From: Tremella fuciformis
Taxonomy: Eukaryota > Basidiomycota > Tremellomycetes > Tremellales > Tremellaceae
DNA: 64,000 nucleotides
Assembly: GCA_032768795.1 (NCBI GenBank)
Contig: CP136494.1
Location: 372,001 to 436,000, forward strand
Reading direction: 5' to 3'
Below, one piece after another: positions 1 to 64,000 of the stretch. The notes beneath the pieces are model-generated. The model saw only the letters and a list, made by a program, of their open reading frames with translations. It had not been told where the DNA came from and did not search any database. Every line of letters starts with the position of its first letter. Position 1 is the first letter of the stretch. Made by a program: the position numbers and the translations under genes.

Positions 1-3000
1 TTGAACAAGTGCGGTGATTGTCGGAGACCGTAGAGTGATTTCCGGAGGTGCAGGACGTGTCCGGCGGCGATGTCGCTGCCTTCTGGTGGCTCGATGAAGA
101 TGTCCTTGTCGATGTTGGCCTTGAGGAATGCTCCAATGATGTCTATTTGGTCGCATTCCCAGTCGAGGTAGTTGACGATAGAGAGGAATAGGCGGAATGA
201 TGACTTGTGGGTGACCGAAGCAAAGAGTTCGTCGAAATCTCGTCCTGAGACTTGTTGAAATCCTCTCACGACGAATCTGGCCTTGTGCTGACTCGCTTTG
301 CCCGTGTCCCCGTCGATCTTGCGGGTGAATACCCATTTGCCTGTAAGGGTGCGGTGATTCTCCTTGGGAACCATCTCCCACACTCCGTACTTCTCCATCT
401 TTCCCATCTCCTCGTCCATGGCCGATTTCCAATCCTCCCAGTCTGCGGCTCGACGAGCTTCGGTGTATGACTGGGGGTTGTTGAGTGACTGGGCTGATAA
501 CGCGTGCTCTATGGCTACTCGGTTATAGTCCATGTCGATGTCGTGCAGAGGGTGATGACTAGGGTCTTGGCCTGCTAGTCTCCCCGACCGTCTTGGCTCA
601 TCTGCATTGGCCGCTGTGGGCTCGTTTAGTCGACGATCGGGATCCTCTGGTCCGTCGTCGGGATTCGGTTCCGGGCTCGGTGCATCCTCTCGAATGTACT
701 CATTGGCCCAGCCTCTCCCTTGCCTGGGTACGGCTTGGGGAGGTATGTCGTCCATCTCTTCCCCTTGTTCCTCTTCTTCTGGTGCCTCCCCTGCCTCAAC
801 TATCTCGTTCAGCTCGATGGATGTATCGTCATCCTCGTCGAGGATCGTCGATGGTCGTCGAGGTTCAGGTTGAGGCGGCTCCAGGATCTGTCGTGGTTCA
901 TCTGAACTGGGCGTTGTCTTCTTGCCCGTGATGAATGTGACGTCTCGGCTTGCCACGACCCTGTTGTTCTGGGTCAATATCTTGTAGCCCCAGCTCCCTC
1001 CTGTGTATCCCAATAGGCGACCACATTGTCCCCGCTCGTCGAGCTTCGATGCGGGGTTCACAACTCGATAGATGCAGTGATGGCCGAATGGCTGCATCCC
1101 TTGATACTGCAGGTCGATGTCGTGGTTTGGTCGGAATAGCGTTATCGGGATTTTTCCGTGGGAGTCTGGTAGCCTGTTCCGAGTGAAGACTACATATCGC
1201 AGTGCATCTGCCCAGAACTGAGTTGGCAAGTTCGAGTCCGCAAGACATGTCCGGATGTCGTTGAGGATGGTGAGGTGGACGCGCTCAACTCGACTGTTCT
1301 GATTGTGTGCGTCGGTTGGCGTAAGGGTGTGCTCAATTCCCTTGCTTTTACACCAGTGGCTGAATTCCTTGCTCGTGAATTCGCCTCCTTGGTCTGAGCG
1401 GATGGTCTTGACCGTTCGATCAAGCTGATTCTCTGCCAACTTGATGTAGTCTTGTAGTGCTTCGGCTGCATCCGACTTCTTCTTGATTGGTATAGCTTGC
1501 ACAAATTTGCTATGGTCGTCGTAGCAGGTGAGGAAGTATTGGAAGCCTTCTCTCGACTGGACGGCCGCTGGTCCCCATAGATCGACTGATACCTCGACGA
1601 GGGGTTTGCCGGCTCGACGCTGGTTAGGTAGAGATGCCGAGCGCGTTGCCTTTCCTTTCAGGCAATCCATGCATTCGACTCTCCGAAACAATCCCGTCCA
1701 CTTTGCGCCTAGCTTCCCCTCTTTCCCGAGCTCCCAGACCTTCCTCATGTTCGAGTGACCTAGGCGCTTGTGCCAGGTGAGGAGGCGGTTGTCTTCGGCT
1801 TCAGTGTTTTCTCTTGCCTGAAGTGCTCGGTGAATGCGCGAGGTGGTGCGTACCGGTGTGTCGTCTACAACCCATAGGTTGCCGAGCTTCTTGCCCCGGA
1901 GGATGACCTTTCCTTTCTCGACCAATGTAGCCGAGTCACTCGAGAAGCGCCAATGGGTCCCTGTGTATGGACCGAGGCGCTGTGTGGAGAGGAGGTTGTG
2001 CGAGAATGAAGGGACATAGAGGGCGTTCTTGTACCATACGTTCTCGAATGTCAGGCGGCCGGAGTGTGTAGCCTCGACAATTGACCCATCTCCGATCTGG
2101 ATTTTGATGGGCTTGTCGAGCTTGGTGAGGTGGGAGAGGAGGTGTTTGTCCTTGATAAACGGACTTGTAGCACCGCTGTCGATGATGATGGAAGTGGAGG
2201 GAAGGTTATCGTGGGCGTGCAGTGCGATCTCTGTCGCATAATAGCCTTCCTCCTTTATCTCCCTCGACGAGCCTCTCTTGGCCTCACTTGATGAGTCATC
2301 TCCTGACTCGCTCTGCTCTCTCGCCTTCATTCCCTTTCCCGCTTGTCCTCCTTGCTTCTTCCTCCTGTCTGCTTCCTTTGCCAACCTCTGCTCCTGGATG
2401 TGCTTCGGCACTCCAATCACTTTCCAGCACTCATCTGTGGAGTGCCTCCCTTGATCCGGATGGTGGATGCATCTCTTGCCTGCCGGTTTCGGTAGAGATT
2501 TGCTGAGCATCCCCATCTCGTTTACGCTCTCGCCCTTTTGTTGACGTCGGCGGTGTTCATCGGCGACCCTATTGATAACCTCGTCGAGATGGATCTTGTT
2601 CGACGAGGTCCCTGAGTAGAAGGTCGATGCGAGGAGGCCGTATGAGGACGGTAGGCGACGGATGGCGGCGTATGCGCCGATCTGGTTGGCGAATTGCTCA
2701 AGGGTGAGCTTGGAAGTGATGGCGGAGGAGGTGATTTCGGCCAACTGTGACCGGATAGCAGTGAGATGAGGTTCGGGGTCCTCATTCTCTGGGATGGTCT
2801 CGCCAAATATCGATGACCATAATTCGGCTAGGCGAGATCCGTTATCGGCCCCATATGTGGTGACCAGGTGATCGTAAAGCCCCTTCGGTTGAGGATTCTC
2901 GAAGTCGATCAGGCTCGAGGGAAGCTTATTTTGGACAGTCTCTGTCAGACTGCCGTAGAGAGTGGAGAGGGCGGTGGACTGCTCCTTCTCATGCTCGTAT

Positions 3001-3177
3001 AGAGCAACTGCTCTCTTTGATGTCTCGGCTGCTGTGGCCGGACTTGACACTGGATATCGAGCCTCGACGAGTGCTCGGATCGCTGACGCGTCTTTGGTGA
3101 TGTGTGGGACGAGGCCGGCGGATCCGAGGACGACTCGAATCTCGCGCACCCACTGGGCGTAGTTGTCGCGCCCGTTG
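1..3177 (-). pseudogene. Copia element A, gag-pol fragment (5' end lost, runs off left edge)
   Basis: Reads leftward as gag, protease, integrase and the start of reverse transcriptase of the same Copia family as the intact ORF at 3515-7816. The two align without an indel at a constant offset of 4601 bases, with only scattered substitutions. The first 13 codons, the leader and its own 5' LTR junction are missing: the coding sequence stops at 3177 exactly where the LTR of element B begins. The reading frame looks open to the window edge but has no native start codon. I read it as a dead copy whose 5' end was removed when B or a B-like element integrated into its gag. The rest of pol lies outside the window. 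Confidence 0.88.
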
Positions 3178-3495
3178 CGACGGAATCTTAGCTCTGAGGC
3201 AATGGGATTCCGGTCACCTGTTGCCCGCTCAGCACTTGCTATGAGTGATGCATTCGGACTTACCTGTTGCCCGCTCAGCACTTGCTATGAGTGATGAGGA
3301 GGGCAACAGGCGGCGGCATTCTACAAGGTCGTCGAGGGTGTCGGCGTTATATGCGGAGTTATCGTTGTGGCAGCTTCCCCTGCCTCGTCGAGGATGAACC
3401 TCGTCGAGGATGAACCTCGTCGAGGATGTGTGTGCCTCGACAAGGTTACTCGAGGCTGAGTCAAGCTCATGTGAGCGTACTACCTATTTCCGTCG
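3178..3495 (-). repeat. Copia LTR (3' LTR of B, abutting A)
   Basis: 318-bp LTR with 8-bp inverted ends (CGACGGAA/TTCCGTCG) instead of TG/CA. Its left end is fused directly to codon 14 of copy A. It contains three copies of a 16-bp unit built on CCTCGACGAGG, a duplicated segment of about 45 bp, and the inverted pair CCTGTTGCCC/GGGCAACAGG. Confidence 0.9.
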
Positions 3496-3514
3496 CCTCC
3501 CCTCGCGAGCATGT

Positions 3515-6500
3515 CTATTGACTCTGCTGCTCTGCTTCTCCTTGTCTTCCCAAGCCCAGTAACTGCCGAAGCTGTCTCGTCTTCTCGGCCGAAAGGTTCT
3601 TGGTCAGGATGTCGGCTCGGTTGCTGTCCGTTGGTGTGTATTTGAGCTCAAGCAGTCCACCAGCTTGATGCTCTCGTATCCACTGGGCTCGCATGTCGAA
3701 TGCTTTGTTCAGCTTGAACCCGTGTTGATGTTTGGCCAGTTGAATGGCTCCATTGTTGTCGTTGTAGATGGGCACTGCTCCATCTATACCGAGGTCGAGG
3801 TCGTTCAATAATTGCCTGAGCCATATTGCCTCTTTGCCCGCTTCTGTTGATGCTAGAAGTTCGGCCTGTGTCGTCGAGAGTGCGACTGTTGGTTGTCGCC
3901 TGCTTTTCCATGACACAATGCCCCCGTATGTGGTGAAGACGTAGCCGGTTGTGGATCGACGTGTGTCGAGACATCCACCCCAATCTGCGTCCGCCCAGCC
4001 TAGCAGTGCTCTCCTTCCTGCATGTGCGTCGAAGGTGAGCGCGAGATCGGATGTCCCTCGCAGATACCTTAACAGGTGCTTCGCAGCCCTCCAATGTGTG
4101 AGTGACCATTTGCTGATGAAGCGACAGAGCAGTGATGCTGCGTAGGCGATGTCGGGTCGGGTGATCGTGGCGATATAGAGGATTGACCCGGCGAGTGCTG
4201 GATATGGTTTATCTCGAGCCTCGTCGACCTCCTTTGGCGTAGCCTCGACGAGCTTTGCGTCTGGCAAGATTGTCTTGCAGGCTTTGCCGGGTTCACCGAA
4301 GCGTTGAAGAACTGCTTCGATGTAGTGCTCTTGCGACAGGTACATCTTCTTGTTTGGCCTATCTCGGTAGATGTTGATACCGAGGAAGTAAGAGACCGGT
4401 CCTTGGTCCTTGCACTCGAGTTCCTTGTTGATCTTCCGTTTGATCTCGTCGATTGTTGATCGATCGTTGCCAGCTATGAGCATGTCGTCAACGTGGACTG
4501 AGATCATGCACCGCTTGTGTCCTTGTCGCAGCGAGTAGATGCATGGATCCGCTAGGGTCGGTTTGAAGCCTAGCTCCCGTAGGAACTCGTCGAGGCGCTT
4601 GTTGAACAAGTACGGTGATTGTCGGAGACCGTAGAGTGATTTCCGGAGGTGCAGGACGTGTCCGGCGGCGATGTCGCTGCCTTCTGGTGGCTCGATGAAG
4701 ATGTCCTTGTCGATGTTGGCCTTGAGGAATGCTCCAATGATGTCTATTTGGTCGCATTCCCAGTCGAGGTAGTTGACGATAGAGAGGAATAGGCGGAATG
4801 ATGACTTGTGGGTGACCGAAGCAAAGAGTTCGTCGAAATCTCGTCCTGAGACTTGTTGAAATCCTCTCACGACGAATCTGGCCTTGTGCTGACTCGCTTT
4901 GCCCGTGTCCCCGTCGATCTTGCGGGTGAATACCCATTTGCCTGTAAGGGTGCGGTGATTCTCCTTGGGAACCATCTCCCACACTCCGTACTTCTCCATC
5001 TTTCCCATCTCCTCGTCCATGGCCGATTTCCAATCCTCCCAGTCTGCGGCTCGACGAGCTTCGGTGTATGACTGGGGGTTGTTGAGTGACTGGGCTGATA
5101 ACGCGTGCTCTATGGCTACTCGGTTATAGTCCATGTCGATGTCGTGCAGAGGGTGATGACTAGGGTCTTGGCCTGCTAGTCTCCCCGACCGTCTTGGCTC
5201 ATCTGCATTGGCGGCTGTGGGCTCATTTAGTCGACGATCGGGATCCTCTGGTCCGTCGTCGGGATTCGGTTCCGGGCTCGGTGCATCCTCTCGAATGTAC
5301 TCATTGGCCCAGCCTCTCCCTTGCCTGGGTACGGCTTGGGGAGGTATGTCGTCCATCTCTTCCCCTTGTTCCTCTTCTTCTGGTGCCTCCCCTGCCTCAA
5401 CTATCTCGTTCAGCTCGATGGATGTATCGTCATCCTCGTCGAGGATCGTCGATGGTCGTCGAGGTTCAGGTTGAGGCGGCTCCAGGATCTGTCGTGGTTC
5501 ATCTGAACTGGGCGTTGTCTTCTTGCCCGTGATGAATGTGACGTCTCGGCTTGCCACGACCCTGTTGTTCTGGGTCAATATCTTGTAGCCCCAGCTCCCT
5601 TCTGTGTATCCCAATAGGCGACCACATTGTCCCCGCTCGTCGAGCTTCGATGCGGGGTTCACAACTCGATAGATGCAGTGATGGCCGAATGGCTGCATCC
5701 CTTGATACTGCAGGTCGATGTCGTGGTTTGGTCGGAATAGCGTTATCGGGATTTTTCCGTGGGAGTCTGGTAGCCTGTTCCGAGTGAAGACTACATATCG
5801 CAGTGCATCTGCCCAGAACTGAGTTGGCAAGTTCGAGTCCGCAAGACATGTCCGGATGTCGTTGAGGATGGTGAGGTGGACGCGCTCAACTCGACTGTTC
5901 TGATTGTGTGCGTCGGCTGGCGTAAGGGTGTGCTCAATTCCCTTGCTTTTACACCAGTGGCTGAATTCCTTGCTCGTGAATTCGCCTCCTTGGTCTGAGC
6001 GGATGGTCTTGACCGTTCGATCAAGCTGATTCTCTGCCAACTTGATGTAGTCTTGTAGTGCTTCGGCTGCATCCGACTTCTTCTTGATTGGTATAGCTTG
6101 CACAAATTTGCTATGGTCGTCGTAGCAGGTGAGGAAGTATTGGAAGCCTTCTCTCGACTGGACGGTCGCTGGTCCCCATAGATCGACTGATACCTCGACG
6201 AGGGGTTTGCCGGCTCGACGCGGGTTAGGTAGAGATGCCGAGCGCGTTGCCTTTCCTTTCAGGCAATCCATGCATTCGACTCTCCGAAACAATCCCGTCC
6301 ACTTTGCGCCTAGCTTCCCCTCTTTCCCGAGCTCCCAGACCTTCCTCATGTTCGAGTGACCTAGGCGCTTGTGCCAGGTGAGGAGGCGGTTGTCTTCGGC
6401 TTCAGTGTTTTCTCTTGCCTGAAGTGCTCGGTGAATGCGCGAGGTGGTGCGTACCGGTGTGTCGTCTACAACCCATAGGTTGCCGAGCTTCTTGCCCCGG

Positions 6501-7816
6501 AGGATGACCTTTCCTTTCTCGACCAATGTAGCCGAGTCACTCGAGAAGCGCCAATGGGTCCCTGTGTATGGACCGAGGCGCTGTGTGGAGAGGAGGTTGT
6601 GCGAGAATGAAGGGACATAGAGGGCGTTCTTGTACCATACGTTCTCGAATGTCAGGCGGCCGGAGTGTGTAGCCTCGACAATTGACCCATCTCCGATCTG
6701 GATTTTGATGGGCTTGTCGAGCTTGGTGAGGTGGGAGAGGAGGTGTTTGTCCTTGATAAACGGACTTGTAGCACCGCTGTCGATGATGATGGAAGTGGAG
6801 GGAAGGTTATCGTGGGCGTGCAGTGCGATCTCTGTCGCATAATAGCCTTCCTCCTTTATCTCCCTCGACGGGCCTCTCTTGGCCTCACTTGATGAGTCAT
6901 CTCCTGACTCGCTCTGCTCTCTCGCCTTCATTCCCTTCCCCACTTGTCCTCCTTGCTTCTTCCTCCTGTCTGCTTCCTTTGTCGACCTCTGCTCCTGGAT
7001 GTGCTTCGGCACTCCAATCACTTTCCAGCACTCATCTGTGGAGTGCCTCCCCTGATCCGGATGGTGGATGCATCTCTTGCCTGCCGGTTTCGGTAGAGAT
7101 TTGCTGAGCATCCCCATCTCGTTTACGCTCTCGCCCTTTTGTTGACGTCGGCGGTGTTCATCGGCGACCCTATCGATAACCTCGTCGAGATGGATCTTGT
7201 TCGACGAGGTCCCTGAGTAGAAAGTCGATGCGAGGAGGCCGTATGAGGACGGTAGGCGACGGATGGCGGCGTATGCGCCGATCTGGTTGGCGAATTGCTC
7301 AAGGGTGAGCTTGGAAGTGATGGCGGAGGAGGTGATTTCGGCCAACTGTGACCGGATAGCAGTGAGATGAGGTTCGGGGTCCTCATTCTCTGGGATGGTC
7401 TCGCCAAATATCGATGACCATAATTCGGCTAGGCGAGATCCGTTATCGGCCCCATATGTGGTGACCAGGTGATCGTAAAGCCCCTTCGGTTGAGGATTCT
7501 CGAAGTCGATCAGGCTCGAGGGAAGCTTATTTTGGACAGTCTCTGTCAGACTGCCGTAGAGAGTGGAGAGAGCGGTGGACTGCTCCTTCTCATGCTCGTA
7601 TAGAGCAACTGCTCTCTTTGATGTCTCGGCTGCTGTTGCCGGACTTGACACTGGATATCGAGCCTCGACGAGTGCTCGGATCACTGACGCGTCCTTGGTG
7701 ATGTGGGGGACAAGGCCGGCGGATCCGAGGACGACTCGAATCTCGCGCACCCACTGGGCGTAGTTGTCGCGCCCATTGAGCTTGCGCTCTTCTTTCACCG
7801 TCTGCACAGATGGCAT
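3515..7816 (-). CDS. Copia gag-pol polyprotein (element B), 1433 aa
   Basis: Single-ORF Ty1/Copia polyprotein. In order: UBN2-type gag over about the first 230 residues; a degenerate Cys/His cluster near residue 245; aspartic protease (DSGA near 346); GAG-pre-integrase zinc motif (WHKRLGH ... CMDCLKGKA); integrase core (VSVDLWGP, SDQGGEF near 606, RVERVH); reverse transcriptase (KARFVVRGF, YGLRQSP near 1060, VDDML near 1109); and RNase H (WADADWGG near 1274, STTQAE). The order IN before RT/RH is diagnostic of Copia. Start is the ATG at 7816, 97 bases inside the LTR; stop TAG lies just before the purine tract. No frameshift or internal stop was seen, so the copy could be active. It is 99% similar by eye to the D polyprotein at 57751-62052. 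Confidence 0.95.
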   Translation of the reverse strand: MPSVQTVKEERKLNGRDNYAQWVREIRVVLGSAGLVPHITKDASVIRALVEARYPVSSPATAAETSKRAVALYEHEKEQSTALSTLYGSLTETVQNKLPSSLIDFENPQPKGLYDHLVTTYGADNGSRLAELWSSIFGETIPENEDPEPHLTAIRSQLAEITSSAITSKLTLEQFANQIGAYAAIRRLPSSYGLLASTFYSGTSSNKIHLDEVIDRVADEHRRRQQKGESVNEMGMLSKSLPKPAGKRCIHHPDQGRHSTDECWKVIGVPKHIQEQRSTKEADRRKKQGGQVGKGMKAREQSESGDDSSSEAKRGPSREIKEEGYYATEIALHAHDNLPSTSIIIDSGATSPFIKDKHLLSHLTKLDKPIKIQIGDGSIVEATHSGRLTFENVWYKNALYVPSFSHNLLSTQRLGPYTGTHWRFSSDSATLVEKGKVILRGKKLGNLWVVDDTPVRTTSRIHRALQARENTEAEDNRLLTWHKRLGHSNMRKVWELGKEGKLGAKWTGLFRRVECMDCLKGKATRSASLPNPRRAGKPLVEVSVDLWGPATVQSREGFQYFLTCYDDHSKFVQAIPIKKKSDAAEALQDYIKLAENQLDRTVKTIRSDQGGEFTSKEFSHWCKSKGIEHTLTPADAHNQNSRVERVHLTILNDIRTCLADSNLPTQFWADALRYVVFTRNRLPDSHGKIPITLFRPNHDIDLQYQGMQPFGHHCIYRVVNPASKLDERGQCGRLLGYTEGSWGYKILTQNNRVVASRDVTFITGKKTTPSSDEPRQILEPPQPEPRRPSTILDEDDDTSIELNEIVEAGEAPEEEEQGEEMDDIPPQAVPRQGRGWANEYIREDAPSPEPNPDDGPEDPDRRLNEPTAANADEPRRSGRLAGQDPSHHPLHDIDMDYNRVAIEHALSAQSLNNPQSYTEARRAADWEDWKSAMDEEMGKMEKYGVWEMVPKENHRTLTGKWVFTRKIDGDTGKASQHKARFVVRGFQQVSGRDFDELFASVTHKSSFRLFLSIVNYLDWECDQIDIIGAFLKANIDKDIFIEPPEGSDIAAGHVLHLRKSLYGLRQSPYLFNKRLDEFLRELGFKPTLADPCIYSLRQGHKRCMISVHVDDMLIAGNDRSTIDEIKRKINKELECKDQGPVSYFLGINIYRDRPNKKMYLSQEHYIEAVLQRFGEPGKACKTILPDAKLVEATPKEVDEARDKPYPALAGSILYIATITRPDIAYAASLLCRFISKWSLTHWRAAKHLLRYLRGTSDLALTFDAHAGRRALLGWADADWGGCLDTRRSTTGYVFTTYGGIVSWKSRRQPTVALSTTQAELLASTEAGKEAIWLRQLLNDLDLGIDGAVPIYNDNNGAIQLAKHQHGFKLNKAFDMRAQWIREHQAGGLLELKYTPTDSNRADILTKNLSAEKTRQLRQLLGLGRQGEAEQQSQ

Positions 7817-7913
7817 GACGGAGGACCACTTCGAGGCTGGCGGTGCGTAGGCAAGGTCGACGAGTTTGTTGACGCGTTCTATCTACCGCGACTTGTCGAA
7901 GGAGACGTTACCA

Positions 7914-8231
7914 CGACGGAATCTTAGCTCTGAGGCAATGGGATTCCGGTCACCTGTTGCCCGCTCAGCACTTGCTATGAGTGATGCATTCGGACTTACC
8001 TGTTGCCCGCTCAGCACTTGCTATGAGTGATGAGGAGGGCAACAGGCGGCGGCATTCTACAAGGTCGTCGAGGGTGTCGGCGTTATATGCGGAGTTATCG
8101 TTGTGGCAGCTTCCCCTGCCTCGTCGAGGATGAACCTCGTCGAGGATGAACCTCGTCGAGGATGTGTGTGCCTCGACAAGGTTACTCGAGGCTGAGTCAA
8201 GCTCATGTGAGCGTACTACCTATTTCCGTCG
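7914..8231 (-). repeat. Copia LTR (5' LTR of B)
   Basis: 318 bp, same sequence by eye as 3178-3495. It is followed on the right by a pyrimidine run that does not match the left flank of the element, so the expected 5-bp duplication is absent. Confidence 0.9.
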
Positions 8232-8781
8232 TCCCCCTCTCTCTCTCTCTCCCCGACAAGGTCTCATATTGCGCTGTGTTGGGTGGGTGCGCGCGATGGT
8301 GAGTTCTATGGCCTGAAGAGCTTGCCGATGTTCAGCAGAAGACAATAGCGACGTCTTCGTCCTCGCACAGAGCCCGCAAGTCACTTGATTGTCACGGGAC
8401 CATCCAAGCGATACCAGCCACCAATACCACGTTCTTCATGTGCAAGCTCGCAATGACACAACGATTTCACGTGGTGTCGGGGTGCGTCAGGCAATTCCGG
8501 CCATGAGACCACGTTTTTCTCGTGGCTCTAGTTCTTATCGACCCATTGATTCCACGTGATGTTGAGGTGCGTGAGACAGTTCCAGCCAATCTTCTCACGT
8601 GGTTTTGGGCGCCTCCTCTTCGGTGCTACTCGCGTATCTCACGTGGCTTGCAAGTGTGTGCCCACTCATCGCCAACCTGCCACAAACGTAACGCCGGGGT
8701 CTTGACGCATCCGTTCACGAGCGCTTGCGCCTGCTTTTTCTCCTGTTGCTCGTCAGACCTGCAAGGTAAGATACGAGTAAG
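8232..8781. other. Intergenic; CACGTGG-rich dispersed repeat at about 8400-8660
   Basis: After a CT-rich run this stretch carries several CACGTG/CACGTGG or near-matches separated by 40-90 bases. The segment around 8405-8480 aligns as the reverse complement of the tandem units at about 48450-48690 (shared words such as GCGATACC, CCACCAA, CACGTGG). It is therefore a dispersed repeat rather than unique promoter DNA. It also lies immediately upstream of the gene starting at 8782 and may contribute to its promoter. No ORF is convincing. Confidence 0.5.
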
Positions 8782-11428
8782 ATGCCTAAGCCTAGTCGTA
8801 AGCTGTCCAAGGGTTACGTGGACATTGTTATCTCCACCTCTGAATCTTCATCCGACCTCACCAACGCCCACCACGACACGGTCGTTCAACATGAACATGA
8901 CGACACCGCTCCCCCCCGCCAAGCGCTCGATCTCGACCCCATCGACGCTGGCGAGCCGCTGACGGCGTTGTTGGGGCGTTGGATGATCACGGACGGTGCT
9001 AGGGGTCCGCGCGGTGAGTCCTCTTCTTCTATCATCGCTGCAGACGCAGAGGACGGCAGAGAAGAGAAGAGAAGAGCGGACGGACGGACGGACGGATCGA
9101 GCCGGGCTGACGCATGGACAGTGCCATCGTCGACAATGCATCCTTCCCCGCGCCAACCGCTTTGCCATGCAGCAAGCCCTCCAATACCACCAAACCCCGC
9201 TCTGCCCGCTCTGCCCGCTCCATTCGCTCCGCCCGCGTGTTCAGTCGACCCTCCGCTCTCGAACGCAAAGTCTGAGACGTCGACTACGACCACGGCACCA
9301 TCCGCTCCTTCCTGCCGCCGCGTGGCGAAGCGAACGCGTCCGCGCACGCAGGCGTCGGCATCGGCGTCTGCGTCTGCGGTGACGGCATCTCATGCCCACG
9401 GCATGAACGTAACCAACCCCACTCCCACCCAAGCTGCGGCCTCTCGCACGCCCACTCCCACTCCCACCGCCGCTGCCACCCCCACCGCGGCAAGGCCGTC
9501 TACGCCAGATTTTGGACCATTCGCCTCTGTCCTCCGCCAGATCAATACGGACCTGCACGTTTTCGAGGCCAAACGCCAGCAAGATGGATTCGACGCGTAC
9601 TTTGGCTTGAACTCAGGCGCGGGCGCGGGCGAGAGCCCGCTCGCCGCGCGTGGAGCGGTCCAGATCGCGTCTGCGAACGACGACACAGGAGCCAGCGGGG
9701 ATCCGCGCCCTTTTGCACGGTCAAACTCGGCCACTGCGCCGGCCAATCTGCACAGATGGCAATTAGGCGAGTTGGCAGCCAGACTGGAGCTTGGTAACGT
9801 CGACGATTGCGATTCGCTCGCAGACTTGACGCGGTCGATCATCATCCTACCGGACACCAACGACAACGAGCTTGAGTATGCCCCGCTTGCCGGGCTTGCC
9901 CCGCTCTCTCGCTCGCTCGCTTGCTCTGCCGACGACGAGCGGGAACCGGACGATGAGAACGAGGACCACAACGACGCCAACACCGAGCGCGGCGAGGACG
10001 AGCTGATTTCGCTCCCCTCTGGCCAAGGCGAGTACGAGCACGCCTCGTACCGAGACTCTGGCCGACACCAGCGGTACGACCATGCGAACGAGCTCGGGCT
10101 CGGACTCGACGCGTTGTCCCGAGGTATCATCTCTCCCAGCACGGGCGACTACGACGATTATCACGACGATGACCAAGACCGTGACCTCGTTCAACACTTG
10201 GTGATAGAGTCTGAGTATACGCCTGCAGTCGACGACCGAATCTCCCATCACGGTGGAGGACAAGAAGCGGACGAGTCATTTTCCTCCTACACCAAAGCCG
10301 ACAACGACATGGACCAAGACTCCGAGGCAGAAGTACAAGACGAGGCGGGAGATGGGTGGAGAGGAATTAGGTCGATATCTCTCCCGCTGGTCGATGAGAA
10401 TCGGGCTCGGGCGCAGATAAACGAGATCATGCAGCGCGACCGAACCCGGCTGCATCACGGCCAGTCCCTCGACCACTCGATCGGCGTCGAGCGAGAGCAA
10501 ACCGGCGTGGGCGTGGGCGTCGGCATCGGCATCGGCTCGCGCGAATCCCATGTGCTGTGTGGGAGTGGGCTTCCGTCATCGCTCCGCAGGCTGTCGGTGA
10601 AGCATCATGATATTCACCATCATTTTTATCATCATCATCACCACCACCATCACCACTACCGCCACGAGCACGAACACCAGCAAGGGCACGGCGAGCGAGA
10701 GCGTGCGCGTGCGCTCGAGCAGGGAGATGGCAGCGCTCATGCGCGAGTGGACAAGAACGAGTACGAGCACGAGCTGCTCGTCCCAGCCATCCACCGAGCC
10801 GAGTGCAGCGGAGAGGGAGAGGAGAAACTCGAGACGACGTCGATCGAGAGCGTCACTGCGCCTGCCCGCGTGCCCCCGCCTTCGCATTCAATGGACAAGG
10901 TGGACGGAAGAGACGAGGAGGACGACAAGTCCGAGAAGGTCAGTCTTAGTAACCCAAGACGACTTTGACCTCACTTACGGCCAGGCCACGCCCGTCGCTC
11001 CCTCGCCCACTCGTGTCGCAGACCACCCCCTCGTCCCCGTTGTTGTCGTCACGCCGTTCGTATCCGTTGCCGTCGCCAGTCCTCCCGCCGACCCGTTCCA
11101 ACCCCTATCCGGCACCCCCGACACGGCCACGCCAGACCCATCTGCCGACGTGGCCCTGTCAGCGGGAGACGCGGCGGATATCTCCATCTCGACGTATGCG
11201 GAAGAGGGCGACAGGTCCTCGCACTCGCTCGGCGGGCGACGCCGAGAGGCCTTGTCCGACGCGAGCGAACAACTCTACGTTATCAAATTCCGCCCGCCCA
11301 ACATCCGTCCCATCACCCCGGAACCGCAGTCCGAGCTGGACAAGATCCTCGCCGATCGTAGGCGGGTGAGCGGGGCCACTAGCGCGAGCTCGAGCTCGAG
11401 GTCACGCTCGGCAAGGCGCGAGACGTGA
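8782..11428 (+). CDS. Hypothetical low-complexity protein, three exons
   Basis: Proposed exons 8782-9013, 9122-10938 and 10985-11428. The second intron (46 bp, GTCAGT...CAG) is required because the first long frame stops directly after it while another frame continues to 11428. The first intron (108 bp, GTGAGT...CTGAC...CAG) is in frame and could be retained. The product, about 830 residues, is rich in Ser, Ala, Asp and Glu. It has an acidic middle, a polyhistidine stretch encoded around 10615-10665, and a basic Arg/Ser tail. The C-terminal part (ending FRPPNIRPITPEPQSELDKI and a short basic tail) is the least repetitive piece and best candidate for conservation. No known domain was recognised. 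Start ATG at 8782 was chosen as the first in frame. Confidence 0.6.
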
Positions 11429-11898
11429 GGATCCCTTCTGAGAAGCCGGGGGCGAGGCGGCGCGCGCGTCCGACACTGTTACACAACGATGAGAGCTATG
11501 CATTCGTTCATCTCTGCAGCTTTGTATATATGAGGCGGGCTGGTAGGGTCGCTCATTGTTGTCCTACTCCGCATCCTACCCAAAGAGGCAATTCCGGTGG
11601 CTATGAGGCGTTCACAGTGCTTATTTGTCAGGACCAGGCGTAGGATAGCCTGCGTCGAACTGCGAGAGTCGAAGTTACCTCGTAGGGAGTATGCAATCGA
11701 GTAGGGCTAGTAGAGTAAACTGAGAGTACAAGAGATACATTCGACTAGAGATCTTCCATACTCGAATGTCTACTATATTTAGTGTTACGGACTTCGAGTG
11801 CCGCATTGAGAAGTTCGCGGTAATTGGGCGGCGGTGGTTGAGTCAGGTCGTTGACGGTGGACGAAACGCGTAGGTCATGAGTAAGAGACCTGCCTCCT
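11429..11898. other. Intergenic, nothing recognised
   Basis: Lies between the stop of the gene ending at 11428 and the Copia relic. It probably holds the 3' UTR of the former. AT content rises towards 11700-11780. No repeat, RNA gene or convincing ORF was seen. Confidence 0.4.
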
Positions 11899-13803
11899 TC
11901 AGGCTGCTCGGAAGCGATCCTGCCATTCTCCGTCATTTCTGCACCAATCTCGAATATCTTTGAGTCTCCACAGTGTCCTCCAGCTCCCCCCCGCATGCAT
12001 GCAGCCTCTGTTATCCCGTGCGCATGTAGAACGTTGCTGATAGGGCTGATGAGTCGAGAGCCGACGATCGGCGTTTCGGCGTTTCGGCTCGCTCAGGTGA
12101 TGTGGCATCACGTCGTCTCCGTCTCTGTCGTCTGCAGGACGACTTGTCATCGTCTCTCTATCGCCGTCGTCTTTCAGCTCGTCATTCATGGCCGCCATGC
12201 GCATGTAGCCGTGCTCCTGCGCCGCGTACTGATCCTCCTGACGTAGGGCTTGAAGACGGTGTGCGGCAACGGCGGCGGCGGGCGATTTGGTGAGCGCGAC
12301 TTCACTCTGATAGGCTGGGCTGATCCCCAGCTCTGCAGTGCCGGTATCGACGGTGTCGACGGTGTCGACGGGTTTCTGACCCGTATCCGCTGCCTCTTTC
12401 TCACCACAGGCTCCCCATGATCCCATCCGATCATCAGACGACGCCGTCTTGCCCTCATCATCGTCGTGCGAGTCCTCGGAGTGATCAGCGAGGATCTTGG
12501 CCTCGATGTCCCTCGCGGCGGCCGTGATGTAGCCCAGGGCAGTCGGGCTGGTGGTTGTCTCGAGAGCGACGGTCCACAGGGATCCTCTCTTACTCAGCAT
12601 GAGCCTCTCGCCTTGTCTCTGCAGCGTCCCGCCGTGTACTTGATCTCCGCCTGCCAGCCACGGGCAAGCAGCCTCGACAACGAGCACACGCTGACTGAGC
12701 AGTCGGCACGAGATACACGTTTTGCAGGGTGTGGCGTCGTCCCGACAACACGACCTCGACCTCACCGGCCTTGACGGCCTGGACGGTGGCCCCGCTAGCC
12801 AGCCCAAAGATGGCGGGCGTCTCGAGCCCTCGCACGCTCTTGAGGATCGAGCGGTGCGGGGTCCAATGATGGGTGGCTCCGCTATCGATCACCCAGCCCG
12901 TCTCGACGGTCTCGACGACGGTCTCGATGTTCTTGGCAACGGCCTCACAGGCGGTCTAACCGTCCTCCGCGATCTCGACGGTCTCTGCGATCTCGACGAT
13001 GTTTTCGGCAACCGTGACGACGGCCTTGCTCTCAGCCCATGGGTTGCCGAGCAGATCGGCCCACTCGTTGGCGGCAACAGTCACACCGATCCATTCCATG
13101 CCGGCGGCAAGCAGCCCCGTGCTTGCCTTGGCCGGGATGGTGATGCGCTTGTCCTTGGTGGGCGGTTTGTCCTTGTCTGCGACCGAGCACTCATCCTCAG
13201 AGCTCTCGTCGCTATCCTCGGTGTCGCTCTGCTGGTCTCGATGACGTCTCTGTCGGTCCCTGCGGTCTCTATGAGTTTTACGCTGACGTGCAGCCTTGGA
13301 GTCCCGTTCCCAATGCCCCATCTCACCCATCGCCAACACTCGTCATCCTTCCTAGCCTTGTTGCGACGACGCTCGGCTACCATGACGTCTCCGTGGTTCC
13401 TCTATGTCAAGCCGTTCTGGTCGAATCGGCCATATCGTCCGTGCGACGGCGGCCTAGCTCGACGACGCGCGAGCTCTGCGGTGTATTTGGACAGAACAAC
13501 AGACCACGTCTGCCGACTCTTGGCGATAGGGGCTAACTCAGCCCGCACGATGTTGAAGGCGGGATCCAGGATTGTCGACAGGAACCTCTGCGCGCGCTCG
13601 CTGTCGCTCAGGACGATCCCGACGCGCTTGCCGTCGGCGATAGCCTTTGAGAACGTCTCGACGTGCGCGCTCATCTCATCGGCAGAGGCCTCGCCTCGGA
13701 GATCTAGCGTCCACAGGCGAGCTTGCACGATCCTCTGATTCTCCGGGAGATCGACCTCGTGCATCTTATCGCAATACTTCCGCATGTCGACGGCGGCAAG
13801 CAA
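11899..13803 (-). pseudogene. Decayed Copia gag-protease relic of a second Copia family
   Basis: Three broken minus-strand frames in gag-to-protease order. At 13803-13402 is a gag-like helical domain (MRKYCDKMHEVDLPENQRIV, LSDSERAQRFLSTI). Near 13340-13270 is a former CCHC knuckle, now split by a frameshift and with the last Cys changed (CWR... then GEMGHWERDS). At 12892-12750 is a protease start (MIDSGATHHWTP ... LQNVYLVP). A further frame at about 12740-12590 continues (LLSQRVLV ... GERLMLSKRG). No integrase or reverse transcriptase and no LTR were seen. Sequence is clearly different from the Copia family at 3515-7816. The frameshifts and absence of pol mark an old truncated insertion. Confidence 0.75.
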
Positions 13804-14241
13804 CTACACCACCCATGCCATGTCCTGCTCATACGCCCCTTCTCCCCTCACACGTTGTGGCCGCTCGCCTCGACACCCACGAGCAACACGCGACTCGGCT
13901 CTTGAGCGACAGACCGCCCCGACTCTGATACCTACAGTACATCGCTACCCTTCTGCCTCTAGCGACTTTGCTTGGACCGATCGACGACCGACGACCAACA
14001 TCTGCATGTGTATAACGAATCCTTGTATGTACAATCCGCCTCATCTGCTCCTCACCTGGACTGGTGTATCCGCCCCAACTGATTCCTTGCATTCGACTGG
14101 TGATGTCCCTTTTGTCCCTTGTTCCCTCATTCCGCTGGTTTGTATCGCGTCGCGTCGTAGAGAGCGGCGAGCGTGCAGACAAGGAGGTTAGCACGGGAGC
14201 AAGCCAAGACGTAGACCAGAAGAGAGGGACGTACCCAAATT
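13804..14241. other. Intergenic, nothing recognised
   Basis: Lies between the gag end of the Copia relic and the stop of the minus-strand gene at 14242. It could hold the lost 5' end of the relic and the 3' UTR of the neighbouring gene. No LTR ends, repeats or RNA genes were identified. Confidence 0.4.
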
Positions 14242-15129
14242 TTAACGCTCGTCCGCAATGACCTCGACTTTGCCTCCATCGTCTTCGTCGTTCCAACCAC
14301 CGTGCTTCTGCGTCGTGCCAACGACAGCTCCTCCTAAGCTTCTGTCCCCGCCCCCTCCCCGGCGTAGCACACCCAGCGAGCTCAAAGAAAATGCCGATCT
14401 GATACTCGCCAGGCTGACCAAGCTGCCACGACGCCGAGGGGCTGTTCTCCTTGCATGCTCCCTGGCTCCCTCTTGCGTCTGGCCCCGTGCATCCCCGCTC
14501 TGGATCCGTACAACCTGCTCGCTCGGCGTGTGCGTGCTGCGCTCGAGAGTAGAGGTAGAAATACGTCGGCCGACCTGGGCGACGGCCGCTCTCGCCCGGC
14601 TGAATGTATGGAGCGAGGTGACGGATGCGGAGCGGGCAGAAGAAGCAAAGTCGAGCAGAGAGGCGCGGGCGAGATCGTTGATGGAGAGACGGTGCGTTGA
14701 GCTTATGGTGCGCTCAGAGTCGTCGGAGGGTGATCTGCTGGGCTCAGATGCGCATTCGGACGAGACAGAGCGGGCGTCGTTATGGTCTTCTGAAGGGAGA
14801 GGAGGGAGAGGGCGTGAGCGTGTGGATGCTGGCGATGCTGGCGATGCTGGCGATGCTGGCGATGCTGGCGATGCTGGCGATGCTGGCGATGCTGGCGATG
14901 CTGGCGATGCTGGCGATGCTGGCCAAGCCGAAGGGGTCAGGGTGGAGACTTGCTGGGCTGCATCATGGCCGTCGTCGGGGTGGACTTGGACGTGGCCATC
15001 TTGATCGCCGGCGTCGATCCAGCTAGACCAAATGGCAAGAAACGCACGAGGGAAAGGGAAGAAAGAAAGAAGCCTTTTTGCCTGACGCAAAGCACTCGAG
15101 TTAACGCCGATATCGCCGCAGGCTGGCAT
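14242..15129 (-). CDS. Hypothetical Ser/Pro-rich protein with Pro-Ala-Ser repeat
   Basis: Open frame of 295 codons if started at the ATG at 15127-15129. The frame stays open further upstream into a CT/AT microsatellite, which I do not consider coding. The central part is a Pro-Ala-Ser tripeptide array from an 11-copy 9-bp repeat. After it comes a Ser/Arg-rich region with several possible phosphosites, ending in a short Gly/Asp-rich tail. Divergently oriented from the gene starting at 15193, leaving only about 60 bp between starts. An unrecognised intron near the repeat is possible. No known domain. Confidence 0.4.
   Translation of the reverse strand: MPACGDIGVNSSALRQAKRLLSFFPFPRAFLAIWSSWIDAGDQDGHVQVHPDDGHDAAQQVSTLTPSAWPASPASPASPASPASPASPASPASPASPASPASTRSRPLPPLPSEDHNDARSVSSECASEPSRSPSDDSERTISSTHRLSINDLARASLLDFASSARSASVTSLHTFSRARAAVAQVGRRISTSTLERSTHTPSEQVVRIQSGDARGQTQEGAREHARRTAPRRRGSLVSLASIRSAFSLSSLGVLRRGGGGDRSLGGAVVGTTQKHGGWNDEDDGGKVEVIADER
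14825..14923. repeat. 9-bp tandem repeat, 11 copies
   Basis: Eleven perfect head-to-tail copies of GATGCTGGC (99 bp). The length is a multiple of three, so copy-number change keeps the minus-strand frame (Pro-Ala-Ser). Confidence 0.97.
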
Positions 15130-15192
15130 GGATGAACATTTGATACACACGCGTGTGCGTTTGTGTCGCTGTCCTTTGTCTATGTGTCCACG

Positions 15193-15251
15193 ATGGACGT
15201 CACTGTAGTCTCTGCTGGTCCGATGGAGATCATGGTCGGTCTCTTTCCTCT

Positions 15252-15283
<32 letters not shown>

Positions 15284-17058
15284 CTCGTACTCCTCCGCTG
15301 ATCCCAGACCGACAAAGGTCACTCCAATGCCCACTTGGACGAGCACGAGCACGAGCACGAGCGTTGGCTAGTGGCCCAGCTGGCCTTGTTGGCTGACAAG
15401 ATTGTCGACGTGGGTTCTCCCTTTCAATCTCTCATCCTCTCACTCGCATGATCATGATCATGTTCGGCTTGGCTTTCTCCCTCTGCGCTTCCCGACCGCT
15501 CGCAGCCGGCCGTCGCTGACCATCAGCGTCTCTCGTCAACCCAAGACCAAGACGCCGACGCGGACACGGACACGGCCTGTCGCTCGCGCATCTCCACCTG
15601 GCTCGAACCTCTCCTCACACCCGCCGCCCTCGCCTCGCTCCTCTCCTCTGCTCCTACTCATCCTACACCCTCGGCCTCTACTGCCGCCGCCTCGGCCAAT
15701 CTCGACCCCGACCTCGCCGTTGATGACCTAGACGCCAACGCCGAGGCCGGGCAGTCGGAGGAGGATGTCAATACCCACCTCTGGCCCGCACCGTCCCCTC
15801 CGCTCGGCATCGCCACGCCCCTTGTCCGCACCGGCGGGAACCCCCTGTCCAAGAGCTCGAGGATCGGCGCAGGCGTGGGCATGACCATGCCGATCCAAGT
15901 GCCCCACAGGCCGTACTCGCATTCGCCTTTCTCCCCCATGGCCACGTCAACTCCTGTCCCCGCCTTCAACAACAACAACAACAACATCAACAACGTCGGG
16001 ACCAAAGGCAACCGCAAACGGCATTTCATGGTACTCCAAGAGCTCGACTTCAATGTGCCAAACAACAAGACCAAGTTGTCGTCGTCATCGTCAACCGCGC
16101 GAGCGGGCTCGAGGTCGACCAACGACGAGGACGAATACGGCTCGTGCGGCACTCCCGCCTCTTACGGCTCGTCCAACGGCAACGGCAACCGCAACGGGAG
16201 GGGCAACCGCAACGGCTCGTCCGGCATGAGCGCGTACGAACGTAACAAGGCGAGCAAAAAGCGAGGTGTGAAGATGACAGATATGGTGAGTCTCGGTGGC
16301 CTTGCCCCTCCCCTCCCCTCTTCTCTCATGCTATCTGGTCCCCCGCTCTGTCGTGTATCCTCCCGCCCTACGATGCGCTGACGCCAGTTCATCACGCTCA
16401 ACATATCCGTCGAGACCCTCTTCGCGGCCATTGCAAAGGCAAAGACAGATGGCCGGGATATCAGCCCCGATTTCGAAGCAAAGTGGTTGGATTTGCTCGA
16501 CCGCGTGACCGACAGCTATCAGCAGCAGAAGGGTGGGTCTCGTCTCGGTCTCCATCCCACTCCCTCCCATCCTCTCCCCTCCGTGCCGTCCTGCCCTTTT
16601 TTCCTCTATCACTGTCCGTTCCGTTCCGCCCCTCTTCTCACACTCACCTGCCCGTCCTCGTCCGCTCTTTGCTACACCCAGACACCCAGACACCCAGACA
16701 CCCAGACATCCAGACCGCGCTGACCTGACCTGCAGACATCATGAGCACCGTCGGCACGGGGTACGACTGGACTAAACGCCACGTTGCCCTCTTGGAGCCT
16801 CGCGAGAGACTCGTCGGCCATGTCGGCACCGACGCCAACAATCACGAAGCCACCGGGCTCGCTGATTTCGTCGCAGATGACGACGAGGTGGAGGCACTGA
16901 TGGATAGCCTGAGAGAAGCGAGAGAGGAGGAATGTGCTGGGTATGATGCGTATCGCAAGGCAAAGGCCAAGGAGGGCATCGAGAGCACTGCAAGGGCAAA
17001 GGGCAAAAGGGTACAATGTACTCGTCCCCGACATTGGTATGAACATGGAGATGAATGA
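15193..17058 (+). CDS. Hypothetical protein, five exons, about 463 aa
   Basis: Proposed exons 15193-15234, 15308-15409, 15506-16285, 16388-16532 and 16736-17058. All phases close and all introns are GT-AG. Intron 1 contains a CT/AT microsatellite and intron 4 a CACCCAGACA-type tandem repeat. The N-terminus (MDVTVVSAGPMEIM then a His/Glu run and RWLVAQLALLADKIV) and the C-terminus (FITLNISVETLFAAIAKAKT, FEAKWLDLLDRV, then an acidic helix and basic end) look folded. The middle is low complexity with Asn, Ser and Asn-Gly runs. I do not recognise the family. The acceptor of exon 3 could alternatively be at 15527. It ends 112 bp before the next co-oriented gene. Confidence 0.6.
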
Positions 17059-17170
17059 CGACGCGTCCACGTGGCAATTATGAGTAACTACTCGTAGCTG
17101 TGATTATCAAACTTTGTCCTTTACTCGTACTTCACTAAGCGTGCTCTGGTGCTCGCCTAGCACTCGCGCT

Positions 17171-20057
17171 ATGCACCCCGCCCACCTCGCTCGAGACCCT
17201 CCTCTGGACGACGATGACGCGTCGACCATCCATGCCGGATCGCGTCGAGGCGATGACGAGAGCCTGGCCACCATGTCTGTCGCCCATCCCGAAGGTCGGG
17301 TGGCCCCTCCCGATCCCGTCGCAGTCGTCATGGGCAACCTCCGCATCTTGCCCTTTGACAGCGTGCACTTTCTCCTTTTGCCCATCGAGTGGTCTCGCCA
17401 GCGGAGAGCTCAGGTCTCTGCCTTGATCGAGGTGGTTTCTCTTTCTCTCTCTCATCACAAAGATGCGACGAGGCTGACCCCACCCACCAGGCCAACGGCG
17501 GCATCTGCGTCGAGATGTACGACGACTTTGACATCATCCTCCGTCCATGGCCACCTCTTGGCGCAGATCGACAAGACCGCCCGCCCTTTCACCCCGGTCC
17601 CCGACTCACGCTCGGGGTCAAACTCCGCGCCGCCCAAACGGTAAACCTCCTCACCGGCCACGAATCGCTCGATCGACCGTGGGGCAGGGATCCGATCCAA
17701 GTCGGTCCGAGTGGCCAGAAGAGGGGTGTGTGCGATAGCGTGTGGCTGGACAAGTGTTTGGAGGAGAAGAGGGTGTTGCCGTTTTCGTGCTATACAAAGG
17801 TGCCGTTGACCCAGTTTGTCGCCGAGATGATCAAGGGCGAGGGCGGGTCGACGTCGACGGGCGGGTCGATGACGGGGGGACGAGCCTTCGAGGTTCGGAA
17901 TCGGGGCGGCAGCGTGGCTTCTTCGTCGTCGTGGTCGGCTGGAGATGGAGATGGCGATGGTGTCGTTGTCGCCGCTTCGACAGGACGAAAAGAGCGGCCC
18001 ACCAAGACCTCCTCCTCGACGATGACATCCGCGCGCGTCACCCGCGGTACCGACGCCTACGTGATCCTGCCCGCCCACATCATGTCATGGTATCTCACCG
18101 TTACCATTATTGCCGCCTGGACCTTTCGAGGCGAGATGCCGCCGCCTGAAGAGGGGATGAGCGCAGACGAGGAAAAAGAGGCAAGATCGAGGTTGAAGAT
18201 CTTGGGGTGGAGTGGAAAGTTGAAGGATCTAAAGGCGTGTCCGCAGGCGGTGAGTCTTCATCTCCCTCTCTCCCCACCCGCCCTTCCCCTCCTGCCATCC
18301 TGCCATCCTGCCATCCTGCCCAAACACACACGCCAACTAACACCCAGGACCGCGTCCAAAGCCCCAACTTTGACACCATCTTTCGCAACTACCGCCTCTC
18401 CATCTATCGACTCCTTCCCGATACCCCGATAAGTTGGAATACGACGAAAAATGAAGTCAAACCGGATCGTGCGGCGTATCCCATCTTGGACGACGAGTCG
18501 TCGGAACCGCCGTTTCCCGGATGGACCGACCGCGATAGCGGCGAGACCAAGCTCGAGCCGATGCCGATCGAGGACGAGCCCGCGCCGGCGGTGATGGCGG
18601 GTGGCGGCAGACCCTCCGGGTCTGCCGCTGGATCTCGTGGTGTCGCCAGCGACGAGCCAGATACCGAGCGACCAGACGGAGGGGGGAGTGGAGACATCGC
18701 CTCGGATGGCGCAATCACGCCGCGGCCGAGCCCACTCCCGCTCCCAATTCAAACGGGAAAACGACAACGTTCAAGTCGACCCGAATCGCCGACCCCGGCT
18801 CACTCCTCGTCCTCTCCCGCCACGCCAATTCGGACTACAGGCATTGGCGATCGTAAACGACCCCGGCTTGCATCCCGTCTGTCTCCCCCGCCCTCGTCGA
18901 GCGACACGAGCGCAGCCACGAGCGCTGGGTCGTCGTCATGCTTGGCGTCAGCGTCAACAGTCCCGTCGACGAGCGGGGCGACATTGTCAGCGCCAGCGCC
19001 GCCGACGCCCGAGACGGCGATGGAGATTGGAGACGAGGAAACGCCGATGGACGCTGTCGACGCTGCCCGGCCAGAACTCTGCTCCCTAGGCGATGTCGCG
19101 AGCATCAACGATGTCCTCGCGGGTCAGGCTACGAGCCGAGCCCAAGGGCGAGCGGCAGTGCGAGGGCAGGCGCGTGATCGGGGGACAGCGCAAGGGGCAG
19201 CACGAGGGAGAGGGAGAGGGGGATGGGCAGTGGGAGGGCGTGGGCGTGGGCCAGGGCCAGGGCTCTCGACGGCGCTATCCCGACTTTTGCCTTCACCTCG
19301 AGCTCTTCCAGCAGAGCCAGAGGTTTCCGTCACCGCCGTGACCGCACCCGCACCCGCATCCCCGCCCGCGATCGACTCGGCTTTGACTGTCGGCAGCCAT
19401 GGCGGAACGGCTTCGGAGAGCAGGGGAAATGCTTTGAGCACAGCCCCCAACCCCGGACAGAGCGAGACCATCACGCCAGCCGAGGACGAATACCCGGACC
19501 ACCTCCCCGACGTACGCCCTTCGATAGACGTCGACGTCGTTGTCGAGCGGGGAGACGGCGAGTCGGATCATGGTCCTACTGGGGAGCGAGTTGTAGGAAA
19601 GCCGCATTCACCATTGCCGGATCTTGCTTCGCCCGCCCCCGCCTCGTCCGCCTCTTCCGCCTTGCCCTTTTCTCCAGGCTCGCCTGTCACCCACCCCTCG
19701 CCTTCCCCCGTCCCCGTACCGGTACCGGTGCCCTACGTGCCCGCGCCCACCCCCTCGTCCGCGCTCGACGCATCTGACAAGCGCCCTCGGGCTTTGTCAT
19801 CGGCGTTGGCGCCTTTCGACAAGGGACAAGATACGAACGGGTCGGCCGATGGCCAAACCACGCCTATCACCACGACCTCTACAGCCACCTCCACCGCCAG
19901 CCCCTCGCTGGCGCTCCCAGAAGATGATCTGCTTCCACCCGCGGCGGGCGCTTGTCCAATATCCACCCGGCCCGAGACCGCCGGATCCGAACAAGTGCCC
20001 CCCTTCGGAAGCTATGAAGCGTGGGCAGCGCGCATGCGGATGAGCTGGCGCCAGTGA
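17171..20057 (+). CDS. BRCT-domain protein, three exons, about 909 aa
   Basis: Exons 17171-17431, 17491-18249 and 18348-20057, joined by 59-bp and 98-bp GT-AG introns with all phases at zero. A BRCT-like fold is suggested near the N-terminus. A strand-helix segment (HFLLLPIEW ... VSALIEANGGICVEMYDDFDIIL) is followed after a loop by the conserved tryptophan helix CDSVWLDKCLEEKRVLPFSCY at the end of exon 2's first third. Such domains bind phosphoproteins or DNA ends in nuclear repair, checkpoint or telomere proteins. Exon 3 starts with a possible folded segment (FDTIFRNYRLSIYRLL) and then becomes a long Pro/Ser/Ala/Arg-rich disordered tail. No second BRCT or catalytic domain was seen, so the specific role is unknown. 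Intron 2 contains a CCATCCTG tandem repeat. Confidence 0.7.
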
Positions 20058-20175
20058 GATGGAGGGTGGGAGTGGACTGCGGGCCGGTAGGGGTTTCGAG
20101 TCTGCATCTGGCGGGGAGGTGGGTGGGTGGCGGGGCGAGATGAGACGAGATCTAGAGACGATGAGATGGGATGTA

Positions 20176-21548
20176 CAGTTACCGAAGAAAGTCCTTGTCA
20201 ACCCGACGCACGGAGCCATGTTCCACAGCGCCGCACTCACCGCTTTCACCTCATTTCCTCAAGTCATGCATGCATTTGGATTCTAAAACTTAGCCTACCA
20301 CTTTGTGGAGCGCCCATGATTGTCAAGGACTGCCTGCACGCGGTGCTCCATTGTATCTATGACCTTGTCAATCACCATTTGGTCAATGTCATCCCATGCC
20401 TGCTGCACCTGCTGCCAAAGCCCCTCTCGCGTCGTCGCCTTGGGCATACACTTGCCGAGGCGTGACTTGACCATTGCCCAGATGTTCTCAATAGGATTCA
20501 AGTCGGGAGAAGAGGGCGGATGGACCAGGAGGGTGATACCGCGATGCTGAAGCTCAGTCATGGTCGCTTTTGCTTTGTGGCATGGGGCATTGTCTTGAAT
20601 GACAAGCACCTGAGAGCGTCAGCACGGCTCTCAAGCACTTGACTCACTTGTTCCTCTGCTGGTAGGGACGCCTGGAGCTGCTCAACAAAGCCTTTGAGCG
20701 CTGGGCCTATGACATGCTTGATGTAGACGCCAGCATTCATGCCCCCTTCTGGAACAAGCACAAGAGGGAAATTCACCCCCTTGGCAATTGCCCCCCATAC
20801 CATGATCGAGAAGCGTCCGGAGTAGAGCGTATGGTGTATATGCTGTGGCAGGAACTCCTCCCCAGCCCTACGAGTGGTGTAGGTCCGACCGTAGTTGATA
20901 TTCTGGACCGACATCTCATCGGTGAAGATGCATCGACGCCAGACTTGGTCCAGATTGGCCACACCCCAATCAATTCGCTTGGCAATTGTTGCAGGACGCA
21001 GGTAGGGGCGCTTTCGAGCAATGCGACGGTGCAGACCGTTGGCGGCAGCGACCTTGTGAATGACTGGAGTCGAGACTTTGTACTCGGCGGCATAAGAAGC
21101 AAAAGTGCGTCGAGGGTTGTGTATCATGTCATGAATGATTCGGCGCTTGTCGCTCTTGGAAAGCGCTTCAGGTCGCCCAGATCGTGGAAGGTCGTAGTTT
21201 GTGCGGTTTTTCTTAAAGCGACGGATGGTGTACAAGACCGTCGAGACTGGCCACTGCAATTGACGAGCAATTCGGGACGCTGTGAGGCCAGCCTTGAAGA
21301 GACCAATGACAGTACCACGCTTGGAGGGTGAGCGAGGTGTGAGAGTCATTGTGGGCGATGTGAGGCATGTAGCTTTGCACCGAGCACGCTAAGTACTTTC
21401 TGAAGACCACTACCGTCGCTATGGACAGTGTGAGCAGCACAGCATTGTTGCTTGACTATGAAAACGACCTTTGCATGACCCCACTACAGTCCGGTTCCCT
21501 GACAACGACTCCGTGCGTCGGGTTGACAAGGACTTTCTTCGGTAGCTG
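20176..21548 (-). mobile_element. Tc1-like DNA transposon, intact, 1373 bp
   Basis: 40-bp terminal inverted repeats (20176-20215 and 21509-21548) differ at one position. They are flanked by TA on both sides (20174-20175 and 21549-21550), the target duplication expected for Tc1/mariner. The ends begin CAG. A transposase gene with one short intron fills the interior and shows no disabling mutation. It inserted just 118 bp downstream of the BRCT gene's stop. Confidence 0.95.
20295..21349 (-). CDS. Tc1-family DD34E transposase, two exons, 338 aa
   Basis: Exon 1 is 21349-20648 and exon 2 is 20609-20295, joined across a 38-bp intron (GTGAGT...GCTGAC...CAG). Splicing restores the catalytic segment ...EEQ|VLVIQDNAPCH. 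The N-terminal third holds paired helix-turn-helix DNA-binding modules (SKRGTVIGLFKAGLTASRIA and a second around residue 65). The catalytic triad is seen as FTDEMS, QDNAPCH and SPDLNPIEN, with 34 residues between the second Asp and the Glu. The product cuts and rejoins the element ends in the nucleus. Length is typical for Tc1 transposases. No stop or frameshift was found, so the element may be autonomous. Confidence 0.93.
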
Positions 21549-21550
21549 TA

Positions 21551-22013
21551 CTGGGAGGGAGGCTGGAAGGCGGTGATGATGCGACCAACGCCACGCCACG
21601 ACGTCTTGCTTCTGGAGATGCTACGTGATGCAATTATCGATTCTGGACTGGATGCAAGACGCGATGCAACATCCAAGAAGTGCGTTGCAACACTGGTACC
21701 AAGTCCATTCAATCACTCACTCGTGGCGGTGTGAGGGTGAGGGTCCGCAACCCGCGGACAACCCCACTGCAGGTCGTAACCCTGTCAGCTGATGCCAACT
21801 GGAGAACACCTATGCCAGGTGACAATGGGCTGGGGAACCCCGGCGCTGGCTGGCACCACCTGGAGAGAGACCCGGGCCAGAACGGACAAGTGATCGTGAT
21901 CACGTGCATTTCGTCCACCTACGCCTTTCGTCCACTAAGGGTCCCGCACGTGATGGTCGGTTTTGGCATTTTGACCGCTCACACTTCTCATAGCCCGTCT
22001 CTCTTCCCATTGT
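21551..22013. other. Spacer between Tc1 element and pogo fragment
   Basis: No convincing gene. A compact stretch around 21715-21775 (repeated GTGAGGGT, then CCGCAACCCGCGG) looks like a transposon end, possibly the left terminus of the pogo fragment. I found no matching partner in the window. Confidence 0.35.
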
Positions 22014-22497
22014 GTGTCTGCATTGATACATGGTTCATCCAAAAGCATGCTCAGTGCTGCATTGATTTCTGCTCTACAGAGCTGCCATGCTCAGCAAGGC
22101 CCAACCCGACCAAATTTCACTCCTATTGCCGGCCAACACTCCATTGACCGCAAGACCCTCCGACGTCACTATGATCGAGCAATCCAGCCAACCCAGCATG
22201 CAAAGGATGGCCGCTCCCTGCTCACCAAGGAGCAGGAGGATGTAATCCTTGAACACTTAGAGCGGCTGGGCAAGAGACATCTCTTCATCACTCCAATCAT
22301 ACTGCAAAATATTGTGGCCAAGATCACCCAGCATTGACCTTGTGACAGCTGGGCCCGACAATTTGTGAAGAAGCATCAAGACCGTGTCAAATGTATGGTG
22401 GTTGGGGGTATGGAGGCCAGCCGTCCCTCAGCAGAGTACAGGCCAGTCTTTGAGAAGTACTTTGATGTGGTGAGCGTGTCACGCCTGGGCTCCCTTG
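22014..22497 (+). pseudogene. pogo-like transposase N-terminal fragment
   Basis: An open frame from about 22014 encodes a helix-turn-helix region with the pogo/CENP-B signature (IDRKTLRRHYDR, LTKEQEDVILEHLERLGKR). It meets an in-frame TGA at 22335-22337 and continues in the same frame with the next expected motif (CDSWARQFVKKHQDRVK, then EYRPVFEKYFDVV) before ending near 22497. The DDE catalytic domain is absent. A premature stop plus a missing catalytic part make this a dead fragment. Assignment rests on motif recognition. Confidence 0.7.
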
Positions 22498-22643
22498 GGT
22501 AGTGACGAAGGAGGAACGGAGCAAGAAGGTTGGGGCTGTAACCCAACGAAGTCGTCACTGGCTCGTCGAGCAAGGACACGGACTAGGAGGTTTGACTCCG
22601 GCGAGGTCGAACTTGACCGAATGGAATCGGACTGGGATGAGGG
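22498..22643. other. Short unassigned flank of Gypsy E
   Basis: 146 bp between the pogo fragment and the 5' LTR of element E. It is not Copia-like, although the sequence flanking the other end of E is Copia. No gene seen. Confidence 0.5.
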
Positions 22644-23047
22644 TGTCACGTCGGCCACGCCTCCATGATCACCAAAGCACGCCTACGAGCCTCGTCCCAG
22701 CCCAGCACGCCTGTCAGACACGTGAGCCTATCGTCGATCCTCGAGTAGCCTCGACGACGCTCGAGTAGCCTTGACGACTCTAGAGCTCGAGCCTCGTCGA
22801 TGGTGTTTCAAGGAGAAAGCCCAAGGCGGTGCAGAGGAGGGCACGGGTGATATATATACAAGTCCTCACCCGTAGACCGTCCTTAGCACCGTGGTATTGA
22901 GTCCCATGGATAGAAAGTAACGGCGCAGCCGTGTTGTCGACGCACGAGAGGCTGTAGGACACACCTTCTCGTGGAGGACAGAGACAGATCGACAGACAGC
23001 ACGTGTGAGAGGGCCTATCAGTCGACGACCGGCCTGGGCCCGTGACA
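22644..23047 (+). repeat. 5' LTR of Gypsy E
   Basis: 404 bp, starts TGTCACGTCGGCC and ends GGGCCCGTGACA. It carries several CTCGAGTAGCCTCGACGA-type repeats in the upstream half, a TATA stretch at about 22850-22859, and the probable transcript start near 22884. Confidence 0.93.
22850..22897 (+). promoter_or_regulatory. TATA box and predicted transcript start in E LTR
   Basis: A TATATATA run lies about 33 bases upstream of TAGCACCGTGGTAT (22884-22897). That 14-mer is exactly complementary to the primer-binding site at 23050-23063, as expected if it is the 5' end of the RNA in a Tf1-type self-priming element. Confidence 0.75.
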
Positions 23048-23049
23048 GT

Positions 23050-23063
23050 ATACCACGGTGCTA
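23050..23063 (+). other. Self-priming primer-binding site of Gypsy E
   Basis: ATACCACGGTGCTA begins two bases after the LTR end and is a perfect 14-nt complement of LTR positions 22884-22897. It does not begin with TGG, so a tRNA primer is unlikely. In Tf1/sushi elements the folded RNA 5' end is nicked and used as primer. Confidence 0.8.
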
Positions 23064-23085
23064 CTACCTCTCACACAACTAGTTC

Positions 23086-24228
23086 ATGGCACCATCGACT
23101 CGACGAATCACGTCGACAGATCCTGAGCATCAGCACATTGCTCTACCAACAAACCTACGACTACCGGTGGATACTCGACTGAGAGCCGCCGTGACCAACA
23201 TGGCCCAACCCTTGGGTGATCAGCCGTCCGTGCAGCAGCTGCTCGCGCAGATCGTGCAGCTTCAGGCGGCCCTCGTCGAGCAGCAGGCGCAGCAACGACA
23301 AGGCTCGCCAGGCGTTGGGAACTCTTCCGAGCCGAAGGCGAACCCGCCTGACACGTTTAACGGCAAGGATCCAGCCGCCTTGGAGCGGTTCATCATGCAG
23401 TGCAAGACGGTTTTCAAGCTGCAGCCGTCGAAGTTCTCTGGCGACACGCACAAGGTCATGTATGTGATCTCGTTCCTCAGAGGATTCGTGCTCGACGCAA
23501 TTCAGCCCTTGGCGACAGGGCGAGACAGCGATTTGAACGAGAACGGAGAGCATGTCGAGGCTGGCGACTACCTCGACGAGAAAATTCGGACTTATGCTGG
23601 GCTTCGTCGCTACCTGCGCGAGAACTTTGGGGATCCCGACGCGAAGGGAACTGCTCGACGCAAGTACTTCTCGCTGCGGCAGACAGGGTCGGCAGCCGAG
23701 TACTTCGCCAAGATTCGGGAGTACACGTCCGTCCTCTCATGGGAGCTCGACGAGCAAGCAACGGCTCGTGCCAAGGAAGGGCTTTCCGATGTGCTTCAGG
23801 ACGAGGTAGCCAGGCATCCCAAGGAGTTCGAGACCTTTGCCGAGCTGCAGGCGTTTGTGGTGCGCCTCAAGAACAGTCTGCGAGCAAGGGAAGCGGAGAA
23901 GAACAAAGCGGAGGGCAGGCGAGAAAAGAAGAAGACTGGACCGGGCGGCAGCAACGGCGGATCTACGGTGGTTACGTCAGAGGTTGGAGCGCCGGCGACG
24001 AACCCCAGACCCTCACCTGGCCCGACAACCTCGTCGAGTCTCAACCCCGCTGCAGCCCCTCGACGAGTCTACCCTCCTCGCCCTAGGCTCACTCCAGACG
24101 AGCACGAGAGGCAAGGCAGCCAGGGCCTTTGCTTCAAGTGCGGAAACGCTGGGCACCTTGCGCGGGACTGCCCAGGCTCGTTCAACCCCGGCCAACGTGT
24201 GAAGCAGGAGCCGCAGGGGGAAGCCTGA
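23086..24228 (+). CDS. Gypsy E gag, 380 aa
   Basis: Structural capsid-nucleocapsid protein. The N-terminal 60 residues are basic and Gln-rich. The retrotransposon gag domain spans about residues 85-265 (FNGKDPAALERFIMQCKTVF, RRYLRENFGDPDAKGTARRK, LRQTGSAAEYFAKI). A Lys/Glu-rich linker follows, then one CCHC knuckle (CFKCGNAGHLARDC near residue 345). ATG at 23086 is the first after the primer-binding site. The stop lies inside AAGCCTGAGGG (24221-24231), an 11-mer also found at the gag stop of unrelated element G. Pol follows in the -1 frame. Almost identical to the F gag at 45983-47125. Confidence 0.95.
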   Translation: MAPSTRRITSTDPEHQHIALPTNLRLPVDTRLRAAVTNMAQPLGDQPSVQQLLAQIVQLQAALVEQQAQQRQGSPGVGNSSEPKANPPDTFNGKDPAALERFIMQCKTVFKLQPSKFSGDTHKVMYVISFLRGFVLDAIQPLATGRDSDLNENGEHVEAGDYLDEKIRTYAGLRRYLRENFGDPDAKGTARRKYFSLRQTGSAAEYFAKIREYTSVLSWELDEQATARAKEGLSDVLQDEVARHPKEFETFAELQAFVVRLKNSLRAREAEKNKAEGRREKKKTGPGGSNGGSTVVTSEVGAPATNPRPSPGPTTSSSLNPAAAPRRVYPPRPRLTPDEHERQGSQGLCFKCGNAGHLARDCPGSFNPGQRVKQEPQGEA

Positions 24229-27200
24229 GGGGTCCCGAGCTACAAGGAGAAACTCGAGGCCCCGCTCCATACACACTCTCCGCCCTCACGCCTCCTGAAC
24301 AACCGACTTCACCTCTCAAATCCTCTAATCCGACGCCCACTCACCCACCGACGGGGTCCGCTTCCCTCGTCGAGGAAGATCAACATGAAGAAGAAGCAGA
24401 GGACCTGGAGTCCGAGAAGGAGTCTGTACAGAGTGCTAGTGATGCCGAGGAATGCATGAGCGGTGAGGCTTGCAGGCTGGGAAGGCATCAAGCTGTCGTA
24501 GCAGGAAAAGTGAACGGGACGGCCGCTTGCATACTGCTAGATACAGGCGCAGGCGGGACCTTCATTGATCAGGACTACGCCGAAGGCCAGGGCTTGACCC
24601 AACAGAAGTTAGAGCGACCCAGGAATGTCCTCCTGTTCGACGGCGAACCGTCATCCGCGGGCGAAATCACCCACACCCACGAAGTGGTGGCCCCGGTGGA
24701 GACGCTTGGGGAAACAAGTGAAGAACGGCTAGCAGTTACGCGGCTCGCAGGTGCAGACGTCGTGCTAGGGTACGATTGGATGCAAGGAAAGAAGGTAGTC
24801 ATGGACATGGGGAGCATGGAAGTCACCCGTGGAGAAGGAAAGGTAGCCTCGTCGACGGTCGTCGAGGCTGCTACAAGTGAACTGGCCATTTTGGCTACCA
24901 GAGCAAGAAGAGAGAGAGGAAAGCGTACGGGGCAGTCTCGTAGGAGCTTCCCGAACCATATCCCCTTGCGGATCAATCGATGGGAGCAGAACAGGCTTGC
25001 CGCAGAGCGGTTACGGGGGACTGTCACCGACGAGCTCGAGGAAGTGGTGGGGCGTTTGGACGGGCATCTTGGGTTTGACGAGTACACTCTGTCAGAGGAG
25101 GAGTCCCAGGCGGTGCGAAGGACCGTCCCGGAGTACTACCACGAGTTCCTCGAGGTGTTCCATCCTCGTTGACCCGCCGACACGCTACCACCAAGTAGAG
25201 AATACGACCTGCGGATCAGACTGAAGGAAGGCGCAGAACTACGGGTCGCACCGCTCTACCAACTGTCGCCGGATCAGATGAGAGCACTCAGGGAGCTCCT
25301 CGCCAAGGAGCAGGCAGCGGGCAAGATCAGGCCATCGAATGCGGCGTATGGGTCGCCGAGTTTCTTCGTCCCTAAGAAGGTTGCCGGCGAATGACGAATG
25401 GTGGTCGATTACCGGAAGCTCAACGAGGCAACAGTATCGGACGCGTACCCCTTGCCGTTGATTTCCCAAGTCACGGCTGATCTGGCGGAGTCAGAGTGGT
25501 ACACCAAGTTTGACCTACCGGGAGCCTACCAGCTTCTTCGCATGGCGCCAGGACACGAAGCCTATACCGCCTTCGACGGAAATAGGTAGTACGCTCACAT
25601 GAGCTTGACTCAGCCTCGAGTAACCTTGTCGAGGCACACACATCCTCGACGAGGTTCATCCTCGACGAGGTTCATCCTCGACGAGGCAGGGGAAGCTGCC
25701 ACAACGATAACTCCGCATATAACGCCGACACCCTCGACGACCTTGTAGAATGCCGCCGCCTGTTGCCCTCCTCATCACTCATAGCAAGTGCTGAGCGGGC
25801 AACAGGTAAGTCCGAATGCATCACTCATAGCAAGTGCTGAGCGGGCAACAGGTGACCGGAATCCCATTGCCTCAGAGCTAAGATTCCGTCGGCCTTTAGG
25901 ACGCCTCTGGGGATGTTCGAGTCCCTGGTAGTGCGAGATGGCTTGAAGAACGCGCCAGCAGTCTTCCAGCACTTCCTCAACGAGGTGCTCAGAGAGTTCG
26001 TTGGGCGGGGAGTGGTGATCTACATCGACGACATTTTGGTCCACGCCAAGAGCCTCGACGAGCTTCGTTCCCTCACAAAGGGGGTACTCGAGGCGTTGCG
26101 GAGGGCGGGACTGTACGTGAAAGCGTCGAAATCCGAGTTCGAGAAGAGGAAGGTCGACTTTCTGGGCTTTGTCATCTCCCGAGAAGGCGTGGAAGCAAAT
26201 CCGGAGTACGTGAAAGGCGTCGTCGACTTCCCAGCACCAAGCAACCTGCTCGAAGTACGCCGGTTCTTGGGTCTGGCAAACTATTACCGCCGCTTCGTAC
26301 CAAACTTTGCCAAGGTAGCGCTGCCCCTAGTGTTGCTGACAAAGAAGGGAGTTCCGTTTGGTTGGGGAGACGCGCAGGCAAGAGCCTTCGACGAGATCAA
26401 AAGGCGAATGAGCGAGCCCCCTGTATTGGCCCACTTCGACCCTGCATTCGAGACCATCGTGCAGACCGACGCTTCGCTCTACGGGTGGGGATTTGTGATA
26501 TCACAGATTAACCCCTCGACAAGCCTCGAGCACCCGGTGGCCATCGAATCTGGGTCGTTCTCGGGGGCAGAGCTAAATTGGACGACTACGGAGAAGGAGT
26601 TCCTGGCGATAGTGATGGCATTCAAGCGGAAGCGGCACCTCCTCCTGCAAGTAAGCTGTACGGTCCTCACGGATCACCACAACCTTAGCTACTGGATGGA
26701 GCCGAGGAAACTGAGTGGGCGGGTTGCGCGATGGGTCGACGCTCTGGCAGGATTCTCCTTCCGAATCGTGTATCGTCCCGGACTCAAAGCGGCTTACCCA
26801 GACGCTCTGTCAAGGAGGCCTGACTACAAGCCTGATGGATTGGACCTGGAGGAGCAACGAGTGCAGGCCTTACCCGGGTTTGATCAAGGAAGCAAGGTCG
26901 AGACGTCGCTGGGGTACATGCTTCGGGCACTCGTCGAGGAGCCTCGACGAGCCTCGTCGAGTCCAGATCCAGAGACAAGAGAGTACCCGCAGACGGATAC
27001 TCGGAGCATCTGGGAGGAGGATGAGGAGTTCGAGCATGCTGGAGAAGAGTTGGAGAGAATCAAGAAGGAGGAGAACGGGGTGGTGATTGACGCGGCAGGA
27101 TTTCCCAAACTGTTTGGGTTGGTTCAAAGGATGGGCCTCGACGAGCCCACGCGAGCCCAGATAGAGGCTGGCGGGGCCCTGCGACTCAATGGACGGCTAT

Positions 27201-28525
27201 ACCTCACTGGCAAGGGCGATGGGCGGCTCCGGGCCATGCGGGATCGACATGAGGGGATCCTAGCGGGACATCCGGGAATTACCAAGATGTTGGAGTTGCT
27301 CAGGAGGGACGTCTGTTGGCTGGGGTTGCGGCGCGATGTCGAGGCCTACGTAAAGGGTTGTGCCATTTGCCAGAGGACAAAAACAAGCAGGCAGCGCCCT
27401 CACGGTCTCCTCCAGAGTCTCGAAGTCCCGGAGGGCCCGTGGCAAGCAATTTCCATGGACTTCATCGAGGAGCTCCCCGGCAGCCAGGGCTTCAACTCCA
27501 TCCTCGTCGTGGTAGACCGCCTGACGAAGTGGGCTATCTTCGTGCCGACAACGACTCGCCTCACAACGGCGGGACTCGTCGACCTCATCATCGACAATGT
27601 CGTGGCGCAGCATGGGTTGCCAAGATCCATCGTATCTGATCGAGGGAGCAAGTTCACTAGTCGGCTATGGGGAGCACTGTGTGGGGCCCTGGGGATCAAG
27701 ATCAGCCTGTCGACAGCCTTCCATCCTCAAACCGACGGGCAGACAGAGCGAGTCAATCAGATCCTCGAGCAGTACCTACGGGTATTCTGCGATCACAGAC
27801 AAGACAATTGGTCGAGTCTGCTGCAGAGAGCAGCCTTCGCCTATAACAATACCCAGCACTCGGCGATCAAGATGAGTCCGTTCGAGGCGAACTTTGGGTA
27901 CTCGCCGCGATGGACCGATGACTTGAGAGAGAGCGCCAAGCGGGCGGAGATACCGTCGGTCAAGGAAAAGCTTGGGTCCCTCGACGAGGTGCACCGATCT
28001 TGCCAACAAGCCATACAGCAAGCCAATGAGCGGTACGCCAAGTATTACGATGCAAAGAGAAGGGATGCGCCAGTGTTGAAGGTGGATGACATGGTCATGC
28101 TGTCGATGGAGAACATCAAGACTCGTCGACCCTCGAAGAAGCTCGACATCAAATGGGGGGGACCATACAAAGTCCTCGCTAAGACGGGTCCATCAACGTA
28201 CAAGCTGGAGTTACCGGCGACGATGAGAGTGAGCCCGGTCTTCAATGTCCTTCGCCTTAAGCCATACCACCCGCCGAGAATCCCTGGGCAGACCTACGAC
28301 CCTCCGCCACCAGTGGAGGTCAACAACGAGGGCCCTAGCTATGAGGTGAAGAACGTCGTCGACTCGAGGAAGAGAGGCAGAAAGGTCGAGTACCTCGTCG
28401 AGTGGGTGGGGTACGAAGGAACAGATGAGGAGACGACCTGGGAACCAGTGGAGAACATTACTGGTGCTCTTGAAAGCGTCGAGAGCTTCCACAAGAGGAA
28501 CCCAGGGAAACCAAGAGGAATATAA
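24129..28525 (+). pseudogene. Gypsy E pol (PR-RT-RH-IN-chromodomain), interrupted
   Basis: The -1 frame relative to gag, open from before 24129 and probably entered by frameshifting near 24216-24228. Protease LLDTGAGG is near 24530. An in-frame TGA at 25170-25172 replaces an Arg codon kept in F. A second TGA at 25392-25394 replaces the Trp of GEWRMVVDYRKLN and is shared with F. The solo Copia LTR breaks RT at 25574. After it come RT (YIDD near 26022), RNase H, the integrase HHCC zinc finger (HEGILAGHPG ... CAICQ), the D,D,E core (SMDFIEELP, VSDRGSKF, VNQILEQYL) and a chromodomain (VEYLVEWVGYEGTDEETTWEP) at the C-terminus, which in chromoviruses targets integration to modified histones. It cannot make a full Pol as it stands. 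Confidence 0.93.
25574..25891 (+). repeat. Solo Copia LTR inside Gypsy E reverse transcriptase
   Basis: 318-bp LTR of the A/B/D Copia family, flanked by the perfect 5-bp duplication GCCTT (25569-25573, 25892-25896). The intact F copy has a single GCCTT here. The insertion fixes the LTR termini as CGACGGAA and TTCCGTCG. Internal Copia DNA has been lost by LTR-LTR recombination. Confidence 0.97.
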
Positions 28526-28665
28526 CGCATGGACTACTGGCGGTGACGATGATCTGGATCGAGATTCGTCACCCAAGCTGAGTCTTATTCCTGCATTCCC
28601 TGTACAACATGAACGACACGACGTATGAACATGAGCTAAGAAAGAACTATGTACACTATCTACAT
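28526..28665 (+). other. E: gap between convergent pol and antisense gene
   Basis: 140 bp separating the pol stop from the stop of the antisense gene; nothing else recognised. The corresponding gap in G is 107 bp (31924-32030). Confidence 0.6.
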
Positions 28666-29495
28666 TCACGACCTCGAACCACCCGCCTCCGCCACGTCGT
28701 CGAACATGGGCCCGACCATCACCCTGAGGTCCAGCCCCAGGAGCCTCGCGTGCCTCCTCGCCTCCTCGACGTGGTAGGCCCTATCCGCCGGGTTGGACTG
28801 GGCCAGCGTGACGTGGTGCTGGAGAACACCGATGTCGAGCCTCGTCGAGGGTGTCCACGACAAGGCAGCTGGCGCGGACGGGCGGGCAGGAGTCGACACC
28901 GGAGGCGGCGTCGGAGGCGGCAGGGGTTGTCGAACCGTCCGGCGAAGTCGGTCGGTGAAGGCGGCTGGGCCGACAACAGGCGTGGGGGCGGGAGTCGGCA
29001 AAGGCGGGTCGACATCCGCGAAACTCACAGCCCGGCGAGCTCTGGGTGTCGAGGACGAGCCGGCGGGTCGTCGAGGAGTAGGGCTGGAGTTGAACGAGCA
29101 GCCCGTGGCAGTGCCACAGGTGTAGCACTTCATCTTCGGCCCTCCTCCGTCTAGGACCCTACACGGCAAATTGTCCGTACGACACCGCTGGCATCGCTGG
29201 CGGCCGTTGAGCGTGCGGAGAGGTCGCCCTTTTGCCTGAGCCTGTAACATCAGCGAGAGATGACGGGAGGATAGAAGATGATAACGCACCAAGGCCCATG
29301 GGAGCGTCCTGTTCGATCCCCGGCCGAACGACGGGTAGAACGGCCCTGGGAATGAGCGAGGATCTCAGCAGATGACGAACGTACCGAAATAGGCGCGGTC
29401 CAGCGCGTTCCTACACCGGACTCGAGGGCCAGCCTCGAGTCGCCTCGACGACGCCACACTTCCCTCCCCATCGGATCCTTCGCTGCCCGCCTCGG

Positions 29496-29993
29496 TGTCA
29501 CGGCGACCGCCTTCTCTGTCCAGGGCCCGGCGGGCACGTACTCCGAACGATGGGCGTAGGCGGGTATGAGCGAGTTGGGCGAAGGGCTCAGCGAGGGACT
29601 CGCTGAGCTCGGAGAGGTGGGCGAGGAGCTCGGCGAGGGACTCGCTGAGCTCAAGGAGATGAACGGGTTGAGCGAGGGGTGCGGCGAGCGACTCGTTGAA
29701 CTCGGCGAGCAGGAGGGTGAACTCGACGAGCGACAGCGAGTTGAGGGAGTTGGACGGGGTACTCGGCGGGGAACTCGGTGTCGCTGGCAAGCCAAGCGAC
29801 GGGACGGAGCAGGCAGTCTACGTGTCTGCAGAGAACAACAATTGGGAGAAGACTACGGAACGTATCGCGCGCCCAGTCTTCCTAAGTATCCGTCGTCCCT
29901 CGGTGAGCTCGGCGAGTGATGCGTTGAATCAACGAGTCCGAGCTCCGTCTCCCCACGTGGCTTCCATGTGCTCTCCCTATGTCCGTCGTGACA
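29496..29993 (-). repeat. 3' LTR of Gypsy G
   Basis: 498 bp. The portion around 29570-29760 is a degenerate array of CTCGGCGAG / GACTCGCTGAG words. The open plus-strand frame there (repeating Glu-Leu-Gly-Glu) is a by-product of the repeat, not a gene. Confidence 0.93.
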
Positions 29994-30254
29994 CTCTGCC
30001 CAACCTTACGATCGAGCTCCTGCGAGATAGTCGTGGTTGTGGAAGTCGGCGGCGGAGTCGGCGAGGTCGACGAGGGACTCGGCGAGGGGCTCGGTGAGGG
30101 ACTCGGCGAGACGGTCAGCGAGGTCCTTTCAGGTACGATGTTGATGCGGCGAGACGCGCTAGTTGCTGGGCAACCAAACACACGGCCGAGGACAAGTGGA
30201 CAGAGGACTCAGCTTTTCCATTCTCCGTTATCTCATCACTCGGCCAGCAACAAC

Positions 30255-31923
30255 ATGGCCCCAACAACACCAGCGGCAACGCGCAAGGCGAGCGCGGCGA
30301 GACGACAAGCCCAGGCGGAGGGGCAGACCAGTGAGTCGGCGCGCGCAGCGCGCCGAGCGAGCGAACTGGTGGCTGACGCGAAGGGTGGGGCGGGCGATTC
30401 GTCGTGCCGTCGAGGGTAGCCCTGGTTGTGCAGGGCCAGGGGGCGGAGCGAGGGGGGGAAGAGGGGCGAGAGGAGCGGCCGGCGCGACGTGAGTGGCCGA
30501 GAAGAGGGAGATGCAGAGCTGACGGGAAGGATTCGACGGCACCCAGCGGACTTTCGGTCGCGGGCGCGGCACTCGTCGAGAGCGCTCGGCAAGCGACGAG
30601 CTCGAGATCGAAGAGCTCGGCGAGGAGGAGGTTGTCGGGGAGGTGATGAGGGGAGTGGTGGACGGGGAGCAGGAGGAGGAGGAGGAGGGGAAGGAGGAGG
30701 ATGAGGAGGAGGATGAGGGCGATGGCGGCAGCTCGCCGCTGACGCAGCTCGAGCAGGAGGACGAGGAGATGGAGGTGGACGAGGGCGGCGCGGAGAGGCT
30801 CGAGCTCGAGCCTGCTCTGCCGGTGGACGAAGGAGAGGGCGAGCGGATGGGGCGGCGCCGGCGTAAGCCACAGCGGCACTATCAAGAAGAGATGAGACTG
30901 ACGGGCAGGAATCGAACGAACCGATAGCGTGTTCGACGCCGAGGCAAACTGGCGGGCTGGAGCCACCGCCTACCTCAACCCCTTCGACCGACCCGACTCG
31001 GAGGCCCCCATGTGCGACGTAGTTTACTCCGTCGTGCATGACTTACCCTTGGGCGAGCGCCTACCCACGCCGCCGCGCACACGACCCAGTCGCCGACCGC
31101 AAGGAGAGGCAAGCGGCTCGCGGGGCGAAGTGAGCGAGGTCAGGGAGGTCAGCGGGGCCGACGACGTCGACATGGAGGCGGAGGAGGCGGCTGAGGCCGC
31201 GCTGCAGGCGGCGGCCGAGAGGATGGAGGCCTCCATGGAGGCACTGCAGGCGGCGATGGGCTGGAAGGGCAAGGGGAGGGAGGAGGGGGAGAGGAGGGGA
31301 GAGGGGGAGGGGGCGCGGAGACCGACACCGCGAGCGGCGCCGCGGACGCCTGCGGCGGCCGCGACACCTTCCCGGAGACCGGCAGCGCCTCCAGCGACCC
31401 CGCGGCGAGCCGGGCGGCACGAGAATCGGACGCCAGCGAAGATCCTCGTCAGTACCCGTCACAACCAGCGGTAGATACTTATCAGCAGGACCACCACAAG
31501 GACGCGGTAGACGCCGAGCGGCCGTGTCGTCGGTGTAGACAAGAGGGACGCCGCTGCCTCGTCCCGCCGGGCACAATAGGCCGAAAGTGCTTCACCTGCA
31601 CAACCGGCCGCTGTACTCTGAAGGATGGGGAGGCGCCGTCCAGCTCGCCGACCGCCGAGCGGACCCCACTGCGCGGCGACCCCCCGGCGACACCTCGGCG
31701 CGACGCGCCCGCGACACCTCAGCGGTCTGCGGAACGCCACATCGGTCCAGGCGACTTTGCAGCCGCCCAGGGCCTCGCGGCGCTCGCGCGCAGCCCGGAC
31801 AACCCCCGACTGCGTCAGTACGCCGTCGATGAGCTGCGGCGCATGCTTGGGGAGGATCTGAGCGAGTGGGGTCTTGAGGACCTCAACGAGGGGCCGGCCC
31901 CCGGTGGGTCGGGAGGACGATAG
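30255..31923 (+). CDS. Antisense spliced gene of Gypsy G, intact, about 483 aa
   Basis: Plus-strand gene inside a minus-strand element, between pol and 3' LTR. Proposed exons 30255-30330, 30420-30488, 30530-30862, 30909-31447 and 31489-31923. Introns are 89, 41, 46 and 41 bp, GT-AG, mostly with a GCTGAC/ACTGAC-like branch site. All phases close. The start exon and first intron are the least certain. The product has a basic N-terminus, a very acidic segment (exon 3), a middle region (YLNPFDRPDSEAPMCDVVYS), an Ala/Glu helix, and a cysteine cluster C-X2-C-X6-C-X10-C-X2-C-X4-C (CRRCR...C...CFTC...C) in exon 5. It ends in a helix (YAVDELRRMLGEDL) related to the E antisense protein. Stop is 107 bp from the convergent pol stop. 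A zinc-binding regulatory role is inferred from the Zn2Cys6-like spacing. Confidence 0.75.
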
Positions 31924-32030
31924 GAGAGGAGGGGGGGGAGAGAGGGGAAGGGGTGTTCATAGTCGTTGATTATAGAGTGTTCTGTGCATCATTTTCGTGA
32001 ACGCATCATTCAGGCAGGAATACGCAGTAT

Positions 32031-35000
32031 TCATACGGCTCGGCGAGCGCCTCGCCGAGGCTTCGGCGCACTTGATGGCTTCTCTGGGTGAGCGGCGTGG
32101 AAGTCCGCGACGAGCTCGGCGGCCGACTCGCTCACATGAGCTAACGGCTCCCAAGTCGCGTGCTCATCCGTGAGCTCAAAGCCCAACCACTCAACGAGGT
32201 ACTCAAGGCGTCCACGGCGTATTCGAGAATCCAGGATCGCCGCAACCTCCCAGCTCTCTCCCAGCTCGCTGTCCACTTCCACCGGGTCGGGAGGCTCGTA
32301 CGACTGGCCGGGCAAGGTAGGCTGTTGGAAGGGTTTCAGGAGGTTGACGTGGAAGACGTCGTGGCACTTCATGGAGGGAGGGAGAGCGAGGCGATACGTT
32401 ACCGGGTTGACCTGCTCGATGATCTCGAACGGTCCACCGAACTTGAGGTCCAGCTTCTTCATCGGTCGCCGAGTCTCGATGTTCTTCAGCGAGAGGAGCA
32501 CCGAGTCACCGATCTTGAAGCTGGGCGGCGACGAGTGCTTAGCATTGTAGTGCCTCGCATAATCGCGGTTCGCCGCCTCAATGTTAGCCCGGCAGAGCTC
32601 ATGCAGATCACTCAGCTCCGTTGCCTTCCGCAGTCCCAGTCGTTCACCGGCATCCGCACCCTCCCTCTCCGAGTTCTCCGAGTTCACCAAGTCCTCCGTC
32701 CACCTCGGCGAGTACCCAAAGTTTGCTACAAACGGTGACATCTCGATGGCCGAGTGCTTCCAGTTGTTGTACGAGAACGATGCGCACGGCAAAAGCTTAG
32801 CCCAGTTGTCTTGCTGATAGGTCGAGAAGACCCGGAGGTACTGCTCGAGAACTTGATTTACCCGCTCAGTTTGCCCATCAGTCTGCGGATGGAAAGCCGT
32901 GGACAAGGACAGCTTAATACCCAAGGCCTTGCACAGGTTGCCCCACAGCTTACTGGTGAACTTGGAACCTCGATCAGAGACGATGGATTGCGGGAGCCCG
33001 TGTTGACAGACCACGTGATCAATGATCAACTCGGCGAGTCCCGCCGAGTTGAGCCGAGTGGTCGTCGGGATGAAAATCGCCCACTTCGTTAGTCTGTCAA
33101 CAACCACCAGAATCGAGTCAAAACCATTAGAGACCGGCAGCGGCTCGATAAAGTCCATGGAGATGGATGCCCAGGGCCTCTCAGCTATCTCCAGTGGCTG
33201 GAGGAAGCCGTGAGCCCGGTGACGGTCGGTCTTGGTCCGCTGACATACTGCGCATGCGCGGACGAAGGCCTCCACGTCGCGCCGAAGGCCAAGCCACGCG
33301 TAGTCGCGCTTCACCAACTCGAGAGTCTTCGCAACGCCCGGGTGTCCTGTGAGGATAGCTTCGTGCCGCCTCTTTAGGATCTGCACCCGTTCCGGTCCTG
33401 GTTCCACGTAGAGTCGTCCGTCGACTCGCAACCTTCCGTCGGGGTCACGCTGCAAGAGCGCTTCCCCAGGGAGGCCGAGCCTCCGGCAGAATCCCAACAG
33501 GGCGGGGTGAGTCGAGGCGAGAGTAGGCGCGTCAGGGGTTAACTCAGCTAGGACCGGAGACAACTCGGCGACCTCAGCGCGTTCCTCGCCGACCTCTTCC
33601 TCCTCCTCCTCCTCCTCGACCCCGATCTCGCCGAGTGTCGCTGCGCGGAGGAGATGGCCAAGGGAGGACGAGACCGTGGAGGAAGAGTCGGCGGTGGGGA
33701 GTGCCTGGATGAAGTTCTGCGGCTGCTGCATCAATGGCCCAGGGAGATATGCCGAGTCACGGGAGAGCGCATCGGGAAGCTCGCCCTCCTTACCAGGGCG
33801 ATACACGATTTTGTAATCGAACCCGGCTAAGATCTCAACCCATCTAGCCTGGCGAGGGTTCAGCTGCCGCGGCTCCATCCAGTAAGTAAGATTCAAGTGG
33901 TCAGTGATGACCGTGGAATGAACCTGAGACAACAGATGCCGCTTACGCCGGAAGGCGTGAACGATAGCCAGGAACTCCTTCTCAGTCACCGTGTAGTTCA
34001 ACTCGGCGCCTTTGAACGAGCCCGACTCAATGGCCACGGGGTGCTCCTCATTCGCCGAGTTGACTTGCGAGATGACGAAGCCCCAGCCATAGGCCGATGC
34101 GTCAGTCTGCACAATCGTCGGCAACTCCGGGTTGAAGAAGGCGAGCACCGGAGCCTGGCTCAGTTTCTCCTTCAGCGCCTGGAACGCCTGTTCCTGCTCC
34201 TCACCCCAATGGAAACCAACCGACGCTTTTGTCAGATGGTGTAGCGGCCCGGCGACTTTAGCGAAGTGAGGAACGAATCGCCTATAGTAGCTCGCCATTC
34301 CCAGAAAGCGTCGCACCTCATGGAGATCCTTGGGCCTCGAGGCCTCTTGGACCCCTTGGACGTAGCCCGGATCAGCCGCCACGCCGTCCTTGGAGATCAT
34401 GAACCCAAGAAACTTGACGGATCTCTGCTCAAACCGACACTTACTCGCCTTCAAGAACAGGGAGGTTCCTCGTACCCGCTCCAGAACTAGCCGAGTGACT
34501 CGGCGAAGCTCTTCGAGCGTCTTGGCGTGGACGATGATGTCGTCGATGTATACCGTGACCCACTGTCTGAGATCACTGAAAAGCTCATTCAGGAAGTGCT
34601 GAAAGACGGCTGGCGCGTTCCGCAGCCCATCGCGCACGACTAGCGACTCGTACATGCCGAACGGCGTGCGGAAGGCGGTGAGGCTCTCAAACCCCTCGGC
34701 GAGCCTTAGCAATTGGTACGCCGAGACTAGGTCAAAGCAGGAAAACCACTCAGAGCCGCCGAGATCAGAGATGACTTGAGAGATCAGCGGGACAGGGTAA
34801 GCATCAGGAACGGTGGCACTGTTCAGATGACGGTAGTCCACCACCATTCGCCAGTTCACACCATCAGTCTTACGCACGCAGAAAGTCGGCGAGCCGTACG
34901 GCGAGTTGCTAGGCCGGATGCGGCCTGCGGCTTCTTCTCGCTCGAGGATTTGCCTCATAGCTTCCTTCTGATCTTGGGCGACCTCGTAGAGCGGGGCAAG

Positions 35001-36241
35001 CTTGAGCGAGCTGCCCGCCTTCAGCTCGATCTTCATGTCATACGCTCGGTGTGGCGCGAGGGTCTCGACGCCTTTCCTGGGGTGGAAGACGTCGAGAAAC
35101 TCCAGGTACTGGTCAGGAACGCTGGCGGCAATCAGCTGAATCTCAGCCTCAGACAGTTCGGCGGGCGGCTCGAAAGAGGGCCATGAGCTGAGCTCGTCCA
35201 ACTGGTCGAACCTAAGCGAGCTCGGCGAGTCCGTGCTGACCGCGCATAGTTTCAGCTCCTCAGCAACCGCGACGAATGGCCAGCGGCATGGATGGGTCAC
35301 GGGGATAGAGTTTGAGCGGGAGAAGGCGCGTTTCTTTGTTCCCATCCGCCTCTTTCTGACTCGCTTCTTCCCCGGCTGCTGCTTCCTCAGCGAGGGCTCA
35401 GCGCTCGGCGACTGTCCTGCTCGATCATCCTCGGTCGACAAGCAGGGGGAAGGCAAGGTTGGAGGCAGCTCAGGATCAGCGGACTCGGTAGGGGCAGCGG
35501 GGCAAGGGTGAGAGCGGGGAACAGCGGACACAGGGGACTCGGTGGCGGACACAGCGGATGTGGGGAACTCGATAGACTCGGCGACTTCAGGGGACACAGT
35601 GGACTCGGTGGATTCAGGGGACACGGTGGAGCTCGGCGGCAGCGAGAGGGAGAGAGATAAAGGGGATGACTCGGCGACATTGGAAGTGGGAACGGGCTCT
35701 GCCCAACCTTGCGAGGATGCTCCCGTGACAGTTCCCTCGCCGAAGTCGATTACAACTCGGCGAGTTCGCAGCCACGGGTAGCCCAACACTGCATCAGCTC
35801 CATTCAAGCGCGTGAGCTCGAACCTTGCTGTGCCAGCATACTGGCCCACCTCGACTCGCTCGCGAGAGAAGTGAGTCAGCGGGCCATCAGACGACTCTAC
35901 TCCGTCGAACAAGGTGAGTCCGACGGGCTTGTCGTACGCATTGAGGGCAATGCGGTGTCGCTCGGCGAACGACTTGGCGAGGAAGTTAGCGGAGGCTCCT
36001 GAATCCAGGAGGATCTTCGCGGGATGCCCGCTGATGCGACCTGCAACAACAGCGTGCGTGGGGTTGTCTAGAAGCCTCTCAGAGGCTGCCCAACCTTGTG
36101 GGGAATCAGTGTGAGTCACGGGTATACGGGTATCATCGGTCTGGGATGAAGGAGAACGGGAACAGTCAGAGATTACGGTCGCGGCGAGTCGATGCGGAAA
36201 GGGATGATGCTCGCCGAGCTGAGGTCCACCATCCCTCAGGC
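32031..36241 (-). CDS. Gypsy G pol (PR-RT-RH-IN-chromodomain), about 1400 aa
   Basis: Frame is -1 relative to gag and stays open from the slippery site at 36242-36248 to the stop at 32031. No ATG was seen before the protease, so it is probably made as a Gag-Pol fusion. About 40 residues after the shift come protease (ILLDSGASANF), RT (WRMVVDYRHLN, VYIDDIIVH), RNase H, a Glu-rich linker, the integrase zinc finger (HEAILTGHPG ... CAVCQ), the D,D,E core (SMDFIEPLP, VSDRGSKF, VNQVLEQYL), the GPY/F region and a chromodomain (LEYLVEWLGFELTDEHATWEP). Unlike E and F, it keeps the Trp codon before RMVVDYR. No disabling mutation was found. Confidence 0.93.
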
Positions 36242-37501
36242 TTTTGGGGCCTGTCCCTGGGCGAGAATCGGGGGCAGCGGCCTCGGCTTAGCGGTGGGGC
36301 AGTTAGCCAGCTGGTGGCCGCCCTGCCCGCACCGCAAGCAGAGCCCGCTGTGCAAACGGCGCTCCCTCTCGGCCTCCGTCAGAGACCCATCGGGGTTGCG
36401 CGTTGACTTCAGCAAGTCTGACCCAGAAGGGCCCGAACTCGCCGAGGGCTCGCCGCGCTGCTCGCTGAGGCGAGCAGGCGGGAGCGACGCGCCCAAGCGC
36501 TCAGCCCATGGGCGTCGCGCTGGCGCTTCAGCCTTGGCATACTCCGGCTTGTGCTTTTCAGCCTTCGCCGCAGCAGCCTCCTCCAGCTTCCTCTCCTCCT
36601 CGCGATGACGGAGGCGATTGTCTAGAGGCACAATAAACTCGACGAGCTCGGTCAGCGAGTAGAACTCGCCGCGCTTAGCGATCTCGTCCTTAAGATGAGA
36701 CTTGAGCCCATGGATGGCCCAGTCCACAATCGCGACCTGATCAGTAAAACCAGCAACCGCAACAAGCTCCCTGACCTTAGCGAAGTGCTCGGCAGCTGAC
36801 TTGGTCTGCCGCAGCGCTCGAAGTTGTCGCTTTGCCGTACCCCGTTCGTCCGGGTCGCCGAAGGCGGACTTGAGGTACCTTTTGAACGCGTCCACCGTCG
36901 CGAGCTCGGCGGGTCGCGGCCGCATACCTACCATCGGCTCGACAGACTGAAGAGCCGGTCCCCGCAGGTACGAGATCATGAACGAAACCATGATCTCCTC
37001 CGACTGATACCTGCCCCCATGCAAACTGAACATCAGCTCGCACTGCAACAGGAACCCTTTCAGCTTGGCGGGATTCTCCCCAGAGAAGGTGTCAGGCTCC
37101 TTGACCTTCGGCTCCTTCGGCGCGCCGCTCGCTGAACTCGCCGGGCTGAACGAGGGAGCTCGCCCTCTTGGGCGGAGGAACTCTTCTTCCTCCTGAAGCT
37201 CGAGGCGGGCTTCCTCAAAGGCTTCGCGGCGGATATTCCACCGCTCGAGCTCTTTCAAGAAGAGCGCCATGCTCTCCGCATCACTGATGTTGGCGGGAGG
37301 TGCAGGCATTGGGCCCAAGCCTCGGCGAGCTCGCCGAGACTCTGACGCCCTGGGAGTGTCAGGCGGGGTAGCCCCGCCGTCTTCCTCCCTAGTCACGGTC
37401 ACGGCAGGGGGAATGGGTGGTGCAGGAGGCTCCTCCTCGGGCTCATTGAGCCTGGGGGATCTCCTGGGTAGACGAGAGGATTCAGGTGCGGAAGGAAACA
37501 T
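36236..37501 (-). CDS. Gypsy G gag, 421 aa
   Basis: Begins at the ATG at 37501, 95 bases inside the primer-binding site. The first 120 residues are Pro/Glu/Arg-rich. The retrotransposon gag domain covers about 130-315 (FSGENPAKLKGFLLQCELMF, FKRYLKSAFGDPDERGTAKR, LRQTKSAAEHFAKV). A charged linker and one CCHC knuckle (CLRCGQGGHQLANC near 395) follow. Only the domain plan and a few motifs match E gag, so G is a separate family. It ends GCC CCA AAA GCC TGA, which provides a canonical slippery heptamer for pol. Confidence 0.95.
   Translation of the reverse strand: MFPSAPESSRLPRRSPRLNEPEEEPPAPPIPPAVTVTREEDGGATPPDTPRASESRRARRGLGPMPAPPANISDAESMALFLKELERWNIRREAFEEARLELQEEEEFLRPRGRAPSFSPASSASGAPKEPKVKEPDTFSGENPAKLKGFLLQCELMFSLHGGRYQSEEIMVSFMISYLRGPALQSVEPMVGMRPRPAELATVDAFKRYLKSAFGDPDERGTAKRQLRALRQTKSAAEHFAKVRELVAVAGFTDQVAIVDWAIHGLKSHLKDEIAKRGEFYSLTELVEFIVPLDNRLRHREEERKLEEAAAAKAEKHKPEYAKAEAPARRPWAERLGASLPPARLSEQRGEPSASSGPSGSDLLKSTRNPDGSLTEAERERRLHSGLCLRCGQGGHQLANCPTAKPRPLPPILAQGQAPKA
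36242..36248 (-). promoter_or_regulatory. -1 frameshift slippery heptamer (C CCA AAA)
   Basis: Minus-strand reading in gag frame is GCC CCA AAA GCC TGA, giving X XXY YYZ = C CCA AAA one sense codon before the gag stop. The -1 frame from here is open into pol. No downstream pseudoknot was evaluated. Confidence 0.75.
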
Positions 37502-37595
37502 GATGAGGGGGTCTCAGGGGAGAGAGAGAGAGAGAGCTCGACGAGATGAACGAGGAGAAACAGGACTCAGCGGATTGGGTACGTGTCCGACGGTA

Positions 37596-37611
37596 GTAGT
37601 CTTCTCCCAAT
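37596..37611 (-). other. Self-priming primer-binding site of Gypsy G
   Basis: On the minus strand ATTGGGAGAAGACTAC begins two bases after the 5' LTR. It is perfectly complementary over 16 nt to an LTR site at 37959-37974, the predicted RNA 5' end. Same geometry as in E. Confidence 0.8.
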
Positions 37612-37613
37612 AC

Positions 37614-38111
37614 TGTCACGGCGACCGCCTTCTCTGTCCAGGGCCCGGCGGGCACGTACTCCGAACGATGGGCGTAGGCGGGTATGAGCGAGTTGGGCGA
37701 AGGGCTCAGCGAGGGACTCGCTGAGCTCGGAGAGGTGGGCGAGGAGCTCGGCGAGGGACTCGCTGAGCTCAAGGAGATGAACGGGTTGAGCGAGGGGTGC
37801 GGCGAGCGACTCGTTGAACTCGGCGAGCAGGAGGGTGAACTCGACGAGCGACAGCGAGTTGAGGGAGTTGGACGGGGTACTCGGCGGGGAACTCGGTGTC
37901 GCTGGCAAGCCAAGCGACGGGACGGAGCAGGCAGTCTACGTGTCTGCAGAGAACAACAATTGGGAGAAGACTACGGAACGTATCGCGCGCCCAGTCTTCC
38001 TAAGTATCCGTCGTCCCTCGGTGAGCTCGGCGAGTGATGCGTTGAATCAACGAGTCCGAGCTCCGTCTCCCCACGTGGCTTCCATGTGCTCTCCCTACGT
38101 CCGTCGTGACA
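37614..38111 (-). repeat. 5' LTR of Gypsy G
   Basis: 498 bp, near-identical to 29496-29993. The predicted transcript start at about 37974 lies roughly 140 bp from the upstream end; no clear TATA box was seen. Confidence 0.93.
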
Positions 38112-38974
38112 CTCGGATCCTTCTCCCGTCGAGATGCTCCCCTCCACGACGTCTTCTCCTACACCTGCGTTGTCCACGGCGGCCGGGAGAGCATCGGCTA
38201 CCTCAGACACCCCAAGATACCGGGTTGAGGCTGAACGCAGGCGAGAGGAGTACATGCCGCCAACAGGCAACACGCGACGACGCTTTGGGGTTGGGGAGAG
38301 GGGAGGCGGTATCGTCGGCAGGGGTGTGTTACCCGGGGAACCGGGCGACTCGACTCGACGCCGGCGGCGTGGGTTGATTGCCGGAGTCGGAGAGCGGGAT
38401 GGCGGAGGCAAAGAAGGCGGGGGAAGGAGAAGGATAGGCGAGCCGAGGGGGACGAGGGGATATGGCGGTATGATGGGGGATCCAGTCCCACCACCAACGT
38501 AGGGGCGAAGAGGCCGAGGCGAGACTGGCTCGAACGGCAGAGAGGGGGCTTCTCGATAGCGGCTTTCGCCAGCAAAAGCCGCGTCGGAAGCCTGGGAGGA
38601 CGAGGGCGAGGCGTCTGAGTAGCCGCTGGACGTAGAGGAGGTAGCACAGCTACTCTCCCTAGCGGCTCTGACGGTCCCCTGGTGCCGACGGATCTCGGCG
38701 TGTATGTCTGCTAGCGAGCGCAGAATCGCCGTACGACCTGGGCATCAATACAAGCAGTAGGGTGGCTCGACAATCACTCACCGCTAGGCGCAGCACTGGC
38801 CGCATCCGACCAGTCGAGCTCATCGACGAGTTCGTCGATCTCCTCGACCGGTGTGGGCTCCGGAGTTTGAGGACGGACCGCCCATTGAGGGAACAGTCGA
38901 GGAGGGGGAGCGTCGACAGCCGACTCGGGGGAGGATGGCGGCGTCGTGGGGCTGGGGGAAGGGGTTTTGGTCAT

Positions 38975-39714
38975 CGTGACCAGGCGTAGAGGTTGTCCTC
39001 GGAGGACGATTTTGAGGGAGGGATCGGTGGCGTTGGAGAACATATGATGCGTTGGAGTGGAGAGTTGGGAATGGACGGGACGAGTAGCCTCGTCGAGGGG
39101 GGGTTTATACCTTTTGGAGGGGACATGGCGGGGACGAGGGACAAGAGGGCACTTGACGACGAGAGCAGGCAACACGACTTTTCACGACAGTTTGGCAACT
39201 TGTTGCCTAGCAACGAGCAACATGATCGACAGAAGGGCGTAGCGCGGAGCGGCAATCACCGGTTATCTCGCGGCGACTGCCGCATTGGGCAATCTGACCC
39301 CGGCCTCGTGGCCGAGGTCGACTCGAGGTCGACTTACATACGCGCAAATTCCAGCATGAGACGCCTACAGCTCAGCAACGGGCAGGCTATCCAGCACAGG
39401 GATCACCCTCGACACCACGCGTGTCGGGACACATGCGGGCTGCACACTACCTGTGCCCGTGAGTCACTCCACGACGGCAACACAGCCTATGCCCCGACTA
39501 GCGCCTAGAAAGATAGCACCAGCTGCGCGAGACCTCGAGCGACCAAGAAGGACGGACCGTCGACGAGACCAGGCCCTGCTTACACACCCACAGACCCTCG
39601 GGATCAGCCCTGCGAGGAATGACCAAAAGATACGGCTTAGTGCGAGGCGGGAGCAAAGGCTCAGGCCATACAAGCTGCCCCGCCTCACCCGCCATCTCGC
39701 AGGAGCTCGATTTC
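38975..39714. other. E: region upstream of the antisense gene, before the 3' LTR
   Basis: About 740 bp between the antisense ATG (38974) and the purine tract. It must contain the antisense promoter if the gene is transcribed from inside the element. Short plus-strand frames here are not convincing. No clear TATA box was identified. Confidence 0.5.
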
Positions 39715-39728
39715 AGAGGGGGGCAGAG
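39715..39728 (+). other. Polypurine tract of Gypsy E
   Basis: AGAGGGGGGCAGAG directly abuts the 3' LTR. The last eight bases GGGCAGAG also precede the 3' LTR of G. This supports 39729 as the true end of E despite the 8.6-kb insertion. Confidence 0.85.
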
Positions 39729-40132
39729 TGTCACGTCGGCCACGCCTCCAGGATCACCAAAGCACGCCTACAAGCCTCGTTCCAGCCCAGCACGCCTGTC
39801 AGACACGTGAGCCTATCGTCGATCCTCGAGTAGCCTCGACGACGCTCGAGTAGCCTCGACAACTCTAGAGCTCGAGCCTCGTCGATGGTGTTTCAAGGAG
39901 AAAGCCCAAGGCGGTGCAGAGGAGGGCACGGGTGATATATATACAAGTCCTCACCCGTAGACCGTCCTTAGCACCGTGGTATTGAGTCCCATGGATAGAA
40001 AGTAACGGCGCAGCCGTGTTGTCGACGCACGAGAGGCTGTAGGACACACCTTCTCGTGGAGGACAGAGACAGATCGACAGACAGCACGTGTGAGAGGGCC
40101 TATCAGTGGACGACCGGCCTGGGCCCGTGACA
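39729..40132 (+). repeat. 3' LTR of Gypsy E
   Basis: 404 bp, near-identical to 22644-23047. It is joined at 40133 directly to Copia C at a site in gag. Confidence 0.92.
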
Positions 40133-43100
40133 GAGGACAAGCGAAGAAGGCAAGAGAGCAGATGGAGTCAGGAGATGACTCATCGAGTGAGAACAAGAGA
40201 GGCTCGTCGAGGGAGACAAAGGAGGAAGGCTACTATGCGACGGAGATTGCACTACACGCCAACGACAACCTCCCATCCACCTCCATCATCATTGACAGCG
40301 GTGCCACCAGTCCATTCATCAAGGACAAGCACCTTCTCTCACATCTCACCAAACTCGACAAGGCCGTCAAGATCCAAATTGGAGACGGATCGATTGTCGA
40401 GGCTACACACTCCGGCCGCCTCACCTTCAACAACGTATGGTACAACAACGCCCTCTACGTTCCATCATTCTCGCACAACCTCCTCTCGACACAGCGCCTC
40501 GGTCCGTACACAGGGACACACTGGTGCTTCTCGAAGGACTCGGCTACATTGGTCGAGAAAGGGAAGGTCATCCTCCGGGGCAAGAAACTTGGCAACCTAT
40601 GGGTTGTAGACGACACACCGGTACGCACCACCTCGCGCATTCACCGAGCACTTCAGGCAATAGAAAACACTGAAGCCGAAGACACTCGCCTCCTCACCTG
40701 GCACAAACGCCTAGGTCACTCGAACATGAGGAAGGTGTGGGAGCTCGGGAAAGAGGGGAAGCTAGGCGCAAAGTGGACAGGGTCATTTCGGAGAGTCAAA
40801 TGCATGGATTGCCTGAAAGGGAAGGCAACGCGCTCGGCATCTCTACCTAACCCTCGTCGAGCCAGCAAGCCCCTCGTCGAGGTATCAGTCGATCTATGGG
40901 GACCAGCGACCGTCCAGTCGAGAGAAGGCTTCCAATACTTCCTCACCTGCTATGACGACCACAGCAAATACGTGCAGGCCATACCACTCAAGAAGAAGTC
41001 GGATGCAGCCAAAGCACTGCAAGACTATATCAAGTTGGCAGAGAATCAGCTTGATCGAACAGTCAAGACCATCCGCTCAGACCAAGGAGGCGAATTCACG
41101 AGCAAGGAATTCAGCCACTGGTGTAAAAGCAAGGGAATTGAGCACACCCTCACGCCGACCGACGCACACAACCAAAACAGTCGAGTCGAGCGCGTCCATC
41201 TTACCATCCTCAATGACATCCGGACATGTCTTGCGGACTCGAACTTGCCAACCCAGTTCTGGGTAGATGCACTGCGATATGTAGTCTTCACTCGGAACAG
41301 GCTACCAGGCTCCCACGCGAAAATCCCGATAACGCTCTTCCGACCAAACCACGACATCGACCTGCAGTACCAGGGGATGCAGCCATTCGGCCATCACTGC
41401 ATCTATCGAGTTGTGAACCCCGCATCGAAGCTCGACGAGCGGGGACAATGCGGTCGACTGCTGGGATACACAGAAGGGAGCTGGGGCTACAAGGTGCTGA
41501 CCCAATCCAACAGGGTCATCACAAGCCGAGACGTCACATTCATCACGGGCAGGAAGACAACGCCCAGTTCAGATGAACCACGACAGATCCTGGAGCCGCC
41601 TCAACCTGGATCTCGACAACCATCGACGAGCCTCGACGAGGATGACGATACATCCATCGAGCTGAACGAGATAGTCAAGGCAGGGGAGGCACCAGAAGAA
41701 GAGGAACAAGGGGAAGAGATGGACGACATACCTCCCCAAGCCGTACCCAGGCAAGGAAGAGGCTGGGTCAATGAGTACATCCGAGAGGATGCACCGAGCC
41801 CGGAACCGAATCCCGACAACGGACCAGAGGATCCCGATCATCGACTAAACGAGCCCACAGCGGCCGATGCAGATGAGCCAAGACGGTCGGGGAGACTAGC
41901 AGGCCAAGAACCTAGTCATCACCCTCTGCACGACATCGACATGGACTATAACCGAGTAGCTATAGAGCACGCGTTATCAGCCCAGTCACTCAACAACCCC
42001 CAGTCATACACCGAAGCTCGTCGAGCCACAGACTGGGAGGATTGGAAATCGGCCATGGACGAGGAGATGGGAAAGATGGAGAAGTACGGAGTGTGGGAGA
42101 TGGTCCCCAAGGAGAATCACCGTACTCTTACAGGCAAATGGGTATTCACTCGCAAGATCGACGGGGACACGGGCAAAGCGAGTCAGCACAAGGCCAGATT
42201 CGTCGTGAGAGGATTTCAACAGGTCTCAGGACGAGATTTCGACGAACTCTTTGCTTCGGTCACCCACAAGTCATCATTTCGCCTATTCCTCTCCATCGTC
42301 AACTACCTCGACTGGGAATGCGACCAAATAGACATCATTGGAGCATTCCTCAAGGCCAACATCGACAAGGACATCTTCATCGAGCCACCAGAAGGTAGCG
42401 ACATCGCCGCCGGATACGTCCTGCATCTCCGGAAATCACTATACGGTCTCCGACAATCACCGCACTTGTTCAACAAGCGCCTCAACGAGTTCCTACGGGA
42501 GCTAGGCTTCAAACCGACCCTAGCGGATCCATGTATCTACTCGCTGCGACAAGGACACAAGCGGTGTATGATCTCAGTCCACGTTGACGACATGCTCATT
42601 GCCGGCAACGATCGATCAACAATTGACGAGATCAAACGGAAGATCAACAAGGAACTCGAGTGCAAGGACCAAGGACCGGTCTCTTACTTCCTCGGTATCA
42701 ACATCTACCGAGATAGGCCAAACAAGAAGATGTACCTGTCACAAGAGCACTACATCGAAGCAGTTCTTCAACGCTTTGGTGAAGCCGGCAAAGCCTGCAA
42801 GACAATCTTGCCTGACGCAAAGCTCGTCGAGGCTACGCCAAAGGAGGTCGACGAGGCTCGAGATAAACCATTTCCAGCACTCGCCGGGTCAATCCTCTAT
42901 ATTGCCACGATCACCCGACCCGACATCGCCTACGCAGCATCACTGCTCTGTCGCTTCATCAGCAAATGGTCACTCACACATTGGAGGGCTGCGAAGCACC
43001 TGTTAAGGTATCTGCGAGGGACATCCGATCTCGCGCTCACCTTCGACGCACATGCAGGAAGGAGAGCACTGCTAGGCTGGGCGGACGCAGACTGGGGCGG

Positions 43101-43560
43101 ATGTCTCGACACACGTCGATCCACAACCGGCTACGTCTTCACCACATACGGAGGCATCGTGTCATGGAAAAGCAGGCGACAACCAACAGTCGCAATCTCG
43201 ACGACACAGGCAGAACTCCTGGCATCAACAGAAGCGGGCAAAGAGGCAATATGGCTCAGGCAACTATTGAACGACCTCGACCTAGGCATAGATGGAGCAG
43301 TGCCCATCTACAACGACAACAATGGAGCCATTCAACTGGCCAAACATCAACACGGGTTCAAATTGAACAAAGCATTCGACATGCGAGCCCAGTGGATACG
43401 AGAGCATCAAGCCGGTGGACTGCTTGAGCTCAAATACACACCAACGGACAGCAATCGAGCCGACATCCTGACCAAGAACCTTTCAGCCGAGAAGACGAGA
43501 CAGCTCCGGCAGTTACTGGGCTTGGGAAGACAAGGAGAAGCAGAGCAGCAGAGTCAATAG
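40133..43560 (+). pseudogene. Copia C polyprotein lacking gag
   Basis: About 1140 codons remain open, from the end of gag to the stop at 43560. Protease (DSGATSPF), integrase (SDQGGEF, NQNSRVERVH), RT (YGLRQSP, VDDML) and RNase H (WADADWGG) motifs are all kept. There is no native start: the open frame runs back into the E LTR and would begin at a non-ATG codon. Capsid is missing, so the copy is not autonomous, though no stop codon has accumulated in pol. Confidence 0.9.
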
Positions 43561-43579
43561 ACATGCTCGCGAGGGGAGG

Positions 43580-43897
43580 CAACGGAAATAGGTGGTACAC
43601 TCACATGAGCTTGACTCATCCTCGAGTAGCCTCGTCGAGGCACACACATCCTCGACGAGGTTGTGCCTCGACGAGGTTCAACCTCGACAAGGCAGGGAAG
43701 CCGCCACCAACGATAACTCCGCATATAACGCCGGCACCCTCGACAACCTTGTAGAATGCCGCCGCCTGTTGCCCTTCTCATCACTCATAGCAAGTGCTGA
43801 GCGGGCAACAGGTGAGTCTGAATGCATCACTCATAGCAAGTGCTGAGCGGGCAACAGGTGACCGGAATCCCATTGCCTCAGAGCCAAGATTCCGTCG
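43580..43897 (+). repeat. 3' LTR of Copia C
   Basis: 318 bp with the first CG of the terminus changed to CA and several substitutions, including in the 16-bp units. The duplicated segment now reads CAGGTGAGT where other copies read CAGGTAAGT. Confidence 0.92.
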
Positions 43898-46082
43898 GTC
43901 GCTTCCGCTTGAACGCCATCACTATCGCCAGGAACTCCTTCTCTGTAGTCGTCCAGTTCAACTCTGCCCCCGAAAACGACCCAGATTCTATGGCCACCGG
44001 GTGCTCGAGGCTCGTCGAGGGGTTAATCTGTGATATCACAAATCCCCACCCGTAGAGCGAAGCATCGGTCTGCACAATGGTCTCGAATGCAGGGTCGAAA
44101 TGGGCCAATACAGGGGGCTCGCTCATTCGCCTCTTGATCTCTTCGAAGGCCCTTGCCTGCGCGTCTCCCCAACCAAACGGAACCCCCTTCTTTGTCAGCA
44201 ACACTAGGGGCAGCGCTACCTTGGCAAAGTTGGGTACGAAGCGGCGGTAATAGTTTGCCAGACCCAAGAACCGGCGTACTTCGCGCAGGTTGCTTGGTGC
44301 TGGGAAGTCGACGACGCCTTTCACGTACTCCGGATTCGCTTCCACGCCTTCTCGGGAGATGACAAAGCCCAGAAAGTCAACCTTCCTCTTCTCGAACTCG
44401 GATTTCGACGCTTTCACGTACAGTCCCGCCCTCCGCAACGCCTCGAGTACCCCCTTTGTGAGGGAACGAAGCTCGTCGAGGCTCTTGGCGTGGACCAAAA
44501 TGTCGTCGATGTAGATCACCACTCCCCGCCCAACGAACTCTCTGAGCACCTCGTTGAGGAAGTGCTGGAAGACTGCTGGCGCGTTCTTCAAGCCATCTCG
44601 CACTACCAGGGACTCGAACATCCCCAGAGGCGTCCTAAAGGCGGTATAGGCTTCGTGTCCTGGCGCCATGCGAAGAAGCTGGTAGGCTCCCGGTAGGTCA
44701 AACTTGGTGTACCACTCTGACTCCGCCAGATCAGCCGTGACTTGGGAAATCAACGGCAAGGGGTACGCGTCCGATACTGTTGCCTCGTTGAGCTTCCGGT
44801 AATCGACCACCATTCGTCATTCGCCGGCAACCTTCTTAGGGACGAAAAAGCTCGGCGATCCATACGCCGCGTTTGACGGCCTGATCTTGCCCGCTGCTTG
44901 CTCTTTGGCGAGGAGCTCCCTGAGTGCTCTCATCTGATCCGGCGACAGTTGGTAAAGCGGTGCGACCCGTAGTTCTGCGCCCTCCTTCAGTCTGATCCGC
45001 AGGTCGTATTCTCTACTCGGCGGAAGCGTGTCGGCGGGTCGACGAGGGTGGAACACATCGAGGAACTCATGGTAGTACTCCGGAACGATCCTTCGCACCG
45101 CCTGGGACTCCTCCTCTGACAGAGTGTACTCGTCGAACCCAAGATGCCCGTCCAAACGCCCCACCACTTCCTCAAGCTTGTCGGTGACTGTTCCTCGCAG
45201 CCGCTCTGCGGCGAGCCTGTTCTGCTCCCACCGATTGATCCGCAAGGGGATCTGGTTCGGGGAGCTCCTACGGGACTGCCCCGCGCGTTTTCCTCTCTCT
45301 CTTCTTGCTCTGGTAGCCAAAATGGCCAGATCACTTGAAGCAGCCTCGACGACCGTCGACGAGGCTACCTTTTCTTCTCCACGGGTGACTTCCATAGCTC
45401 CCATGTCCATGACTACTCTCTTCTCTTGCATCCAGTCGTACCCTAGCACGACGTCTGCACCTGCGAGCCGCGTAACCGCTAGCCGTTCTTCACTTGTTTC
45501 CCCAAGCGTCTCCACCGGGGCCACCACTTCGTGGGTGTGGGTGATTTCGCCCGCGGATGACGGTTCGCCGTCGAACAGGAGGACATTCCTGGGTCGCTCT
45601 AACTTCTGTTGGGTCAAGCCCTGGCCTTCGGCGTAGTCCTGATCAATGAAGGTCCCGCCTGCGCCTGTATCTAGCAGTATGCAAGCGGCCGTCCCGTTCA
45701 CTTTTCCTGCTACGACAGCTTGATGCCTTCCCAGCCTGCAAGCCTCACCGCTCATGCATTCCTCGGCATCACTAGCACTCTGTACAGACTCCTTCTCGGA
45801 CTCCAGGTCCTCTGCTTCTTCTTCATGTTGATCTTCCTCGACGAGGGAAGCGGACCCCGTCGGTGGGTGAGTGGGCGTCGGATTAGAGGATTTGAGAGGT
45901 GAAGTCGGTTGTTCAGGAGGCGTGAGGGCGGAGAGTGTGTATGGAGCGGGGCCTCGAGTTTCTCCTTGTAGCTCGGGACCCCTCAGGCTTCCCCCTGCGG
46001 CTCCTGCTTCACACGTTGGCCGGGGTTGAACGAGCCTGGGCAGTCCCGCGCAAGGTGCCCAGCGTTTCCGCACTTGAAGCAA
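43898..46082 (-). pseudogene. Gypsy F pol fragment (PR, RT, partial RNase H)
   Basis: Open in the -1 frame from within gag to a TGA at 44817-44819, then again through RT into RNase H. The TGA sits at the same Trp codon of GEWRMVVDYRKLN as in E. F keeps the Arg codon that is a stop in E at 25170 and lacks the solo LTR, so it shows the ancestral sequence at both places. YIDD and protease LLDTGAGG motifs are intact. Truncated by Copia C. Confidence 0.9.
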
Positions 46083-47125
46083 AGGCCCTGGCTGCCTTGC
46101 CTCTCGTGCTCGTCTGGAGTGAGCCTAGGGCGAGGAGGGTAGACTCGTCGAGGGGCTGCAGCGGGGTTGAGACTCGACGAGGTTGTCGGGCCAGGTGAGG
46201 GTCTGGGGTTCGTCGCCGGCGCTCCAACCTCTGACGTAACCACCGTAGATCCGCCGTTGCTGCCGCCCGGTCCAGTCTTCTTCTTTTCTCGCCTGCCCTC
46301 CGCTTTGTTCTTCTCCGCTTCCCTTGCTCGCAGACTGTTCTTGAGGCGCACCACAAACGCCTGCAGCTCGGCAAAGGTCTCGAACTCCTTGGGATGCCTG
46401 GCTACCTCGTCCTGAAGCACATCGGAAAGCCCTTCCTTGGCACGAGCCGTTGCTTGCTCGTCGAGCTCCCATGAGAGGACGGACGTGTACTCCCGAATCT
46501 TGGCGAAGTACTCGGCTGCCGACCCTGTCTGCCGCAGCGAGAAGTACTTGCGTCGAGCAGTTCCCTTCGCGTCGGGATCCCCAAAGTTCTCGCGCAGGTA
46601 GCGACGAAGCCCAGCATAAGTCCGAATTTTCTCGTCGAGGTAGTCGCCAGCCTCGACATGCTCTCCGTTCTCGTTCAAATCGCTGTCTCGCCCTGTCGCC
46701 AAGGGCTGAATTGCGTCGAGCACGAATCCTCTGAGGAACGAGATCACATACATGACCTTGTGCGTGTCGCCAGAGAACTTCGACGGCTGCAGCTTGAAAA
46801 CCGTCTTGCACTGCATGATGAACCGCTCCAAGGCGGCTGGATCCTTGCCGTTAAACGTGTCAGGCGGGTTCGCCTTCGGCTCGGAAGAGTTCCCAACGCC
46901 TGGCGAGCCTTGTCGTTGCTGCGCCTGCTGCTCGACGAGGGCCGCCTGAAGCTGCACGATCTGCGCGAGCAGCTGCTGCACGGACGGCTGATCACCCAAG
47001 GGTTGAGCCATGTTGGTCGCGGCGGCTCTCAGTCGAGTATCCACCGGTAGTCGTAGGTTTGTGGGTAGAGCAATGTGCTGATGCTCAGGATCTGTCGACG
47101 TGATTTGTCGAGTCGATGGTGCCAT
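45983..47125 (-). CDS. Gypsy F gag, 380 aa
   Basis: Same length as E gag and near-identical, with a retrotransposon gag domain and the CCHC knuckle CFKCGNAGHLARDC. Starts at the ATG at 47125, 39 bases after the LTR. Intact, so it could in principle supply capsid even though its pol is broken. Confidence 0.93.
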   Translation of the reverse strand: MAPSTRQITSTDPEHQHIALPTNLRLPVDTRLRAAATNMAQPLGDQPSVQQLLAQIVQLQAALVEQQAQQRQGSPGVGNSSEPKANPPDTFNGKDPAALERFIMQCKTVFKLQPSKFSGDTHKVMYVISFLRGFVLDAIQPLATGRDSDLNENGEHVEAGDYLDEKIRTYAGLRRYLRENFGDPDAKGTARRKYFSLRQTGSAAEYFAKIREYTSVLSWELDEQATARAKEGLSDVLQDEVARHPKEFETFAELQAFVVRLKNSLRAREAEKNKAEGRREKKKTGPGGSNGGSTVVTSEVGAPATNPRPSPGPTTSSSLNPAAAPRRVYPPRPRLTPDEHERQGSQGLCFKCGNAGHLARDCPGSFNPGQRVKQEPQGEA

Positions 47126-47163
47126 GAACTAGTCGTGTGAGAGGTAGTAGCATCGTGGTATAC

Positions 47164-47569
47164 TGTCACGGGGCCAGGCCGGTCGTCGACTGATAGGCCC
47201 TCTCACACGTCCTGTCTGTCGATCTGTCTCTGTCCTCCACGAGAAGGTATGTCCTACAGCCTCTCGTGCGTCGACAACACGGCTGCGCCGTTACTTTCTA
47301 TCCATGGGACTCAATACCACGGTGCTAAGGACGGTCTACGGGTGAGGGCTTGTATATATGTATCACCCGTGCCCTCCTCTGCACCGCCTTGGGCTTTCTC
47401 CTTGAAACACCATCGACGAGGCTCGAGCTCTAGAGTCGTCGAGGCTACTCGAGCGTCGTCGAGGCTACTTGAGGATCGACGATAGGCTCACGTGTCTGAC
47501 AGGCGTGCTGGGCTGGGACGAGGCTCGTAGGCGTGCTTTGGTGATCATGGAGGCGTGGCCGACGTGACA
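47164..47569 (-). repeat. 5' LTR of Gypsy F
   Basis: 406 bp, E family, ends TGTCACG/CGTGACA. Contains the TAGCACCGTGGTAT start-site word and TATATATGTATCA-like TATA region. Confidence 0.9.
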
Positions 47570-47680
47570 GATTCCATGGGTGGCAAGCCATGGAAGATCA
47601 TGGAAGGTGGAGGAAGGTTGAGTGGCAAATCCATGGAAGGTCATGGAATGTTGTGGAAGGTTGCCTACTGGGAGCTGAGG
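47570..47680. repeat. CCATGGAA-type short repeats
   Basis: About 90 bp with repeated CATGGAAG / TCATGGAA words in both orientations. Possibly the eroded end of another LTR; not assigned. Confidence 0.5.
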
Positions 47681-48040
47681 TGTCAGGACTGGGTCATGAC
47701 AGGAGTGGTGAGCATGTGACATGGATCAGCCACGCAGCACAATCGTGCATTGTGCAAATCCACTGTATATATAAGGCCGGCGCACAGATAGATTTCGTTC
47801 AACAACAAAAACTATCACAACTCCCTCGCTTTCCTCACCTCCCTTCCTGTGCTCCACTAGAACCCTTGTACTTTACTCTTAGTTATATACTGTCTATCTC
47901 TTGCAATACACTCCTTCATCAAGCAGTCGACCATCTGTTCAACACTACGGTTCACCCCTGCCAGTTGTGAACCAAGCTAGCTATAAACTGTCTTAGTCCA
48001 CTTGTCTCCAAGTCAGCCTCCTTGGGGACGGGTCATAACA
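47681..48040 (+). repeat. Probable solo LTR of a different element
   Basis: Begins TGTCAGGACTGGGTC and ends GGGTCATAACA, with TATATATAAGG about 85 bases in and a pyrimidine-rich leader. The last 150 bp resemble 56440-56590. Flanking five bases (TGAGG, AGTAC) do not match, so the exact ends are uncertain. Confidence 0.5.
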
Positions 48041-48047
48041 AGTACCT

Positions 48048-48346
48048 TCGACGACCCTCGAGTAGCCTTGACGACTCTAGAGCTCGAGCCTCGTCAACGG
48101 TGTTTCAAGGAGAGAGAGCCCGAGGCGGTGCAGAGGATGGGCGAGCGTGATATACAGAGGCCGTAGGCCCATATCCCGTCCTTAGCACCGTGGTATTGAG
48201 TCCCATGGATAGAGATTGATGGCGCAGCCGTGTTGTTGACGCACGAGAGGCTGTAGGAGACACCTTCTCATGGAGATAGAGCATTAGGATTGACAGACAG
48301 CGTGTGAGAGGGCCTATTAGTCAACGACCGGCCTGGCCCCGTGACA
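48048..48346 (+). repeat. Diverged, 5'-truncated E-family LTR
   Basis: Aligns with the E LTR from the CTCGAGTAGCC repeats to the terminal CGTGACA, with substitutions and small indels throughout. Older than the E and F LTRs. Confidence 0.8.
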
Positions 48347-48439
48347 AAGAGGGAAGACGAGGAGAGGGAGAATCTCTGGACTTTATTGCCCTGCCTGCCC
48401 GAGACGGACCATGCATCACCAGTGAGGACGAGGAGAAGG

Positions 48440-48690
48440 GCCTTACGCACCTCAACACCACGTGAAATCGTGGGGTCAATCGGCTTGAGCCACAAGGCCC
48501 ACATGGTATCGGTGGCTGGTATCACGGGAAATCATTGGGTCAACTCGTGCTTTAGCCATCAGGCCCACGTGGTATTGATGGCTGGGATTGCCTAACCCTT
48601 CCCAAAACCACGTGGAATGAATGGGTCACTTCGAGCTTCAGCCATCAGGCCCACGTGGTGTTGGTGGCGGGTATCGCCAATGCATGCCAT
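48440..48690. repeat. Tandem CACGTGG repeat, about three units of 80-90 bp
   Basis: Each unit carries a (C/A)CACGTGG-like start, TGGGTCA, AGCCA..AGGCCCA(C)(A/G)TGGT and TGGC.GG.AT. A related inverted segment lies at 8400-8660. Located at the 3' side of the myosin-like gene; not coding. Confidence 0.65.
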
Positions 48691-48814
48691 GCACATGTAA
48701 TCGTCTACTCGTCTAGTCGTAATCGTACTGTAAGCTAGTGCTAGTGCTCGTGCTCGTCGTAACCACAACATATACAGCTCGTGTCTTGCCAGATGACCCA
48801 CCCGACCCGCCCGC

Positions 48815-51800
48815 CTACTCGTCCGCGATCAACTGCCATCCCCTCGTGTACATCCCCCTCGCCTCCGCGGTCGCTGTCGATAGCTTGTGCCAATAGTCGA
48901 TGTGGTCCGCCCGACCCAGTCTGTGGAGAACGGGCAGCCCCTTCGTCGTCTGGTTGGGGTTGAAAGAAACCCCGGCGTAGATCGTGGTAATGTCGCTGAC
49001 GATCGTGTGCCAACCCGCCCATGTCGTGCAACAAGGAGGGACGACGCGGTGTTTGCCGGTGAGACGGGCGTCGAGCCATGCTTGGTCGGCCGCACTGAGC
49101 ACTAGACCCCGGAGCTTGGCATAGCCTGAATAGTCAGCAAAATCGAGGCAGCGCCGAGGTAGGCAGGGAAGAGCAAGCGCCGGGAAGGAGGGTGAGTGTC
49201 CGACCCACTTTGCAAATGCTTTACCAAACTCTTTTGGACTGTCTCGGCTGGTGACAGTCAGCATACCCCCCACTCGTCTCGACGCCCAAAGAGACTCACC
49301 CGAGTGTGAGTACGAGACGGGAATCGGACGCTCCGTCAAGCCGATAGCCTCGTGCACGACGTGCAAGAAAAGAGGGAGGTGAACCTTTTTGCGCAGGGCA
49401 GACATGGCGGTCCCCACACCCACGTTGGTCGTCGCCCCCGCGTGGGTGGCCGGAGTCCACAGACCGAAAAGAGCGTACAGGTCGCTGAGATGAACGATGA
49501 GCGCTTCACCTAGTTCGGTCCGGAGGGCTTCGTCTTCGTCTCGGTGTTCAGCGTCGGTGGAGCTCACGCGCCTCCCGTACATCTCGTCCACCTTGTGGGT
49601 CGTAGCAGCCATAAGAGCAGGGACGATCGTCTCGCATAGCGCTTTGACGAGCGCGTCAGCGCCGGCGTTGGTGTCGACGTCGGGGATGGCGGCGGAGATG
49701 GCGCTGGCGGTGGAGATAGAGATGGAGGCGACCATGGCTGCTTGTGACCAGAGTTCGAGGGCGGGGCGGAAGTGGTTTACCTAGCCATCATCAGCCTTGA
49801 GACGTGGACTTGGGAGATGTGAGCACGGCGAGAGAAGCAAGGCTGACCAGTGTCGACGTCATGTCCGAAGCTTGAGGCGAAGTGATGACCATCCGCCCGA
49901 GTAGCGCACCAACCAAGTCGTCCATCATCCCTTCGCTCCCCTTGCCCCCCACAATACTGCTGCCGATGACGCCCGTGCACAAGGCCCTTGCCGTGCGCGA
50001 CTTGAAGATCGCGCCAATGTCGATACCGCGGAAAAGATGATCCGGCGCGTGGGCGACAAAGTATGTCAGAGCGTAGAGGATACACTCGGCGTCGCTGCGA
50101 CTCGGCGTGAGGGTCTGTTATTAGCTCCAGCTCCAGCGAGGCGAGGCGAGGTGACATCTATCCCGATCCGAATCCTGATCCGAAGGAGCAATACCAGGAA
50201 GAGGGAGGGAGAGAGAGAAGGAGAGATAGGGAGACAAAAGACTTACCCGCTGCGCCTGAACAGAGACGCCTTGCCGTGGTGGTTCGAGGTCCTCAATGCT
50301 CATGTCTACCGACTCGTCCAGCATCGACATGTTCAAGTCGAGCATTGTCACGTCGCCAGCCCCGTCGTCGTCCCAGTGGTGTGACAACATCGCCTCGGCG
50401 ACTCGTTCCGCCGCTTCTTCCGCTCCTTGTTCGGCGGCCTTTTCAGCGTGGCGCTCGTCCAGTCTTTGCGCCTTGTCATTGTCCTCCTCTTTCTTCCTCT
50501 CGGCCTCCTTGTCTCGCTCGGCCTGCTTCGCAGCCTGGCGCCGTCTCTCCTCGAGCAGGTAGGCTTCGCGCAGACGGTCGAGTTTTGCCTTGAACCCCGC
50601 CGACAGGAGAACCCGATCGGTCCCAGAGATAAACTTGTCCCCAGCCATGTTGTCACACAGACTCGCCATCCACACGTCCAGCTCTTGATCGTCGCCAAGG
50701 AGAGGGCCGTACGCCTCGCGGCTCTCCGTCAGAGACATCGGAATGGTAGGGTATCGCCTGGCAATCTTGAGCGAAGCGACGAGACCACATCCGACGAGTT
50801 GATCCCGGAGATGAATCGTGTCCCACCCCTGGTCGGGCCCGCTGCGGGCGCGCGCGTTGTCCCTCCTCACACAGGCGATATGGAGCAACCTTGCCCCTTC
50901 CAGCGTCTTGCCCAACCTCGCCAGCGAGCGACGTTGTTGCAGAATGATAGACGTCCTATTGCCACTGCCGCTGCCGTTGGTCATGCTCGTAGGCCGACGC
51001 ACCGCCTCGGCGATCATCGCCGCCCCTTGTTTGTCCCAGAGCCGGATGAACCTCTGGTCGATCGTCTCGGCGTTCTTGCTTATCCACCCGGTGAGGTCGT
51101 AAACGCACGTTTGGATCTCGTGGTGGATCGTCAAGAGTTTCGCCGGTGCAGAGGACATCTCCACTGCGGCGGCGTTGGGACGCCACTTATGGGCAGGGGG
51201 AAAGACCTTGCGCAGGCGATCGGCGAGGGTGTTGTCGAGGTCGACCCCGCCGGCGGCGGGCAGGACGGTGACATCTTGTAGGACGCAATTGATGCTATCC
51301 GTCTTGCCGTCGAGCGCGCGCAAGCAGTTGTCGCGCGAGCGCGTGGGTGCGTCTGCGCGTGTGTTGGCGTCGACGTGCGAGCTGGCGCAGGTATCGGCGG
51401 CAGATAGATCGAGAGACAGGCCTTGTCCCGCATACGTCTGCTCGAGAAACTACGAGTCAGTCTTGTCCTCTCTCTTGTTCCGCCTGCCGCCCGCCGGCCC
51501 AGAAAAGGGCGAATGACTCGCCTTGATGAAGTTGCTGACGAGCTGTAGGGTCAGCACACAAAGCCTCTACGTCAGAGATTCAGAACGCGGAGAGGGAACT
51601 GACCGATTCATGTAGCGTCTCGTTTGTCCAGTTGATGCAATATTGTTCAAACGAGTTCTGTCGTCAGCTCTGACTCTTTCTCTTCTTTCACCCTTTCTCC
51701 CTCTCTTGCGCTATTGGGCTGGCTCTGAGCGGCTCACAAGCTCAAAGTTCTCAGGACCAAACTATACCGTCAGCTCCACTCCACTAGAGAGGACCAGAGA

Positions 51801-53407
51801 GGGTGAAGGAGGGCAGGCGACAACGTACAAGATCGAGAAATGCGATCCACCCGCCCGACTCGGACGATTCGGCCTCGGTGCCGCCGAGCGCGGTGTTGAT
51901 GCGCTCCACCACGTTCTGCCATTAGCTACCGACTCTGTCTTCGCTGGCGGTCTTTAGCAAACACCTCTCTCGCCGGAGGGTAAGGGGCGAGAGGGAAAAT
52001 AGGCAACAACGCAAGCGGGCGAGAGGAACAAGAGGCAAGGAGCAAGAGGGTAAGAGGCCAAGTGGTATGGGTTGGCAAGGTCAAGAGGACGACTCACATC
52101 CCACAAGGCGACATACATCATCCTCGCTATGCCTGCCGTCGCTTCTGCCTGTCTGACCACCGAGCGCGTCACACCCGCCGCCATTGTCATGATGACCCTA
52201 TCGAGATCCGCCTCGCTTATCTGCCATAGCCGCGCTGCGGCGTGTGGATCGTTGCCGAGGACGAGAATGCCGCAGAGCCAATTGAAGAGGGTGTCAATGT
52301 CATGCGACGTCCAGCCAAGGTCTTGCAGTGCGTGGTGAAACGCGTCGACTCGCTCGGTCGTTTTCTGGATGCTGTCGAGGCGAGTGACGTCGGAGAGATA
52401 GACGAGGCTGCCATTGCCTTTCTCGATGACACTCGCCAGAGTGCGACACCAAGCTTTCTCTGACCAGACGTGGCCGTGCGAGAGCCTGTCGTGAGAGTCG
52501 GGCGGGAGAAGAGGTGAGGCGAGACTGGCGAGACAGGCCATGATGTGAAACCCTCCCTCGTTGGGGTTTTGGTACGTCACGCGGCCCCTCTCGAGCAGGT
52601 ACGTCTCGAGCTTGCACCGGCCAGACGGGTGGATCTGAGAGTCAGCCTACAGCAGCGAGGCGGAGAGAGCCGGCGAGGGAGGTAAGAGAGCGACGGAGCG
52701 ACGAGGAGAGAGAAAAGTCACCATGATCAGCTTGCCAAACCGCGACGAATCCTCATTCGCCGGGGTGGCCGCATGCCCAAGTGCGCTCAAGACGACGTCG
52801 ATAGGGCCGAGCTTTGACATGAACTCGGACGATGGGTCGGCGACGTGCTCTAGGCATCTTCTGACGGTCGCCGATTTGCCAGAGCCGCTAGGCAATCATC
52901 AGCTCCGAGTCTCATCACAGGCGGGGGAGCATTTGCTGCGAGCGACAAGTAGGCGGGAAGCAGACAAGGGACGACGACTTGCCTTACGCCGGTGACGACG
53001 ACGACCACCTTGTCCTCTTCCTCCTCGCCCTCGCCCTCCTTAGCCTTGGCCCTCCGCCGACATACCCTCGCCCATTCTCCCGAGGCGGCCTTGACGCTTA
53101 GGTCGCCCTCGTCGTCTTGTCCAATCGCGACTGCGGCGGTCTTGTCGATCACGGCGCCGACTGGGTTGACGGATATCTACCTGTGAGCGGACGCTCCCCT
53201 GACCGAGGATAGAGGAGACTGAAGACTGACGATATCCGGGCCAGCGCGGGTGGTCCAGGCTCCGTGGCGGAAGCGACGGTGGATGCAGGCGACGACTGAG
53301 GGTCAGGTCCAGGCTGTCATCCCATCCCATCCCATCCCAGAAGACTCGCCATCGCTTGATAAACTGGCATCGTCTTGGCTGATGACGCTAGAGAGATCGA
53401 ATGGCAT
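48815..53407 (-). CDS. Myosin motor protein of chitin-synthase-associated type, no synthase domain
   Basis: Minus-strand exons: 53407-53350, 53295-53231, 53176-52983, 52887-52722, 52634-52098, 51915-51829, 51761-51738, 51658-51605, 51542-51522, 51449-50247, 50114-49848, then 49780-48815 with one or two uncertain introns around 49320-49100. Motor signatures in order: SSDVVACIHRRF, DIISVNPVGAV, P-loop GVSGSGKS (split by an intron), switch I NEDSSRFGK, YLLERGRVTYQ, switch II DLFGPE, NSFEQYCINWTNE, YDLTGWISKN and the converter region QLVGCGLVASLKIARR. A Lys/Glu-rich coiled coil and a roughly 400-residue unknown tail follow. No IQ, SH3, cytochrome b5 or chitin synthase QRRRW motif was seen. It presumably moves on actin, cargo unknown. 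Three introns are best read as GC-AG and two exons are 21-24 nt. Length about 1200 aa. Confidence 0.75.
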
Positions 53408-53585
53408 TGCGTTACCGTATCGACTGTTAGAGTCACACGCCCGGGTGGGTGGGCGGCTTTGGTCTTGGTTGTTGGGCATCGGCCGGAAGCCATCGGGGTT
53501 TCGGTGAATTGGCTCGTGGCGATTTACTCGTCTTACTCTAAGTCTCGCGCGCGTGCAATTGCCATTTCACATTTTAACTTTGGTC
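53408..53585. promoter_or_regulatory. Shared intergenic region of two divergent genes
   Basis: 178 bp between the ATG codons of the myosin-like gene (minus) and the coiled-coil gene (plus). It must contain both promoters. No distinct TATA box was seen. Confidence 0.5.
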
Positions 53586-54332
53586 ATGTCCACCCCCGCC
53601 ATACTACCTGACACTACTGCCCCTCTAAGTCTACTTGAAGCGCCAGTACGCACAGTGTATAGAATAGCCCAGGTCACGACCTACGCCTACACTCGCGCCA
53701 TCGCATGTCTCGTCATCTTGCGGCGGGTACTCGGCACGCTCGACTTGTCCGGCGATGGCGACGGACTGAGTAATGAGGGCGGGGGCGGGGGCGTCCAGGC
53801 TCGGATGGATATGGACATTGAATCTTCCGGGGCGCAAGGGGTCAACCACGCTTGGGCGATCTGGGAACGTCAGGCCGACCTGCTCGAGATCCCCAAGCCA
53901 CGCAACGGCAACGAACACGGACACGCACCCCCACCTCGCTTCAAGGATCCAACGAGCTTGGATGACATTCCTATCGCACTGGACCTCTTGCACCACGGCC
54001 TCGACCTGCTCGACCGCAAGGTCTGCGCTATCGTCAAGACACGTGATGACCTCGTGGCGAAGGATGTGCGGCTTCAACAACTGTCGAAGCGGATCGAAGA
54101 TGCCGAAGGGACGGCCAAGGCCGCGGAAAAGAGAGCCGAGGCCGCGGAAAAGAGAGCCGAGATCGAGGAAAGACGAGCCGAGGACGCCGAACAGCGGTAT
54201 GCTGCCGCCAAGATCAAGTTGGTCGCAATGGCGGAAAGCCTGTTGAGTGGTGCGGACATCGAGAGAGGAGGAGGAGGAGGCGGAGGAGGCGGAGGAGGGC
54301 GGGTTTCGACGGGTGGTGCAAGGAGGGCGTAG
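53586..54332 (+). CDS. Hypothetical coiled-coil protein, 248 aa
   Basis: Single exon from the ATG at 53586. The first 60 residues are mixed hydrophobic/polar (VRTVYRIAQVTTYAYTRAIA, possibly one amphipathic helix). An unstructured middle follows. Residues of about 135-220 form a helix ending in repeated AEKRAEAAEKRAEIEERRAE heptads, and the tail is a polyglycine run and a short basic end. No family recognised. The tight divergent pairing with the myosin-like gene is conserved-looking but could be coincidental. Confidence 0.65.
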   Translation: MSTPAILPDTTAPLSLLEAPVRTVYRIAQVTTYAYTRAIACLVILRRVLGTLDLSGDGDGLSNEGGGGGVQARMDMDIESSGAQGVNHAWAIWERQADLLEIPKPRNGNEHGHAPPPRFKDPTSLDDIPIALDLLHHGLDLLDRKVCAIVKTRDDLVAKDVRLQQLSKRIEDAEGTAKAAEKRAEAAEKRAEIEERRAEDAEQRYAAAKIKLVAMAESLLSGADIERGGGGGGGGGGGRVSTGGARRA

Positions 54333-55383
54333 TTGGCATCTTGCAGACAGGCGTAGGAGAGATAGAGATGGGCAGAGAGGCGTCGGGCTAGATGGGCGGG
54401 CAGGGATGGAGGGATGGCGGATCGGTTCGTGTGCAGTACGGTACGTCATCTACTCTCACCCTCCTGCTGTTTTGACCTAACCGCCAGACTCGTCGACGCC
54501 CATCCTCCATCCGGCACTTGCGCAGCACCCACCAGGCGAGCGAGCGGGACAAGCATGTATAAATATTCTATATATTTTTGGAATTAGTCCTTTCTATTGC
54601 AGGTCTGCTTTCCCGACAGTCACCATTTGGGAAACCGACACGGCATCCTGACCACGAGACTACATCTTCTAACGGAAACAAGGATCTTACGAGCCAAGAT
54701 ACATGGATACGACAAAATTGTATTACTAGTCACGCATTGCATCGACTACGTTGGAGAGAATGCTGGAACAATCCAGTCGACCAAGCACACAGGCATGTCA
54801 ACCATGCATCAGCCGAGATAAGACAGGAACACACAGAAAGAGAAGAGGAGAATGTAGTTATCTCACAGTCAGGTCTCTGTCCAAGTGCCCGTCACTGGCT
54901 GACCGAGACTCTTCGACTTTGGCAAGGCTGGGCGAGACTGAGCGAGGCTGGGTGAGACTAGGCGGGAAAGAGCGAGCGCAAGGGCTTGAGGGACTCGTAG
55001 AGTCTCAACAAGTGTCAGCGAGGGTGAGCGAGGCAAGGCAAGACAAGGCAAGGTGAGCCGACAAGTGCTAGACCTTAGCAGCTGTTGGCGGGACGGAGCG
55101 AGAGAGAGTAAGTGAAGGGAGTAAGTCCCATGCAACTCAATTGCGAGAGTACTGGAGTTCTACGAGAGTTCAGCGAGCCTTATGTATCCTACGACGTGTC
55201 CTGTTGTCTCTGCAACTCTATCTCTGCAAGCTTGGCGAGCCCTTTGTCCATCTACGTTGAGCTTGGTGTCCGTTCGTCTCCTATTGACGACTTCGCCGGA
55301 TGCGGCGAGTCTGGTGAGTAAGGGTCTTGGATCCCTGTTGTTGTTCGGTGACGAGAAGGGCAAGCACAGCGAGTGTCGACGAG
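54333..55383. other. Long intergenic stretch, nothing assigned
   Basis: After a Gly-repeat-rich 3' UTR the DNA becomes AT-richer near 54550-54740. Between 54900 and 55080 there are loose repeats of GCGAGGCTGGG/GGCGAG words. No open frame looks real and no transposon ends were found. Confidence 0.4.
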
Positions 55384-55441
55384 TGTCACGTTGGCCACGC
55401 CTCCATGATCACCAACGCACGCCTACGACCTTCGCCCTACC
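55384..55441 (+). repeat. E-family LTR, first 58 bp
   Basis: Starts TGTCACGTTGGCCACGCC and matches the beginning of the E LTR until interrupted by the miniature element at 55442. The sequence resumes for 11 bases (CAGCACGCCTG) after it. Confidence 0.8.
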
Positions 55442-56003
55442 TGTCAGGAAACTGACACGAGTCTAATATAAGCGGTGCGGATTCCTTAGGGTAAGGATCC
55501 GTTAACATACCTTTTGGTACAGTGTGAATGCACTGCAGGCTCTCTTATGACCGCTTACATAAGTCTGTTCTGACAGATAACGGATCCTTAACGGGTTGTG
55601 TGTTCAAATACCGGTGTGGGCCGGGCATCAGCTATTTGCACCAACTTGGAAATGCCACGTCATGCGGGCAGGGTCCCAGGGGGACTATCAGGGTTCAATT
55701 GTGCCTGTTATGGACAATTTGAAATGAGTCGATGCAATCGGAGATTGATCGATACAATTCGTTACAATTAGTAACGAATAGTGAGAAATAGAACCCAAAT
55801 GACGTCAAGTGTTTCGGTGTGGTTGGACTCGATAAGTTCAGGGACTGAACTTGCCCAAGGAGGGTCGAGTGTCAGGAAACTGACACGAGTCTAATATAAG
55901 CGGTGCGGATTCCTTAGGGTAAGGATCCGTTAACATACCTTTTGGTACAGTGTGAATGCACTGCAGGCTCTCTTATGACCGCTTACATAAGTCTGTTCTG
56001 ACA
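55442..56003 (+). mobile_element. TRIM-like miniature LTR retrotransposon, 562 bp
   Basis: Two direct repeats of 134 bp (55442-55575 and 55870-56003), identical by eye, start TGTCAG and end CTGACA. They bound a 294-bp non-coding interior. A perfect CTACC duplication flanks the unit (55437-55441, 56004-56008). This is the architecture of a terminal-repeat retrotransposon in miniature: non-autonomous, mobilised by another element's proteins. The LTR segment TAAGGATCCGTTA is repeated inverted just inside the element, so the RNA could form a hairpin there. Identical repeats and intact duplication imply recent insertion. Confidence 0.9.
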
Positions 56004-56008
56004 CTACC

Positions 56009-56421
56009 CAGCACGCCTGCTATTGCTCTCTGTCGATCTATCTCTGTCCTCCACGAGAAGGTGTGTCCTACAGCCTCTCGTGCGTCAACAACACGGCTGC
56101 GCCGTTACTTTCTATTCATCGGACTCAATACCACAGTGCTAAGGACGGTCTACGGGTGAGGACTTGTATATATATCGCCCGTGCCCTCCTCTGCACCGCC
56201 TCGGGCTTTCTCCTTGAAACAACATCGACGAGGCTCGAGCTCTAGAGTTGTCGAGGCTACTCGTGGCTCGTCGAAGCTACTTGTGGCTCGTCGAAGCTAC
56301 TCGAGGCTCGTCGAAGCTACTCGAGGATCGACGATAGGCTCACGTGTCGGGCAGGCGTGCTGGGCTGGAGCGAAGGTCGTAGGCGTGTGCTGGTGATCAT
56401 GGAGGCATGGCCAACGTTACA
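56009..56421 (-). repeat. E-family LTR in inverted orientation (fold-back partner)
   Basis: After the 11-base remnant of the plus-oriented LTR, the sequence switches near 56022 to the E LTR in reverse, ending CCAACGTTACA (TGTAACG end). Missing about the first 45 bases of that orientation. Diverged from the E LTR by several percent by eye. Confidence 0.8.
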
Positions 56422-56604
56422 TTACCCTACACTCTTTTACTTGACCTTATACACTCTTTTGTCGACCTTTTGACCGGCACTACGGCCCATCCCTGTCAGT
56501 CTTGGGCCAAGCTTGCTGTAAACCTCTGCAGTCTATCCTGTCTCTGGAACAGACTTCCCGTTTGCCAGGGACAGGTCATACAGCCTTTTCCACACCTAGC
56601 CTTC
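56422..56604. repeat. Partial copy of the 47681-48040 LTR family
   Basis: Shares ordered words with 47861-48040 (ACTACGG, GCCAAGCT, CAGGTCATA/GGGTCATA). Truncated and degenerate. Confidence 0.5.
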
Positions 56605-57330
56605 TGTCACGACGGCCACGCCCTCGACGACCCACGCACGTGACCGACACCTATCACGTGGCCGACACGTGACCTACCTCGGGCTGGAGAACCTCGACGA
56701 GGGAGTAGACGTTGGATGAACACGCAACGACGACGGGAAGCAGGCGCAGAGTCATATAGGATGCCCCGGGCGCCCGTCGTGGTTCTTCAGCACTCTCTGA
56801 TTGAGTCTCATGGATCACCATTGACGATCTCACTCTCTCCGTGGCACGCAGCGTGGCTGAGTTGCACTCACGCTGTATCCTTGACGACCTTGTTACCTCG
56901 ACGACCTCCACCCCAAATGTCCCCCAGTGAGGGACAGATGGGGGACAGCCTGGGGGGACAGGTCTGACCATCCCATGTAACAGTGGGGGACAACTTGTCC
57001 ACCATGGGGGACAGCATGGGGGACAGCCTTGACTCAACTGCCTTGAAAATCTCTAAGTTGAATGCTGTGGACTTAGACATTTTCAGAGGCCATGAAATCC
57101 CTCCAGCCTCCAACTATTTTGACCATAGCTCAAGAACTATGCATCCCCCAGCCCAGGGGAAGGCAGGGGAATGATCAGCTCCGTCATATCTATCGGTTGG
57201 TACCTTCAGATCTGCTGGGGGTGGCCCGTAGCAAAAACCCCAGTGTCACGTCGGACGTGACACCGCCACCTTGCAAGCCTATATGTACCACAAACCGCGA
57301 GTCTCGGTCAGACTCGGGTTATCGTGACCC
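56605..57330. other. Eroded LTR and G-rich repeats left of Copia D
   Basis: 56602-56860 begins TGTCACGACGGCCACGCC and includes a GAGTCTCATGGAT word like the E LTR, so it is a degenerate relative. 56925-57030 contains five GGGGGACA repeats with a possible G-quadruplex-forming run. The phrase at 56873-56905 (CTGTATCCTTGACGACCTTG) recurs at 62502-62530 beyond Copia D. No gene seen. Confidence 0.5.
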
Positions 57331-57335
57331 TTTTG

Positions 57336-57653
57336 CGACGGAAATAGGTAGTACGCTCACATGAGCTTGACTCAGCCTCGAGTAACCTTGTCGAGGCACA
57401 CACATCCTCGACGAGGTTCATCCTCGACGAGGTTCATCCTCGACGAGGCAGGGGAAGCTGCCACAACGATAACTCCGCATATAACGCCGAAACCCTCGAC
57501 GACCTTGTAGAATGCCGCCGCCTGTTGCCCTCCTCATCACTCATAGCAAGTGCTGAGCGGGCAACAGGTAAGTCCGAATGCATCACTCATAGCAAGTGCT
57601 GAGCGGGCAACAGGTGACCGGAATCCCATTGCCTCAGAGCCAAGATTCCGTCG
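57336..57653 (+). repeat. 5' LTR of Copia D
   Basis: Termini CGACGGAA/TTCCGTCG, three 16-bp units, and a duplicated segment containing CAGGTAAGT at 57566-57574, a perfect splice-donor consensus. The first internal bases are TGGTAACGTC, a possible tRNA primer site. Confidence 0.93.
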
Positions 57654-57750
57654 TGGTAACGTCTCGTTCGACAAGTCGCGGTAGATAGAACGCGTCAACA
57701 AACTCGTCGACCTTGCCTACGCACCGCCAGCCTCGAAGTGGTCCTCCGTC

Positions 57751-60700
57751 ATGCCATCTGTGCATACGGTGAAAGAAGAGCGTAAGCTCAACGGGCGCGA
57801 CAACTACGCCCAGTGGGTGCGCGAGATTCGAGTCGTCCTCGGATCCGCCGGCCTCGTCCCACACATCACCAAAGACGCGTCAGCGATCCGAGCACTCGTC
57901 GAGGCTCGATATCCAGTGTCAAGTCCGGCCACAGCAGCCGAGACATCAAAGAGAGCAGTTGCTCTATACGAGCATGAGAAGGAGCAGTCCACCGCCCTCT
58001 CCACTCTCTATGGCAGTCTGACAGAGACTGTCCAAAATAAGCTTCCCTCGAGCCTGATCGACTTCGAGAATCCTCAACCGAAGGGGCTTTACGATCACCT
58101 GGTCACCACATATGGGGCCGATAACGGATCTCGCCTAGCCGAATTATGGTCATCGATATTTGGCGAGACCATCCCAGAGAATGAGGACCCCGAACCTCAT
58201 CTCACTGCTATCCGGTCACAGTTGGCCGAAATCACCTCCTCCGCCATCACTTCCAAGCTCACCCTTGAGCAATTCGCCAACCAGATCGGCGCATACGCCG
58301 CCATCCGTCGCCTACCGTCCTCATACGGCCTCCTCGCATCGACCTTCTACTCAGGGACCTCGTCGAACAAGATCCATCTCGACGAGGTTATCGATAGGGT
58401 CGCCGATGAACACCGCCGACGTCAACAAAAGGGCGAGAGCGTAAACGAGATGGGGATGCTCAGCAAATCTCTACCGAAACCGGCAGGCAAGAGATGCATC
58501 CACCATCCGGATCAGGGGAGGCACTCCACAGATGAGTGCTGGAAAGTGATTGGAGTGCCGAAGCACATCCAGGAGCAGAGGTCGGCAAAGGAAGCAGACA
58601 GGAGGAAGAAGCAAGGAGGACAAGCGGGGAAGGGAATGAAGGCGAGAGAGCAGAGCGAGTCAGGAGATGACTCATCAAGTGAGGCCAAGAGAGGCTCGTC
58701 GAGGGAGATAAAGGAGGAAGGCTATTATGCGACAGAGATCGCACTGCACGCCCACGATAACCTTCCCTCCACTTCCATCATCATCGACAGCGGTGCTACA
58801 AGTCCGTTTATCAAGGACAAACACCTCCTCTCCCACCTCACCAAGCTCGACAAGCCCATCAAAATCCAGATCGGAGATGGGTCAATTGTCGAGGCTACAC
58901 ACTCCGGCCGCCTGACATTCGAGAACGTATGGTACAAGAACGCCCTCTATGTCCCTTCATTCTCGCACAACCTCCTCTCCACACAGCGCCTCGGTCCATA
59001 CACAGGGACCCATTGGCGCTTCTCGAGTGACTCGGCTACATTGGTCGAGAAAGGAAAGGTCATCCTTCGGGGCAAGAAGCTCGGCAACCTATGGGTTGTA
59101 GACGACACACCGGTACGCACCACCTCGCGCATTCACCGAGCACTTCAGGCAAGAGAAAACACTGAAGCCGAAGACAACCGCCTCCTCACCTGGCACAAGC
59201 GCCTAGGTCACTCGAACATGAGGAAGGTCTGGGAGCTCGGGAAAGAGGGGAAGCTAGGCGCAAAGTGGACAGGGTCATTTCGGAGAGTCGAATGCATGGA
59301 TTGCCTAAAAGGGAAGGCAACGCGCTCGGCATCTCTACCTAACCCTCGTCGAGCCAGCAAGCCCCTCGTCGAGGTATCAGTCGATCTATGGGGACCAGCG
59401 ACCGTCCAGTCGAGAGAAGGCTTCCAATACTTCCTCACCTGCTATGACGACCACAGCAAATATGTGCAGGCCATACCACTCAAGAAGAAGTCGGATGCAG
59501 CCGAAGCACTACAAGACTATATCAAGTTGGCAGAGAATCAGCTCGATCGAACAGTCAAGACCATCCGCTCAGACCAAGGAGGCGAATTCACGAGCAAGGA
59601 ATTCAGCCACTGGTGCAAAAGTAAGGGAATTGAGCACACCCTCACGCCGACCGACGCACACAATCAAAACAGTCGAGTCGAGCGCGTCCATCTCACTATC
59701 CTCAATGACATCCGGACATGTCTTGCGGACTCGAACTTGCCAACCCAGTTCTGGGTAGACGCACTACGATATGTAGTCTTCACTCGGAACAGGCTACCAG
59801 GCTCCCAGGGAAAAATCCCTGTCGCTCTCTTTCAACCACATCACGACATCGACATACGATACGAAGGAATGCAGCCATTTGGCCAACACTGCATCTATCG
59901 AGTTGTGAGCCCCGCATCAAAGCTCGACGAGCGGGGTCAATGCGGTCGACTGCTGGGATACACAGAAGGGAGCTGGGGCTACAAGGTGTTGACCCAATCC
60001 AACAGGGTCATCGCAAGTCGAGACGTCACATTCATCACGGGCAAGAAGACAACGCCCAGTTCAGATGAACCGAGACGGATCCTGGAGCCGCCTCAACCTG
60101 AACCTCGACAAGCATCGACGAGCCTCGACGAGGATGACGATACATCCATCGAGCTGAACGAGATAGTTGAGGCAGGGGAGGGACCAGAAGAAGAGGAACA
60201 AGGAGAAGAGATGGACGACATACCTCCCCAAGCCGTACCCAGGCAAGGGAGAGGCTGGGCCAATGAGTACATCCGAGAGGATGCACCGAGCCCGGAACCG
60301 AATCCCGACGACGGACCAGAGGATCCCGATCGTCGACTAAACGAGCTCACAGCGGCCGATGCAGATGAGCCAAGACGGTCGGGGAGACTAGCAGGCCAAG
60401 AACCTAGTCATCACCCTCTGCACGACATCGACATGGACTATAACCGAGTAGCCATAGAGCACGCGTTATCAGCCCAGTCACTCAACAACCCCCAGTCGTA
60501 CACCGAAGCTCGTCGAGCCGCAGACTGGGAGGATTGGAAATCGGCCATGGACGAGGAGATGGGAAAGATGGAGAAGTACGGAGTGTGGGAGATGGTTCCC
60601 AAGGAGAATCACCGCACTCTCTCAGGCAAATGGGTATTCACCCGCAAGATCGACGGGGACACGGGCAAAGCGAGTCAGCACAAGGCCAGATTCGTTGTGA

Positions 60701-62052
60701 GAGGATTTCAACAAGTCTCAGGACGAGACTTCGACGAACTCTTTGCTTCGGTCACCCACAAGTCATCATTCCGCCTGTTCCTCTCCATCGTCAACTACCT
60801 CGACTGGGAATGCGACCAAATAGATATCATTGGAGCATTCCTCAAGGCCAACATCGACAAGGACATCTTCATCGAGCCACCAGAAGGCAGCGACATCGCC
60901 GCCGGACACGTTCTGCACCTCCGGAAATCACTCTACGGTCTCCGACAATCACCGCACTTGTTCAACAAGCGCCTCGACGAGTTCCTACGGGAGCTAGGCT
61001 TCAAACCGACCCTAGCGGATCCATGCATCTACTCGCTGCGACAAGGACACAAGCGGTGCATGATCTCAGTCCACGTTGACGACATGCTCATAGCTGGCAA
61101 CGATCGATCAACAATCGACGAGATCAAACGGAAGATCAACAAGGAACTCGAGTGCAAGGACCAAGGACCGGTCTCTTACTTCCTCGGTATCAACATCTAC
61201 CGAGATAGGCCAAACAAGAAGATGTACCTGTCGCAAGAGCACTACATCGAAGCAGTTCTTCAACGCTTCGGTGAACCCGGCAAAGCCTGCAAGACAATCT
61301 TGCCAGACGCAAAGCTCGTCGAGGCTACGCCAAAGGAGGTCGACGAGGCTCGAGATAAACCATATCCAGCACTCGCCGGGTCAATCCTCTATATCGCCAC
61401 GATCACCCGACCCGACATCGCCTACGCAGCATCACTGCTCTGTCGCTTCATCAGCAAATGGTCACTCACACATTGGAGGGCTGCGAAGCACCTGTTAAGG
61501 TATCTGCGAGGGACATCTGATCTCGCGCTCACTTTCGACGCACATGCAGGAAGGAGAGCACTGCTAGGCTGGGCGGACGCAGATTGGGGTGGATGTCTCG
61601 ACACACGTCGATCCACAACCGGCTACGTCTTCACCACATACGGGGGCATTGTGTCATGGAAAAGCAGGCGACAACCAACAGTCGCACTCTCGACGACACA
61701 GGCCGAACTTCTAGCATCAACAGAAGCGGGCAAAGAGGCAATATGGCTCAGGCAATTATTGAACGACCTCGACCTCGGTATAGATGGAGCAGTGCCCATC
61801 TACAACGACAATAATGGAGCCATTCAACTGGCCAAACATCAACACGGGTTCAAGCTGAACAAAGCATTCGACATGCGAGCCCAGTGGATACGAGAGCATC
61901 AAGCTGGTGGACTGCTTGAGCTCAAATACACACCAACGGACAGCAACCGAGCCGACATCCTGACCAAGAACCTTTCGGCCGAGAAGACGAGACAGCTTCG
62001 GCAGTTACTGGGCTTGGGAAGACAAGGAGAAGCAGAGCAGCAGAGTCAATAG
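57751..62052 (+). CDS. Copia gag-pol polyprotein (element D), 1433 aa
   Basis: Same length and domain order as the B polyprotein: gag, protease DSGA near residue 346, integrase SDQGGEF near 606, RT YGLRQSP near 1060 and VDDML near 1109, RNase H WADADWGG near 1274. ATG at 57751 lies 97 bases after the LTR; stop TAG at 62050-62052. One stretch around 59800-59930 (residues about 685-725) is noticeably more diverged from B and C than the rest (for example VALFQPHHDIDIRYEG against ITLFRPNHDIDLQYQG), which could mark a recombination or conversion tract. No disabling change. Confidence 0.96.
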   Translation: MPSVHTVKEERKLNGRDNYAQWVREIRVVLGSAGLVPHITKDASAIRALVEARYPVSSPATAAETSKRAVALYEHEKEQSTALSTLYGSLTETVQNKLPSSLIDFENPQPKGLYDHLVTTYGADNGSRLAELWSSIFGETIPENEDPEPHLTAIRSQLAEITSSAITSKLTLEQFANQIGAYAAIRRLPSSYGLLASTFYSGTSSNKIHLDEVIDRVADEHRRRQQKGESVNEMGMLSKSLPKPAGKRCIHHPDQGRHSTDECWKVIGVPKHIQEQRSAKEADRRKKQGGQAGKGMKAREQSESGDDSSSEAKRGSSREIKEEGYYATEIALHAHDNLPSTSIIIDSGATSPFIKDKHLLSHLTKLDKPIKIQIGDGSIVEATHSGRLTFENVWYKNALYVPSFSHNLLSTQRLGPYTGTHWRFSSDSATLVEKGKVILRGKKLGNLWVVDDTPVRTTSRIHRALQARENTEAEDNRLLTWHKRLGHSNMRKVWELGKEGKLGAKWTGSFRRVECMDCLKGKATRSASLPNPRRASKPLVEVSVDLWGPATVQSREGFQYFLTCYDDHSKYVQAIPLKKKSDAAEALQDYIKLAENQLDRTVKTIRSDQGGEFTSKEFSHWCKSKGIEHTLTPTDAHNQNSRVERVHLTILNDIRTCLADSNLPTQFWVDALRYVVFTRNRLPGSQGKIPVALFQPHHDIDIRYEGMQPFGQHCIYRVVSPASKLDERGQCGRLLGYTEGSWGYKVLTQSNRVIASRDVTFITGKKTTPSSDEPRRILEPPQPEPRQASTSLDEDDDTSIELNEIVEAGEGPEEEEQGEEMDDIPPQAVPRQGRGWANEYIREDAPSPEPNPDDGPEDPDRRLNELTAADADEPRRSGRLAGQEPSHHPLHDIDMDYNRVAIEHALSAQSLNNPQSYTEARRAADWEDWKSAMDEEMGKMEKYGVWEMVPKENHRTLSGKWVFTRKIDGDTGKASQHKARFVVRGFQQVSGRDFDELFASVTHKSSFRLFLSIVNYLDWECDQIDIIGAFLKANIDKDIFIEPPEGSDIAAGHVLHLRKSLYGLRQSPHLFNKRLDEFLRELGFKPTLADPCIYSLRQGHKRCMISVHVDDMLIAGNDRSTIDEIKRKINKELECKDQGPVSYFLGINIYRDRPNKKMYLSQEHYIEAVLQRFGEPGKACKTILPDAKLVEATPKEVDEARDKPYPALAGSILYIATITRPDIAYAASLLCRFISKWSLTHWRAAKHLLRYLRGTSDLALTFDAHAGRRALLGWADADWGGCLDTRRSTTGYVFTTYGGIVSWKSRRQPTVALSTTQAELLASTEAGKEAIWLRQLLNDLDLGIDGAVPIYNDNNGAIQLAKHQHGFKLNKAFDMRAQWIREHQAGGLLELKYTPTDSNRADILTKNLSAEKTRQLRQLLGLGRQGEAEQQSQ

Positions 62053-62071
62053 ACATGCTCGCGAGGGGAGG

Positions 62072-62405
62072 CGACGGAAATAGGTAGTACGCTCACATGA
62101 GCTTGACTCAGCCTCGAGTAACCTTGTCGAGGCACACACATCCTCGACGAGGTTCATCCTCGACGAGGTTCATCCTCGACGAGGTTCATCCTCGATGAGG
62201 CAGGGGAAGCTGCCACAACGATAACTCCGCATATAACGCCGAAACCCTCGACGACCTTGTAGAATGCCGCCGCCTGTTGCCCTCCTCATCACTCATAGCA
62301 AGTGCTGAGCGGGCAACAGGTAAGTCCGAATGCATCACTCATAGCAAGTGCTGAGCGGGCAACAGGTGACCGGAATCCCATTGCCTCAGAGCCAAGATTC
62401 CGTCG
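62072..62405 (+). repeat. 3' LTR of Copia D, with one extra 16-bp unit
   Basis: 334 bp: four rather than three tandem units of the TTCATCCTCGACGAGG type, otherwise nearly identical to the 5' LTR. The last unit has CGATGAGG. Confidence 0.95.
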
Positions 62406-62410
62406 TTTTG

Positions 62411-62567
62411 GTGCAGTGGTATTAGCTGGACAGTGCAATAGCTATGTGGTAGGTTATTGGCATTGTTACACCCAGGTTGGGAAACCCCATATAACCCCGC
62501 TGTATCCTTGACGACCTTGTTACCTCGACAACCTTGTAACCTCGACGAGGATCCAATCATCCCAACC
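62411..62567. other. Spacer between Copia D and Gypsy H
   Basis: No gene. Contains the CTGTATCCTTGACGACCTTG phrase also present at 56873, showing D lies between two copies of a dispersed repeat. Confidence 0.5.
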
Positions 62568-63076
62568 TGTCATGACTCGTGATAAGGAAAAGGAGAAAAC
62601 ATGACTCATGGGATGATGTGTTATTTGGAGAACGTTTATCAGTTGATTAGTCAGCCTCCACCTTGCTTAGTAAGCCTCCACCTCTGAGGCATTTTTCCTA
62701 TTGGCTAGTTCAAAGAGCTTAGTCAGCCTCCACCTTTGAGGCATTTTTCCTATTGGCTAGCTTGTAGTTTCCCACGGTGGTCCAAGTGAGGCATTTATCT
62801 GATTGGTCAGTAAATCCCTCACGACCCCTCTTTAATTAGTCCTACCTTTTAGATGTGAAGGGTATAAAAGGAGGCCTCATCTGGCCCTTCCCCCCTTCTT
62901 CTTCAGCAATGGATCTTGTGTCTTCTCTTCACACAAAGTCACTCAGTTGGTCTTAACCCAACACTTCAGTCACCTCAGTACCTAAGGCAGTCATCAAGCT
63001 CTACGAGCCAGAGACTAAACCCCTTCAGTACCCAAGGCAGACCTCTCGCTACCGCAGACTACCCGCAGGCGTGACA
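62568..63076 (+). repeat. 5' LTR of Gypsy H
   Basis: About 509 bp, TGTCATG...GCGTGACA. Upstream half has direct repeats around 62655-62810 carrying AGTCAGCCTCCACCTT and GAGGCATTTTTCCTATTGG, i.e. repeated inverted CCAAT boxes. TATAAAAG lies at 62863-62870, and the predicted start AGCAATGGAT at 62905-62914. Confidence 0.8.
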
Positions 63077-63078
63077 GT

Positions 63079-63088
63079 ATCCATTGCT
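63079..63088 (+). other. Self-priming primer-binding site of Gypsy H
   Basis: ATCCATTGCT starts two bases after the LTR end and is complementary over 10 nt to LTR positions 62905-62914, about 42 bases after the TATA box start. Confidence 0.7.
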
Positions 63089-63497
63089 CAACCCCCTTAG
63101 TCCTTGCTCGTCCCTCGTCCTCTCGTCAACAACATTTTCGCATTTTTGCCACCCAAGGCTTTCCCACGGTTACCCTCGACACCTCTGGCAAAAAGATTAT
63201 TCTTGTCACCATTGTGACTTGAACCAAGGACCTCTCGTCATCATCAATCCTATTTTCAACAACACCTTCGATCACTTCGACATTATCATCACCCTTGTCG
63301 TCACCATCATTTGGGTGCTCATCACCATCAAAAACTCGATCCACCCTCGACTTTAGAAATCATTTCTGCATAGTAGAAGAACTTCATCTAAGACCCTCTT
63401 TCTACTTCCTTTCATCCCTATCATCACCACTCCCTTCCAATCCTCTCAGATACACAAAAGCTCCTGCTGACACTCAGATCACTCCATCCCTGTCACC
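63089..63497 (+). other. Gypsy H leader
   Basis: About 410 bp of pyrimidine-rich sequence between the primer site and the gag ATG. A short open frame inside it is not convincing. Confidence 0.6.
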
Positions 63498-64000
63498 ATG
63501 GAATCTGACAACGCCCAGCTCAATGCTGAGCAAGCGTTGCAAGCACAGCACGACATGATCCTACAGCTGCAAGCTCAGATCAACGCCCTTCAAGTCACCA
63601 ACAACACCAGGCCAGACCATGCTAAGGAGCCAAAGATCTCTCATCCACCGCCTTTTAATGGCCGTAAGGATCAGACTTTGGAGTTCCTAGCCAAGTGCAA
63701 CATGGTCTTTGCTGTTCAACCTTGTACCTATGCCACCGACGTCACTCGTATCGCCTTTGCGACCAACCTCCTGAAGGAAGAAGCCTACCGATGGGTCTTA
63801 CCTTACCTTGGCATGGGTGCAGAGGATCAGCCCTCTTGGCTCCATGACTGGGAGGACTTCCAAATCGAATTTAAGAAGTACTTTGGCGACGCCAACTTGG
63901 CTGAGACATCTCGTTTCAAGCTACGCAACCTCCGACAGACAGGCTCAGCCAGTCTCTACGCCACAGAATTCCAGCGCCACGCAGCCTATGTGCACTGGAA
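63498..64000 (+). CDS. Gypsy H gag, partial (first 167 codons)
   Basis: Begins at the ATG at 63498. A Gln-rich helix (QALQAQHDMILQLQAQINAL) precedes a retrotransposon gag domain (FNGRKDQTLEFLAKCNMVF, WLHDWEDFQIEFKKYFGDAN, KLRNLRQTGSASLYATEF). The motif order matches E and G gag, with about one third identity by eye. It runs off the window with no stop, so the nucleocapsid and pol are unseen. Confidence 0.9.
   Translation, partial: MESDNAQLNAEQALQAQHDMILQLQAQINALQVTNNTRPDHAKEPKISHPPPFNGRKDQTLEFLAKCNMVFAVQPCTYATDVTRIAFATNLLKEEAYRWVLPYLGMGAEDQPSWLHDWEDFQIEFKKYFGDANLAETSRFKLRNLRQTGSASLYATEFQRHAAYVHW

Follow-up and report, generated by a model that had tools for sequence, protein, structure and literature searches.

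Does a spliced gene lie on the strand opposite gag-pol in the chromoviruses of this fungal locus and, if so, what would its product do? In the window (the whole 64,000-nt stretch of Tremella fuciformis DNA that was analysed), element G sits nested within element E (Table 1). Pfam searches of both pol genes matched RVT_1, RNase H, rve, and Chromo; E and G are therefore chromoviruses, carrying RT, integrase, and chromodomain. The pol of a further family, H, matched integrase and Chromo in the part examined. The original prediction, made from the sequence alone, gave E and G each a multi-exon antisense gene between pol and the 3' LTR. The analysis confirmed its exon ends and GT-AG introns, along with the open frames and the cysteine clusters, and the antisense stops indeed lie near the pol stops, facing them at 107 bp in G and 140 bp in E.

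Table 1. Features of the nested elements E and G, in window coordinates.
Feature	Position	Strand	Remarks
E 5' LTR	22640..23048	+	98.3% over 409 bp to 39725-40133
Copia solo LTR	25574-25891		interrupts E pol, precedes its 3' part
E pol, 3' part	25856..28525	+	RT, RNase H, integrase, chromodomain
E antisense last exon	28666..29241	-	Cys cluster CQRCRTDNLPCRVLDGGGPKMKCYTCGTATGC, terminal three-helix region
E antisense exon 3	29290..29345	-	
E antisense exon 2, second part	29385..29490	-	other side of element G
Chromovirus element G	29496..38111	-	nested in the E antisense gene
G LTRs	29496-29993 and 37614-38111		1 mismatch in 498 positions
Target duplication CTCGG			flanks element G on both sides
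G antisense exon 1	30255..30330	+	495-codon spliced frame
G antisense exon 2	30384..30488	+	30420-30488 with the acceptor of the original prediction
G antisense exon 3	30530..30862	+	acidic, low complexity
G antisense exon 4	30909..31447	+	dN/dS 0.185 vs L040
G antisense exon 5	31489..31923	+	Cys cluster CRRCRQEGRRCLVPPGTIGRKCFTCTTGRC, terminal helical part, stop 31921-31923
G pol	32031..36287	-	protease, RT, RNase H, integrase, chromodomain (Pfam)
G gag	36236..37513	-	Pfam Retrotrans_gag
E antisense exon 2, first part	38112..38737	-	cut by element G
E antisense exon 1	38782..39043	-	conserved upstream ATG at 39043; earlier start 38974
TATA box, E antisense gene	39104..39109	-	61 bp upstream of ATG 39043
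E 3' LTR	39725..40133	+	paired with E 5' LTR

The window copy of the E antisense gene is split in two by G; uninterrupted copies occur elsewhere in the genome, and complete spliced frames were present in 20 of 29 E loci, so the frame is a feature of many related copies. The in-frame ATG at 39043 is conserved and would lengthen the gene by 23 codons. At the TATA site, the window copy was aligned with seven other E-family copies: five of them have TATAAA or TATAAG, L033 has one change, and in L010 the region is replaced. Transcription may well start inside the element, as the TATA box kept in E copies suggests. For G, the 483 codons originally proposed were recovered with the acceptor at 30419 and an added intron, 30489-30529, which is required for an open frame; the three junctions first quoted are not open by themselves. 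The acceptor at 30383, just preceded by a branch-point-like CTGAC motif, gives 495 codons, and this version is one candidate among many equally open alternatives, the exact splice model being not proven.

The gene had been ascribed to two families, and E and G do carry it; however, it is not confined to them, since it was found in seven of the nine chromovirus families read (E, G, H, I, M, L075, and L078). It was convergent with pol in every family where the flank included pol, with a gap of ~100-230 bp between the two genes. Placement between pol and the 3' LTR was seen with both LTRs in E and G, while H and the remaining families were judged by their position beside pol. Across hundreds of codons, dN/dS came to ~0.2 in the three families for which it was determined. 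Neither this ratio nor the presence of the frame in many E copies fits the corresponding refuting outcomes set for the prediction, a ratio near 1 and absence from most copies. The E and H genes are homologous, with two intron positions in common despite last exons only 35-39% alike. Since pol is 43-70% alike between families, the same position and orientation of the antisense gene across them argues for old co-inheritance. A six-cysteine pattern derived from the E and G genes, run against all six frames of the window sequence, had exactly two matches, both at these genes, and none in 20 order-2 Markov shuffles. This pattern was adjusted post hoc: its first form misses I, M, L075, and L078, and L078, overlooked by a stricter version, came to light only once the pattern was relaxed. 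Widened to all seven families, the pattern gained one simple-repeat match in the window and again had none in 20 shuffles. Chance open frames or a composition artefact might be suspected in GC-rich, low-complexity sequence where so many G splice models are open; however, the low dN/dS, the conserved introns, the invariant cysteines, and the near-absence of shuffle matches argue against this, leaving it a negligible probability. On sequence grounds, the antisense gene is protein-coding, element-borne, and under purifying selection.

The canonical Zn2Cys6 spacing of the fungal transcription factor class of Gal4, LAC9, Leu3, and Pho7 is C-X2-C-X6-C-X5-12-C-X2-C-X6-8-C. The antisense proteins are like these factors in that six of the seven families have C-X2-C-X6-C-X8-11-C-X2-C, L078 having eight residues at the second spacing. 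They differ in the last spacing, which is 3-5 in five of the seven families, and in giving no match to Pfam Zn_clus (PF00172) in the proteins of E, G, H, I, M, and L075. L075 has six residues at the last spacing and, as read from its sequence, every spacing in the canonical range, with a coiled-coil-like tail. A genome search with PF00172, in which 150 of 199 candidates were scored, listed 123 matches, none of them at the antisense genes by by-eye comparison. In one low-confidence structure model, from family I, the cluster superposes weakly on a Zn2Cys6 domain, and the short second half (C-X2-C-X3-6-C) has no helix in the structure models. The Zn2Cys6-like cluster of the original prediction is thus present as a six-cysteine cluster, and the Zn2Cys6 label denotes resemblance only.

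The best explanation, to which we give about an even chance, is that the gene encodes a nuclear DNA-binding regulator expressed from an antisense promoter inside the element. On this view, the gene would be an accessory of a fungal chromovirus clade; lying between pol and the 3' LTR and running towards pol, it would be transcribed from that promoter and then spliced. Since genomic RNA is sense, the antisense introns would not be removed in retrotransposition, which would explain their persistence. The predicted protein of E, G, and H has ~495-560 residues: an N-terminal half that is Pro/Ser-rich or acidic and probably disordered, with basic nuclear-localisation-like stretches, would be followed by the six-cysteine zinc cluster and a short helical C-terminal domain. 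It would enter the nucleus, bind DNA via the zinc cluster, and regulate element copies in trans, either by activating their transcription or by countering silencing. It is accessory genes that let a bare gag-pol retrotransposon manage its own expression. An antisense gene that has introns and has been retained by selection across many chromovirus families is structurally unusual, and the system is a tractable route to studying self-regulation or silencing escape in fungal LTR elements.

A candidate target for such a regulator is the palindrome CTCGNCGAG, which is abundant in families G, I, E, and H, dispersed and extending into coding regions, and lacking in the distant families of the set. 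Its N is mostly G/C in G and I, and A/T in E and H. The everted CGAGNCTCG at least equalled CTCGNCGAG in number at two of the three family I loci. An unrelated copia element is also rich in CTCGNCGAG. Palindrome enrichment yields a concrete, testable target prediction for the antisense protein and is suggestive of a binding site, which we offer as a hypothesis since the copia element shares the palindrome and the distant families are without it. A bolder form of the idea, which we think unlikely to hold, is self-recognition: the zinc-cluster protein would bind the CTCGNCGAG sites of the element that encodes it and so activate every copy or release it from silencing, the copia element having acquired E/H-type sites with which it exploits the E/H protein.

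A protein under selection could instead act on RNA or in the particle, as a chaperone or in genomic-RNA export or integration targeting, its cysteines forming a knuckle-like RNA-binding cluster. The second half of the cluster, short and without a helix in the models, would suit this role, and retroelement accessory proteins for RNA export do exist, such as CERV of Cer1 (PMC10309623). However, Gag already supplies a CCHC knuckle (scoring above the Pfam cut-off in E but only weakly in G), a separate antisense promoter would be an odd way to produce a particle protein, and the family I model leans, weakly, towards DNA-binding domains; we regard an RNA role as unlikely. Rather improbable, in our judgement, is capture from the host, the gene riding along as cargo and serving the cell in some way not aimed at the element. 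It is favoured by the introns and by the resemblance to a fungal transcription-factor class, as well as by longer frames at C1:2593499 and C4:59356 that contain a comparable cysteine cluster (L080 and L081; pieces near such loci, L082 and L083, gave no further clue to their nature). However, no host parent gene was found, the Zn_clus matches listed miss the antisense genes, and the shared position and orientation speak for long co-inheritance.

Convergent genes so closely spaced would also yield overlapping complementary RNAs, and the antisense transcript (as dsRNA with sense RNA), the protein, or both might limit the copy number of the element. For another fungus, a regulatory effect on transposons has been suggested for antisense lncRNAs of transposon origin (PMC10648671). 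Since selection acts on the amino-acid sequence, RNA alone cannot be the function, and on the simplest expectation seven families would not keep a self-limiting gene for long; self-restriction appears a little less probable still. The regulator remains our preferred reading.

The G antisense protein had no relative outside the species at E <= 0.01 among 7824 candidates, and a scan of viral contigs gave none. Profile A1 retrieved one protein, P0001, among 7993 candidates scored. The first residues of P0001 read as the translated, retained third intron of E, so it derives from unspliced E-type DNA or RNA and was rejected as evidence of splicing. A control search with pol gave 1989 matches, the best-named among the 120 listed being Kwoniella shandongensis (61%) and Tremella mesenterica (58%); the collection searched therefore does contain fungal elements, and the faster-evolving antisense protein may simply lie beyond the reach of the search.

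Among the full-text literature matches listed, none described an antisense gene of this kind in fungi, and the closest published analogue found was the antisense ORF of plant Retand elements. In Retand-type Gypsy elements (Grande, RIRE2, and Retand) this ORF encodes TRP28 proteins and, as here, lies between pol and the 3' LTR and is kept across families, with DNA binding suspected and a transcriptional role suggested (PMC11963269). Unlike E and G, these are plant elements of a non-chromovirus lineage; the sections available of that paper mention no six-cysteine cluster, and the word "intron" occurs 0 times in its main text. Pfam scans of the E, G, H, I, M, and L075 proteins gave no match to TRP28 (PF04195). 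An extra ORF is also named, in a figure legend, for fungal Gypsy elements and one from a spikemoss; the accompanying text is silent on its orientation, splicing, motifs, and function. The antisense genes of HTLV/STLV retroviruses are not known to encode a six-cysteine zinc cluster. They are similar in being antisense genes within an LTR retroelement (as cited in PMC11963269). Compared with fungal Zn2Cys6 factors, the gene described here differs in riding on the antisense strand of a retrotransposon. VANDAL elements of Arabidopsis, in turn, are not LTR elements. Their VANC proteins have an anti-silencing function and target tandem repeats in noncoding regions (PMC10398659), whereas CTCGNCGAG is dispersed and occurs in coding regions too. 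The parallel that we propose is a DNA-binding protein made by the element and directed at repeated, family-specific motifs that the element itself carries; what was observed in the chromoviruses is motif enrichment. If self-recognition were true, VANC/VANDAL would have a counterpart among fungal retrotransposons, one whose regulator comes from a spliced antisense gene.

Within the genome (28.1 Mb, 11 contigs), the window holds two chromoviruses, E and G, the latter inserted within the antisense gene of the former, together with copies of an unrelated Ty1/copia element. The original prediction that each chromovirus carries a gene opposite pol, placed between pol and the 3' LTR, was borne out: both elements are chromoviruses, the gene is present in the window sequence of each, and the two stops, its own and that of pol, are 107 bp apart in G and 140 bp apart in E. 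Since the pol ORF of the copia element extends almost up to the LTR, that element has no space for an antisense gene of this kind.

Features of the window and of two further loci (C1 and C4 are contigs)
Feature	Position	Strand	Remarks
Element G, chromovirus	29496-38111	minus	LTR pair with 1 mismatch in 498 positions; flanked by duplication CTCGG
Element E, chromovirus	LTRs 22640-23048 and 39725-40133		LTR pair 98.3% alike
Copia solo LTR	25574-25891		Additionally breaks E pol
Ty1/copia element	3515-7882, 40006-43560, 57685-62052		Single long ORF; at least three copies in the window
Second E-type copy	43900-47569		Inverted, apparently truncated (LTR and gag region, by repeat coordinates); adjoins a copia copy
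Additional intron, G antisense gene	30489-30529
In-frame ATG, E antisense gene	39043
TATA box, E antisense gene	39104-39109
Simple repeat	14827		Translation CWRCWRC...; sole other window match to the wider cysteine pattern
L080, six-cysteine cluster	C1:2593499-2593699		Within a longer open frame of 1763 residues
L081, six-cysteine cluster	C4:59356-59523		Within a longer open frame of 486 residues

The exon limits originally predicted for E were upheld. A conserved in-frame ATG lies 69 nt upstream of the predicted start, and the core of the TATA box is intact in five of seven other E-family copies aligned to that of the window, reading TATAAA in two of them and TATAAG in the remaining three; it is altered in L033, and in L010 the corresponding region is replaced. 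The conserved ATG and the TATA box suggest that the E gene starts at 39043. For G, the predicted acceptor at 30419 is usable, but the three predicted junctions by themselves give a closed frame, and an additional intron is needed to open it. The frame is then 483 codons long, as predicted, via acceptor 30419, or 495 codons via acceptor 30383, which is preceded by a CTGAC motif. The 495-codon model has four introns of 41-53 nt each, in which a branch-point-like CTNA can be read close to the acceptor. Since very many alternative models are also open (enumeration was run to 200,000), the model chosen is a matter of judgement.

Many related copies retained the gene. A complete spliced frame reaching the common C-terminus was found in 20 of the 29 E-type loci outside the window, and 17 of these frames are distinct; of the other nine loci, five carry truncations or frameshifts, three have no start motif and one escaped the splice pattern. 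In family H (16 of 30 loci sampled), the frame is open across the end of exon 1 and exons 2 and 3 in nine loci, and broken or with its upstream part replaced in three, the other four being unscored because the intron pattern missed them; the complete 504-codon model comes from L039 alone. The last-exon frame of G is without stops in 6/8 near-identical copies, window copy counted.

We then have the dN/dS values, calculated by NG86 for chosen representatives, which the original prediction had proposed as a check. Among E copies, dN/dS was 0.196 for L025 and L033 (516 codons, dS 0.54), 0.208 for L025 and L029, and 0.34 for the close pair L025/L030 (dS 0.05), with higher values (0.35-0.50) in pairs that include the frameshifted L038. 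For H, using a frame that reads through the open 39-nt intron preceding the last exon, so that ~13 codons are intron, dN/dS was 0.176 for L042 and L066 (298 codons, dS 1.04), 0.172 for L042 and L064, and 0.083 to 0.349 in the remaining pairs, one of which had no synonymous change. G compared with L040 gave 0.185 for exon 4 and 0.272 for exon 5. Introns of L025 and L033 are 82%, 74%, and 70% identical, vs. 82% for the CDS; the intron contrast is therefore only modest, and stronger evidence comes from the codon-position pattern.

To define the spread of the gene, the genome was searched with the E, H, G, I, and M proteins and with E pol (121 of 232 pol candidates scored), and DNA downstream of pol was read in a sample of nine families grouped by pol similarity. 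Seven carry a six-cysteine antisense frame (E, H, G, I, L075, M, and L078), I being represented by L072-L074 and M by L076; none was found within 3.2 kb downstream of pol in L077 and L079, which carry other repeated words, ATCGACAA and GAGCGCAC. Pol of the three most distant positive families is 43-47% identical to E pol, and the pattern occurred once in 500 shuffles of five distant loci (100 per locus). Gene and pol converge at 65 of the 68 loci examined in E, G, and H, a count that includes the window copies and in which two H copies enter twice, as pieces; the other three (L068-L070) are fragments with no pol within 1.5 kb. In M, for at least 18 of the 22 copies of the gene, a pol match lies on the opposite strand at a distance of exactly 230 bp. 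The best named pol relatives among the matches listed were from Kwoniella and Tremella, which suggests that the host is a Tremellomycete.

E and H have two introns in common, after LDRxxFG and just before the cysteine cluster, with identical phases, and their last exons are 35-39% identical. The six cysteines are invariant across an alignment of six antisense genes with L080 and L081; in a 12-sequence set, the second is lost in the H relative L066. Profile comparison gave probabilities of 76.5 for E+H vs. G+I, 93.4 for G+I vs. M, and only 6.6 for E+H vs. L075. Judged from introns, cysteines, and profiles, homology of E and H is firm, and that among G, I, and M and between E and G is supported, while L075 and L078 would belong by position, orientation, and cysteine pattern. 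The related clusters of L080 and L081 may lie in another element type or in host genes.

The palindrome CTCGNCGAG is the top 4-1-4 inverted repeat in G (26 sites), E (15), H (6), and copia A (16), and it is nearly absent from other window DNA (2 sites in 22 kb). It is strongly enriched in families G, I, E, and H and in the unrelated copia element, both in the window (22640-47569 and 57336-62406) and genome-wide, where G/C-centred sites number 1287 vs. 519 of the reversed pattern and A/T-centred sites 3824 vs. 909. The centre base is G/C at 21/26 sites in G and 13/17 in I (three loci), and A/T at all E and copia sites and at 5/6 in H. One codon phase is favoured in E pol (5/7) and copia pol (7/10), and thus codon or amino-acid preference may contribute to the abundance of CTCGNCGAG; in G pol, sites are spread over the three phases (4, 3, 2). 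The seven E pol and nine G pol sites share no aligned position, CTCGNCGAG was not found in a 422-codon part of H pol, and L075, L076, and L078 have zero or one site. From this distribution, CTCGNCGAG is therefore an element-associated feature, and any connection with the antisense protein is no more than hypothetical.

Taken together, the antisense gene is real and conserved, and among several possibilities its predicted function is most likely that of a DNA-binding regulator. Among the matches listed in a full-text literature search, the excerpts contained no description of a fungal chromovirus with a spliced antisense gene. As excerpted, the account of Cryptococcus TCN3 describes one long ORF bearing the Pol domains and mentions no antisense gene (PMC12810828), and that of rotifer LTR elements describes extra ORFs with no antisense gene among them (PMC5408684). 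An extra ORF of fungal Gypsy elements, named in a published figure legend, could be related to the gene found here. The nearest analogue in the excerpts is the antisense TRP28 ORF of Retand elements (PMC11963269).
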